From NCBI GenBank assembly GCA_017617395.1, contig JAFZWG010000021.1, forward strand, positions 1 through 38,171: 38,171 bases of DNA. Direction: 5' to 3'. A model generated the notes under the pieces. That model made no database searches and was not told where the DNA came from. It saw only the letters and a list, made by a program, of their open reading frames with translations. The DNA is from Lachnospiraceae bacterium (GTDB lineage Bacteria > Bacillota > Clostridia > Lachnospirales > Lachnospiraceae). The position numbers and the translations under genes were made by a program. This document shows, one piece after another, positions 1 to 38,171 of this stretch. Numbering within the stretch: the stretch's first letter is position 1; each line of letters begins with the position of its first letter.

Positions 1-41
1 TACCGGTAGTAGATCCTTTGCCTTCTGAAATACTCCTTCAT
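1..41 (-). CDS. ABC transporter permease, N-terminal fragment (cut by window edge)
   Basis: The minus strand has an ATG at 41-39 that overlaps the TGA stop of the upstream ATPase gene (ATGA overlap). A GGGGGAGG-type ribosome site lies a few bases before it, inside the end of the ATPase gene. Only 13 codons are visible, starting MKEYFRRQRIYYR; the gene continues beyond base 1. Basic, aromatic N-termini like this are typical of ABC-2-type permeases, which begin with a short cytoplasmic segment before the first membrane helix. The permease assignment rests on the position directly after an ATPase gene, not on visible domain sequence. Confidence 0.55.
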   Translation of the reverse strand, partial: MKEYFRRQRIYYR

Positions 42-979
42 CCTTCCTCCCCCTCTTTCTCCGCCTTCTCCGTGTAGTACATGATCTCCTGAAGGTCGGC
101 GTAACGGCATTTGCCGTCGATTTCCTGCGGAAAGCCTGCGCCGTCCGCCGGCTTCCGCAAAAGCGCCTCGCAATGATTCTTGCGGATCCGCTTTCCTACG
201 ACCAGCTCCTTCGGAAGCGCCTCGATCTCCTCCGCCTCCGCGGACATCATGCGGTACTTCTCGCGCAGCTCATCGATGCTGCCGAAAAACCATACCGTTC
301 CTTCTTCGCTCCCTCGCGAACCGTCCGTCCGCGTTCCCCCACGCTCGCTGCGTCTCATCCACAACAACCGGTCCGCCACCGTCTCAAGCTCCGTCACAAG
401 ATGGCTTGAGAGGATCACCGACGCCTTCTCGGTCGCGGCGATCGCGCGAATCTTCTCATAGAACACTTCCCGGAATTCCGGGTCAAAATAGCCCATCGGC
501 TCATCCATCACGTACAGCGACGCCTCGTGGCTCTCGGCAAATGCCAGCTGCACCCGAAGCTGCTGCCCCTTCGACATCTTCGCAAGCTGCCGCCGCTTCG
601 GCACCCCGTACTCCGCAAGCCTCGCAAGATACCCCTTGGAATCGTAGCTGTCGTAATACGCACCGAAGACCTCACCGATCTGCTCCGCCGTCATATCGAG
701 CCGGAACGGACTATCCTGCATGACGAATGCGATCCGGTTTCGATACTCCCTCACGTCCTTCGCAAAATGATACCCGTCCAGCCAACAATCACCGCCGTCC
801 GTCTCCTTGTCCGTCACCCGGTAGCTGCCCGCAAGCACGCGCAGAAGCGTTGTCTTGCCCACACCGTTTAAGCCGACCACGCCGAGCACCGTCCCCGGCT
901 CCAGCGAAAAACCGATGTCCGCGATCCGGTACGATACGACGTCCTTCGTGATGTGCTCGCAGAGAAAACCATTACTCAT
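38..979 (-). CDS. ABC transporter ATP-binding protein (ABC-2 exporter type)
   Basis: A 313-residue ABC ATPase that would power export through a partner permease whose gene starts in the overlapping ATGA at 41. Walker A is GLNGVGKTT near residue 36, the Q-loop region is AFVMQD, the signature is the variant MSKGQQLRVQLA, Walker B with its glutamate is LYVMDEP followed by the D-loop YFDP, and the switch histidine is in LSSHLVTELE. All catalytic motifs are present. The C-terminal 80 or so residues after the core are family-specific. The ATG at 979 follows a GAGGGGGTGAGG ribosome site. Genes of this kind in Firmicutes often sit beside a YtrA-type GntR repressor, but none lies in this window; the promoter does carry a dyad that could be an operator. 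Substrate unknown. Confidence 0.9.
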   Translation of the reverse strand: MSNGFLCEHITKDVVSYRIADIGFSLEPGTVLGVVGLNGVGKTTLLRVLAGSYRVTDKETDGGDCWLDGYHFAKDVREYRNRIAFVMQDSPFRLDMTAEQIGEVFGAYYDSYDSKGYLARLAEYGVPKRRQLAKMSKGQQLRVQLAFAESHEASLYVMDEPMGYFDPEFREVFYEKIRAIAATEKASVILSSHLVTELETVADRLLWMRRSERGGTRTDGSRGSEEGTVWFFGSIDELREKYRMMSAEAEEIEALPKELVVGKRIRKNHCEALLRKPADGAGFPQEIDGKCRYADLQEIMYYTEKAEKEGEEG

Positions 980-1008
980 AGCCTCACCCCCTCACCGTTT
1001 ATATACAC

Positions 1009-1037
1009 AGTATACACAGTTAGACACACTTTGTCAA
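1009..1037 (-). promoter_or_regulatory. Near-consensus sigma-A promoter with an overlapping dyad, for the ABC operon
   Basis: On the minus strand TTGACA (1037-1032) is followed after 17 bp by TATACT (1014-1009), only about 30 bp from the ATG at 979. The -10 region lies in the pseudo-palindrome TATAC-ACA-GTATA, and ACACAG is repeated directly beside it. An almost perfect promoter with a dyad across the -10 is typical of a repressed operon. The repressor is unknown. Confidence 0.75.
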
Positions 1038-1047
1038 CAGAAAATTT

Positions 1048-1118
1048 GATGACAAGGGGACAGTCCCCAATTGTCACCTTCGCACCCGGTGACCATTGGG
1101 GACTGTCCCTCTGTCATC
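1048..1118. repeat. REP-like 31-bp inverted repeat with GGGGACAGTCCCC core
   Basis: Two 31-nt arms (1048-1078 and 1088-1118) are complementary except for about three positions, with a 9-nt loop at 1079-1087. Each arm contains the self-complementary core GGGGACAGTCCCC or its partial mirror. This core resembles REP-type palindromes found in many bacterial genomes, some of them linked to TnpA-REP (RAYT) transposases; no such transposase is in the window. It starts 11 nt after the stop of the lipoprotein gene at 1129, so it may also end or protect that transcript. No U-tract directly follows the stem. Confidence 0.75.
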
Positions 1119-1128
1119 TGACATCGAT

Positions 1129-3516
1129 TTATTTATCTTCCAGATCAGCCAGCAGGAACTCCTCTTCCTCGACGAGCAGGATGCGGTCCTCCTTCACGAT
1201 GCCGTAGTAGATCTTGTAAGTGCGGCCGTTCGTCAGGTTGACGAGCGCATACAGCTTGTAGCCGTTGCCGAACGTTGTTCCCTCGAGGTAACAGTACGTC
1301 GGGGGCTGGGATTTTACGCGGTGGGAGACATCGTAAGGAACCTCCTCCGTAATCTTGAACGAGTAGTCGGCGCCGTTCTCGATGAACGCGGCGGCCAGCT
1401 GGCGCATCGAATGCGACAGGACCTCGATCTCGCGCGTGTTCAGATACGTAAAATCAACTCTTCCCGAGGAGTCGCGGATCTCGCTTCCGAGGGCGCGTGC
1501 ATTTTCCGTCGTCTTGCCCTGCGTGTCAAAGTGATCGATCAGGCGATCGCCAGCGGCATCGACGTAAACCTTGTTCACGTAGTACTCCGCGTCATCGGTG
1601 TCCTTCGCGCTCTCCTCGAACCGGCGGCCCAGGCAGATCACGGTTATGACGTCGTCCTTGGTCGGCTCGCGCATATCCTTTCCGTCATCGGAAAATGCCG
1701 TCGGCACGTACTCGCGGAGCATGCGGATCATAAGGCCCTCGCCATGGCTGCGGCCGTTTTCGTAGTGCGAATCGAGTGTCGCCACATGGTTGATGACCAG
1801 GAAGTCCTCCGCGCCCTTCGGCGTCGTGCCATCCTTGGCGTTCCACTCGAAAAGAACGCTCTCTCCGCTGTTATCATTGTTGTGAAGCAAAAGATAGGAA
1901 ACCTCGTAGCGGTACAGCTTTGCCGTGCTGCCGACCTGCTTCGGCGTCTCCCCATAAGCGGCCGTCTCGTACACCAGAAGCGACCCGAAACCGCCGAGCG
2001 GAATCTCCTTTAAAAGGTTCGTGCGGTACACGATTTCGCCCTTGTACTCTGCCGCAAGCTCCTCCTCGTACTTCGCGGCATTCTTCTCGAAACGGGAAGC
2101 ATTTTCCGCGAGATAGACCTCCGGCTCGAACACCTGCGTCGGCTTCTCGCTTCCCTTCGGAAAATACCGCACTGTCAACTCGGAAACCGCATTGTCCTTC
2201 TCGGTCAGTTCCGATTCCGAGGAGAAATTGTACGGGAGCACGCTGGTCTGAAGCCGCTCCGTGACCTCCTCGAAGTAGAAATTTTCATTCCACTGATAAA
2301 CCGTTCGACGAACCTCATCGAGTTGAATCGAAACGTTGAATCCCACGAGGTAATAGCGAACCTTGACATCGTCGCCGCGAAGCTCGACCTCGGCTCGGAT
2401 GTTCCATTCGTCATTCAGTTCCACGCTCTCGGAATATACGCCGTCCTTCACCTTGAAGTTGGGAACCGTCGGCTTCTCGCCGTTCGCCGAGCGGTACAGC
2501 GAATTGGCGATCTCCGAAAGCCGGTAGGAAAGAATCATCCAGTTTGCGACATCCTGGTCGTACCGCAGGCGGCCGCCCGCGTCGTACAGAGCTCCGCCGA
2601 TGACATACGGCCATTCGGTCGTCTCCTCGCGGGAGCAGCGCCACAGCAGAAGGTCCGAAAGCGAGCCGTCTTCGGCGCCCATCAGATACCGGGTGAAACG
2701 GAACTCACGCGAACCGATATCCTCGCCGGTCGACTCCACGTAGGAGATCTCCGTGATAACCTTGCGCACCTTCAGTCCGTCGGCGGTCTTCTCATCAACG
2801 GCAACATACATCGGATTGATACGGATCGTGCGGCTGATGGAGCCGTCCGAGCCGAGATTTTCCGACTTTTTCTCGTACAGGACCGCATACTTCTGCGAGC
2901 CGTCGAGCGCGACGGAACGGCAGGTGACCGCATAATAGTCGGTGTAGCTGTTCGCGTTCTCGCCGAAACGGGCATAGACAACCGCGTTGGAGTACAACTC
3001 CACGATGCCCCAGTCGCCGATGTCGATCACATACTCAAGCTTCTCGTCCGCGACGAGGTCCGTGGTCTCCGAGCCGACCGGCTTTCTGCCGTCGGCCTGC
3101 TTGTGCAGGGCAGCGATTCGCGCGGACGCGGCCGCCTCCAGCTCGCTGCGATGTTTGTTCACGTAATCCGCCGCGGAGAAGAGCTTCTCCTCCTCGTTGT
3201 TCACCAGATGAACGACCGAGATGTCGCTCACGACGCGCGGGTCCCACTCCTTCGACGCGGTCATCACAAGCCAGCACTCGCGGCTGTCATACACGACGGG
3301 CGTGATCGCGCCCGTAATCTCGGGCGTCACCTCCGGTGTGGCGGTCGGTGTCACCGTCTCGGTCGGCGTCGAAACCGGCGCACTCGTCGGCGTCGCGGTC
3401 TCCGTCGGAGTCGTCTCGTTCGTAGTGCCGTTGTCCGCTTTCTTTCCGCAGGCCGTCATCGCCGCAAGCAGCGCGACCGTCAGAACACAGGCAATTCCTC
3501 TTCGAAAAATCCTCAT
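1129..3516 (-). CDS. Large two-module lipoprotein, paralog 1
   Basis: A 795-residue exported lipoprotein of unknown function. The N-terminus is a signal peptide ending in the lipobox region LLAAMTACGKK, so Cys22 is the likely lipidated residue. A Thr/Pro-rich linker of about 45 residues follows. The rest appears to be two copies of one module; each copy begins with a short F/Y-x3-Y helix rich in Glu and Ala (AADYVNKHRSELEAAA; EVYLAENASRFEKNA) and runs to an LVYETAAYG-like strand. The same architecture occurs at 12202-14418 and 27110-29428, and the upstream promoter repeats are shared with the first of these. The ATG at 3516 follows an AAGGGGGA ribosome site. It probably stays on the outer face of the membrane. 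No catalytic motif is recognised. Confidence 0.85.
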   Translation of the reverse strand: MRIFRRGIACVLTVALLAAMTACGKKADNGTTNETTPTETATPTSAPVSTPTETVTPTATPEVTPEITGAITPVVYDSRECWLVMTASKEWDPRVVSDISVVHLVNNEEEKLFSAADYVNKHRSELEAAASARIAALHKQADGRKPVGSETTDLVADEKLEYVIDIGDWGIVELYSNAVVYARFGENANSYTDYYAVTCRSVALDGSQKYAVLYEKKSENLGSDGSISRTIRINPMYVAVDEKTADGLKVRKVITEISYVESTGEDIGSREFRFTRYLMGAEDGSLSDLLLWRCSREETTEWPYVIGGALYDAGGRLRYDQDVANWMILSYRLSEIANSLYRSANGEKPTVPNFKVKDGVYSESVELNDEWNIRAEVELRGDDVKVRYYLVGFNVSIQLDEVRRTVYQWNENFYFEEVTERLQTSVLPYNFSSESELTEKDNAVSELTVRYFPKGSEKPTQVFEPEVYLAENASRFEKNAAKYEEELAAEYKGEIVYRTNLLKEIPLGGFGSLLVYETAAYGETPKQVGSTAKLYRYEVSYLLLHNNDNSGESVLFEWNAKDGTTPKGAEDFLVINHVATLDSHYENGRSHGEGLMIRMLREYVPTAFSDDGKDMREPTKDDVITVICLGRRFEESAKDTDDAEYYVNKVYVDAAGDRLIDHFDTQGKTTENARALGSEIRDSSGRVDFTYLNTREIEVLSHSMRQLAAAFIENGADYSFKITEEVPYDVSHRVKSQPPTYCYLEGTTFGNGYKLYALVNLTNGRTYKIYYGIVKEDRILLVEEEEFLLADLEDK

Positions 3517-3570
3517 AAAAATACTGTCCCCCTTGAGCTTTATTTGGATTAATAAACCTCTTCGGAGGAC

Positions 3571-3625
3571 AGCATATCATAAATTTGTTACAGAGTGGTT
3601 GAAAGCATGTTACGATTTCATTACA
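3571..3625 (-). promoter_or_regulatory. Promoter with four 11-bp-spaced GTTACA-type direct repeats (array A)
   Basis: Read on the plus strand, hexamers lie at exactly 11-bp steps: GTTACA 3587, GTTGAA 3598, GTTACG 3609 and ATTACA 3620. On the transcribed minus strand the last unit (TGTAAC) ends 10 nt before a -10 hexamer TATGCT (3576-3571). This is the geometry of OmpR/PhoB-family activator sites that replace a -35 element. The array overlaps the last codons of the HD-GYP gene. It aligns closely with the array at 14473-14538, upstream of a paralogous lipoprotein. Confidence 0.75.
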
Positions 3626-6600
3626 TTTTCATCATTTTTCGCGGTGGCTTCGGCCTCTTTTGCGATCTTCTCCGCGTACTCCTGCTTAATCTCCTGTGCG
3701 CGTGCGAAGCTCTTGTGAACGTTGTCGATATCCTCGGTCGTTCCGCCGCCCTCGTCGTCGGGAGCGCGGAAATAACCCTTCTCAACGAGCCGCATGAACG
3801 CGTCAACGACGTCTGCGGTCAGCTGCGTGCCCGCGGCATCGCGAATGATTGAGACCGCCTTGTCAAAGTTCATGCGCTTGCGGTACGGACGGTCGGAGTA
3901 CATCGCGTCAAAGGTATCCGCAACAGCGATGATCTGCGCCACGCGCGGAATCTCGTCGCCCTTCAGGCCCTTCGGATAGCCCTTGCCGTCCGGGCGCTCA
4001 TGGTGCGCACCGGCGCCGATTGCAAGCTCCGGCATGATCGAGATGTCCTTGAGAACCTCGTAGCCGCGGGAAGCGTGGGACTTGATCTGCTTGAACTCGT
4101 CGTCCTCCAGCTTGCCCTCCTTCTTGAGAACCTTGTCATCCACACCGATCTTGCCGATGTCGTGCAGGAGCGCAATGTTGTGGTATTTTTCGATCTCATC
4201 GTCGCTGTAGCCGAGCTCCTTCGCGAGAATCGTCGTATACTGCGCCACACGGAAGGAATGACCGTTTGTGTAGCTGTCCTTCATATCGATGGTCTTTGCA
4301 AATGCTTCCGTCATCTCGTTGATGAACGTGCGCTGCTCTTCTTCCTTGGCGATGAGACGATTCATCTTCCGCCGGAAGATCAGGTAACCGACCGCGGCCG
4401 CAATCAACAGGGCAGCCAGAACCGCCAGGAGCTTGAACCACCACATCTCGTACACCGCGTGGTGCTTGATGATGCGGATCCGATAATCCTGGTTCTGCGA
4501 CGTCAGCGCGTCGTGAACCTGCATGTTGAAATAGTAGGTGCCGCCGCTGAGGTTCGTGAAGGAGACCGCGCCGAGGTTGCTCCGCTTGACGGAGATTCTC
4601 GTGCTGTCAAAGCCTTCCAGCCAGTAGGACACCTGCGGATTCTCGAGCGAGTACGTGAAGACGAAGCACTGGATCTCGACCTTGCGCACACGAGCCGGAA
4701 TCCGGATTGTGCCGTCCTCGTCCGGATAAATGGCAACGCCGTCGGCCAGCACAAAAGGCACCGACATCTTCAGATTGTCGAGGTGCTGGTTGTCCACGCG
4801 CGCCACCGGGCTCTCGATGTTCACGAGCGCCACGCCGGTGCTGCCTGCGATGTAGAGGTTGCCCTGCTTCGTGAGCGCGCTGTAGGAATTGGCCGTCGGG
4901 ACGACCGGCAGACCGTTGTCCCGGCTGTAGAACACGGGATCGATGTTCTGCCCCGTCAGAAGCGCGGTCGCGGGCACCACGTAGATACCGTTGCTGCTCA
5001 AAACCCAGATCTCATCCTTGCTGTTTTGATACACATCAAAGTTGTTCGAATACGGAAAATCCTTCACCACCGTAACCTGGTAGTTGGCATCCATGAACGC
5101 GAGTGCGTTGCTGGTGACGATCCAGTAAATGTCGCGAAGGCGGTCCTTCTTGATCCTCATGACAACGTCAGAGCTTAAGCCGTTCTCGACGTTGCGCTCC
5201 TTCGGCGTAACCGACGTGCTGAAGATATAGATTCCGCCGCCGTCGGTTCCCAGAATGTAATCGCCGTTCGGCGCCTCCTCAACCGTCAGGATCTCCGTGT
5301 TGCGCAGACCGTCCTTCTCGGTGAACGTCCGCGCAATGCGACCGCCGCGGATCAGGGCCGCGCCGCCGGTGCAGGCCACCAGAACCGAACCGTCGCTGCA
5401 CTCGTGAACGGTGCGGACACGGTTGCCGGGCAGACCGTCCTCAACGGTGTAGCAGACCACCTTGTGGCGCTCCAGACAGATGAGGGAGTATTTGCCGTAT
5501 GTCGCAATCCATAACCGGTCGTGGTCATCCGCGATGATGGATCGGATGCGTACGCCGCGAAGGAACGTGACCAGATTGCCGGTCTCGATCACCGTCCCGC
5601 CCGCCGTGCAGGCCTCGGTGACGATCCAGCGCTCCTTCACCTTCTCGTTGTCGAGAATCGTGAGTCCCGTGTCCGTTCCGACGAAGATGTATCCGTGATA
5701 TTCGCATGTGGTATTGACAACCTCGGGCTCGAGGCCGTACCACTCATAAACGTCCGCAAAAGAGTTTGCTACGATCTTCATCACGCCCTGGCGCGACGAA
5801 GTGAACCAGAGATTGCCCTGGTAGTCGGTGAGCATGTGGTCGACCGAGTTGTTCATCGGGACCTTGGTAAGCAGCTGAACCGACTCGCCCTCCATGACAC
5901 CGATGCCGTTGTCCGCGCAGATCCACAACTGACCGGGCCGCACCTCGATCGAGTTAATGTACGAGATGTTACCCGTCGATGTCTTCGTGTACTGCAGAGA
6001 GCTCGTATTCAGATCCATGTAGATCACCGAGGACGTGTTCGTACCGAGATAGACGAAGCCGGGGTTTTCCGGATCGGGGCACAGTGACACGATGTTCTCC
6101 AGCCCGACACCCATCTCCGGGAAATTATAAAAGCAATCCAGCATGCCGTCCTTGAGCGTGAACAGCGCACCGTTCTGCGTAAGGCCGTAGACCACGCCGT
6201 CGGCGGAGCACTGCAGATCGCGGATGTACTCGTCGCGGATCAGCTTCTGCTCAAGGGTACGCACGTTCATGGAATCGTTGATCTCCACGATGCCGCGCGT
6301 CGTCGCCACGTAAATGTAGCCGTCGGGGTCCTCGGTGATCGCCCGGACAGACAGCGATTTCAGGCCGTCCTGCGTCCGGAACATCCGCACCTCGCCCTTG
6401 TCGATGACCGCCACACCGGCATCGTTCGTGCCGACCCACAGGCGCCCCTTGCTGTCGACGAAGAGGCTCACCACGCTGGCGATACCGCCGGTGGAGTCCA
6501 TACGCACAAAGGTGTTGCCGTCGTAGCGGATCAAACCGCTGTAGCTGCCGATCCAGATGAAGCCCTCGGGCGTCTGCGCGATCGCGTTGGCCTCCGACGT

Positions 6601-6984
6601 CGGAAGACCGTTCTCGTTGTCATACAACACTGCGGAGTAGCCCTGGTCGTGTCTCGTCGGGTCCACCGAGAGGACTCCCTTGTCTCCCTCTTCGGCCGTC
6701 TCGCCGGTTGCCTTGCCGTCCCCGGCCTTCGCCTCATCCGCCGCGTACACCGATTTTCTCGACGCCACAGCCGCAAGTGCCGTCCCGCCGCTGTTTCGTG
6801 CAAAAAGCCATCCGCCCGCTGCGGCGGAAAATGCCATAAAAACAGCAAAACACAGGCACAGACACGCACGGAATCCATGCATGCCGCTCCTGTGTTTTTG
6901 TGTCGTTGTTCTCTGCGCAAGATTGCACAAAACAGGCCGCCGACCGCGCTGTCGGCAACCTCCGTCTCTTCGATTACGCATCAT
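3610..6984 (-). CDS. Membrane propeller / Y_Y_Y / HD-GYP protein (probable c-di-GMP phosphodiesterase sensor)
   Basis: About 1124 residues. Order: basic N-terminus, one membrane helix (FRACLCLCFAVFMAF), then a long extracytoplasmic part with repeats of the two-component-regulator propeller type (GLPTSEANAIAQTPEGFIWI, GLPGNRVRTV, GLSSDVVMRI), a Y_Y_Y-like segment (YSLENPQVSYWLEGFD), a second helix (WWFKLLAVLAALLIAAAV), and a cytoplasmic HD-GYP domain. The HD-GYP motifs are intact: LLHDIGKIGV, the upstream HSFRVAQY, and HHERPDGKGYP. By family knowledge it would hydrolyse c-di-GMP in response to an external ligand, perhaps a carbohydrate as for similar propellers. The start is uncertain: TTG 7035, ATG 6984 (AAAAGGA site, chosen) or ATG 6882 (AGGAG only 4 nt away, giving a compact signal anchor). 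Confidence 0.9.
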   Translation of the reverse strand: MMRNRRDGGCRQRGRRPVLCNLAQRTTTQKHRSGMHGFRACLCLCFAVFMAFSAAAGGWLFARNSGGTALAAVASRKSVYAADEAKAGDGKATGETAEEGDKGVLSVDPTRHDQGYSAVLYDNENGLPTSEANAIAQTPEGFIWIGSYSGLIRYDGNTFVRMDSTGGIASVVSLFVDSKGRLWVGTNDAGVAVIDKGEVRMFRTQDGLKSLSVRAITEDPDGYIYVATTRGIVEINDSMNVRTLEQKLIRDEYIRDLQCSADGVVYGLTQNGALFTLKDGMLDCFYNFPEMGVGLENIVSLCPDPENPGFVYLGTNTSSVIYMDLNTSSLQYTKTSTGNISYINSIEVRPGQLWICADNGIGVMEGESVQLLTKVPMNNSVDHMLTDYQGNLWFTSSRQGVMKIVANSFADVYEWYGLEPEVVNTTCEYHGYIFVGTDTGLTILDNEKVKERWIVTEACTAGGTVIETGNLVTFLRGVRIRSIIADDHDRLWIATYGKYSLICLERHKVVCYTVEDGLPGNRVRTVHECSDGSVLVACTGGAALIRGGRIARTFTEKDGLRNTEILTVEEAPNGDYILGTDGGGIYIFSTSVTPKERNVENGLSSDVVMRIKKDRLRDIYWIVTSNALAFMDANYQVTVVKDFPYSNNFDVYQNSKDEIWVLSSNGIYVVPATALLTGQNIDPVFYSRDNGLPVVPTANSYSALTKQGNLYIAGSTGVALVNIESPVARVDNQHLDNLKMSVPFVLADGVAIYPDEDGTIRIPARVRKVEIQCFVFTYSLENPQVSYWLEGFDSTRISVKRSNLGAVSFTNLSGGTYYFNMQVHDALTSQNQDYRIRIIKHHAVYEMWWFKLLAVLAALLIAAAVGYLIFRRKMNRLIAKEEEQRTFINEMTEAFAKTIDMKDSYTNGHSFRVAQYTTILAKELGYSDDEIEKYHNIALLHDIGKIGVDDKVLKKEGKLEDDEFKQIKSHASRGYEVLKDISIMPELAIGAGAHHERPDGKGYPKGLKGDEIPRVAQIIAVADTFDAMYSDRPYRKRMNFDKAVSIIRDAAGTQLTADVVDAFMRLVEKGYFRAPDDEGGGTTEDIDNVHKSFARAQEIKQEYAEKIAKEAEATAKNDENVMKS

Positions 6985-7059
6985 CTGATTTTCCTTTTCC
7001 CGATCGGGATCCCGCCGCGCGGAACTCCCGTACAAAACGCACTGTCAACTGATACGCAT

Positions 7060-7088
7060 ATCATACCACACGATGTGCAAAAGGGCAA
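7060..7088 (-). promoter_or_regulatory. Probable promoter of the HD-GYP gene
   Basis: TTGCCC (7088-7083), a 17-bp spacer and TATGAT (7065-7060) on the minus strand, about 75 bp before the chosen start. Just upstream, 7101-7116 holds the octamer GGAAAATG run directly into CATTTTC, forming a short palindrome. No strong terminator for the permease gene ending at 7167 is seen in this gap. Confidence 0.55.
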
Positions 7089-7166
7089 AAGGGATTTTGC
7101 GGAAAATGACATTTTCAATAATCCTGACAAACCACGCGACAACTTCGAAAAAGCGTCGCCGCGGGT

Positions 7167-9293
7167 CTACCGGATGAAGAACCGATTGAGCAGAAAACGG
7201 TCCAGAAGATCGGTCTCAAACAGCGCCAGAAGAAGCGGAAGAACCATCACCAGAACGCTTCCGACGACCGCAAAGATGAAGCTTCTCACCTTGCGGATGA
7301 CCGCGACCGCAACCGCGCTTCCGATCACCAGTCCGAGGAACCTCTTGATATACACAAGGATCAGGTATTCCCGCAAAACAAGCTTCTCGGGACTGTCGGC
7401 AAGATCCCGAAGACTGCTCGCCGCACTTGCGATCCCGACCGTGCCGTAGCTCTGCGTGACGCGGTAGGCATGCCGTCCGTACACGGTCGCGCAGATCACG
7501 ACCGCGGAGAGGAACAACAGCAGAAACTTCCACACGTGCACACGGTAGCGCCCCGCGCAGGAGATGCGGATCATCTCGTGCATGCCGGTCCGGTACTCGA
7601 TGTAGTACAGTGACGTCGCGCACAGGATGACCAGGAACAATGCACCCGCTCCCATCAAAATATTCTGCCGGCGGTTGTTGTACAGCTGCTCATATCCCTG
7701 CTCGTTGACGGCGGTCGCTCCCTCCTTCTTCATCAGGTACCAAACATACTCCTCAATCTTCTCGACCGCATGCTCCCGGTCGCTGAGAAGGGACGGATCG
7801 GTGTGCCGTCTTGCCTCCTCAAGCTCCGCACGGAAATGCACCGCCAACGCCGGATACTCCTCCTTCGAAACGTCCTGCAGCTGCCGAAGGAGAGATTCGT
7901 AGTGAAGCTCCTCCATCGAGTATTCCTTCGGATACGGCGTCGTGAAGAACAGAATCCAGAGGACAAGCAGGATGAAGATCACGCCGATCTTCTCGAGGCG
8001 CAGATACTTATACGCCTCGTGCAGGAACAGATTGCCGTGCAGACCGAACCTCCGCCCGCCGAGCGCCGTGCCCGGAATCGCAAGCCGTGCCGACCGCTTC
8101 TTCGCTCCCAGACCCTTGCCTCGCACCGCGCACCATATCAGAGCGCCGAACAGCAACGCGCCCGTCACCAGCAAAACGACAAGCCCCACCAGCCAGTCGT
8201 TCACCGGCTGCCCGAAGACGTAGAAGTTTCGGTACTTCCCGAGTCGCCCCGGAACGTCCGCAAATGCGACCAGATTCACCCGCTTGTACGCCGCCAGATA
8301 CGAGATGTCCTCGATCCGCAGATAGAGAAGGCCCTCGATGCCCACGATTGCAAACATCACCAGATACACCGCGCGGGTTGAGGCAAATACTACCGTCAGA
8401 AACGCCGTGAACAGCGCAAACCACAGCGACACCAGCAAAGACCCCAGATACACAAGCGTAAGGAACATGAGAATGTTCACGGACAGAGCGGTCTGGCGGT
8501 AGCCGATCACCGACTGGATCGGCTGTGTCCAGTCGCCGGGCCCCGGCCAGCCGTACAGGATACAGCCCGTGACGACGGTCGTGCCCTGGAGGATAAGATT
8601 GCCGACAACGATCCCCATCGTCGCTGCCACAACCTTGGAGACAATCAGCCGCCCGCGGCCGTTCGGCATCGTCGCGTAAAGAGTCAGAAAATCCTGCTCC
8701 TTCTCGCGGCTCAACAATACCGACATTAGCAAAACCGCAAAGAGAATCTCCAGAAAAATCAGGCTCGGCAGCGAGAGTGCCTCGCTGATGCCCTTCGTCT
8801 GCGTGCGGCGAAGCGACAGCGACGTCAGCGCCTCAAAATCCTTCGCAGTCTTCTCCACATTGCGAAGCTCGCGCTCATTTGACGAGAACAGCGACTGCAG
8901 TACGCGGTACGTTGCGGGTGCATTTACCACTTTTTTGATGTACTCGGGGTACGTCCGGATGTTCTCATACTCCTGCGTAAAAGCGTCGTACAAGGACAGT
9001 TCCGTCCAAAGATTATTCGTGTAGACCGGGTACGATCTTCGGGGTGCCTCGTCCGTTGCATCCATGTAGATGATCGAGCGGATTGCCTCCACATCCTCCC
9101 GCACGATCGCCTCCGCCTCAGCGTCCCCATATCCGCTCAGGTCGGCCTGCAGGCTCCGATACTCCGACGCCGCCGGCGACGCGTGGTTCGCCCGATACGC
9201 AAAATAGCCGCAGTTCGCCACCACAAGCAGCAGAAAGACCGCCACCAGCCGCGGGTTGTGCCATAATTTGTACCACTCGTGCCGAATCATCAT
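7167..9293 (-). CDS. ABC-2-type transporter permease, double length
   Basis: A 708-residue membrane protein. Helices are visible near the N-terminus (VAVFLLLVVANCGYFAY), then a loop of about 130 residues, a cluster of helices (LIFLEILFAVLLMSVLLS and several more to about residue 385), a central helix (IGVIFILLVLWILFF), a second large loop, and a last cluster ending PLLLALF. The two similar halves suggest a fused pair of permease units. The ATG at 9293 overlaps the ATPase stop (ATGA-type), so the two are translationally coupled. It would form the channel of an exporter with the ATPase at 9290-10015 and the lipoprotein at 10044-11312. Substrate unknown. Confidence 0.85.
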   Translation of the reverse strand: MMIRHEWYKLWHNPRLVAVFLLLVVANCGYFAYRANHASPAASEYRSLQADLSGYGDAEAEAIVREDVEAIRSIIYMDATDEAPRRSYPVYTNNLWTELSLYDAFTQEYENIRTYPEYIKKVVNAPATYRVLQSLFSSNERELRNVEKTAKDFEALTSLSLRRTQTKGISEALSLPSLIFLEILFAVLLMSVLLSREKEQDFLTLYATMPNGRGRLIVSKVVAATMGIVVGNLILQGTTVVTGCILYGWPGPGDWTQPIQSVIGYRQTALSVNILMFLTLVYLGSLLVSLWFALFTAFLTVVFASTRAVYLVMFAIVGIEGLLYLRIEDISYLAAYKRVNLVAFADVPGRLGKYRNFYVFGQPVNDWLVGLVVLLVTGALLFGALIWCAVRGKGLGAKKRSARLAIPGTALGGRRFGLHGNLFLHEAYKYLRLEKIGVIFILLVLWILFFTTPYPKEYSMEELHYESLLRQLQDVSKEEYPALAVHFRAELEEARRHTDPSLLSDREHAVEKIEEYVWYLMKKEGATAVNEQGYEQLYNNRRQNILMGAGALFLVILCATSLYYIEYRTGMHEMIRISCAGRYRVHVWKFLLLFLSAVVICATVYGRHAYRVTQSYGTVGIASAASSLRDLADSPEKLVLREYLILVYIKRFLGLVIGSAVAVAVIRKVRSFIFAVVGSVLVMVLPLLLALFETDLLDRFLLNRFFIR

Positions 9294-10015
9294 TCACTCT
9301 CCAGACTCATGTAAATCTTCTCGATCGTAGGATCTTCCATCGTCTCCCGGTACTTCGCGATCAGCTCGTCCATCGTGCCGCTCTCAATGATATGCCCGTG
9401 GTTGAGGAAGATAATCTCGGAAGCCAGCTTCTCCAGGTCGCTCACGATGTGCGTCGCGATGATCACGATCCGGTCCGCCGCAATCTTGGACACCAGCTCG
9501 CGGAAGTTCACGCGCTCCTTCGGGTCCAGTCCGACCGTCGGCTCGTCCATGATGACGATCTGCGGATTGCCGAGGATCGCCTGCGCCAGAAGCGCTCTCT
9601 GACGCATACCGCCGGAGTACGTGCCGATCGGATCGTCCTTTGCCTCCCACAGATTGACGTCGCGGATCGTCTTCTCGATCTCCGCCGCGGCATCCGCCTT
9701 TTTAATCCCCTTCAGGGCAGCGATGTAGTACAAAAAGCGCACGAACGGAAAGCCGTCATACAGCTTCTGCTGCTGCGGCATGTATCCGATGCAGCGGCGG
9801 TACTCCCTTCCCAGCTCGCGGATGTCACAACCGTCCAAAAGCATCTGCCCCGACGTCGCCTTGAGATTGGTCGTCATCACGCCCATCAACGTGCTCTTGC
9901 CGGCACCGTTCGGTCCCAAAAGCCCGTAGATGCCGGGATGAAAGGAGTAGGAAAATTCGGTCAGAGCCGTCTTCTTTCCGTAGCATTTTGTCACATTTTT
10001 CGCTTCCAGAATCAT
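9290..10015 (-). CDS. ABC transporter ATP-binding protein
   Basis: A 241-residue ATPase starting at the ATG at 10015 (MILEAKNVTKCYGKK), preceded by an AGAGGA site; a longer upstream reading frame has no ribosome site and overlaps the lipoprotein gene. Walker A is LLGPNGAGKST, the Q-loop is YMPQQQK, the signature is YSGGMRQRALLA, Walker B is IVIMDEPTVGLDP, and the switch histidine is in IATHIVSDLE. All catalytic residues are intact. It is the middle gene of a lipoprotein-ATPase-permease operon, with a 28-nt gap upstream and an overlap downstream. By family it energises ABC-2-type export. Confidence 0.93.
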   Translation of the reverse strand: MILEAKNVTKCYGKKTALTEFSYSFHPGIYGLLGPNGAGKSTLMGVMTTNLKATSGQMLLDGCDIRELGREYRRCIGYMPQQQKLYDGFPFVRFLYYIAALKGIKKADAAAEIEKTIRDVNLWEAKDDPIGTYSGGMRQRALLAQAILGNPQIVIMDEPTVGLDPKERVNFRELVSKIAADRIVIIATHIVSDLEKLASEIIFLNHGHIIESGTMDELIAKYRETMEDPTIEKIYMSLESE

Positions 10016-10043
10016 CGCTGTGTCCTCTTCTTTTTGCTGTATA

Positions 10044-11312
10044 CTATTCTTCCGGCGGCCGGGATAATACAATTGCCTTGTCAAACTCTCCGTTCCAGAA
10101 ATCCTCCGCCGAGATGTATGCCGGCTCCAGATTGCCGTTCGACCAGGATGTGTACATATGCCCGTAGTAGCTGTCTCCGACCGCAACACTTAAGCCGAAT
10201 CTGCCACCGGAGATGCTGATTTCGCGGAGCACTTCCTTCTTGTCGGTATCGTACATGCGGTACGTCGCAGCACCGCTATCCCACGAAGTCAGGATGGGGG
10301 TTCCGTCCGTGATCACGCGGTCGGTGACCTTCCATGGCAGCTCGCATAAGACTTCTCCGTTCAGCCGGTACAACATCGAACCCTCGCCGGTAAGCGGATT
10401 GGCGTATTGCAGAAGATAGCCGTCGCCAAAGCGGTAGCCGTAGCCCTCTCCGTCACTTTTACGGATCATCGTAAGCTTCCCTCTCGCAATGTCATAATCA
10501 TAAAGTTCCAGGTGAAGGTGCTTCTGGTTCTCCAGATCCACTTCCCCCCAGTCGCTCATATCGGCGTTGTACTTTCGAAGCGACTCATACGGGGCATCCA
10601 GATAGGCTCCGACGAAATACAGATGGTTCTGATACTCATACAGGTCCGTCACAATCGAATCGTAACGATCCTCGTCGCGGTAGATAAACCGGCTGCTTCC
10701 GTCTTTGAGCGAAACCATGATCACGCCCGAAATCCTCTTCTCCAGAGGCTCGCCCTGCAGCCAGGTGACGGTTCCGTCCGCTGCAACCACCTTCGTATGC
10801 GCATAGTTGATCATCACCGTCGCAGCATAATACTCGTTCATGTACCATTCGTACTCAACAAAGTCAATCGGCTCCTCGACCGTCGCAATCGTCTTCTGAT
10901 TGAGGCCCTGCCGGTCCGTCTTCACAAGGTTCGGCCACTCGAAGTAATACCCCGCATCCTCGGTGAGATAGTACGCATGGGATCCGAGACACTTGGACGC
11001 GCAGGTATCGCCGATGTTCTCTCCTGTGGCAAAATCGTATTTCGGCCCGATATGCTCGCAGTTCGGCTCAAAGCAAAACAGGACCGCCGTGCGGGACGCC
11101 GCATCAAAATACTGTGCGCCCGTATTGTTCAGGTTCGGTATAAACGCAAACGACTCCGACATCGTTGCGTTGCCCATAAACGGATCAAAGAACACTCTCG
11201 CATTCTTCGATGCTCCCTTCGGTTGTTCCGTGCCGTTTCCGCTGCCCTTGCAAGAGGTCAGCACAAGACAAAGCAAGAGTCCGAGCGCCGCTGATCTCAG
11301 TCTTTTTTTCAT
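10044..11312 (-). CDS. Lipoprotein, beta-propeller-like, with conserved CxxxxCxH motif
   Basis: A 422-residue lipoprotein starting at the ATG at 11312, with a GGAGGAGGATGTC ribosome region. The signal peptide runs to LLCLVLTSCKGS, giving the lipidated Cys. Early in the mature protein lies FCFEPNCEHIGPKYDF, then CASKC. This resembles a group of clostridial lipoproteins with repeated strand motifs (YYFEWPNLVKTDRQG, YDYDIARGKLTMI) that look like a beta propeller; the family name is not certain to me. It leads the operon with the ATPase and permease, so it may be a ligand-binding or accessory subunit of that transporter. No enzyme motif seen. Confidence 0.8.
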   Translation of the reverse strand: MKKRLRSAALGLLLCLVLTSCKGSGNGTEQPKGASKNARVFFDPFMGNATMSESFAFIPNLNNTGAQYFDAASRTAVLFCFEPNCEHIGPKYDFATGENIGDTCASKCLGSHAYYLTEDAGYYFEWPNLVKTDRQGLNQKTIATVEEPIDFVEYEWYMNEYYAATVMINYAHTKVVAADGTVTWLQGEPLEKRISGVIMVSLKDGSSRFIYRDEDRYDSIVTDLYEYQNHLYFVGAYLDAPYESLRKYNADMSDWGEVDLENQKHLHLELYDYDIARGKLTMIRKSDGEGYGYRFGDGYLLQYANPLTGEGSMLYRLNGEVLCELPWKVTDRVITDGTPILTSWDSGAATYRMYDTDKKEVLREISISGGRFGLSVAVGDSYYGHMYTSWSNGNLEPAYISAEDFWNGEFDKAIVLSRPPEE

Positions 11313-11406
11313 GACATCCTCCTCCCCGTCGATTGCCCCCAACCGACCGGTTTCGTTCCGTGTTTTTCGCACCCCGTTTCGAAAAATGAGCGGAAACCTT
11401 TAAAAA

Positions 11407-11435
11407 ATTATATCTTAACCGCAAAAAGAAAACAA
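11407..11435 (-). promoter_or_regulatory. Probable promoter of the lipoprotein-ABC operon
   Basis: TTGTTT (11435-11430), 17 bp, TATAAT (11412-11407) on the minus strand, about 95 bp before the ATG at 11312. The -35 overlaps the U-tract and stem base of the terminator of the upstream gene, a compact arrangement. Confidence 0.6.
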
Positions 11436-11476
11436 CCGCTGTCCGTAAAGACTCTCTCTTTACTAAGATGCGGTTG
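11420..11476 (-). terminator. Intrinsic terminator of the XRE/membrane-protein operon
   Basis: CAACCGC (11433-11439) pairs with GCGGTTG (11470-11476), and inside it GTAAAG pairs with CTTTAC. On the minus strand the stem is followed by GTTTTCTTTTTGC. A smaller hairpin (GCTGCG 11549-11554 with CGCAGC 11562-11567, T6 about 10 nt later) lies between it and the stop codon and may add to termination. Confidence 0.65.
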
Positions 11477-11592
11477 CATTCCCCATTTTTCTTTTTTACT
11501 GTGCTCTCACAAATATTATGTCATGATTTGTGAAAAAAGTTCATTTTCGCTGCGATTTTTCCGCAGCATTTTCCAATACCCCCACGCAGCTG

Positions 11593-11790
11593 CTACTGCT
11601 CATCCCAGAACAGCTCGTCCAATGTCTTGTCCAGTGCCTTGCAGATGGCGATGCACAGATTGATGGTCGGGTTGTAATCGCCCTTCTCAATCGCGCTGAT
11701 CGTCTGGCGCGACACGTTGCAGGCATCCGCAAGCTGCTCCTGCGAATAATCCTTTGCGGCCCTCGCCGCCTTCATCTTCAGATTCTTCAT
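11593..11790 (-). CDS. XRE-family helix-turn-helix regulator
   Basis: A 65-residue DNA-binding protein that is little more than one HTH_3 domain: KAARAAKDYSQEQLADACNV, SRQTISAIEKGDYNP and TINLCIAICKALDKTLDELF. These are the helices and the S-R-Q-T-I-S recognition segment typical of the SinR/Xre class. The ATG at 11790 overlaps the stop of the membrane-protein gene upstream (ATGA), so translation is coupled. Such short regulators are commonly paired with a small membrane protein in Firmicutes. Target unknown; probably autoregulatory. Confidence 0.93.
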   Translation of the reverse strand: MKNLKMKAARAAKDYSQEQLADACNVSRQTISAIEKGDYNPTINLCIAICKALDKTLDELFWDEQ

Positions 11791-12134
11791 TCCTCATCCT
11801 CCCGCTTCGACACGATCATCTCGCCGATGATGGCTCCGACAAGAACGAGGAACATTCCCGCGAACAACACGTTTCCGCCCGGCGACAGCGTCAGCTTCCC
11901 GTCCACCAGGAGCGTCCCGTTGTCCTTGAGGTGGCTGGCCACCGCCAACACGTTAAGCAGCAGCACCGCAACACAGGCTCCGAGATACGCCTTCGGATTG
12001 TCTGTTCTGTGGAAAAATGCATCATGCGTCACGCAGTACACGCCGAACACCATCAACGAGAACATCAGCGCCGACATCATGGCGACCGGAGTGTCCACAA
12101 CATTCGTCCAGCGGTCCCACGTCTGCAGGAACAT
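11787..12134 (-). CDS. Small multi-pass membrane protein, partner of XRE regulator; 5' end probably lost
   Basis: 115 residues from the ATG at 12134, with helices at MMSALMFSLMVFGVYCV, AYLGACVAVLLLNVLAVA and NVLFAGMFLVLVGAIIGEM and a charged tail. The reading frame stays open upstream of this ATG and encodes FISLIVAVIAI, which looks like the start of a first membrane helix. It is then closed by a TGA at 12170-12168, three codons after a possible GTG start (12179-12177). No ribosome site precedes the ATG at 12134. Either the gene has lost its start through a nonsense change or small indel, or it uses an unusual start. Function unknown. Confidence 0.7.
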   Translation of the reverse strand: MFLQTWDRWTNVVDTPVAMMSALMFSLMVFGVYCVTHDAFFHRTDNPKAYLGACVAVLLLNVLAVASHLKDNGTLLVDGKLTLSPGGNVLFAGMFLVLVGAIIGEMIVSKREDEE

Positions 12135-12201
12135 GATCGCGATGACCGCGACGATCAGCGAGATGAATCATCTTTTCACAAATGATTTTTGCTATTAAGA
12201 A

Positions 12202-14418
12202 TCAATCTTCATCCTGGAAGATTCCGAGCCAGCGGTTGTCTTTCACGAAGATCTCGACGTCGTCCTTCACCACGTAGACATCGAGGTACACGGTATCCTT
12301 TCCGTAGACGTAATACCGGATGCTCAGCTTCGCTCCGCCGAGGTCAACCGAAGCCACCTCGGTTCTGGTCTCCTTCCCCTCCTGCCTGTACGGGGCGGCC
12401 CAGTCGAGCATCTTTTTGTCAAGCACATTCCAGGTTTTTCCGTCCTCCAGATACACGACCTTGCCGTCCGCCGTGCGAATCTTCGTTCCCATCGAGATGT
12501 AGTAGTCCGTGGCCTCGCCCCAGGTGTCGTACATATCAAGCATCAGCTTTCCGGAAGGATCGGTGAAGACTTCATACCAATACTCGGTAGAGTTGTAGCA
12601 GTACTGCTCATAAGGCTCCTCATCGTCGATTTTGATCACTTCAACATCCGAATCGGTTTCCCGTCCGATTTTCGAAGCGGTCGTCATCTCCTTCATATCC
12701 GGCGTAAAATAGTGCTGAACCATCGCCATGGGATGCTGCTTCTCGGTGAGTTTCCCGTTCGCGCTGCAGGTGCTGAACAGAATTCCCTTGACGCCGGGCT
12801 CCTTCGAGCCGTTCTCAACAATATAGTAAGCAACCTCGTACAGGAAGACATCGCCCGAGCCGACGGCCGGAGGAACAACGCCGTAGGCAGCATTTTCATA
12901 CACTACGAAGCGAACCTTGCCGGACAGCTCGATGTCCGCAAGCTTCTTCTCCGCCACCGCGACACTCTGATTTCCCTTGATCCTGTCGAACTGCTCGCGA
13001 AGCTGCTTCTCGTAAGCCTTGGCATTTTCCTCAAGCTGCTTGCGGTTCTCCTGCAGGTACGCACTCGCGTCAAACTCCTGCGAAGCCTTGGTCTCGCCCT
13101 TCGGAAAATACTTTACAATCGCCCAGTCGGCCGTTGCATCGGTCGGTCCCGCCTGATCTTTAATAATATCTGCGAGGCCGTAGTAAATACGATCGTACAT
13201 ATACGAATTTCCGTACAAGATCGTCATCTCATTGCCGTCTGCATCGGTGTAGCGCTCCGCTGCCTTCGTCGTTCTCTGATCCAGCACCATCAGGCGGTTC
13301 TCACCGTTCATAAGGGTAATGCTTACTTTCAAAGTATCCTGAACCCGGGTCACTTCACCTAACAATGCCAGGCCCTTGCCGCATTCCTTGCGAACCGCGT
13401 ACGTATCCCCGACACAGTTCTCCGAAAAGTCTTCAACCGCCATATTTTTAGCGGTACCACTATTGTAGAATTCCTTCACGAAATCCGTTTTCTTGTGTCC
13501 GAACAGCGTCCATCCCGCACCGTCCTGGGAATACATTTCGTCCGTTTTCTCGACTGTCCCGATGCTGATCAGCGTTGTCCCTGCGGTACCCGGTCCCTCG
13601 CTGATCTTCTTGAACATCATACGGAGTCTTCCGTTCTCGTCCGGCTTGTTATCAAAAAACCATACGATCCTGTGCTTTGTGTCATCGGTGCCGAACTCGT
13701 CCACAAGCGTCGTCAGAACCTTGTTGCGAAGCGAAGCATCCGTTTCCGCCTCGCCGGTGTTGTCAAAGTACAGTTCAAACGGAAATGTGCTCTGCCAGCT
13801 CTGTCCTCTTCCCTCCGGCACGGGAGTGTAGCGGTACAGCTCGACATACGTTGTCTTCCCCTCGCGCGTCAGCCATGCGCTGACGACATACAATGTCTCG
13901 TAAATCTGATCCGCGCTTGCATCCGTCTCCGTCACCCAACGGCTCGGGTCAAAAACCGCATGCGCGTACACATCCACGCGAGCCCCGTTTCCGAAGAGGA
14001 ACGACTCCTCCAGCTTCTCCGAAACCATAACCCCGCTGTCCGGATGATTCGCGTATTCATTCAAAAACTCCTCGATCTTCGCCTTTCCGGCGGCCTCCCA
14101 CCCGGCTTTGTGCTCTTTCGCATAGCTCTCCGAGTCAAATTCTGTCTTCTGCGCTTCACGGGAAGCCTGGTAAACGACGCGGATCGACCGACGCTCGTTG
14201 GAGAGCGTTCCTTGCGAAGTCAATCCCTCATCGATCTCGTTCAAGGGCCACGACGACGCCACCGGAGTCGTGATTTCCGTCCCCGGTTCGGTAACACCGG
14301 GAGTCGTTTCATTCACCGTATTGTTCTCCGGCCCGGATGAATTCCCCCCGTTCTTTTCACAAGCTGCAACTGCCAACATCATACTGACAAGCAAAATCCC
14401 CACGACCAACTTCTTCAT
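12202..14418 (-). CDS. Large two-module lipoprotein, paralog 2
   Basis: 738 residues from the ATG at 14418, preceded by AAGGAG; the longer frame adds 16 residues without a better start. The signal peptide ends in MMLAVAACEKN, so the Cys is lipidated, followed by a short Asn/Gly/Thr-rich linker. Two copies of the module seen in the protein at 1129-3516 can be traced: one begins FDSESYAKEHKAGWEAA and the other FDASAYLQENRKQLEENA and runs to FVVYENAAYGVVPPAVGS. The motif WGEATDYY near the C-terminus is also in paralog 3. No enzyme motif is recognised. It shares an unusual repeat-array promoter with paralog 1, so both probably answer to one regulator. Confidence 0.85.
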   Translation of the reverse strand: MKKLVVGILLVSMMLAVAACEKNGGNSSGPENNTVNETTPGVTEPGTEITTPVASSWPLNEIDEGLTSQGTLSNERRSIRVVYQASREAQKTEFDSESYAKEHKAGWEAAGKAKIEEFLNEYANHPDSGVMVSEKLEESFLFGNGARVDVYAHAVFDPSRWVTETDASADQIYETLYVVSAWLTREGKTTYVELYRYTPVPEGRGQSWQSTFPFELYFDNTGEAETDASLRNKVLTTLVDEFGTDDTKHRIVWFFDNKPDENGRLRMMFKKISEGPGTAGTTLISIGTVEKTDEMYSQDGAGWTLFGHKKTDFVKEFYNSGTAKNMAVEDFSENCVGDTYAVRKECGKGLALLGEVTRVQDTLKVSITLMNGENRLMVLDQRTTKAAERYTDADGNEMTILYGNSYMYDRIYYGLADIIKDQAGPTDATADWAIVKYFPKGETKASQEFDASAYLQENRKQLEENAKAYEKQLREQFDRIKGNQSVAVAEKKLADIELSGKVRFVVYENAAYGVVPPAVGSGDVFLYEVAYYIVENGSKEPGVKGILFSTCSANGKLTEKQHPMAMVQHYFTPDMKEMTTASKIGRETDSDVEVIKIDDEEPYEQYCYNSTEYWYEVFTDPSGKLMLDMYDTWGEATDYYISMGTKIRTADGKVVYLEDGKTWNVLDKKMLDWAAPYRQEGKETRTEVASVDLGGAKLSIRYYVYGKDTVYLDVYVVKDDVEIFVKDNRWLGIFQDED

Positions 14419-14472
14419 CACTTCGTATCTCCTTTTTTCATTCATTCGGGCCGGATTAACCCCCATGCCCTA

Positions 14473-14538
14473 ACAATACCACACAAATGTAACATTGTGG
14501 TTGAATGATTGTTACAATCTCGTTACACATCTCTTACG
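14473..14538 (-). promoter_or_regulatory. Promoter with five 11-bp-spaced GTTACA-type direct repeats (array B)
   Basis: Plus-strand hexamers at exact 11-bp steps: GTAACA 14489, GTTGAA 14500, GTTACA 14511, GTTACA 14522, CTTACG 14533. On the minus strand the last unit ends 10 nt before the -10 hexamer TATTGT (14478-14473). The arrangement, and roughly two thirds of all bases over about 57 positions, match array A. By family knowledge this spacing suits a head-to-tail OmpR/PhoB-type dimer array. Confidence 0.75.
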
Positions 14539-14560
14539 ATTATATGACATGCTCCGAAAA

Positions 14561-14613
14561 GGGGACACAACCCCGCCCCGCAAGCCGTGTTGCGGCGCAA
14601 AAGTCGTGTCCCC
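14561..14613. repeat. REP-like hairpin with GGGGACAC ends; possible terminator
   Basis: GGGGACAC (14561-14568) pairs with GTGTCCCC (14606-14613). Inside, CCGCAA (14578-14583) pairs with TTGCGG (14590-14595). On the minus strand the element is followed by TTTTCGG and lies just after the stop of the hydrolase at 14632, so it can end that transcript. The GGGGACA end is shared with the element at 1048-1118, which suggests one REP-like family. Confidence 0.65.
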
Positions 14614-14631
14614 TCGGATGATTAAAACTCC

Positions 14632-16230
14632 TTATCTCGTGAACTGCGAGATGAACTTCCACGCGTTCTCGTTCGTGTGGCGGCGGCACTCGTGAATCTG
14701 GTTATCGATGCTCGCCAGCGCCGTGCGGCAAACGCCGTCCTCGCTGTTGTAGTAGCGAACCGTCAGGATACTGCCGCGGGACTCGTCCGGAACCTTCTCG
14801 ATGCGGTCGGGCTCTTCGCCGTAGACCGGATCCGCCCAGTTGTCCTTGTCCGCGTAGGAAACGTTGAACTTCTTCGCGATCTTGTTGACATCCGCGAGAT
14901 ACTGGATGCGCTCCAGTCCGCTCTCCGCCTGGAACGGAAGCTCCGGCAGATGCGACTTCTCGCCGCCCGAGTAGAACACCGGAACCGGCACGTCCGCGTT
15001 CATGCGCGGGTCGCCTACGGACAGGCCGAACGGATTGTTCTTCACCGGGAACAGCGCGCTTGCGGGCGCAAGGCCGGCGAAGAGCTTCGGGTACTCCTGG
15101 AACATATCCCAGGTCTTGCCGCTGCCCATCGAGAAACCGGTCGCGTAGATGCGATGCTCGTCGATCTTGTATTTCTTCTTCAGGTCCTCGATCACCGCAA
15201 CAACCTCGGTCGCGGTCACGTCCTGATGATTCTCAAGCGATACGAAGAGGAAGCCGTACTTGTGCGCAACCTCCCACCAGCCTGCCACGAACGTGAGATA
15301 CATCGACGTGTCTCCGCCGCCGTGGAAGCCCATCATCAGCGGCGCGGGGCCGCCATCGAACGCATCGTTGTTGTAGTACGCAAAATACCCTACCTTATGC
15401 TCGGGCTCGTCCTTGTAGCGGCCGCGGTTGTCCGGGGACGTCTTCACAAGCGTGTAACCCACATCCTCGGTCATGCCGAGCTCCTCGAAATCGGGCTCGA
15501 TCTCGATCTTGCCGCACCACATCTTAAACTTCTTGACGAAGTTCATAAAGTCCTCCTTGTAATCGGCAACCGCCTTCACCAGAAGGTTCTCACATTCGCC
15601 GAATGCCGCGTTGACCTCCGCGGAGTTGGCAACGCTTAAGATCGCAATGTCCTTGCGGTCCACCTTCGGGATCACGGACAGACGCTCCATCGAGCACATC
15701 GCCGGCGTGATCTCGCCCGGGCCCCAGAGATACTCGCCCTGCAGCGTCGTGAGCAGGTTCTTCGCAACGTAGTCGGCAGAAGCTCCGTAGCTGTAAATGT
15801 CAGCGCGGAAGATTGCACCGCGCACGAAATAACCCTGGAATTCTCTCGTGAAGAAGTTCGTGATCTCCACGATGCCGTCCTTGTAGAACGGATTCATCTT
15901 GACTTCCGCGATCAATGCCGCGTACAAATCGGCCGTCGCGTTCGCCCAGCCGCCCTCGCAGGTCGGATACACGAACAGAACGCACGAATCCACCGCCGAA
16001 GCGATGTCCGCAAGCCCTGTCTCCTTCGCAAATGCAATCGCCGCCTCCATATCCTGCGGCTTCTCCTCGAACACCGTGAGCATCGGTGCGCGGAATGTGT
16101 AGTTGTTCACCTGTCCGTCGATCGTCGTCGCCGGAATATACACCTTCAGCTCGAAGCGGTCATACCTGTTGCTCCAGCTCTTTCCCCCGTCCGGATACGT
16201 CGTAACTTCCGGTCTTACCATCATAGCCAT
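14632..16230 (-). CDS. Alpha/beta hydrolase (PHB-depolymerase/esterase-like), two-part
   Basis: 532 residues from the ATG at 16230 behind a GAAGGAGG site (spacing about 12 nt); an upstream extension is unlikely. The C-terminal half has an oxyanion-hole segment MMGFHGGGDTSM and the nucleophile elbow ATGFSMGSGKTW, followed by FAGLAPASALFP, as in feruloyl-esterase/PHB-depolymerase-type enzymes. The N-terminal half also looks hydrolase-like (CVLFVYPTCEGGW, IYSYGASADYVA), so it could be a degenerate first hydrolase domain. No signal peptide: cytoplasmic. Likely an esterase or peptidase on an imported substrate; the exact substrate is unknown. Its promoter carries two copies of a dyad, implying specific repression. 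Confidence 0.85.
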   Translation of the reverse strand: MAMMVRPEVTTYPDGGKSWSNRYDRFELKVYIPATTIDGQVNNYTFRAPMLTVFEEKPQDMEAAIAFAKETGLADIASAVDSCVLFVYPTCEGGWANATADLYAALIAEVKMNPFYKDGIVEITNFFTREFQGYFVRGAIFRADIYSYGASADYVAKNLLTTLQGEYLWGPGEITPAMCSMERLSVIPKVDRKDIAILSVANSAEVNAAFGECENLLVKAVADYKEDFMNFVKKFKMWCGKIEIEPDFEELGMTEDVGYTLVKTSPDNRGRYKDEPEHKVGYFAYYNNDAFDGGPAPLMMGFHGGGDTSMYLTFVAGWWEVAHKYGFLFVSLENHQDVTATEVVAVIEDLKKKYKIDEHRIYATGFSMGSGKTWDMFQEYPKLFAGLAPASALFPVKNNPFGLSVGDPRMNADVPVPVFYSGGEKSHLPELPFQAESGLERIQYLADVNKIAKKFNVSYADKDNWADPVYGEEPDRIEKVPDESRGSILTVRYYNSEDGVCRTALASIDNQIHECRRHTNENAWKFISQFTR

Positions 16231-16264
16231 ATTGTTTGGATACCTCCTTCGTTTTCTGTATGAA

Positions 16265-16317
16265 AATACACATTGTAGGAAGTGTACCACGCGGGCACGC
16301 TCCATACAATGTGTATT
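16265..16317 (-). promoter_or_regulatory. Promoter flanked by two dyad operators, for the hydrolase gene
   Basis: AATACACATTGTA (16265-16277) and TACAATGTGTATT (16305-16317) are perfect 13-bp inverted copies with centres 40 bp apart. Each is itself a dyad of the form ATACA-N3-TGTA(T/G). Between and over them lies a minus-strand promoter: TTGTAT (16309-16304), 17 bp, TACACT (16286-16281). One operator covers the -35, the other the start region. This suits a dimeric repressor binding two sites, possibly with looping. Regulator not in the window. Confidence 0.75.
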
Positions 16318-16340
16318 GTTATCCGGATTCGTAACTCAGA

Positions 16341-16370
16341 GCATTTTCCGGCTGATTTTTCGGAAAATGC
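16341..16370. repeat. Inverted pair of the GCATTTTCCG motif
   Basis: GCATTTTCCG (16341-16350) and CGGAAAATGC (16361-16370) form a perfect 10-bp stem with a 10-nt loop, just after the stop of the 5'-nucleotidase gene (16383). No U-tract follows on either strand, so it is a weak terminator candidate. Both arms are copies of the octamer that is over-represented across the window. Confidence 0.7.
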
Positions 16371-16382
16371 ACCCTGCCTTCC

Positions 16383-18158
16383 CTACGGTTTCTCCTCGAC
16401 GATCACGATGCGTCCCTGACCGGTCGGCTCCTCGTACTCCGCACCGATCGTGCCGTCAAGCGACCCGGTGAGGAAGTCGATCAACATCTGGTTGTCAAGC
16501 TTCACGCAGTTCTGAAGCACCGTCGAGCCGCCAAACATCGTAAAACCGTCGCCTAAGTTGAGAAGCATGTAGTTGTGGCCCGCGAGCGTGTACTTCTTCT
16601 GCGGGTCGATCGGCTCGCCGCCGACTTTGACATTCTTCACGCGCCGCTCACCGGCGACACTCGCGAACATGCCGTTGTCATCGACGGTGCAGGCGGAATC
16701 GATGTAGCTGTGAATCTCGTACGTAAGACCCGATACCTGCAAAAAGCCGCCGTTTTCGTCCGGCACCTTGCTTGCGCCCCACTCGAGGGCGTCGAGTACC
16801 TGCTGCCCGGTCACCTCGATCACGCAGAGGTAATTTCCGAACGGATAGACGTTTAGGATGTCACCCTGCGTGATGTGCCCCGCGAAAACCGACGAGCGGA
16901 TTCCGCCGCCGTTGCAGATGCCGATGTCGGCGCCCGACTGCAGCCGGTACGCATCCGCGCACAGATCTCCTAAGTTCGTCTCCGCCCGGCGGATCATGCG
17001 CACAGGCTTGCCGTTCGCGTCAACCGCGACAGGATCGCTGATCGTAAGGTCGACCTGCGCCGTCGCAACCACCTCGTTCAATCTGTCGCCGAGCTCATCG
17101 TACGCCTCGGCAACCGCCTTCGTCATCTCGTTGTCAAGCCCGAAAAGCTCCGCTGCGGGAACGTCGTTGCTCCAGACGTACTGCCCGGTCGTGATCGTGC
17201 CGTCCGCCGCAATCCGGCACCAGCCGATGTCCGCAAGCTTCGTTCCGCATGCCGCGCGCAGCACCTTGCCGCCGCTTTTGTTCGTCATCGTGATCATGTC
17301 GGTGTCGTGGCTGTGACCGTCGAACAGGACGTCGATGCCGTCGGTGTGCGACAACACGTCCGCATACGTCCACGGCGAGCACTCCGCCTCATTGCCGAGG
17401 TGCCCGAGCACGAACACATACTCCGCACCTGCGGCGCGCGCCGCGTCCGCTGCCTCCTGCACGGCCTTGTACACCGCCTCACCGGTGTCATCCTGCAAAA
17501 AACCGTAGACGTAGTTCTTATCCTCGTCCATGAAATACGCCGGCGTCGAATCCTTGAGCGTCTCCGGTGTGGTCACGCCGACAAATGCCACCGTCCTCCC
17601 TCCGATCTCGCGGAGCACAAACGGCGAAAAGACAAGCTGGCCCTTGTAGTTGAAGTTGCAGCTGACATACGGAAACTCAGTCTTCTTCGCAAGTGCCAGA
17701 AACTGCTCCATCCCGTAGTCAAACTCGTGATTTCCGGGGATTGCGACGTCGTAGCCCATCTTGTTCATCAGCTCGATCAAAGCCTCGCCGCGCGTCATCG
17801 TGCCGATCGGCTCACCCTGAATGTTGTCGCCGTCGTCCACCAAAAGGACCTCGTCGCCCTGCGACTTTAAGTACTCGCGAATCTCCCACAGTCCCGCGTA
17901 GCCGAAGCCCTGATCGACGCCGCAGTGAACGTCGCTTGTGAAGAGTATGACGATGTCACCGCTCTTTTCGACCGGCACCGCGGTCGGGGTTGCCACGGGA
18001 TTTTCCGTGGGTTGCGGGTTCACCGTCACAATGGCTGTCGTCGGCGTAACCGTCGAAGTCGGGGTCGTATTGTTGTTGTCCTTGCCGCATGCCGCAAGCG
18101 CAAGCATCATCCCAAGGGCGATGACCGCGCCAAGCGGGCGAAGCAGTCTGTGTCTCAT
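16383..18158 (-). CDS. 5'-nucleotidase / UshA-type bifunctional phosphoesterase lipoprotein
   Basis: 591 residues from the ATG at 18158 (TGGAGGATATACGAA site); an earlier ATG at 18188 lacks a ribosome site. Signal peptide to MMLALAACGKD, then a Thr/Pro-rich linker. The metallophosphatase domain has FTSDVHCG, VDDGDNIQG, IPGNHEFDYG and DGHSHDTD, which hold the two-metal ligands. The 5'-nucleotidase C-terminal domain has NLGDLCADAYR, ICNGGGIRSSV and VYPFGNYLCVIEVTG. It should release nucleosides and phosphate from nucleotides outside the cell. It lies 26 nt after the Nudix-HD gene and so is probably co-transcribed with it, joining two nucleotide-processing activities. Confidence 0.92.
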   Translation of the reverse strand: MRHRLLRPLGAVIALGMMLALAACGKDNNNTTPTSTVTPTTAIVTVNPQPTENPVATPTAVPVEKSGDIVILFTSDVHCGVDQGFGYAGLWEIREYLKSQGDEVLLVDDGDNIQGEPIGTMTRGEALIELMNKMGYDVAIPGNHEFDYGMEQFLALAKKTEFPYVSCNFNYKGQLVFSPFVLREIGGRTVAFVGVTTPETLKDSTPAYFMDEDKNYVYGFLQDDTGEAVYKAVQEAADAARAAGAEYVFVLGHLGNEAECSPWTYADVLSHTDGIDVLFDGHSHDTDMITMTNKSGGKVLRAACGTKLADIGWCRIAADGTITTGQYVWSNDVPAAELFGLDNEMTKAVAEAYDELGDRLNEVVATAQVDLTISDPVAVDANGKPVRMIRRAETNLGDLCADAYRLQSGADIGICNGGGIRSSVFAGHITQGDILNVYPFGNYLCVIEVTGQQVLDALEWGASKVPDENGGFLQVSGLTYEIHSYIDSACTVDDNGMFASVAGERRVKNVKVGGEPIDPQKKYTLAGHNYMLLNLGDGFTMFGGSTVLQNCVKLDNQMLIDFLTGSLDGTIGAEYEEPTGQGRIVIVEEKP

Positions 18159-18184
18159 TTCGTATATCCTCCAGAAATCCTCAA

Positions 18185-19405
18185 TCATTCAAACAGCGAG
18201 ATATCCCGCAAAACCGCCTTCGAGAAGCGCTCGGCGATCTCCGTCTTCTCGTCCCAGAGCGCCTTGCCCTCTGGCGTCACCATCGGCGACTCCTTCTGCA
18301 TCGGCACCGTGTAGCGGCTGTAGTGGTTGTAGCAGTCGTAAAATGTTGCATCCTCCTTGCGCGCACGCACGATCAGCGTGTCCATCACGATTCCGAGCGC
18401 GCCCATGTCGTCGAGGTAGTCCGCCTCCATCAGCATCAAGAGCGTGCGGTCGAGGTCGGGCTCGGTCATGCGCCATTTGTCGGAGTGTGCGCCGACCAGC
18501 TCGCAGATGTAGTCGACCCGCTCCTGCGGATAGCCGTGCGCAAGAAGATACTCTCGCGTGATCGGCACGCCCGCCTTCGCATGCGGCTCGCCCGTGGCAA
18601 TCGATACCGAGCGTCCGACATCGTGGAAAATGGTCGCGATCATCAGGTCCTCGTACCGAAGCCCCGTCTTGTCCGGCGTCGCATCGTAGAGGCGCTTCGA
18701 CCAGCCGAGCACGCGCTTCGTGTGCTCGAACCGGCTGTAGCCGAACTCGAGCTTGTGAACACCGACTCCGCTCTCGCCCTCGGTCTGCTGCCGCTCCAGA
18801 ACCTCTTTTACATACGCGAGCATCCCCGCGTAGTCATCGTCACCGAGCGCTGCGATGGCTGCATTTTCCTTCTTTGTAAACCATCGCGCGCGGACCGCAT
18901 TGTCCGCAAGATCGAAGACGCGCATCTCCCGCTCGATGAGCGCGGGGTCTCCGCCGCCGCGCCGCAGGCTCTCGCGGTTTGCTCTCGTGAGCGAGAACAG
19001 ACAGTCGACCCAGACCGGCGTGAAGCCTTCCTCAATCTCGTAAGCCTCCTGCGTGATCGGCACTCTCTCCTCGCCGATGTCGCAGAAGTAGTAATAATTC
19101 TGCTGCTCGAAGATCCCGTCGGGATCCTTCGCGTCGCGGTTTCTCCGCAGAACGCTTCCGAACTCCTCGATCGTCTCGGGCAAAACCGTGTAGCCGCTCT
19201 CCTCGCGCACCTCGCGCACAAGCGCCTGCTGCGGCGTCTCGCCCGCCTCGATGCCCCCGCCGGGGAACTTGTAATAGCGATACTTCTGCGAGTACATCAC
19301 CAAAACCTTGCCGTCCCGCTCGATGATTGCGCGCGCCGACGGCCGCACGAACACATGCCCGTCCGGGTTGTAATCCTTCGTGTCAATCGTAAACAATTCC
19401 TTCAT
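18185..19405 (-). CDS. Nudix hydrolase fused to an HD-domain phosphohydrolase
   Basis: 406 residues from the ATG at 19405; an upstream extension has no good site. The N-terminal Nudix domain has the full Nudix box GGGIEAGETPQQALVREV continuing REESGYTV (G-x5-E-x7-REVxEESGY). The C-terminal domain has an HD signature, with HTKRVLGWSKRL, IATIFHDVGRSVS, and HAKAGVPITREY and GAHSD downstream, as in HD phosphohydrolases. By family the Nudix part removes a phosphate or phosphate-linked group from a nucleoside-diphosphate compound, and the HD part could hydrolyse the product or another nucleotide. No signal peptide. It precedes the 5'-nucleotidase gene in one operon. True substrate unknown. Confidence 0.88.
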   Translation of the reverse strand: MKELFTIDTKDYNPDGHVFVRPSARAIIERDGKVLVMYSQKYRYYKFPGGGIEAGETPQQALVREVREESGYTVLPETIEEFGSVLRRNRDAKDPDGIFEQQNYYYFCDIGEERVPITQEAYEIEEGFTPVWVDCLFSLTRANRESLRRGGGDPALIEREMRVFDLADNAVRARWFTKKENAAIAALGDDDYAGMLAYVKEVLERQQTEGESGVGVHKLEFGYSRFEHTKRVLGWSKRLYDATPDKTGLRYEDLMIATIFHDVGRSVSIATGEPHAKAGVPITREYLLAHGYPQERVDYICELVGAHSDKWRMTEPDLDRTLLMLMEADYLDDMGALGIVMDTLIVRARKEDATFYDCYNHYSRYTVPMQKESPMVTPEGKALWDEKTEIAERFSKAVLRDISLFE

Positions 19406-19440
19406 TTTCCGCCCCCCGATCATAGTAATTTCGCTGCTTG

Positions 19441-19469
19441 ATTGTATCATTTTCCGCGGCAAATCGCAA
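19441..19469 (-). promoter_or_regulatory. Probable promoter of the Nudix-HD / 5'-nucleotidase operon
   Basis: TTGCGA (19469-19464), 17 bp, TACAAT (19446-19441) on the minus strand. The spacer contains one copy of the abundant octamer GGAAAATG (19448-19455), and a second copy overlaps the start codon (19403-19410). Divergent from the repeat-array promoter at 19515-19569. Confidence 0.6.
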
Positions 19470-19514
19470 CGAAAAACCGCCGCAAATCACCGGTTTTCAC
19501 ATTGTTTATAAATC

Positions 19515-19569
19515 TTCCATCAAAATTCCACATACATTCCATACGTCTTCCATCAAATCGCGCTATACT
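19515..19569 (+). promoter_or_regulatory. Promoter with four TTCCAT direct repeats at 11-bp pitch (array C)
   Basis: TTCCAT 19515, TTCCAC 19526, TTCCAT 19537 and TTCCAT 19548, each exactly 11 bp from the next. The last ends 10 nt before the -10 hexamer TATACT (19564-19569). There is no -35 match, so an activator is expected. The nearest candidate is the OmpR-family regulator encoded at 21208-21882, downstream of the first gene this promoter serves. Confidence 0.75.
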
Positions 19570-19592
19570 CATGTCAGAACAACGAAAGCAAC

Positions 19593-19610
19593 GCGGTTCG
19601 GGGGAACCGC
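19593..19610 (+). other. Leader hairpin before the Cthe_2159-like gene
   Basis: GCGGTTC (19593-19599) and GAACCGC (19604-19610) form a 7-bp stem with a GGGG loop in the leader, about 11 nt before the GGGAGG ribosome site. It could stabilise the message or affect translation. Confidence 0.5.
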
Positions 19611-19634
19611 AGCCTCATCGGGAGGTGATTCCAT

Positions 19635-21017
19635 ATGATGACAACTTCGTATTGCAAGAAATTTATAACGCTCCTTCTTACCGTCCTCATGACACTGTTG
19701 CTGGTCGCATGCAGCACGCCTGCGGCGACCGATAACGGGACGGCTGCCAAAACCGAGGCAGGAACGGACGCGAAGACAGACACCGACAACACGTCGAAAG
19801 ACAACACCGATAAAACCGATACAACCGATCGCACGACCGACAAGTCCGGCGATTCCTCGTCCGACGTTACCGACGCGACGAACCTCGACGGCAGCGACCT
19901 TTTCACCGACCGCGACCTCGATCAGACGCCGGATCTTACGGACGCTGCGAAGATCACCGTGAGCAACGGCAAGACGATCGACATCACCGAGGAAGGCACC
20001 TATCGAATCACCGGAACGGCGACCGACTGCACGATCCGCATCGACGCGGGCGTCAAGGCGAAGGTTCAGCTGGTGTTCGACGGAGTCACGATCACCAACG
20101 CGGATTTTCCGGCGGTTTACGTAGTGAATGCCGACAAATGCTTCCTCACCTTCGTCGGCTCCAACTCCCTTGCCGTGACCGGCGAGTTCCGCGCAGACGG
20201 CGACACGAACACCGACGCGGTCATCTTCTCAAAGGACGACCTGGTCTTAAACGGGACCGGCTCCGTCACGATCAACTCGGCTAAGGGCAACGGCGTCTCC
20301 TGCAAGGATGACCTCAAGGTCACGGGAGGCACGTACACGGTGACCACCGCCCTCGACAGCTTCGAGGCCAATGACTCCATCGCCGTCAAGGACGGCTCGT
20401 TCACGATCACAACCTCGAAGGATGCCTTCCACAGTGAGGATGAGGACGACAACAGTGTTGGCTATGTCTACATCGGCGGCGGCACGTTCACGATCACCGC
20501 TGCAAGCGACGGCATCCAGGGCACAACGTTCGTCCGCATCGATGGCGGCACGATCAAGATTACCGGCCGCGAGGCCATCGAGGCGACGTACGTCGTGATC
20601 AACGACGGCAACCTCGACCTCTACGGCAGCGACGACGGCATCAACGCCTCGCAGAAGAGCAAGGCGTACAAGACGCCCACCATCGTCTTCAACGGCGGCT
20701 ACACCAAGGTTGCCGTGGGCTCGGGCGACACCGATGCCATCGACTCCAACGGAGACATCTACGTCAACGGAGGAACCATCGACGTCACTTCGGGCGTCTC
20801 CTCCTTCGACTACGAATACAACGCCGAATTTAACGGCGGTACGATTATCATCAACGGCGAGCAGGTCAATTCCATTCCGCAGTCCATGTTCGGACCAGGC
20901 GGCCGCGGCGGCCAGTTCCCCGGCGGCGGCCAATTCCCTGGCGGCGGCCAGCGGCCCGACGGCCGGAAGGGCCGTTCCGGCGACGACGAAAGCTCGTCCG
21001 ATGCTACCGGTGTCTGA
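19635..21017 (+). CDS. Cthe_2159-like carbohydrate-binding lipoprotein (beta-helix)
   Basis: 460 residues. Signal peptide MTLLLVACSTPA with lipobox Cys, then a long Thr/Asp/Lys-rich linker. From about residue 110 the sequence is a regular repeat of strands and turns (ITEEGTYRITGTATDCTI, AYVVIND-type and GGTIKITG-type units), matching the right-handed beta-helix of the Cthe_2159 carbohydrate-binding family (DUF4353). The C-terminal tail is Gly/Pro/Gln-rich (GGGQFPGGGQ repeats) and Ser/Asp-rich at the very end. It should sit on the cell surface and may bind acidic polysaccharide. Start ATG 19635 with a GGGAGGTGATTCCAT ribosome site. It lies directly upstream of a two-component system that may regulate it through array C. 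Confidence 0.85.
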   Translation: MMTTSYCKKFITLLLTVLMTLLLVACSTPAATDNGTAAKTEAGTDAKTDTDNTSKDNTDKTDTTDRTTDKSGDSSSDVTDATNLDGSDLFTDRDLDQTPDLTDAAKITVSNGKTIDITEEGTYRITGTATDCTIRIDAGVKAKVQLVFDGVTITNADFPAVYVVNADKCFLTFVGSNSLAVTGEFRADGDTNTDAVIFSKDDLVLNGTGSVTINSAKGNGVSCKDDLKVTGGTYTVTTALDSFEANDSIAVKDGSFTITTSKDAFHSEDEDDNSVGYVYIGGGTFTITAASDGIQGTTFVRIDGGTIKITGREAIEATYVVINDGNLDLYGSDDGINASQKSKAYKTPTIVFNGGYTKVAVGSGDTDAIDSNGDIYVNGGTIDVTSGVSSFDYEYNAEFNGGTIIINGEQVNSIPQSMFGPGGRGGQFPGGGQFPGGGQRPDGRKGRSGDDESSSDATGV

Positions 21018-21088
21018 CCTGAGACACCACGATTCATTTGACAGTCTGTCGGCCGTGTCCCATCTGTCCCCCACGGAGGGTCACGGCC
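21009..21088 (+). terminator. Hairpins after the Cthe_2159-like gene; weak terminator candidates
   Basis: GGTGTCT (21009-21015) pairs with AGACACC (21022-21028) over the stop codon, and GGCCGTG (21051-21057) pairs with CACGGCC (21082-21088). Neither is followed by a clear U-tract, so read-through into the regulator gene is possible. Confidence 0.35.
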
Positions 21089-21120
21089 ATCCCCCAAAAA
21101 ACAATCCCTGTGTGTATATA

Positions 21121-21150
21121 TTGAGAAAATGGCCCCGTATCGTGTATAAT
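21121..21150 (+). promoter_or_regulatory. Probable promoter of the two-component system
   Basis: TTGAGA (21121-21126), 18 bp, TATAAT (21145-21150), about 57 bp before the response-regulator start. No 11-bp repeat array is seen here, so these genes may be made at a basal level and act on array C. Confidence 0.6.
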
Positions 21151-21207
21151 CAAAGCGAGGGGCCGTTTGTTCCCCTTGTGCGAACTATACTTTGACGGGA
21201 GGTGCCT

Positions 21208-21882
21208 ATGGCGAAGATTCTGATTGCCGACGACGAGCCGGATATCGTCCGACTGATCGAACGGTACGCTATGCGCGAAGGCTACGACGTGACCGGCGTC
21301 GGAAACGGCGACGAAGCGATCGCCGCATGCCGGCGCGAGGATTTCGATGTGATTGTCATGGACGTCATGATGCCCGACACGGACGGTTTCACCGCCTGCA
21401 AGAAGATTCATGAGTTCAAGGACATTCCCGTTTTGATGCTCTCCGCCCGAGGCACCGAGTACGACAAGCTCTACGGCTTCGAGGTTGGCGTCGACGACTA
21501 TGTGACGAAACCGTTCTCCCCGAAGGAGCTTTTAGCGCGCATCCGCGTCATTTTGCGAAGACACAGCGCAGCGAAGGAGGCCCACGCAGGCGAGATTCTG
21601 CGCGGTGCCGGCATCGAGGTCGACACGCTCGGACGCAACGTCCTGATCGACGGCGTGAAGACCGATCTGACCGCCAAGGAGTACGCCATTCTGCAGTGCC
21701 TGCTGCAAAATAAAGGCATCGTGCTCTCCCGCGACAAGATCATGAACGAAGTCTGGGGTTACGACTATTTCGGCGACGACCGTACCGTGGACTGGCAGAT
21801 CAAACTGCTGCGCGGCAAGCTCGGTCCGTATCGCGACAACATACACACAATCCGAGGGGTGGGATACAAATTTGAAGACTAA
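21208..21882 (+). CDS. OmpR/PhoB-family response regulator
   Basis: 224 residues from the ATG at 21208 (GGGAGGTGCCT site; a GTG two codons earlier is less likely). The receiver domain has the acidic pair ADDEPD, phospho-acceptor Asp in VIVMDVMMPDTDG, and the conserved Lys in VTKPFSPKEL. The C-terminal winged helix has LTAKEYAILQCLLQNKG, SRDKIMNEVWGYDY, DDRTVDWQIKLLR and IRGVGYKFED. It acts as a DNA-binding regulator after phosphorylation by the kinase that starts 11 bp inside its 3' end. The TTCCAT array at 19515 is its best candidate target. Confidence 0.95.
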   Translation: MAKILIADDEPDIVRLIERYAMREGYDVTGVGNGDEAIAACRREDFDVIVMDVMMPDTDGFTACKKIHEFKDIPVLMLSARGTEYDKLYGFEVGVDDYVTKPFSPKELLARIRVILRRHSAAKEAHAGEILRGAGIEVDTLGRNVLIDGVKTDLTAKEYAILQCLLQNKGIVLSRDKIMNEVWGYDYFGDDRTVDWQIKLLRGKLGPYRDNIHTIRGVGYKFED

Positions 21883-23470
21883 GAAAAGGCGGTCATTCCG
21901 CTTTAAACTGTGGACATCGTTTGCCGCGTTCACAGCATTTGTCTTTCTGATGCTGTGGCTGTTGCAGACCGTGTTCTTCCAGGGGTTTTACGACAGCATG
22001 ATCAGCCGAAACGCCAAGAAGGTGGCGCACGCTGCGGCCGAAGATATCAAAACCTGCAAAAATGCAGCGGAGATTAAGGAAGTGATCGACCGGTATGCGA
22101 TGGACAACAACCTGATCATTTTCCTTCTCGACAAGACGGACAAAAAATTCCTGATCAGCGCGGATGAGTTCAGTCTGACCATGCGCCCGGGGCGTCGAAA
22201 CGACGATTCCAAAGGACAGCCGGGATTTCAGCCGAACGAGGGACAGAGCGCTTCTCCGGACGACAAACCGGAACCTCCGTCGGAAGGCTTCCCCGACAAA
22301 GAGATGCCGGGCAGCGAGCCTCCGAAGATTCCGGATGACTGGACAAGGAAGGGCGAGCGCACCGACTTCCCCGAGAACGGTCCGTTCAGCGAATGCGCCG
22401 ACCTCATGATCATGAAGACGGACGGCTCCGATACAAGCATCCGCGAAGGCGATCTCTTTATCTACGGACTTGACGTCGACTACTTTGATCCGGACGTCGA
22501 CGCCTGCATCCTCGTCGGTGCGACCGTCGGCACGTCGGGCCCCACGGTTCGCGTGATCCGCGTTCAGCTCATCTGGGCAACCGCACTGTCGCTGCTGATC
22601 GGTTTCGCAATCTCGTGGATCTGGTCCCGTAAGTTTGCCGGACCGGTCGGCACTCTCTCCGAGAAGGCAAAAAAGCTCGGCGAGCGCGAGTATTCAACAG
22701 AGTATCCGCAGGGCTTCTGCTCCGAGCTCGACGACTTAAGTGATACGCTTGACCGCACGAACGACAAATTGATTGTTTCGAAGAATTTTCAGACGGAGTT
22801 GATGGCCAATGTCTCGCATGACCTGCGGACGCCGCTCACGATGATCAAGGGCTACGCCGAGATGATCACCGACATCTCCATCGACGATCCCGAACAGTGC
22901 AAAAACGATATGCAGGTCATCGTCAAGGAGGCCGATCGTCTGACCGCGCTCGTGAACGAGATTCTCGCGTATTCCGAGCTGCAGACGGCGGACAAACTCG
23001 AATATTCTACACAAGTAGACCTTAGTAGTTTAACGAATTCTGTGATTGAGAGTTTCAACACGCTCGGCCGTCCCGACGGCATCACCGTCGAGTCCGAGAT
23101 TGCGGAGGACATCGCGGTTGACGGCAGCCGCAGCCACCTCGAGCGCGTTCTGTATAACCTGATGGAAAATGCTGTCCGCCACACCGGAGAGAACAAGACC
23201 ATCCGCGTGGTTCTCCGAAGAGAGGACGATCTTGCAAAGCTCTCCGTCACCGACTTCGGCGAGGGCATTCCCGCGGAGGAGCTTGCGCACATCTGGGACC
23301 GTTACTACACCGCACGCCAGCGCGGCGGCAAGGGCGTCTCGGGCCTGGGCCTCGCCATCGTAAAGCAGATTGTATCGCTGCACGACGGCCGCTGCGAGGT
23401 TTCCTCGGAGCCGGGCAAGGGAAGCACGTTCACCGTGTCCCTCAAGATTGTTAACCCGCTTTCCAACTAA
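21872..23470 (+). CDS. Sensor histidine kinase with proline-rich extracytoplasmic domain
   Basis: 532 residues; the start appears to be TTG at 21872, overlapping the regulator gene. Helix 1 is FAAFTAFVFLMLWLLQTVFF; an external region of roughly 190 residues follows, with a Pro/Asp/Glu-rich stretch (PDDKPEPPSEGFPD). Helix 2 is LIWATALSLLIGFAISWIW, then a HAMP linker. The catalytic core is intact: H-box LMANVSHDLRTPLTMIKGY, N-box NLMENAVRHT, G1 FGEGIPAEEL, and GVSGLGLAIVKQI. It should phosphorylate the regulator at 21208. The external domain is not one I recognise; its acidic, proline-rich content may suit wall or polysaccharide sensing. Confidence 0.93.
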   Translation: MKTKKRRSFRFKLWTSFAAFTAFVFLMLWLLQTVFFQGFYDSMISRNAKKVAHAAAEDIKTCKNAAEIKEVIDRYAMDNNLIIFLLDKTDKKFLISADEFSLTMRPGRRNDDSKGQPGFQPNEGQSASPDDKPEPPSEGFPDKEMPGSEPPKIPDDWTRKGERTDFPENGPFSECADLMIMKTDGSDTSIREGDLFIYGLDVDYFDPDVDACILVGATVGTSGPTVRVIRVQLIWATALSLLIGFAISWIWSRKFAGPVGTLSEKAKKLGEREYSTEYPQGFCSELDDLSDTLDRTNDKLIVSKNFQTELMANVSHDLRTPLTMIKGYAEMITDISIDDPEQCKNDMQVIVKEADRLTALVNEILAYSELQTADKLEYSTQVDLSSLTNSVIESFNTLGRPDGITVESEIAEDIAVDGSRSHLERVLYNLMENAVRHTGENKTIRVVLRREDDLAKLSVTDFGEGIPAEELAHIWDRYYTARQRGGKGVSGLGLAIVKQIVSLHDGRCEVSSEPGKGSTFTVSLKIVNPLSN

Positions 23471-23483
23471 CTCCAGTTTGCAT

Positions 23484-23540
23484 AAAAAAGGGGCAGACCG
23501 CCGGTTTCCACATTTTCCGGCAGTCTGCCTCATCTTTTTT
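23484..23540. terminator. Bidirectional intrinsic terminator between convergent genes
   Basis: GGCAGACCGCCGG (23492-23504) pairs with CCGGCAGTCTGCC (23517-23529) with a single mismatch. The plus strand continues TCATCTTTTTT; the minus strand continues CCCCTTTTTTATGC. It can end both the kinase transcript (23470) and the esterase transcript (23549). Its loop contains the octamer CATTTTCC. Confidence 0.85.
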
Positions 23541-23548
23541 GAAAACAA

Positions 23549-24667
23549 TTACTCCTGCCCCGCGAAGACGGTCGTCTGCAGAGCATTCAAGTCAACACCG
23601 GTCTCCCGGCCGTAGTACATCTTCTCAAAATAGTCCGTGAAAAGCTCCACGTCCTCCGCTAAAACCGCATGGCCCTCGCGATGAAAATGCATCGCCAGCC
23701 GGTCCTCAAGCCCTGCCTCGCGATATGCTTCCGCGGCCTTCTTGCAGCATTCCCACATGGACGGCGCGTTCACCCAGTCCTCGCTCATGCACGCCGCGAT
23801 CACGAAGTAGCACCGATTCTCGTCCATCGCGAGGATTGGCAGCCACTCCTGGTCGTACGGAATGTCCGAAGGCTCCTTGTATGCAAGGAACCGATCGTTG
23901 AACCACCCGCGCTCCGCATCGGACTGCAGGCAGGAAAGCGGCTCATTTTCCGCATAGGTGTACGAGGAGGGACCGCCCACGGCCGTGAGGTCGTAGGTCT
24001 TGCCGGTCGAACGGTAGTTGTAAAGCGCCAGACCGCCCGCGCCCGAGCACGCCGGAATCGTCATGCGGAAGCGCTTCTCGAACGCACCGCAGACCGCTGC
24101 CGATTTGCCGCAGCGCGACACGCCCGTCACCATCGACGCGTCCGCATCGAGATGCAGCTCGCGGTCGAGGCCGCCGTACACGGCATCCAGAATCTTCGCC
24201 GCGCCCCAGGCCCAGCCCATGAGCACGCCGGTCTGGTCCGCCGGGTCATTCCCGTACGGATAAATGTCGTAGAAATTACCCTTGCGCTCGATGTTGTCCG
24301 AGGCCATGGCAAAACAGTTGAACACCAAAATCGCATAGCCGCGACGAAGCAGCTCGTCCGCCGGCATCAGCGGATGGAGCGACACCACGAACGGCGACCC
24401 CTTCGGGAATCGCGCTCTCGCAGCCTCCTCCGGCAGGTACGCATGAATCGTAAATGCGGTCTCTCTGCCGTCCTTCTTCACGGTAATCTTCACCAGATCC
24501 CCGCCGATGATGGCGAAAGGATTCCGGGGCTTGTCCGTCTCCGCAGCCTGCGGGTCGGGCCCAAGCAATTCGTATGACACGGCCTCGCCGTCGCGCCAGT
24601 AGCCGTACATCTCACTCTCGTAAAATGCACGCACCTCCGCGATCTTCGCCGCGCTGATCTTCCCCAT
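23549..24667 (-). CDS. CE15-like (glucuronoyl-esterase-like) alpha/beta hydrolase
   Basis: 372 residues from the ATG at 24667 (AAGGAGTTGTT site). The nucleophile motif VTGVSRCGKSAAVCGAFEKR is close to the GxSRxGK motif of carbohydrate esterase family 15, and the following IPACSGAGG also matches that family. A likely catalytic His is in MHFHREGHAV. CE15 enzymes usually cleave glucuronoyl esters between lignin and xylan, but this protein has no signal peptide, so it probably acts in the cytoplasm on an imported ester or is a relative with another substrate. It lies 56 nt after nfnB and may be read from the nfn promoter. A 6-bp hairpin (24687-24705) lies in that gap. Confidence 0.8.
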   Translation of the reverse strand: MGKISAAKIAEVRAFYESEMYGYWRDGEAVSYELLGPDPQAAETDKPRNPFAIIGGDLVKITVKKDGRETAFTIHAYLPEEAARARFPKGSPFVVSLHPLMPADELLRRGYAILVFNCFAMASDNIERKGNFYDIYPYGNDPADQTGVLMGWAWGAAKILDAVYGGLDRELHLDADASMVTGVSRCGKSAAVCGAFEKRFRMTIPACSGAGGLALYNYRSTGKTYDLTAVGGPSSYTYAENEPLSCLQSDAERGWFNDRFLAYKEPSDIPYDQEWLPILAMDENRCYFVIAACMSEDWVNAPSMWECCKKAAEAYREAGLEDRLAMHFHREGHAVLAEDVELFTDYFEKMYYGRETGVDLNALQTTVFAGQE

Positions 24668-24723
24668 AACAACTCCTTCGAAACCGCCGCGCAATACGCG
24701 CGCGGAAAATGCATTCATCCAAC

Positions 24724-26136
24724 CTAAACCGTTCCCGAGATTGCCTTGTCGATCGACGCCGCGGCCAGCTTGCCCGCGCCCATGGCGCTGATGACCGTCG
24801 CCGCACCGGTGACCGCATCGCCGCCCGCGTACACGCCCTTGCGTGTCGTGAGGCCGTCCTCGTTCACGATGATGCCGCCCTTGCGGTTGACCTCAAGGCC
24901 TTCCGTGGTCGACTTGATCAGCGGGTTCGGGCTCGTTCCGATGGCCATGATGACCGTCTCGACGTCGAGCGTAAAATCGCTGCCCTCGATCACCACGGGA
25001 CGACGTCTTCCGCCCGCGTCGGGCTCTCCGAGCTCCATGCGCACACAACGCATGCCGGTCACGAAACCGTTTCTCGCATCTCTGGGATCGTCCGGATTCT
25101 GATAGCCGAGAATCTCGGTCGGATTGCACAGAAGACGGAATTCGATGCCTTCCTCCTCCGCGTGCTCAACCTCCTCGCGTCTTGCGGGAAGCTCCTCCAT
25201 GGAACGGCGATACACGATGTACACCTTGTCGGCGCCGAGGCGCAACGCCGTGCGCGCCGCGTCCATCGCAACGTTGCCGCCGCCGACAACCGCCACGCGG
25301 CCGCCCTTCATGATCGGCGTGTTGGGGTTGTCGCGATATGCCTTCATCAGGTTGCTTCGGGTGAGGAATTCGTTGGCCGAATACACGCCCTTGTACGCCT
25401 CACCGGGAATGTTCATAAAGTTCGGAAGGCCTGCGCCGGAGCCGACGAAGACGGCCTCGTAGCCCTCCTCGAACAGCTCGTCGATCGTCAGCGTCTTGCC
25501 GATGATGACGTTGGTCTCAAACACGACGCCGAGCGCCTTTAAGGACTCCACTTCCTTCGCCACGATGGACTTCGGAAGACGGAACTCCGGAATTCCGTAC
25601 ACCAGAACGCCGCCCGCCGTGTGCAAAGCCTCGAACACCGTCACGGCGTAGCCCTTCTTCGCAAGGTCGCCGGCGCACGTCAGGCCGGACGGGCCGGAAC
25701 CGACGATCGCCACGCGATGGCCGTTCGACGCGGGAGCCTGCGGCTTCTCCGAGACGTTGGCGTTGTGCCAGTCGGCAACAAACCGCTCCAGGCGGCCGAT
25801 GCCCACGGGCTCGAACTTGATGCCCAGGGTGCATTTGCTCTCGCACTGCGTCTCCTGCGGGCACACGCGGCCGCAGACAGCCGGCAGCGAGGACGTCTGC
25901 TGGATCGTCTGATACGCGCCCTCGAAGTCACCCTTTGCGATCAGCGCGATGAAATCAGGAATATTGACATTCACGGGACAACCACTCACACAGGGGCGGT
26001 TTTTGCAGTTCAGGCAGCGCTTCGCCTCCTCAACCGCGACCTCCACGGGGTAGCCGAGCGCCACCTCGTCAAAATTGCGAGCGCGTACCGCAGGGTCCTG
26101 CGTCGGCATCTCATGCTTCTTCGGATCGATTGCCAT
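24724..26136 (-). CDS. nfnB: NfnB, large subunit of NADH-dependent ferredoxin:NADP oxidoreductase
   Basis: 470 residues, homologous to the small subunit of glutamate synthase. Two [4Fe-4S] Cys sets lie near the N-terminus: CLNCKNRPCVSGCPV and CGRVCPQETQCESKC. FAD and NAD(P) Rossmann motifs follow: VAIVGSGPSGLTCAG, VAVVGGGNVAMDAAR, and the late AGGDAVTGAATVISAMGAGK. Alone this could be called glutamate synthase (gltA), but the 2-nt gap to the gene at 26139, which encodes the flavin/2Fe-2S partner, identifies the pair as NfnAB. The complex bifurcates electrons between NADPH, NAD+ and ferredoxin in the cytoplasm of anaerobes. There is no gltB-like large subunit in the window. Confidence 0.88.
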   Translation of the reverse strand: MAIDPKKHEMPTQDPAVRARNFDEVALGYPVEVAVEEAKRCLNCKNRPCVSGCPVNVNIPDFIALIAKGDFEGAYQTIQQTSSLPAVCGRVCPQETQCESKCTLGIKFEPVGIGRLERFVADWHNANVSEKPQAPASNGHRVAIVGSGPSGLTCAGDLAKKGYAVTVFEALHTAGGVLVYGIPEFRLPKSIVAKEVESLKALGVVFETNVIIGKTLTIDELFEEGYEAVFVGSGAGLPNFMNIPGEAYKGVYSANEFLTRSNLMKAYRDNPNTPIMKGGRVAVVGGGNVAMDAARTALRLGADKVYIVYRRSMEELPARREEVEHAEEEGIEFRLLCNPTEILGYQNPDDPRDARNGFVTGMRCVRMELGEPDAGGRRRPVVIEGSDFTLDVETVIMAIGTSPNPLIKSTTEGLEVNRKGGIIVNEDGLTTRKGVYAGGDAVTGAATVISAMGAGKLAAASIDKAISGTV

Positions 26137-26138
26137 AC

Positions 26139-27002
26139 TCAGTTCCCTCCTTCCGCCTGACGGAAGAGGTTGCAGACCTCCTCGTGGGCGCGACGCTCAT
26201 ACTCAAAATACATCCGACCGCGCGACATCGCCTCGTCGAAATCAATCTCATAGCCGTTGAAGTCCGGGCCGTCCACGCACGCAAAGCGCGTCTCGCGCGT
26301 CCCGCCCTCCTTCACGAGCGTGATCCGGCAGCCGCCGCACATGCCCGTGCCGTCGATCATGATCGGGTTCATCGAAACCGTCACCGGCACACCGTACGGC
26401 TTGGCCGTCAGCGTGACAAACTTCATCATGATCAGAGGGCCGATGGTGATGATCATATCAAACCGCTCGCCCGCGTCCAGCATCTCCTTAAGCGGCACCG
26501 TAACGTTGCCGTGGCGCGCGTACGAACCGTCGTCGGTCATGACGATCAGCCGGTCCGAACATGCGGCAAATTCATCCTCCAGAATCAGCAGATCCTTGCT
26601 GCGGAAGCCGATGATGCTCGTCACCTCGGCGCCCAGGCGATGAAACTCCTGCGCAACCGGCATCGCAATGGCGCAGCCGACGCCGCCGCCCACGATGCAC
26701 ACCTTGCGGATTCCCTCGGTCTCGGTCGCCCGGCCCAAAGGCCCCGCAAAATCCTCAATAAACTCTCCCTCATTCTTGTGGTTGAGGAGCTCCGTCGTCG
26801 CTCCCACAATCTGGAAAATGATCTTGACGGTCCCCTCTTCTTTGTTCACACCCGCCACCGTCAGCGGAATGCGCTCGCCCTCCTCGTTCACGCGAAGGAT
26901 GATGAACTGCCCCGGCTTTGCCTTTCTGGCAACAAGCGGTGCCTCAATCTCCATCTGCGTCACGGTCGGGTTCAAACTCTTCTTTCGAACCACTTTGTAC
27001 AT
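26139..27002 (-). CDS. nfnA: NfnA, small subunit of NADH-dependent ferredoxin:NADP oxidoreductase
   Basis: 287 residues of the dihydroorotate-dehydrogenase-electron-transfer type. An FAD-binding region with RxPLT lies near the start (ERIPLTVAGVNKEE), an NAD-binding glycine motif is VCIVGGGVGCAIAMPVA, and a [2Fe-2S] site is seen as DGTGMCGGCRITL with FACVDGP downstream. These give the Asp plus three Cys ligands known for this family. Start ATG 27002, with a GGAG site about 11 nt upstream. First gene of the operon, expressed from the promoter at 27069-27097 through a leader with a strong hairpin. Confidence 0.88.
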   Translation of the reverse strand: MYKVVRKKSLNPTVTQMEIEAPLVARKAKPGQFIILRVNEEGERIPLTVAGVNKEEGTVKIIFQIVGATTELLNHKNEGEFIEDFAGPLGRATETEGIRKVCIVGGGVGCAIAMPVAQEFHRLGAEVTSIIGFRSKDLLILEDEFAACSDRLIVMTDDGSYARHGNVTVPLKEMLDAGERFDMIITIGPLIMMKFVTLTAKPYGVPVTVSMNPIMIDGTGMCGGCRITLVKEGGTRETRFACVDGPDFNGYEIDFDEAMSRGRMYFEYERRAHEEVCNLFRQAEGGN

Positions 27003-27033
27003 ACCAGTTATACTCCGTTCCCTCTACGTGTTA

Positions 27034-27058
27034 CGGCGCTGTCCGCCGGACAGCGCCG
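27034..27058 (-). other. Strong leader hairpin of the nfnAB transcript
   Basis: CGGCGCTGTCC (27034-27044) and GGACAGCGCCG (27048-27058) form an 11-bp perfect stem with a 3-nt loop, lying between the promoter -10 (27069) and the nfnA start (27002). No U-tract follows on the minus strand, so it is not a standard terminator. It may protect the message or take part in attenuation. Confidence 0.65.
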
Positions 27059-27068
27059 CTGTTATCAA

Positions 27069-27097
27069 AGTATATCACAACTCCCTCGGATTATCAA
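27069..27097 (-). promoter_or_regulatory. Promoter of nfnAB
   Basis: TTGATA (27097-27092), 17 bp, TATACT (27074-27069) on the minus strand, about 67 bp before nfnA. The -35 begins 13 bp beyond the stop of the lipoprotein gene at 27110. Confidence 0.65.
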
Positions 27098-27109
27098 TGT
27101 TCGTTGCCG

Positions 27110-29428
27110 TCAATCCTCGTAGTAATACCGATACTCCGCAAACGGAATCTCCTCGCCGCGGTACCGGAGCGTCAACACATACGTGTAGTAATAGCTGCCG
27201 TAATTGTCCTCCGGATCGTAATACCATGACGTACTGAACAGAATCTCCAGCTCGTCGCTCACCTTGCGCGAATCCTCGAAGAAGAACCGCAGGGATCCGC
27301 CTTCTTCCTTCCTCCACTGTATCTTATCCTTGGGCAGCTTCGTCTCCATCGCCATCAGCTTGCTGTACTGCTCCGCAGCGTACTGAAAGGCCTTGCCGAG
27401 TTCCTCGAGCGTGTAGTCAAACACCTTGCCGGACTTGTTCGAAAAATACTCGGTCCCGTCGACGCCCCGGAGCGCAATATCTCCGGGCACCCAATAGTAG
27501 TCCGTTGCCTCGCCCCAGCAATCCTCGCCGTACAGCAACGGATTTCCCTGCGGATCAAACCAGGCAAGCGCAGAGTACGACGTATCATTGTACAGCTCCG
27601 AATTATCACCGTACAGATACCGCCTGAGCGAGACTTCCGTCAACGGGTCGCCGAGGCTTGCGATCAACGAAAAGCTCGCCGAATCGGTAGCACCGGTCAC
27701 TTTCCTGCCGCTGTGAGAGTCAAACAGATAGCAGCACCGGGACGGCTTTCCTTCCGAATCAAAGAGACAACATCGGACGATGTAGGCAAACAATCTGTCG
27801 CTTCCGACATCCTTCGGCAGCTCTCCGTACGCCGCAATCTCGCACACGTCGAGTCGTCCGAAGCCCGGAAACTCAATGGACTCGAGCACCTTCTCCCGAA
27901 GGAGAACCGTTCCGCGGTAGGCGGCCTTCAGTTCATTTTCGCACGCCGCCGCACTTTCGGCAAAAAGAACACGATGCTCCGCCCGATACTGTTCGCTGTC
28001 GAACTGCGCCAGCACTTCTTCGTTTGCATTTTTCTCCGTAAGCAATATCTTGACCAGATCGGCACTGTATTCATCTCTCTGGAGAAGCATTGAAGACAGC
28101 TTGTTCCCGGCCGCGTCGGTCTTCGTTTCGACGATCGGCAACACGGAATCATAGAATTCATAATATCGCTTGCCTTCGTATCGGACATACCAGTCCAGAC
28201 CGGATTCGTGAACATCTGCGCCGGAAACGTAAAGGATCAGGCTGCTTCCGTCGCCAAGCTCGTACTCGTCGCAATAGCGCTTCTGATCATCAAGCTTCTG
28301 CAGAAAATGCTGCACCGGATACCGTCCCTCATCCTCGACCCGCTCCGCGAACAGCCGGAACGATTTCTGCAAATCCGAGGCCCGGAACGCCATAATCTGC
28401 CAGTCTTCATTTGCCTCCGAGAACAAAATCTGATTGGCCGGTGTAAAGATGTATGCCCCGAGCGGTTGAAGATATACCGCACCGATCTCGGGCAAGAAAA
28501 ACAGCTGTGCAAACTCCGTGAATACGATCGGCGTTCCGTCCGGGAGGAAAAATGCTCTTCCGAAGCCTTCCAGTGTCCCGACATACCCGAACGGGTTGCT
28601 TTCCGCGGACATCTTTCTGTCCGCCTCAAGGGTCACTTCGATCGCCTTCAGAGTTCCGTCGATGTTGACAAGCTGAAAGTCCCCCCTGACGGATTCATAC
28701 TTCGCTATGTCTTCCGCCCACGTCACCTCGCAGATTATTCCGCTGCAATGATCATCATGCGAATAGTCCCCGTCGGTTACGATGGCTCTCAGCCGGTATT
28801 CCATCCGGGCATAAAAGACCACCGGAGCATCCAGGTCCTTCGGCTTTTCCATGCAGCCGATACCGGCGTAACCGTAGGCCGCATGCTCATAGATTTCGAA
28901 AATACCGATGTCGTTTAAGTTGATCGCCGCAACGCGTTTGCTGCGAAGAAGCATCTTCCCTGTGAACTCCGCTGCCATTTCCTTGCGAAGCTGTTCGGCG
29001 CGTATTGAAAAGCCCTTCTGGTCCCGCTCCTTGTACGCCTCCGAATCAAACGTTTCGAACGTATCACCATCAATCTGGTATTTCAGGACAAGTTTCGTAA
29101 GGGGTCTGTCTTCCTTCCAGTCGTAGAATCCGTTCGGATTTCTCGCGTCCACCATCTCAACAATCTCGTACGAGACCGCCTTCGGCAGCACTTCCGTCGG
29201 CGTCGGAGTCGGACCTGTCGTCGGCGTGGGCGTGATCTCCTCCGTGGGCGTCGGCGTTACGGTCGCGGTGACCGTCGCCGTAGGCTGCCCGGAAGGCGTG
29301 GCGACCGCTGCCGTCACCGAGGGTTCCGGCGTCGGGGAGGTTGCATTTTCCGCCTCTTTCTTCCCGCAGGCGCAAAGAAGCAGTATAGCAAGCAGCGGAA
29401 GTGCTGCTCTTATCTTTCTCAATTTCAT
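27110..29428 (-). CDS. Large two-module lipoprotein, paralog 3
   Basis: 772 residues from the ATG at 29428; a TTG two codons earlier (29434) has better ribosome spacing (AAAGGA then 5 nt) and may be used instead. Signal peptide to AILLLCACGKK, then a Thr/Pro-rich linker (TPTPTEEITPTPTTG). Two module copies are visible: one begins FDSEAYKERDQKGFS and reaches FEIYEHAAYGYAG; the other begins FDSEQYRAEHRVLFAESA and reaches VCEIAAYGELPKDVGS. WGEATDYY near the end is shared with paralog 2. Unlike its paralogs it has no array promoter; it is the last gene of an operon with a patatin-like lipase. Function unknown. Confidence 0.85.
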   Translation of the reverse strand: MKLRKIRAALPLLAILLLCACGKKEAENATSPTPEPSVTAAVATPSGQPTATVTATVTPTPTEEITPTPTTGPTPTPTEVLPKAVSYEIVEMVDARNPNGFYDWKEDRPLTKLVLKYQIDGDTFETFDSEAYKERDQKGFSIRAEQLRKEMAAEFTGKMLLRSKRVAAINLNDIGIFEIYEHAAYGYAGIGCMEKPKDLDAPVVFYARMEYRLRAIVTDGDYSHDDHCSGIICEVTWAEDIAKYESVRGDFQLVNIDGTLKAIEVTLEADRKMSAESNPFGYVGTLEGFGRAFFLPDGTPIVFTEFAQLFFLPEIGAVYLQPLGAYIFTPANQILFSEANEDWQIMAFRASDLQKSFRLFAERVEDEGRYPVQHFLQKLDDQKRYCDEYELGDGSSLILYVSGADVHESGLDWYVRYEGKRYYEFYDSVLPIVETKTDAAGNKLSSMLLQRDEYSADLVKILLTEKNANEEVLAQFDSEQYRAEHRVLFAESAAACENELKAAYRGTVLLREKVLESIEFPGFGRLDVCEIAAYGELPKDVGSDRLFAYIVRCCLFDSEGKPSRCCYLFDSHSGRKVTGATDSASFSLIASLGDPLTEVSLRRYLYGDNSELYNDTSYSALAWFDPQGNPLLYGEDCWGEATDYYWVPGDIALRGVDGTEYFSNKSGKVFDYTLEELGKAFQYAAEQYSKLMAMETKLPKDKIQWRKEEGGSLRFFFEDSRKVSDELEILFSTSWYYDPEDNYGSYYYTYVLTLRYRGEEIPFAEYRYYYED

Positions 29429-29454
29429 TGTCAACTATATCCTTTCAACGTTGC

Positions 29455-29898
29455 TCACTTGAGCAAAAACCACAGAAAAAACGCCAGACAGACACCGAAA
29501 ATGATCAGAAACCATGCGAGTGCGAACGACTCCTTGCCCGTCGGCATATCCCTGAACAAACGCTGCTGTTCTTCCCTTGAATCATACGAAAAATAGCCCA
29601 TCTCTTCGAGCTTCCGACGCGTCCTCAGACTCTCGACAGCGGCGTTGAAATACTGCTCCTTGCCCTTCGTGATCATATCTGCGTAACGAATGTCCAGAAG
29701 CGCGAGAAACACTACCGCAGCCAGGCACACTCCCAAGATAAACAGCCGGACTGTTCTCCCATCCGCAAGGAAGGTCGCGATCAATGCCGCTCCGACCAGG
29801 CCGAGTGCAGACCACTGCGTGATGTAACGCTCGTGCTCCCAGCGGTGAATCGTGCTCTCCTGATACGATAAAGCCATCTCTTCATGAATCAGACCCAT
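29455..29898 (-). CDS. Small membrane protein of unknown function
   Basis: 147 residues. Helices at SALGLVGAALIATFLA, LFILGVCLAAVVFLALLD and a C-terminal SFALAWFLIIFGVCLAFFL, with a charged middle segment (EQYFNAAVESLRTRRKLEE). I do not recognise a family. Start ATG 29898 with a GGGAG site. It lies 57 nt after the patatin gene, with a T7 tract between them but no strong stem, and 26 nt before the third large lipoprotein. The shared operon suggests an envelope role. Confidence 0.75.
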   Translation of the reverse strand: MGLIHEEMALSYQESTIHRWEHERYITQWSALGLVGAALIATFLADGRTVRLFILGVCLAAVVFLALLDIRYADMITKGKEQYFNAAVESLRTRRKLEEMGYFSYDSREEQQRLFRDMPTGKESFALAWFLIIFGVCLAFFLWFLLK

Positions 29899-29955
29899 AA
29901 CCGTTCTCCCTTCACCCCACTTTGGTTTATGCCAAAAAAATACTCCCGAAGCCTT

Positions 29956-30810
29956 CTACTCCTGCGCCAGAAATGCGCGAACCGCCTCGAGCGTGCGCTC
30001 GCCGACCTCGCGACCGTGGTTGTACACGCGCATCAGCTCCTCCTCGCTCTTTTCGAGGTGCGAGATTGCGAGCGGCGCGTCCGGCCGAAGCACCAGGACC
30101 GCCCCCTCGGCTTCCCTCTGAGCAACGTACGCGGTCTCTTCGTTGTACATCACATGGCGGTACTCCATCGCCTCCACCGCCTTCGGATACTTGCGAAGCG
30201 CAAGCCGGATCCACGTCATCTTGTCGTTCGGCTCCTTAAGATACCCCTCCGGCTGCGTGAGGATCACGATGTTTCGCTCGTACCCCTGCCCCTCCATGAA
30301 CCGAAGAGGGATCGAGTCGGAGATGCCGCCGTCCAGGAAACGTCTCTTGCCGATCGGTACGACCTTGGACACCACCGGCAGGGACGCCGACGCGCGGATC
30401 CATTGCATGTCGTACGCACCGCCGTCGCGGAGCCGCTTATACACGGGCCGTCCGGTCTCCACGTCGGTCGCCGTCGCGAAGAACTCCATCGGATTCGCGG
30501 CAAATGCCTCCCGGTCGAACGGATCGAGCTCGTTCGGCAACGTGTCGTAGCAGAATTTGGCGCCGAAGATATCGCCCGTCAACAGCCACGAAAGATAGCT
30601 TTTGTAGCGCCAGTTGCCAGCGTATTTAACGTTGTAGCGGATACCGCGTCCCATCTGTCCGGACTTTAGGTTGCAGCCGAACGCCGCTCCCGCGGACACG
30701 CCGACCGCCCCGCCGAACGAGACGCCTCCCTTCTCCATCCAGACGTCCAGAATGCCCATCGTAAACAAGCCGCGCATTCCGCCGCCCTCCAAAACAAGGC
30801 CGTACTTCAT
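29956..30810 (-). CDS. Patatin-like phospholipase
   Basis: 284 residues with the patatin fold motifs: oxyanion-hole segment LVLEGGGMRGLF at the N-terminus, the nucleophile elbow GVSAGAAFG, and the catalytic Asp in FLDGGISDSIPL. By family this is a Ser-Asp dyad lipid acyl hydrolase acting on membrane lipids or lipid-like esters. No signal peptide is seen. Start ATG 30810 with a GGGGAG site. It follows the small coiled-coil protein gene by 40 nt; the gap contains one copy of the CATTTTCC octamer. Confidence 0.93.
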   Translation of the reverse strand: MKYGLVLEGGGMRGLFTMGILDVWMEKGGVSFGGAVGVSAGAAFGCNLKSGQMGRGIRYNVKYAGNWRYKSYLSWLLTGDIFGAKFCYDTLPNELDPFDREAFAANPMEFFATATDVETGRPVYKRLRDGGAYDMQWIRASASLPVVSKVVPIGKRRFLDGGISDSIPLRFMEGQGYERNIVILTQPEGYLKEPNDKMTWIRLALRKYPKAVEAMEYRHVMYNEETAYVAQREAEGAVLVLRPDAPLAISHLEKSEEELMRVYNHGREVGERTLEAVRAFLAQE

Positions 30811-30850
30811 CGTAGTTCTCCCCTCATTTTCCGAATTATGTTTCCGCAGC

Positions 30851-31117
30851 TCACAGCTTCTCCGAATACCGGTTCACCTTCTGCGTCTTGTGCGAAAAAT
30901 TCTGCAGCTTGATCCCGTACTCCGTGATCGTCCGGCTGTAGTGGTCGAGCTGCTTTTGGTTGAGCTTCCCGGCCACCTTCAGTTCCGCAAACCGCGCCTC
31001 CAGCTCCGCGAGGTCCTCCTTCGTCGCGTCGCGGTAGTTGTTGGACGCATTCAGGCGAAGTCTCTCGAGAATCTTCTCCAGATCCGCATGGGTCGATTTT
31101 TGCAAAAATGAAAACAT
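30851..31117 (-). CDS. Small coiled-coil-like protein, function unknown
   Basis: 88 residues, highly charged and probably all helical (LEKILERLRLNASNN, DLAELEARFAELKVAGKL). No membrane segment or known motif. A strong GGGAGG ribosome site and an extended -10 promoter lie upstream, so it leads an operon with a patatin lipase, a membrane protein and a large lipoprotein. Small size and lead position suggest a regulator or scaffold, but nothing in the sequence proves it. Confidence 0.75.
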   Translation of the reverse strand: MFSFLQKSTHADLEKILERLRLNASNNYRDATKEDLAELEARFAELKVAGKLNQKQLDHYSRTITEYGIKLQNFSHKTQKVNRYSEKL

Positions 31118-31164
31118 GAAAGCTCACCTCCCGTGGTCCGAAACAGACCTTCGTATTACCGCCC

Positions 31165-31173
31165 ATTATAGCA
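31165..31173 (-). promoter_or_regulatory. Extended -10 promoter (TGCTATAAT) of the patatin operon
   Basis: TGC plus TATAAT on the minus strand (31173-31165), about 48 bp before the ATG at 31117. The -35 region is only T-rich, as is common for extended -10 promoters. Confidence 0.6.
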
Positions 31174-31219
31174 TGAAACCACAGAATAAAAAAGAGTTCT
31201 TTCGGAAAATGAACCCCGC

Positions 31220-31258
31220 AAAAAGCGGAACGCAGGTGTCCCCCCAAAGACACCTGCG
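31220..31258 (-). terminator. Intrinsic terminator after the kinase gene of the LRR locus
   Basis: CGCAGGTGTC (31231-31240) and GACACCTGCG (31249-31258) form a perfect 10-bp stem with an 8-nt loop, 28 bp after the stop at 31286. On the minus strand it is followed by TTCCGCTTTTTGCGG, a T-run inside a second small hairpin. Confidence 0.7.
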
Positions 31259-31285
31259 CCCCATGCTCGGCTATCCGATTGTATG

Positions 31286-32161
31286 TCAAAACCTGACGCA
31301 GATTGTCAGGCACTCCCCCTCGTATTCGGCGGAGATACTGCCGTTCATCCGCTCCGTCAGCGCCTTCGCGATAGAGAGCCCTAAGCCCGTCGAATCGCGC
31401 GACGCCTTCTGCGTGTAGAAGCGGTCGAACAGATGCGCCACGGCATCGGCCGACAGCGCGCTCGCTTTGTTCGAGAAGCGGACCGTACCGTCCTCGGTGA
31501 GCGAGATTGCGAGGTCGCCCTCGCTGTATTTGACGGCGTTGTTTAAGAGATTGTTGAAAACTCTGGCAACCGCTGCCCGGTTGGACCTTCGCTCCACGCG
31601 GGTTTCGGTGATCTCCACCTGCGGCTCGATGCCGCGTGCGGAAAGGGCCGGGTAAGCGCCTGCAATGCTCTCCTCCAGCACCTGGTTGATCAGCACATCA
31701 TCCTCCATCGGCATCGACTCGTTGGAGAGGATGACGGAGTAGCGGAACAGCTCCTCCGTGAGCTGCCGCATGATCTCGGCGCGCTCCTCGATGATGGCGA
31801 GATACTCCGCCTGTTTCTGCGGGTCGCTCGTTCGGTGCAGCAGATCCAGGTACCCGCAGATGGCCGTAAGCGGCGTCCGCAGGTCGTGGGAAATGTTCGT
31901 GACCGCCTCCTTCACCTCGCGGTCCCCGGTGTGGTACCGAAGATACGCCTCGCGGAGTTTGCAAAGCTCCCGGTTGATGGTGTCGGCAAGGTCGCACATC
32001 ACGGAATCACTGCTGTCCAAGGTGATGATCGTGTTGGTGTCCCGGTTCAGTTTTTCCTCCATTTGCCGTCCGATGTCCCGCGCGGCTTTCCGCATCAGGA
32101 TGATCTTCCAAAGGCTCAGGATAAGCGCGACGCTCACCGCCGCCAGAATCGCATAAATCAT
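31286..32161 (-). CDS. Sensor histidine kinase with a single N-terminal helix
   Basis: 291 residues. One membrane helix (MIYAILAAVSVALILSLW) and no external sensor domain. The core has the H-box VTNISHDLRTPLTAICGYL, N-box NNLLNNAVKYS, and G2 motif STGLGLSIAKALTERM; the usual G1 DxGxG motif is not obvious (FSNKASALSADAVAHLF). Probably works with the response regulator at 36569-37240, whose gene lies at the far end of the same locus. Lacking its own sensor domain, it may rely on a partner, and the membrane LRR proteins encoded just upstream are candidates. Start ATG 32161, 15 nt after the second LRR gene. Confidence 0.9.
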   Translation of the reverse strand: MIYAILAAVSVALILSLWKIILMRKAARDIGRQMEEKLNRDTNTIITLDSSDSVMCDLADTINRELCKLREAYLRYHTGDREVKEAVTNISHDLRTPLTAICGYLDLLHRTSDPQKQAEYLAIIEERAEIMRQLTEELFRYSVILSNESMPMEDDVLINQVLEESIAGAYPALSARGIEPQVEITETRVERRSNRAAVARVFNNLLNNAVKYSEGDLAISLTEDGTVRFSNKASALSADAVAHLFDRFYTQKASRDSTGLGLSIAKALTERMNGSISAEYEGECLTICVRF

Positions 32162-32176
32162 AGGCGCCTCAAAAAA

Positions 32177-33202
32177 CTACTTTGTTACCGTCTGCCCGGG
32201 CTCCGTGGAAATCCACAGATCCTGCGAGCATCCGACCGCGTTGATCTTCGTATTGTTGTTGTACATGCACCCCGCATAAATGAGTTTCGGGCAAAAACTG
32301 ATGTCCAGCACTTCAAGCCGGTTTGAACCGCACTCGAGGTTCCACAGTTTCGGAGACCCGTGAACATCCAGCTCCATAAGGTAATTTGACTCGCAATCGA
32401 GCTCCTCCAGGAACGCTGTCTCCGTGGCCAGTCGCAGTTCCGTCAGTATATTCGATGCGCAATACAACAGCTTCAGTTCCCTCTGCCCGCTTACATCCAG
32501 CACAACCAGATAGTTGCTTTCGCACTTCAGCTCCTGCAGCTTAGTGTTGGCCGAAAGATCGAGCTGAATCAACTGGTTACCTCTGCAGTTCAGCACTTCA
32601 AGACTCGGTGCCCCGGCAAGATTCAGAACCGCGACATCGTTCGTTTCGAGGTTCAAAACACGCAATTTCGGATTGTCCCCGAGAATCAGTTTTTTCATTC
32701 CTTCATACATCAACGGGGTGTATGTCCACTGCTCCATTCTACCCTGCTCGGAACAATCCACGGACTCCAGTTCCGTGTTGGAGCTCAGATCCAGAGTTTC
32801 AATCATGTTGTGGCTGCAGTCAAGCACCGCAAGCTTCGGGTTGTTTCGAAGCGACAGCTCCTCGATGCCCCATCTCTGACAGGTAAATGTCGTCAGATTC
32901 GGGAAAACCGACAGCCATTGCGAATTCCACTCCGTGCATTTTATGTAGTCCGGCAACTCGGGAAGCGATATGGTTTCCACCGCGTCCATCTCCTCCTTTG
33001 CAAACACGCCGTCGTGGTTTACGTCGACTGTCTCCTCCGCATACTTTTGAAATTCGCCGTGAAAGGCGTTGGCAAACGGTTTCTCATCCGGAACCAGATA
33101 TCCGCTCCCGACGAGGGACAAAAACGCCAGACACGCGGTAACTACTGCCGCCAGGAGGTACGCCAGTGTGACAGCCGGTTTTGTTTCTTTTTGCTGCTTC
33201 AT
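32177..33202 (-). CDS. Membrane-anchored leucine-rich-repeat protein with EF-hand-type loop (LRR-2)
   Basis: 341 residues from the ATG at 33202, which overlaps the stop of LRR-1 (ATGA). One helix (TLAYLLAAVVTACLAFLSLV) anchors it, with most of the protein outside. Near residue 60 lies DVNHDGVFAKEE, a 12-residue EF-hand-type calcium loop. About nine leucine-rich repeats of roughly 21 residues follow, of the form LxxLxCxxNxLxxLDLS (LKLLYCASNILTEL, LEELDCESNYLMELDV), with a Cys at one fixed position, as in the Cys-ladder LRRs of internalin J. Likely binds an extracellular ligand. It lies between an ABC transporter and a histidine kinase, so a sensing role is inferred. Confidence 0.85.
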   Translation of the reverse strand: MKQQKETKPAVTLAYLLAAVVTACLAFLSLVGSGYLVPDEKPFANAFHGEFQKYAEETVDVNHDGVFAKEEMDAVETISLPELPDYIKCTEWNSQWLSVFPNLTTFTCQRWGIEELSLRNNPKLAVLDCSHNMIETLDLSSNTELESVDCSEQGRMEQWTYTPLMYEGMKKLILGDNPKLRVLNLETNDVAVLNLAGAPSLEVLNCRGNQLIQLDLSANTKLQELKCESNYLVVLDVSGQRELKLLYCASNILTELRLATETAFLEELDCESNYLMELDVHGSPKLWNLECGSNRLEVLDISFCPKLIYAGCMYNNNTKINAVGCSQDLWISTEPGQTVTK

Positions 33203-34740
33203 GACTCCCCCTCCTCCCAATACGTAAGGCCATCGCTCCAGTCCTCTTCTTCCACTATGTGAACCGTAACATCCGGATCTTTGATGAACTGCCTCGGAAT
33301 CGTATTGATATATATGTCTGTAAGTCTCGGGTTCGAAGCGCACTGCACTCCTGCATTGTCAGCGTAACCGAAGCCATCCGCAAAATGTATCCGCAGCTCC
33401 GTGTACAGATTCTCCGTACAGTTCAGGGAATAGAGAATCGGCGAATCCCCGAGCAAAAGCTCAACCATATTGTTCTGCGAGCAATCCACCTCCTGAATCG
33501 CTAGACACTTGCTCAGATCCAGGTTCCGGATTTGGTTGCCTCGGCACTTCAGATACGTAAGCTGGTTTTTCTCCCCGAGAACCAGTTCACTCAGCTGATT
33601 GCCGTTGCACTCCAGTGAACCAAGCTTCGGATTGCCGGACAAATCGAGTTTCTCAAGAGGATTTTCCGAACAATACAGTGCATGCAACTTCGGGCAATGT
33701 GTGACATCCAAAGTTGTAAGCCCGATGCCCCGGACTCCCAGATGGGTCAGTTCCGGGTTATTGCTTAGGTCAAGCTCAAAATCTTTCGGAAACGGATTGT
33801 TGTCGCATGCAAGTATCTGCAACTTCGGATTGCCGCTTACATCCAGCTGTGAGACATGGTTATTAGAAAAATGCAGTGTCTCCAGTTCCGGAAACCGGCT
33901 TACATCCAGCTGCCGGATGCGGTTGTTCGCGCAGTAAAGTACCTGGAGATTTCGAAGCCCGCTCAGATCCAGTTCCCGGATCCTGTTGTTCATGCAGGAG
34001 ATGTATTCGTATTTCTCATCATCGCAATCCTCAGCGGACCAAAGCAGCAATTCCTCAAGATCGTTATCGTCGCAATAAAGCGAATTCATGTGCTTAAGAC
34101 CGCGAAGATCCAGCGACTTCAGGTGATTTTTGTTGCATTCAAGCCCCAGGAGCTCCGGCATCCCGGAAAGATCCAGCTCCGTGAGCGCGTTACTGTTGCA
34201 TTCCAGATACTTAAGCGTCTCGATCTGAAGCGGAAGTGAAGACAATATGTTGTTCGAGATTTGCAGGGATTCCAGCTTGCTCTTCCTGCTTAATAACAAT
34301 GTTCCCAGAAAATTGTTGTTGCAATTCAGCTGCAGAAGTCCCGGGTTAGCCCGGAGATCCAGCTCGTAAAGCACATTGTCCGAGCAGTTCAGCCTTGTGA
34401 GTTTCCGATTCCCGCTCAGGTTTAATTCCGAGATATAGCCGTACCGGCAGTCCAGTTCCTCCAGATTGCGGAACACCTCGATCCCGCGAAGGTCACCCAG
34501 GTCGTCCATGTTGTCAAGGTGAAGTTCGCGGACGTTCCCGGCTTCCGACCAGCTGAGTTTTCCGTCATGATTCAGGTCCAGGTACGAGAGCACCACCGAG
34601 TGAAACGCGGGGCTCGGAAATGTCTTGTCGATGTCGTACACAAAGTACCGATTCACGACAAATGTAATCCCCAGCCACAGCGCAACCGGCGCTGCCACAC
34701 AGTACAGAACCCATTGTTTTATTCCTAATGGTTTCTTCAT
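33199..34740 (-). CDS. Membrane-anchored leucine-rich-repeat protein with EF-hand-type loop (LRR-1)
   Basis: 513 residues from the ATG at 34740 (GAGGGGGAATACT site). Single helix WVLYCVAAPVALWLGITFVV, then the EF-hand-type loop DLNHDGKLSWSE, then about 16 LRRs of roughly 21 residues (LTRLNCSDNVLYELDL, LHALYCSENPLEKLDLSGNP, LTYLKCRGNQIRNLDLS) with the same fixed Cys. The C-terminal region after the repeats is acidic (VEEEDWSDGLTYWEEGES). The two LRR genes look like unequal-length duplicates. Similar LRRs mediate protein or host binding in internalins; here the setting with a two-component system and ABC exporter suggests ligand capture for sensing or immunity. Confidence 0.87.
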   Translation of the reverse strand: MKKPLGIKQWVLYCVAAPVALWLGITFVVNRYFVYDIDKTFPSPAFHSVVLSYLDLNHDGKLSWSEAGNVRELHLDNMDDLGDLRGIEVFRNLEELDCRYGYISELNLSGNRKLTRLNCSDNVLYELDLRANPGLLQLNCNNNFLGTLLLSRKSKLESLQISNNILSSLPLQIETLKYLECNSNALTELDLSGMPELLGLECNKNHLKSLDLRGLKHMNSLYCDDNDLEELLLWSAEDCDDEKYEYISCMNNRIRELDLSGLRNLQVLYCANNRIRQLDVSRFPELETLHFSNNHVSQLDVSGNPKLQILACDNNPFPKDFELDLSNNPELTHLGVRGIGLTTLDVTHCPKLHALYCSENPLEKLDLSGNPKLGSLECNGNQLSELVLGEKNQLTYLKCRGNQIRNLDLSKCLAIQEVDCSQNNMVELLLGDSPILYSLNCTENLYTELRIHFADGFGYADNAGVQCASNPRLTDIYINTIPRQFIKDPDVTVHIVEEEDWSDGLTYWEEGES

Positions 34741-34824
34741 AGTATTCCCCCTCAAACAGAAGACCGATGTCCTCTGACAAGCTGCATTTTCCGAATTCCC
34801 GCGTCCCGTGCCGTGTCGCCCGGG

Positions 34825-35541
34825 TTACGCAAGATTCTTCCGATGCAGCAACACTACCGAAACCGCCGCGAAGACGATTCCTGCAAGAATGCCGCCGATC
34901 AGCGTCGCGGAAGCCGTCACCGGAATCCGGGTTACATCGTCCCCCAGATGGGTCGTCGGGATCAGTGAGACAAACCGGCGAAGACCGTCGCTCTCCGCGG
35001 CTGCATTTGCCGTCAGAACGCCCGCTTCCGCCGCCGCAAAGAAGACGAGCAGGATGGTGATGATATTCTCATATCCGCTGCTTAGGACGCTGATCGCCAT
35101 GGACAGCCAGACAAATGCAAGCATCAGAACAAACGTCATTGCGCTGTTCGTAAAAAGCGTGCCGCTGCTCATGACCTCCTCCACCGCATACTCTCTCGCA
35201 TGCTGCGCAAAGTACACGGTCAGATTGTAGACGACCAGCAGGAAAATGCAAAGAGACGTGAGCACCAAAGACCAAGAGGCGGCGATCGCCGTCCGCGAGA
35301 AGCCCGCTGCCACCTTGTTCCGCAGGATGCCGTAGTTCTGCTCCTGCGTCACGAAGACAACGGTCATGATCCCGGCCACGGGAATCAGAAAAAGATAGGA
35401 CTGCGCGTACGCCATCACTGCCTGGTACCCCGGGCAGAGCGGTAACGTGAGCATGCCCGCACAGATTGCCGCCGCTGCCGCGATCACCGGCCGCAGGCTG
35501 CACCAGAATCTTGTAAAATCATTTCGCAATAATCGAGTCAT
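34825..35541 (-). CDS. ABC-2-type transporter permease of the LRR locus
   Basis: 238 residues with about six helices: VIAAAAAICAGMLTLPL, YLFLIPVAGIMTVVFV, LVLTSLCIFLLVVYNL, MTFVLMLAFVWLSMAIS, IITILLVFFAAAEAGVL and LIGGILAGIVFAAVSVVLL. NYGILRNKVAAGFSR resembles the segment seen in lantibiotic-immunity and related ABC-2 permeases. Start ATG 35541 overlaps the ATPase stop (ATGA). LRR-1 follows 84 nt downstream, and that gap contains one copy of the GGAAAATG octamer. Partner of the unusual ATPase at 35538. Confidence 0.85.
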   Translation of the reverse strand: MTRLLRNDFTRFWCSLRPVIAAAAAICAGMLTLPLCPGYQAVMAYAQSYLFLIPVAGIMTVVFVTQEQNYGILRNKVAAGFSRTAIAASWSLVLTSLCIFLLVVYNLTVYFAQHAREYAVEEVMSSGTLFTNSAMTFVLMLAFVWLSMAISVLSSGYENIITILLVFFAAAEAGVLTANAAAESDGLRRFVSLIPTTHLGDDVTRIPVTASATLIGGILAGIVFAAVSVVLLHRKNLA

Positions 35542-36449
35542 ACCTTACCTCCCCCAAGTGCGTCCAGCAGATTTTCCGCACGCTCGGTGCGCTCCTCAAG
35601 CTCCAGCACATCGCACCCTTCCTTCGCAAGGGCCATAACAAGCTCCGTGATCTGCGGCTTGCCGTAGATGTCCGCCGTGTCGGCGTCCAGAACGCGGTGC
35701 TTGATGTCTTTTGCCACCAGGACCCGGGCAAGCGCGTTGACGTCGGAGACCTTCACGCGCAGAGCCGTCTCCTGCGCTGCCTTCATCTCCTCCGACGAAA
35801 GCTCCCTCACGAGATCGCCGTGGGTGAGAATTCCGTACCGGTGAGCCAGCCCGAAGAGAGTCTCCGGGTCCGTGGCAGTCATAAGGATCGTGATCTCCCG
35901 CTCCCGGTTGAGGAACTCCAAAAGTGCCGCCACCGACGCCCTCTGCTGTGCGCCGAGGCCCTCCAGGACACCGTCCGCCAGAAGCAGATCCGGATTGCCG
36001 CACAGAGCCATGGCGATCGCCGCGATCACCGGCTTTTCCTCCGGAAGCTTCGCTGCCTTCGTGCGGGCAAACTCCGTAAGTCCGGTGAGCTCCATCACCT
36101 CGGCCGGCCGGTCCTTCCCCGGGATTCCGAGGAGACGGCACTGCCTTTTTAAGTTGGCCGCAAGCGTCTCTCCCGGCACGAGGAATCCCCCTGCCGCTGC
36201 AACACCGATGCGCCGCTGCTCCGATACAAAGCCTTTTTGCGAATTCTCCCTGCCGAAGATTTCATACCCCCCGCTTGTGGGCTTCGCAAGCCCCGCAAGC
36301 ACGCGAACCAATGTCGACTTGCCTGCACCGTTTTTGCCGACAAGCCCGTAAATCATGCCTCTGGTCAGATGCAGATTGATTTTGTCAAGCGCGACGATGC
36401 GCCCGAACCGCTTTGTGAGATCTTTTGTTTTCACTGCATACTCTGCCAT
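35538..36449 (-). CDS. ABC-type nucleotide-binding protein with degenerate catalytic motifs
   Basis: 303 residues, ABC fold overall. Walker A is perfect (GLVGKNGAGKST). Beyond it the usual motifs are lost while the framework persists: the Q-loop region reads GVAAAGGFLVPGE; the signature, normally LSxGxxQR, reads KLPEEKPVIAAIAMA; Walker B and D-loop, normally LDEPxxGLDP, read LLLADGVLEGLGAQQ, so the catalytic Glu is Gly; and the switch His region, normally SSHxxxE, reads MTATDPETLF. The C-terminal accessory part is as in lantibiotic-type ATPases. It may bind ATP without normal hydrolysis, acting as a regulator or structural partner. The frame is continuous, so a frameshift does not explain this. 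Start ATG 36449 follows array D. Confidence 0.85.
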   Translation of the reverse strand: MAEYAVKTKDLTKRFGRIVALDKINLHLTRGMIYGLVGKNGAGKSTLVRVLAGLAKPTSGGYEIFGRENSQKGFVSEQRRIGVAAAGGFLVPGETLAANLKRQCRLLGIPGKDRPAEVMELTGLTEFARTKAAKLPEEKPVIAAIAMALCGNPDLLLADGVLEGLGAQQRASVAALLEFLNREREITILMTATDPETLFGLAHRYGILTHGDLVRELSSEEMKAAQETALRVKVSDVNALARVLVAKDIKHRVLDADTADIYGKPQITELVMALAKEGCDVLELEERTERAENLLDALGGGKV

Positions 36450-36472
36450 TTCGCATCCCCCCTTTCGGCCTC

Positions 36473-36530
36473 AGAATAGCACAGCGCTGTTAAGAAACCG
36501 ATTAAGATAACCGTTAAGATTCCGTAAAGA
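36473..36530 (-). promoter_or_regulatory. Promoter with four TTAAGA-type direct repeats (array D)
   Basis: Plus strand: GTTAAGA 36489, ATTAAGA 36501, GTTAAGA 36513 and GTAAAGA 36524, spaced 12, 12 and 11 bp. On the minus strand the last unit (TCTTAAC) ends 10 nt before the -10 TATTCT (36478-36473), which has an extended TGC in front. It lies between the response-regulator gene and the ATPase gene and is the likely target of that regulator. By family knowledge NisR- and SpaR-type regulators use similarly spaced repeats. Confidence 0.75.
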
Positions 36531-36568
36531 TTCGCGCACACATTCGTAAAATGCTTATTTTCCGTCGT

Positions 36569-37240
36569 TTAGCTTTCTGCCGGCACAAACCGGAAGCCGA
36601 TCCCCCAGACTGCAGCAATGCAGTCGCGGCCGCAGATGTCCCGCAGCTTCTTTCGCAGGTTGTGGACGTGCACCTTGAGGGAGTCCTCGGTGCAGTCCGG
36701 CGTATCCCGCGCGATCAGCTCAAGAAGCGACAGCTTCGCCACCACGCGGTCCTTGTTGGTCAGTAAGATCTTCGCGATCGCACACTCCGTGCGGGTGAGC
36801 TTAGCGGTTTTGCCGCCGTACGCCGCCGTGTGCAGATCGCAGTCGAGAACGATGCCGTCGCAGGAGATTCTCGTCTCCTCCTGAGGGCGCCTCCGGTCGC
36901 GGAGAGCAACCCGCACCCGCGCCACAAGCTCCTCGACGCGAAAAGGCTTCGTGATGTAGTCCGCCGCGCCGCCGATCAAAAGATCCACCTTCTCCATGGT
37001 ATCGGCCCGCGCACTCACGATGATCACCGGAATTCCCGCAAAGCTCGGCAGCACTTCCTCCCCGGAAAGCCCCGGCAGCATGCGGTCCAGAAGAATCAGG
37101 TCCGGCCGGCCCGCGGCCACCGCCATCAAAGCCTCCGTCCCCGAGTATGCCTTTCGCACGGCAAATCCTTCCCCCGTCAGCGTCTCCTCCAAAAGCTTGC
37201 TGATGGCAACATCGTCATCCACGATCAAAATCGTATCCAT
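36569..37240 (-). CDS. OmpR/PhoB-family response regulator of the LRR locus
   Basis: 223 residues. The receiver has VDDDVAISK, phospho-acceptor Asp in LILLDRMLPGLSG, and Lys in ITKPFRVEEL. The DNA-binding half has LTRTECAIAKILLTNKDR, EDSLKVHVHNLRKKL and VWGIGFRF. Start ATG 37240 with a GGGGAGGTATCTTTC site. It is first in a series of regulator, ATPase, permease, LRR-1, LRR-2 and kinase, all on one strand. Separation of regulator and kinase genes by five kb of transporter and LRR genes is unusual. It probably activates the promoter at array D. Confidence 0.94.
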   Translation of the reverse strand: MDTILIVDDDVAISKLLEETLTGEGFAVRKAYSGTEALMAVAAGRPDLILLDRMLPGLSGEEVLPSFAGIPVIIVSARADTMEKVDLLIGGAADYITKPFRVEELVARVRVALRDRRRPQEETRISCDGIVLDCDLHTAAYGGKTAKLTRTECAIAKILLTNKDRVVAKLSLLELIARDTPDCTEDSLKVHVHNLRKKLRDICGRDCIAAVWGIGFRFVPAES

Positions 37241-37307
37241 GAAAGATACCTCCCCGTAGCATCATTTTTCACCCCGCGCCCCCGCAAAAGCGGAGGGCCT
37301 TTGGGCT

Positions 37308-37336
37308 ATTGTATCACAGAAAACACAAGTTGATAA
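37308..37336 (-). promoter_or_regulatory. Possible promoter of the response-regulator gene
   Basis: TTATCA (37336-37331), 17 bp, TACAAT (37313-37308) on the minus strand, about 68 bp before the ATG at 37240. The leader holds a small CCGC-TTTT-GCGG hairpin. It begins just after the terminator of the upstream gene. Confidence 0.5.
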
Positions 37337-37339
37337 GAC

Positions 37340-37379
37340 AAAAAAGCCCGACGCGAAACATTCTCATGCCCGCGCCGGG
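37340..37379 (-). terminator. Intrinsic terminator after the ABC ATPase gene and its structured tail
   Basis: CGCGCCGGG (37371-37379) pairs with CCCGACGCG (37347-37355) with one mismatch, and the minus strand continues with T6 (37345-37340). A clear rho-independent terminator. Confidence 0.8.
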
Positions 37380-37395
37380 TAAGTCAGGATATAAA

Positions 37396-37538
37396 GGTTG
37401 CTTATGGTCTGCCATTCTACGCATGTAGTCCGGCTTGCTTTCTGCTTCTCAGGGCTCCCCCACACCGGAGTGCCTCCCCTCGCAACCGATGGAAAACGTC
37501 ATGTTCGGGAGTTCGGCATTTGCTGCCGGACCTTCGTC
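37396..37538 (-). other. Structured untranslated region, possible small RNA
   Basis: About 160 nt lie between the ATPase stop and its terminator. On the minus strand GGTTGC (37487-37482) can pair with GCAACC (37401-37396), closing a domain of about 90 nt. Inside, TCCGG and CCGGA (37469-37465 with 37433-37429) can pair, and a small CGGCA-GCAAA-TGCCG hairpin lies just before the domain. It does not match a riboswitch, 6S, SRP or tmRNA pattern that I can recognise. Confidence 0.35.
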
Positions 37539-38171
37539 TCAACCGGCTCTTCTGCTGCCGCGGGCAGGCTGGCCGAAGCCGTCCGGAGCGTAACCCACAA
37601 CGCTGCTCACGGTGTTGCCGTTCTCATCGAGCTCCTCCACGGACTCGAGCTGACCGTCCAGAACGCGCACGAGCTTCGTGCCGTAGCGGGCCGCCTCCTC
37701 GGAGTGCGTAACCTGCACGATCGTCTTGCCGTAGCGGCGGTTGATGTCGCGGAAGAGCTCCATGATCTTCATGCCGGTCTTCGAGTCGAGGTTACCGATG
37801 GGCTCATCGAGGAAGAGGATCTCCGGGTCGAACACCAGGGCTCTTGCGATCGCCACTCTCTGCTGCTGACCGCCGGAGAGCTCGCGGGGCGTGAGCTTTC
37901 TCTTGTCCTTCATACCGATGATGTCCAACACCTCGTCGATCTTTGCCTTGTACGAGGAGCGCTTGCGGCCCGCGATCATCAAAGGAAGCGCGATGTTATC
38001 CTCGACGTTAAGGTTCGGAACCAGGTTGTAGAACTGGAATACAAAGCCGATCTTGTCGCTGCGCATGTCGCACAGCTCCTTCTCCTTCAGGGTCTTTAAG
38101 TCCCTGCCCTCGATGCTCACGCTTCCCGAGGTCGGACGGTCCAGACCGCCCAGAAGGTAGAGAAGGGTGGA
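37539..38171 (-). CDS. ABC transporter ATP-binding protein, MacB/LolD type (5' end outside window)
   Basis: At least 210 residues are visible; the frame is open to base 38171, where it reads STLLYLLGGLDRPTSGSV, so Walker A lies just outside. Q-loop FVFQFYNLVPNLNV, signature LSGGQQQRVAIARAL, Walker B ILFLDEPIGNLDSKTG and switch His VTHSEEAARYG are intact. The FQFYNLVP and GNLDSKTG segments mark the MacB/LolD/FtsE-like group, which works with FtsX-like permeases. A C-terminal extension of about 40 residues follows the core (VEELDENGNTVSS). Last gene before the terminator at 37340; the permease would lie upstream, outside the window, or elsewhere. Confidence 0.9.
   Translation of the reverse strand, partial: STLLYLLGGLDRPTSGSVSIEGRDLKTLKEKELCDMRSDKIGFVFQFYNLVPNLNVEDNIALPLMIAGRKRSSYKAKIDEVLDIIGMKDKRKLTPRELSGGQQQRVAIARALVFDPEILFLDEPIGNLDSKTGMKIMELFRDINRRYGKTIVQVTHSEEAARYGTKLVRVLDGQLESVEELDENGNTVSSVVGYAPDGFGQPARGSRRAG

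Follow-up and report, generated by a model that had tools for sequence, protein, structure and literature searches.

The window, a 38,171-nt stretch of a Lachnospiraceae genome, carries on its minus strand a block of six genes and one operator, whose places and junctions were found to be as an earlier note on this DNA had given them. The block starts with a 223-aa OmpR-type response regulator (RR; 36569..37240; Pfam Response_reg, 4.6e-24; Trans_reg_C, 2.6e-15). It is followed by the operator (‘array D’), which proved to consist of four TCTTWAC-like direct repeats with starts spaced 11, 12 and 12 (36489..36530), and by a probable -10 box, TATTCT, read from the sequence 10 nt past operator site 4 (36473..36478). 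Beyond these lie a degenerate ABC ATPase of 303 aa (35538..36449; Pfam and alignment of motifs) and an ABC-2-like permease of 238 aa with around six helices and no large outer domain (34825..35541). Two LRR proteins come next: LRR1 (513 aa; 33199..34740), which combines an N-terminal anchor helix, an EF-hand-like N-cap and a cysteine-ladder LRR solenoid, and LRR2 (341 aa; 32177..33202), which follows the same plan. The last gene encodes a histidine kinase (HK) of 291 aa with one transmembrane helix, HisKA and HATPase_c domains and no sensor domain (31286..32161), and a probable intrinsic terminator with a 17-pair stem lies immediately 3' of it (31226..31263). ATPase and permease overlap by 4 nt, as do LRR1 and LRR2, and gaps of 84 nt and 15 nt separate permease from LRR1 and LRR2 from HK, respectively. 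On the same strand, the block is flanked by an ABC ATPase that continues past the window end (37539..38171), which we take to be LolD/MacB-like, and by a patatin-like phospholipase (29956..30810; Pfam Patatin, 1.5e-20). These flanks define the block and were omitted from the region considered in the earlier note (31286-37240).

Distribution and origin of the block

The identical six genes in identical order were present in 6 of 22 genomes of the genus (the window's bacterium and five relatives), inserted between the LolD/MacB-like ATPase and the patatin gene. In G009, G010 and G014 the block was absent and these two flanking genes directly adjoined each other, which suggests that the block was gained or lost as one unit; its absence from other genomes of the genus may partly reflect incomplete assemblies. 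The search of other genomes proposed in the earlier note therefore revealed a real, conserved block, and the objection that the neighbourhood might be conserved nowhere falls away. An artefact of assembly or an unreal feature was ruled out, as six genomes agree, and the recurrent gene order, together with an operator chain that is shared among modules and set against shuffled promoters (see below), places the block beyond chance. A hairpin with a T-rich tail was counted at five of the six LRR loci (a count without a null control), no terminator-type hairpin of this kind being seen at the sixth, L025.

We compared the block with 84 other RR-ATPase-permease-HK loci, comprising 75 of 79 family HK matches (E up to 1.2e-74; the four others being in G339, G059, G269 and G421) and nine loci from the genus. 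LRR motifs were counted in selected open frames around the HK, and none of the 84 had an LRR gene beside the module (L109 and L154 were too truncated to judge). When an HK profile was run on 397 family and 392 order genomes (up to six candidates scored per genome), LRR-type scores occurred only in the genus (g1), and no open frame of the 22 order loci (L235-L256) had more than one LRR motif. The LRR1 profile was likewise run on the 397 family genomes (up to three candidates scored per genome); in 30 such loci, scanned together with ~1.5 kb on either side, only the two orthologues had a match to RR, HK or permease, and the flanks of L219 and L231 matched distant ABC ATPases. The same flank scan of 27 further LRR loci found module genes only at orthologous loci, and five LRR loci judged by eye (L257, L258, L259, L260 and L262) were without an RR-ABC-HK module. 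At L259, a two-component-like pair, of a different kind by eye, lies downstream of the LRR gene.

In the HK tree, the LRR-type kinases formed a clade (100/100) adjoining the LRR-less clade of the same genus (98/92), and a sibling-clade HK was also present in all six LRR genomes. Together with the 84-locus survey, this makes the LRR module look like a derived copy of the common four-gene module. These LRR-less modules, LanF-like by their ATPase, resemble the block in the types of their RR, ATPase, permease and HK (one helix), in gene order at most loci and in operator spacing at many, with best HK identities of ~40-61% at family loci outside the genus. The window block thus has the gene set, order and four 11/12/12 sites of a family module, with two genes extra. 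Among the open-licence literature matches listed (titles and abstract starts), no described system had this composition. To that extent the possible new system suggested in the earlier note stands, although one apparently derived from a common module.

Degenerate ATPase and permease

In all six LRR modules the ATPase, already called degenerate in the earlier note, has lost the Ser of the signature motif, the catalytic Glu, the Asp of the D-loop and the switch His, but both nucleotide-binding residues, the Lys of Walker A and the Asp of Walker B, are retained in each. ATPases were obtained from 79 of the LRR-less loci (all except L109, L154, L122, L125 and L146). In contrast to the LRR copies, all 79 keep Glu, Asp and His, including those of L123, L129 and L145, whose beginning is incomplete or out of frame, and 78 keep the signature Ser, the remaining one being a gap. 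The catalytic Glu position is Gly in three LRR copies and Asp in G002, G019 and G005, the latter being the milder change. By these motifs the LRR-module ATPase is predicted to be catalytically dead and, since the six copies form one clade, the catalytic loss and the LRR gain should be counted as one correlated event. Because all four features are lost in every copy, the role of immunity pump that the earlier note had allowed the ABC pair is unlikely, and we reject it as a predicted function.

That the transporter still pumps, either by weak activity of its own or through pairing of the degenerate ATPase with another one (that of the sibling module, for instance), seems highly improbable. ABC heterodimers with a single active site exist, the sibling-clade HK accompanies every LRR module, and Asp occupies the Glu position in three copies. 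However, a subunit without signature motif and catalytic Glu would leave neither composite site of a heterodimer complete, judging from the ATPase alignment and general knowledge of ABC proteins.

We also consider it unlikely that the ABC pair is a decaying relic and the LRRs ordinary surface proteins that have fallen under RR control. Across the five genomes other than the window's, mean ATPase identity was 63% among LRR modules compared to 81% among sibling modules, which is what a relic would predict; the corresponding values were 77% and 71% for HK and 85% and 80% for RR. LRR proteins with a similar N-cap also adjoin unrelated genes elsewhere in the family. Against decay, the reading frames of ATPase and permease are open in all six LRR genomes, their 4-nt overlap and the two Walker residues are retained throughout, and dN/dS for the two genes ranged from 0.13 to 0.29. 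The ATPase values (0.13 and 0.17) indicate that it is still under purifying selection (in the dN/dS alignments, the RRs of L021 and L022 were five codons short).

The window ATPase scored 82 bits against TIGR03740, a model of the lantibiotic-protection family (cut-off 310), which was the best match of two LRR-less ATPases (3.2e-68 and 3e-64; 217 and 230 bits, same cut-off). The only fold matches of the permease (AlphaFold pLDDT 74.7), to ABCG, NosY and PmtCD, were weak (best E 2.9e-3), and a sequence search of the PDB returned no credible match; the permease of L120 was not called in the locus survey. According to the available text of PMC5786555, the CprABC-CprRK and LanFEG systems for lantibiotic resistance or immunity also combine ABC-2 type, six-helix permeases with a two-component system, but they have two different permease genes, compared to one here, and LRR proteins are not mentioned there, compared to two here. 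A plain LanFEG system was ruled out by the single permease gene. BceAB-BceRS resembles the block in uniting an ABC transporter, a sensorless kinase and a regulator, and there the transporter is needed for sensing, BceAB being strictly required for BceS activation as far as the available text describes (PMC10314905). In the part of PMC5786555 available, BceB is given ten helices and an outer domain of 200-250 aa, and BceS two helices, whereas the permease here has around six helices and no such domain, and the HK one helix. The cycling ATPase of Bce-type systems is, by sequence alone, missing here. A plain Bce module was ruled out by the helix number and lack of an outer domain in the permease, the one-helix HK and the degenerate ATPase.

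Kinase, regulator and operator

As the earlier note had recognised, the kinase is a one-helix, sensor-less protein: the window HK has a single hydrophobic segment (residues 5-23), as do the HKs of the five relatives, and no Pfam sensor domain was found in it. The DNA-recognition region of the RR, which presumably contacts the operator, is nearly identical to that of the LRR-less sibling RRs. The strict operator pattern occurred once per genome in all six LRR genomes and was absent from the three LRR-less genomes tested; allowing up to three mismatches, no strict RR target besides the own operon was found in the six. A chain of TCTTWAC-like sites spaced 11/12/12 was present in 32 of 84 module promoters (five LRR-type included, the window excluded), whereas letter-shuffled promoters had no chain of at least two sites. 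Sites 1, 3 and 4 were in register in 8/9 copies of the sibling pump-module promoter, and a TAT-type -10 box was found at the equivalent position in relatives; the TATTCT box was absent from the output of the consensus promoter scan. The array is thus a predicted RR site and a putative member of a widespread operator, which proposes a regulator binding site for many uncharacterised family modules. Since each LRR genome has a single strict operator, and the sibling promoter of the window genome itself falls past a contig end (L154), a wider regulon is put forward only as a proposal.

LRR proteins and a possible receptor pathway

Both LRR proteins matched Pfam LRR_4 (LRR1, 3.7e-29; LRR2, 2e-11) and, in agreement with the cysteine ladders first noticed from the letters, carry a cysteine at the core position of their 21-residue repeats in 11/13 (LRR1) and 6/7 (LRR2) motifs. 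The EF-hand match of LRR1 was below the Pfam cut-off. Internalin J (InlJ) was the best HMM, sequence and fold match, far under the InlJ model cut-off (LRR1 AlphaFold pLDDT 88.1; best solved structure 3bz5), and shares the core-position cysteine in 21-residue repeats. LRR1 and LRR2 differ from it in their N-terminal helix anchor, their location in a signalling operon and the lack of a C-terminal hydrophobic anchor. In the window and the five relatives, a hydrophobic-segment scan found the single N-terminal helix in both proteins and no C-terminal anchor of the kind that ties internalins to the cell wall.

With its engine apparently lost and two LRR surface proteins acquired, the pump probably senses something extracellular instead of transporting it. 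We give about even odds (~0.5) to the reading that a duplicated peptide-defence module has become a surface receptor, in which a non-hydrolysing ABC pair would link LRR ectodomains to the sensorless kinase. The permeases of GraXRS-VraFG and BraDE-BraRS are, unlike the one here, Bce-type. Much as in the receptor reading, the available text on these systems describes the ABC pair as sensor rather than detoxifier (PMC5786555, PMC4314665), VraFG explicitly so (PMC4314665), and, unlike here, LRR proteins are not mentioned in it. Against the receptor reading, ATP hydrolysis is thought to initiate signalling in the Bce model, as far as the available text sets it out (PMC10314905), and the LRR-module ATPase should not hydrolyse.

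A somewhat doubtful alternative makes the LRRs the output: anchored in the membrane, they would capture a bacteriocin or another ligand ahead of its target, in the way of LanI lipoproteins, while the HK would sense by way of the permease or the membrane and the ABC pair would do no more than signal. In favour of this, the RR operator precedes the LRR genes, and nothing promoter-like was found by the consensus promoter scan in the 84-nt gap ahead of LRR1. In the available text of PMC5786555, LanI binders reduce lantibiotic concentration at the membrane and CprABC is drawn with a lipoprotein beside it. At L131, moreover, the permease-HK slot holds an apparently exported erythromycin-esterase family protein. 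On the other side, the joint occurrence of catalytic loss and LRR gain points to the LRRs having assumed part of the job of the ABC pair.

Under the receptor reading, the LRR ectodomains would bind an extracellular ligand (a bacteriocin, or a cell-wall or polymer fragment) and, once bound, alter the state of an ATP-bound, non-cycling permease complex. This complex would touch the one-helix HK and switch it, the HK would phosphorylate the RR, and the RR would bind the four-site operator to yield more ATPase, permease, LRR proteins and kinase. Given the near-identical RR recognition region and the sibling operator sites 1, 3 and 4, the LRR system may also turn on the intact sibling pump. The complete pathway, from LRR receptor through a dead ABC relay to a sensorless HK acting on its own operon and perhaps on the intact sibling pump by way of a shared operator, is put forward tentatively. 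If true, sensing would have been separated from pumping in ABC-kinase modules by a natural experiment in which hydrolysis was removed and the module kept, so that ATP cycling (‘flux’) versus mere conformation as the kinase activator would become directly testable. It would also provide bacteria with a receptor built on LRRs whose kinase, regulator and operator are known.

Whole LRR genes had dN/dS values of 0.25-0.29, without sign of positive selection. Presumed concave positions, set from the repeat register without a control LRR family and resting on our assumed assignment of LRR faces, showed no excess of changes between the window and the closer G003 (LRR1, 6/52 vs 4/52; LRR2, 7/28 vs 6/28). 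Between the window and G007, in favour of the receptor reading, changes at these positions were more frequent (55/80 vs 39/80; pooled P = 0.016), the bias being that of LRR2 (P = 0.007) rather than LRR1 (P = 0.42).

Conservation of the six-gene block in the genus

Six genes lie on the minus strand of the window (31286–37240; gene calls), encoding, in this order, an OmpR-type response regulator (RR), an ABC ATPase, a permease, two membrane-anchored cysteine-ladder leucine-rich-repeat proteins (LRR1 and LRR2) and a histidine kinase (HK). The ATPase and permease genes overlapped by 4 nt, as did LRR1 and LRR2, and gaps of 84 nt and 15 nt separated permease from LRR1 and LRR2 from HK, respectively. 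No promoter-like site was found in the 84-nt gap, and a terminator-like hairpin of 17 pairs was located 3′ of HK. Hairpins with a T-rich tail followed HK in 5/6 LRR loci, a count made with no null control. The earlier note had proposed that these genes constitute a system, and the neighbourhood is conserved in other genomes: all six genes occurred in unchanged order in G003, G007, G002, G019 and G005. With the window genome (97 contigs, 85% complete), this equated to 6/22 genomes of the genus, and their HKs scored E = 1.8e−176 or better, the next best among the 22 being 5.3e−103. LRR1 was also 96% identical at a locus of uncultured Lachnospiraceae bacterium RUG12897.

The block was preceded by a LolD/MacB-like ATPase gene and followed by a patatin gene in all six genomes. 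These flanking genes were joined, with no RR, ABC, LRR or HK gene between them, in G009, G010 and G014, and thus the block appears to be gained or lost as a unit. Other genes lay 3′ of the LolD/MacB-like ATPase in G016, G012, G021, G008, G001 and G018, and the G020 contig ended after it. Synonymous divergence between the window block and locus L022 was uneven (dS 0.32–0.45 for RR, ATPase and permease, 0.90–1.02 for the LRR genes and 0.70 for HK), which may reflect allele exchange inside the block. Among the matches listed for open-licence literature, no paper with this gene composition was found. We filed the LRR module as a variant of the ABC-two-component peptide-sensing kind, neither a Bce nor a LanFEG member.

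Relationship to LRR-less modules across the family

An HK-alignment search of 397 family genomes returned 99 with a match at E = 1e−45 or better. Eighty loci from this search and nine others were compared (5 LRR, 84 non-LRR). Most non-LRR loci had the order RR-ATPase-permease-HK; the exceptions were L144, with RR after the permease, and L136 and L165, with an extra gene between RR and ATPase, whilst a few carried a second permease or other gene. Inspection of the 84 non-LRR loci, two of them too truncated for a call, revealed no LRR gene. In an 89-row HK tree, whose bootstrap had not fully settled, the six LRR-type HKs formed one clade (support 100/100) that grouped with the genus's own LRR-less HK clade (98/92). 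The second HK of the window genome belonged to this sibling clade, which was represented in all six LRR genomes. Duplication, then rebuilding, is the simplest history for the LRR module.

By reading, the permease–HK slot of some LRR-less modules (L131 4713–6541, L136, L167) held a second permease-like gene; the L131 slot additionally encoded a protein of the erythromycin-esterase family that appears to be exported (Pfam 1.1e−30). This slot looks like an accessory site.

The operator, ATPase and permease

The predicted RR operator, between the RR and ATPase genes, comprised four TCTTWAC-like sites, spaced 11, 12 and 12 nt from start to start and followed by TATTCT. Across 84 module promoters (79 LRR-less, 5 LRR-type; one mismatch allowed per site), the full 11/12/12 chain occurred in 32, at least three sites in 42, at least two in 67 and one or none in 17; letter-shuffled sequences gave zero chains of at least two sites. 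The strict array was present as one copy per genome in the six LRR genomes and absent from three LRR-less genomes. Amongst promoters of the genus's LRR-less sibling module, sites 1, 3 and 4 were in register in 8/9 (at most two mismatches each) and site 2 had at least three mismatches in 9/9; the window genome's sibling module meets a contig edge, placing its promoter outside these nine. The RR recognition region was nearly identical between the LRR type and sibling and the start of the receiver domain differed, which suggests that the two modules would have separate inputs and overlapping output.

In an alignment of 85 ATPases, the catalytic Glu, D-loop Asp and switch His were present in 79/79 LRR-less sequences versus 0/6 LRR-type sequences, and the signature Ser in 78/79 (one gap) versus 0/6. 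The LRR-type sequences had Gly (three) or Asp (three) at the catalytic Glu position and all six retained the Walker A Lys and Walker B Asp. On these residues, the LRR-type ATPase is predicted to be dead. Mean ATPase identity across five genomes was 63% for the LRR type versus 81% for siblings; the corresponding values were 77 versus 71% for HK, 85 versus 80% for RR and 49 versus 46% for the permease. Comparing the window with G003 and G007, dN/dS was 0.13 and 0.17 for the ATPase and 0.23 and 0.29 for the permease, respectively. Lost catalytic residues combined with low dN/dS argue that the ATPase is constrained, probably for something other than hydrolysis. The best model match of the two LRR-less ATPases tested was a lantibiotic-protection model, scoring under its cut-off. 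For the permease model (AlphaFold pLDDT 74.7), fold comparison gave nothing stronger than weak resemblances to ABCG, NosY and PmtCD (best E = 2.9e−3).

LRR proteins and a proposed relay

LRR1 and LRR2 each have a single N-terminal hydrophobic helix, with cysteine at the core repeat position in 11/13 and 6/7 repeats, respectively. AlphaFold modelled LRR1 (mean pLDDT 88.1) as a long solenoid with an N-cap and an N-terminal helix. By both sequence and fold, the closest solved structure was InlJ (3bz5; the entry title refers to a cysteine ladder), and an EF-hand Pfam match in LRR1 was under threshold. In the comparison of the window with G007, change was more frequent at positions presumed concave than at those presumed convex (55/80 versus 39/80; pooled P = 0.016; LRR2 P = 0.007, LRR1 P = 0.42), and no such difference was found between the window and G003 (13/80 versus 10/80). 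The concave-side changes and the LRR motif counts, which differ among genomes, hint weakly at a changing ligand. Elsewhere in the family, a different genus carried two similar-looking LRR lipoproteins in tandem, with a similar N-cap and unrelated neighbouring genes (L257 6236–8324).

HK has one helix followed by HisKA and HATPase domains and, because it carries no sensor domain, its partners must inform it. Kinase activation in Bce modules strictly needs the transporter, with ATP hydrolysis thought to start activation (PMC10314905), and VraFG is described as a sensor, not a detoxifier (PMC4314665). In the LRR module, hydrolysis would presumably be gone while the module is retained, with two ectodomains inserted between permease and kinase. 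A ligand-gated relay is the likeliest of the readings considered. The main rival is that the LRR proteins would be binders like LanI (PMC5786555).

Elsewhere in the window, three large lipoprotein-like proteins of 795, 754 and 774 aa (1129–3516, 12202–14466 and 27110–29434), for which no Pfam match was found, were interrelated, mostly at 24–31% identity over parts of their length. A protein of 1141 aa (3610–7035) combined regulator-propeller repeats with Y_Y_Y and HD domains, and 19635–23470 held a Cthe_2159-type carbohydrate-binding protein (Pfam 9.5e−68) then, by reading, an apparent response regulator/kinase pair.
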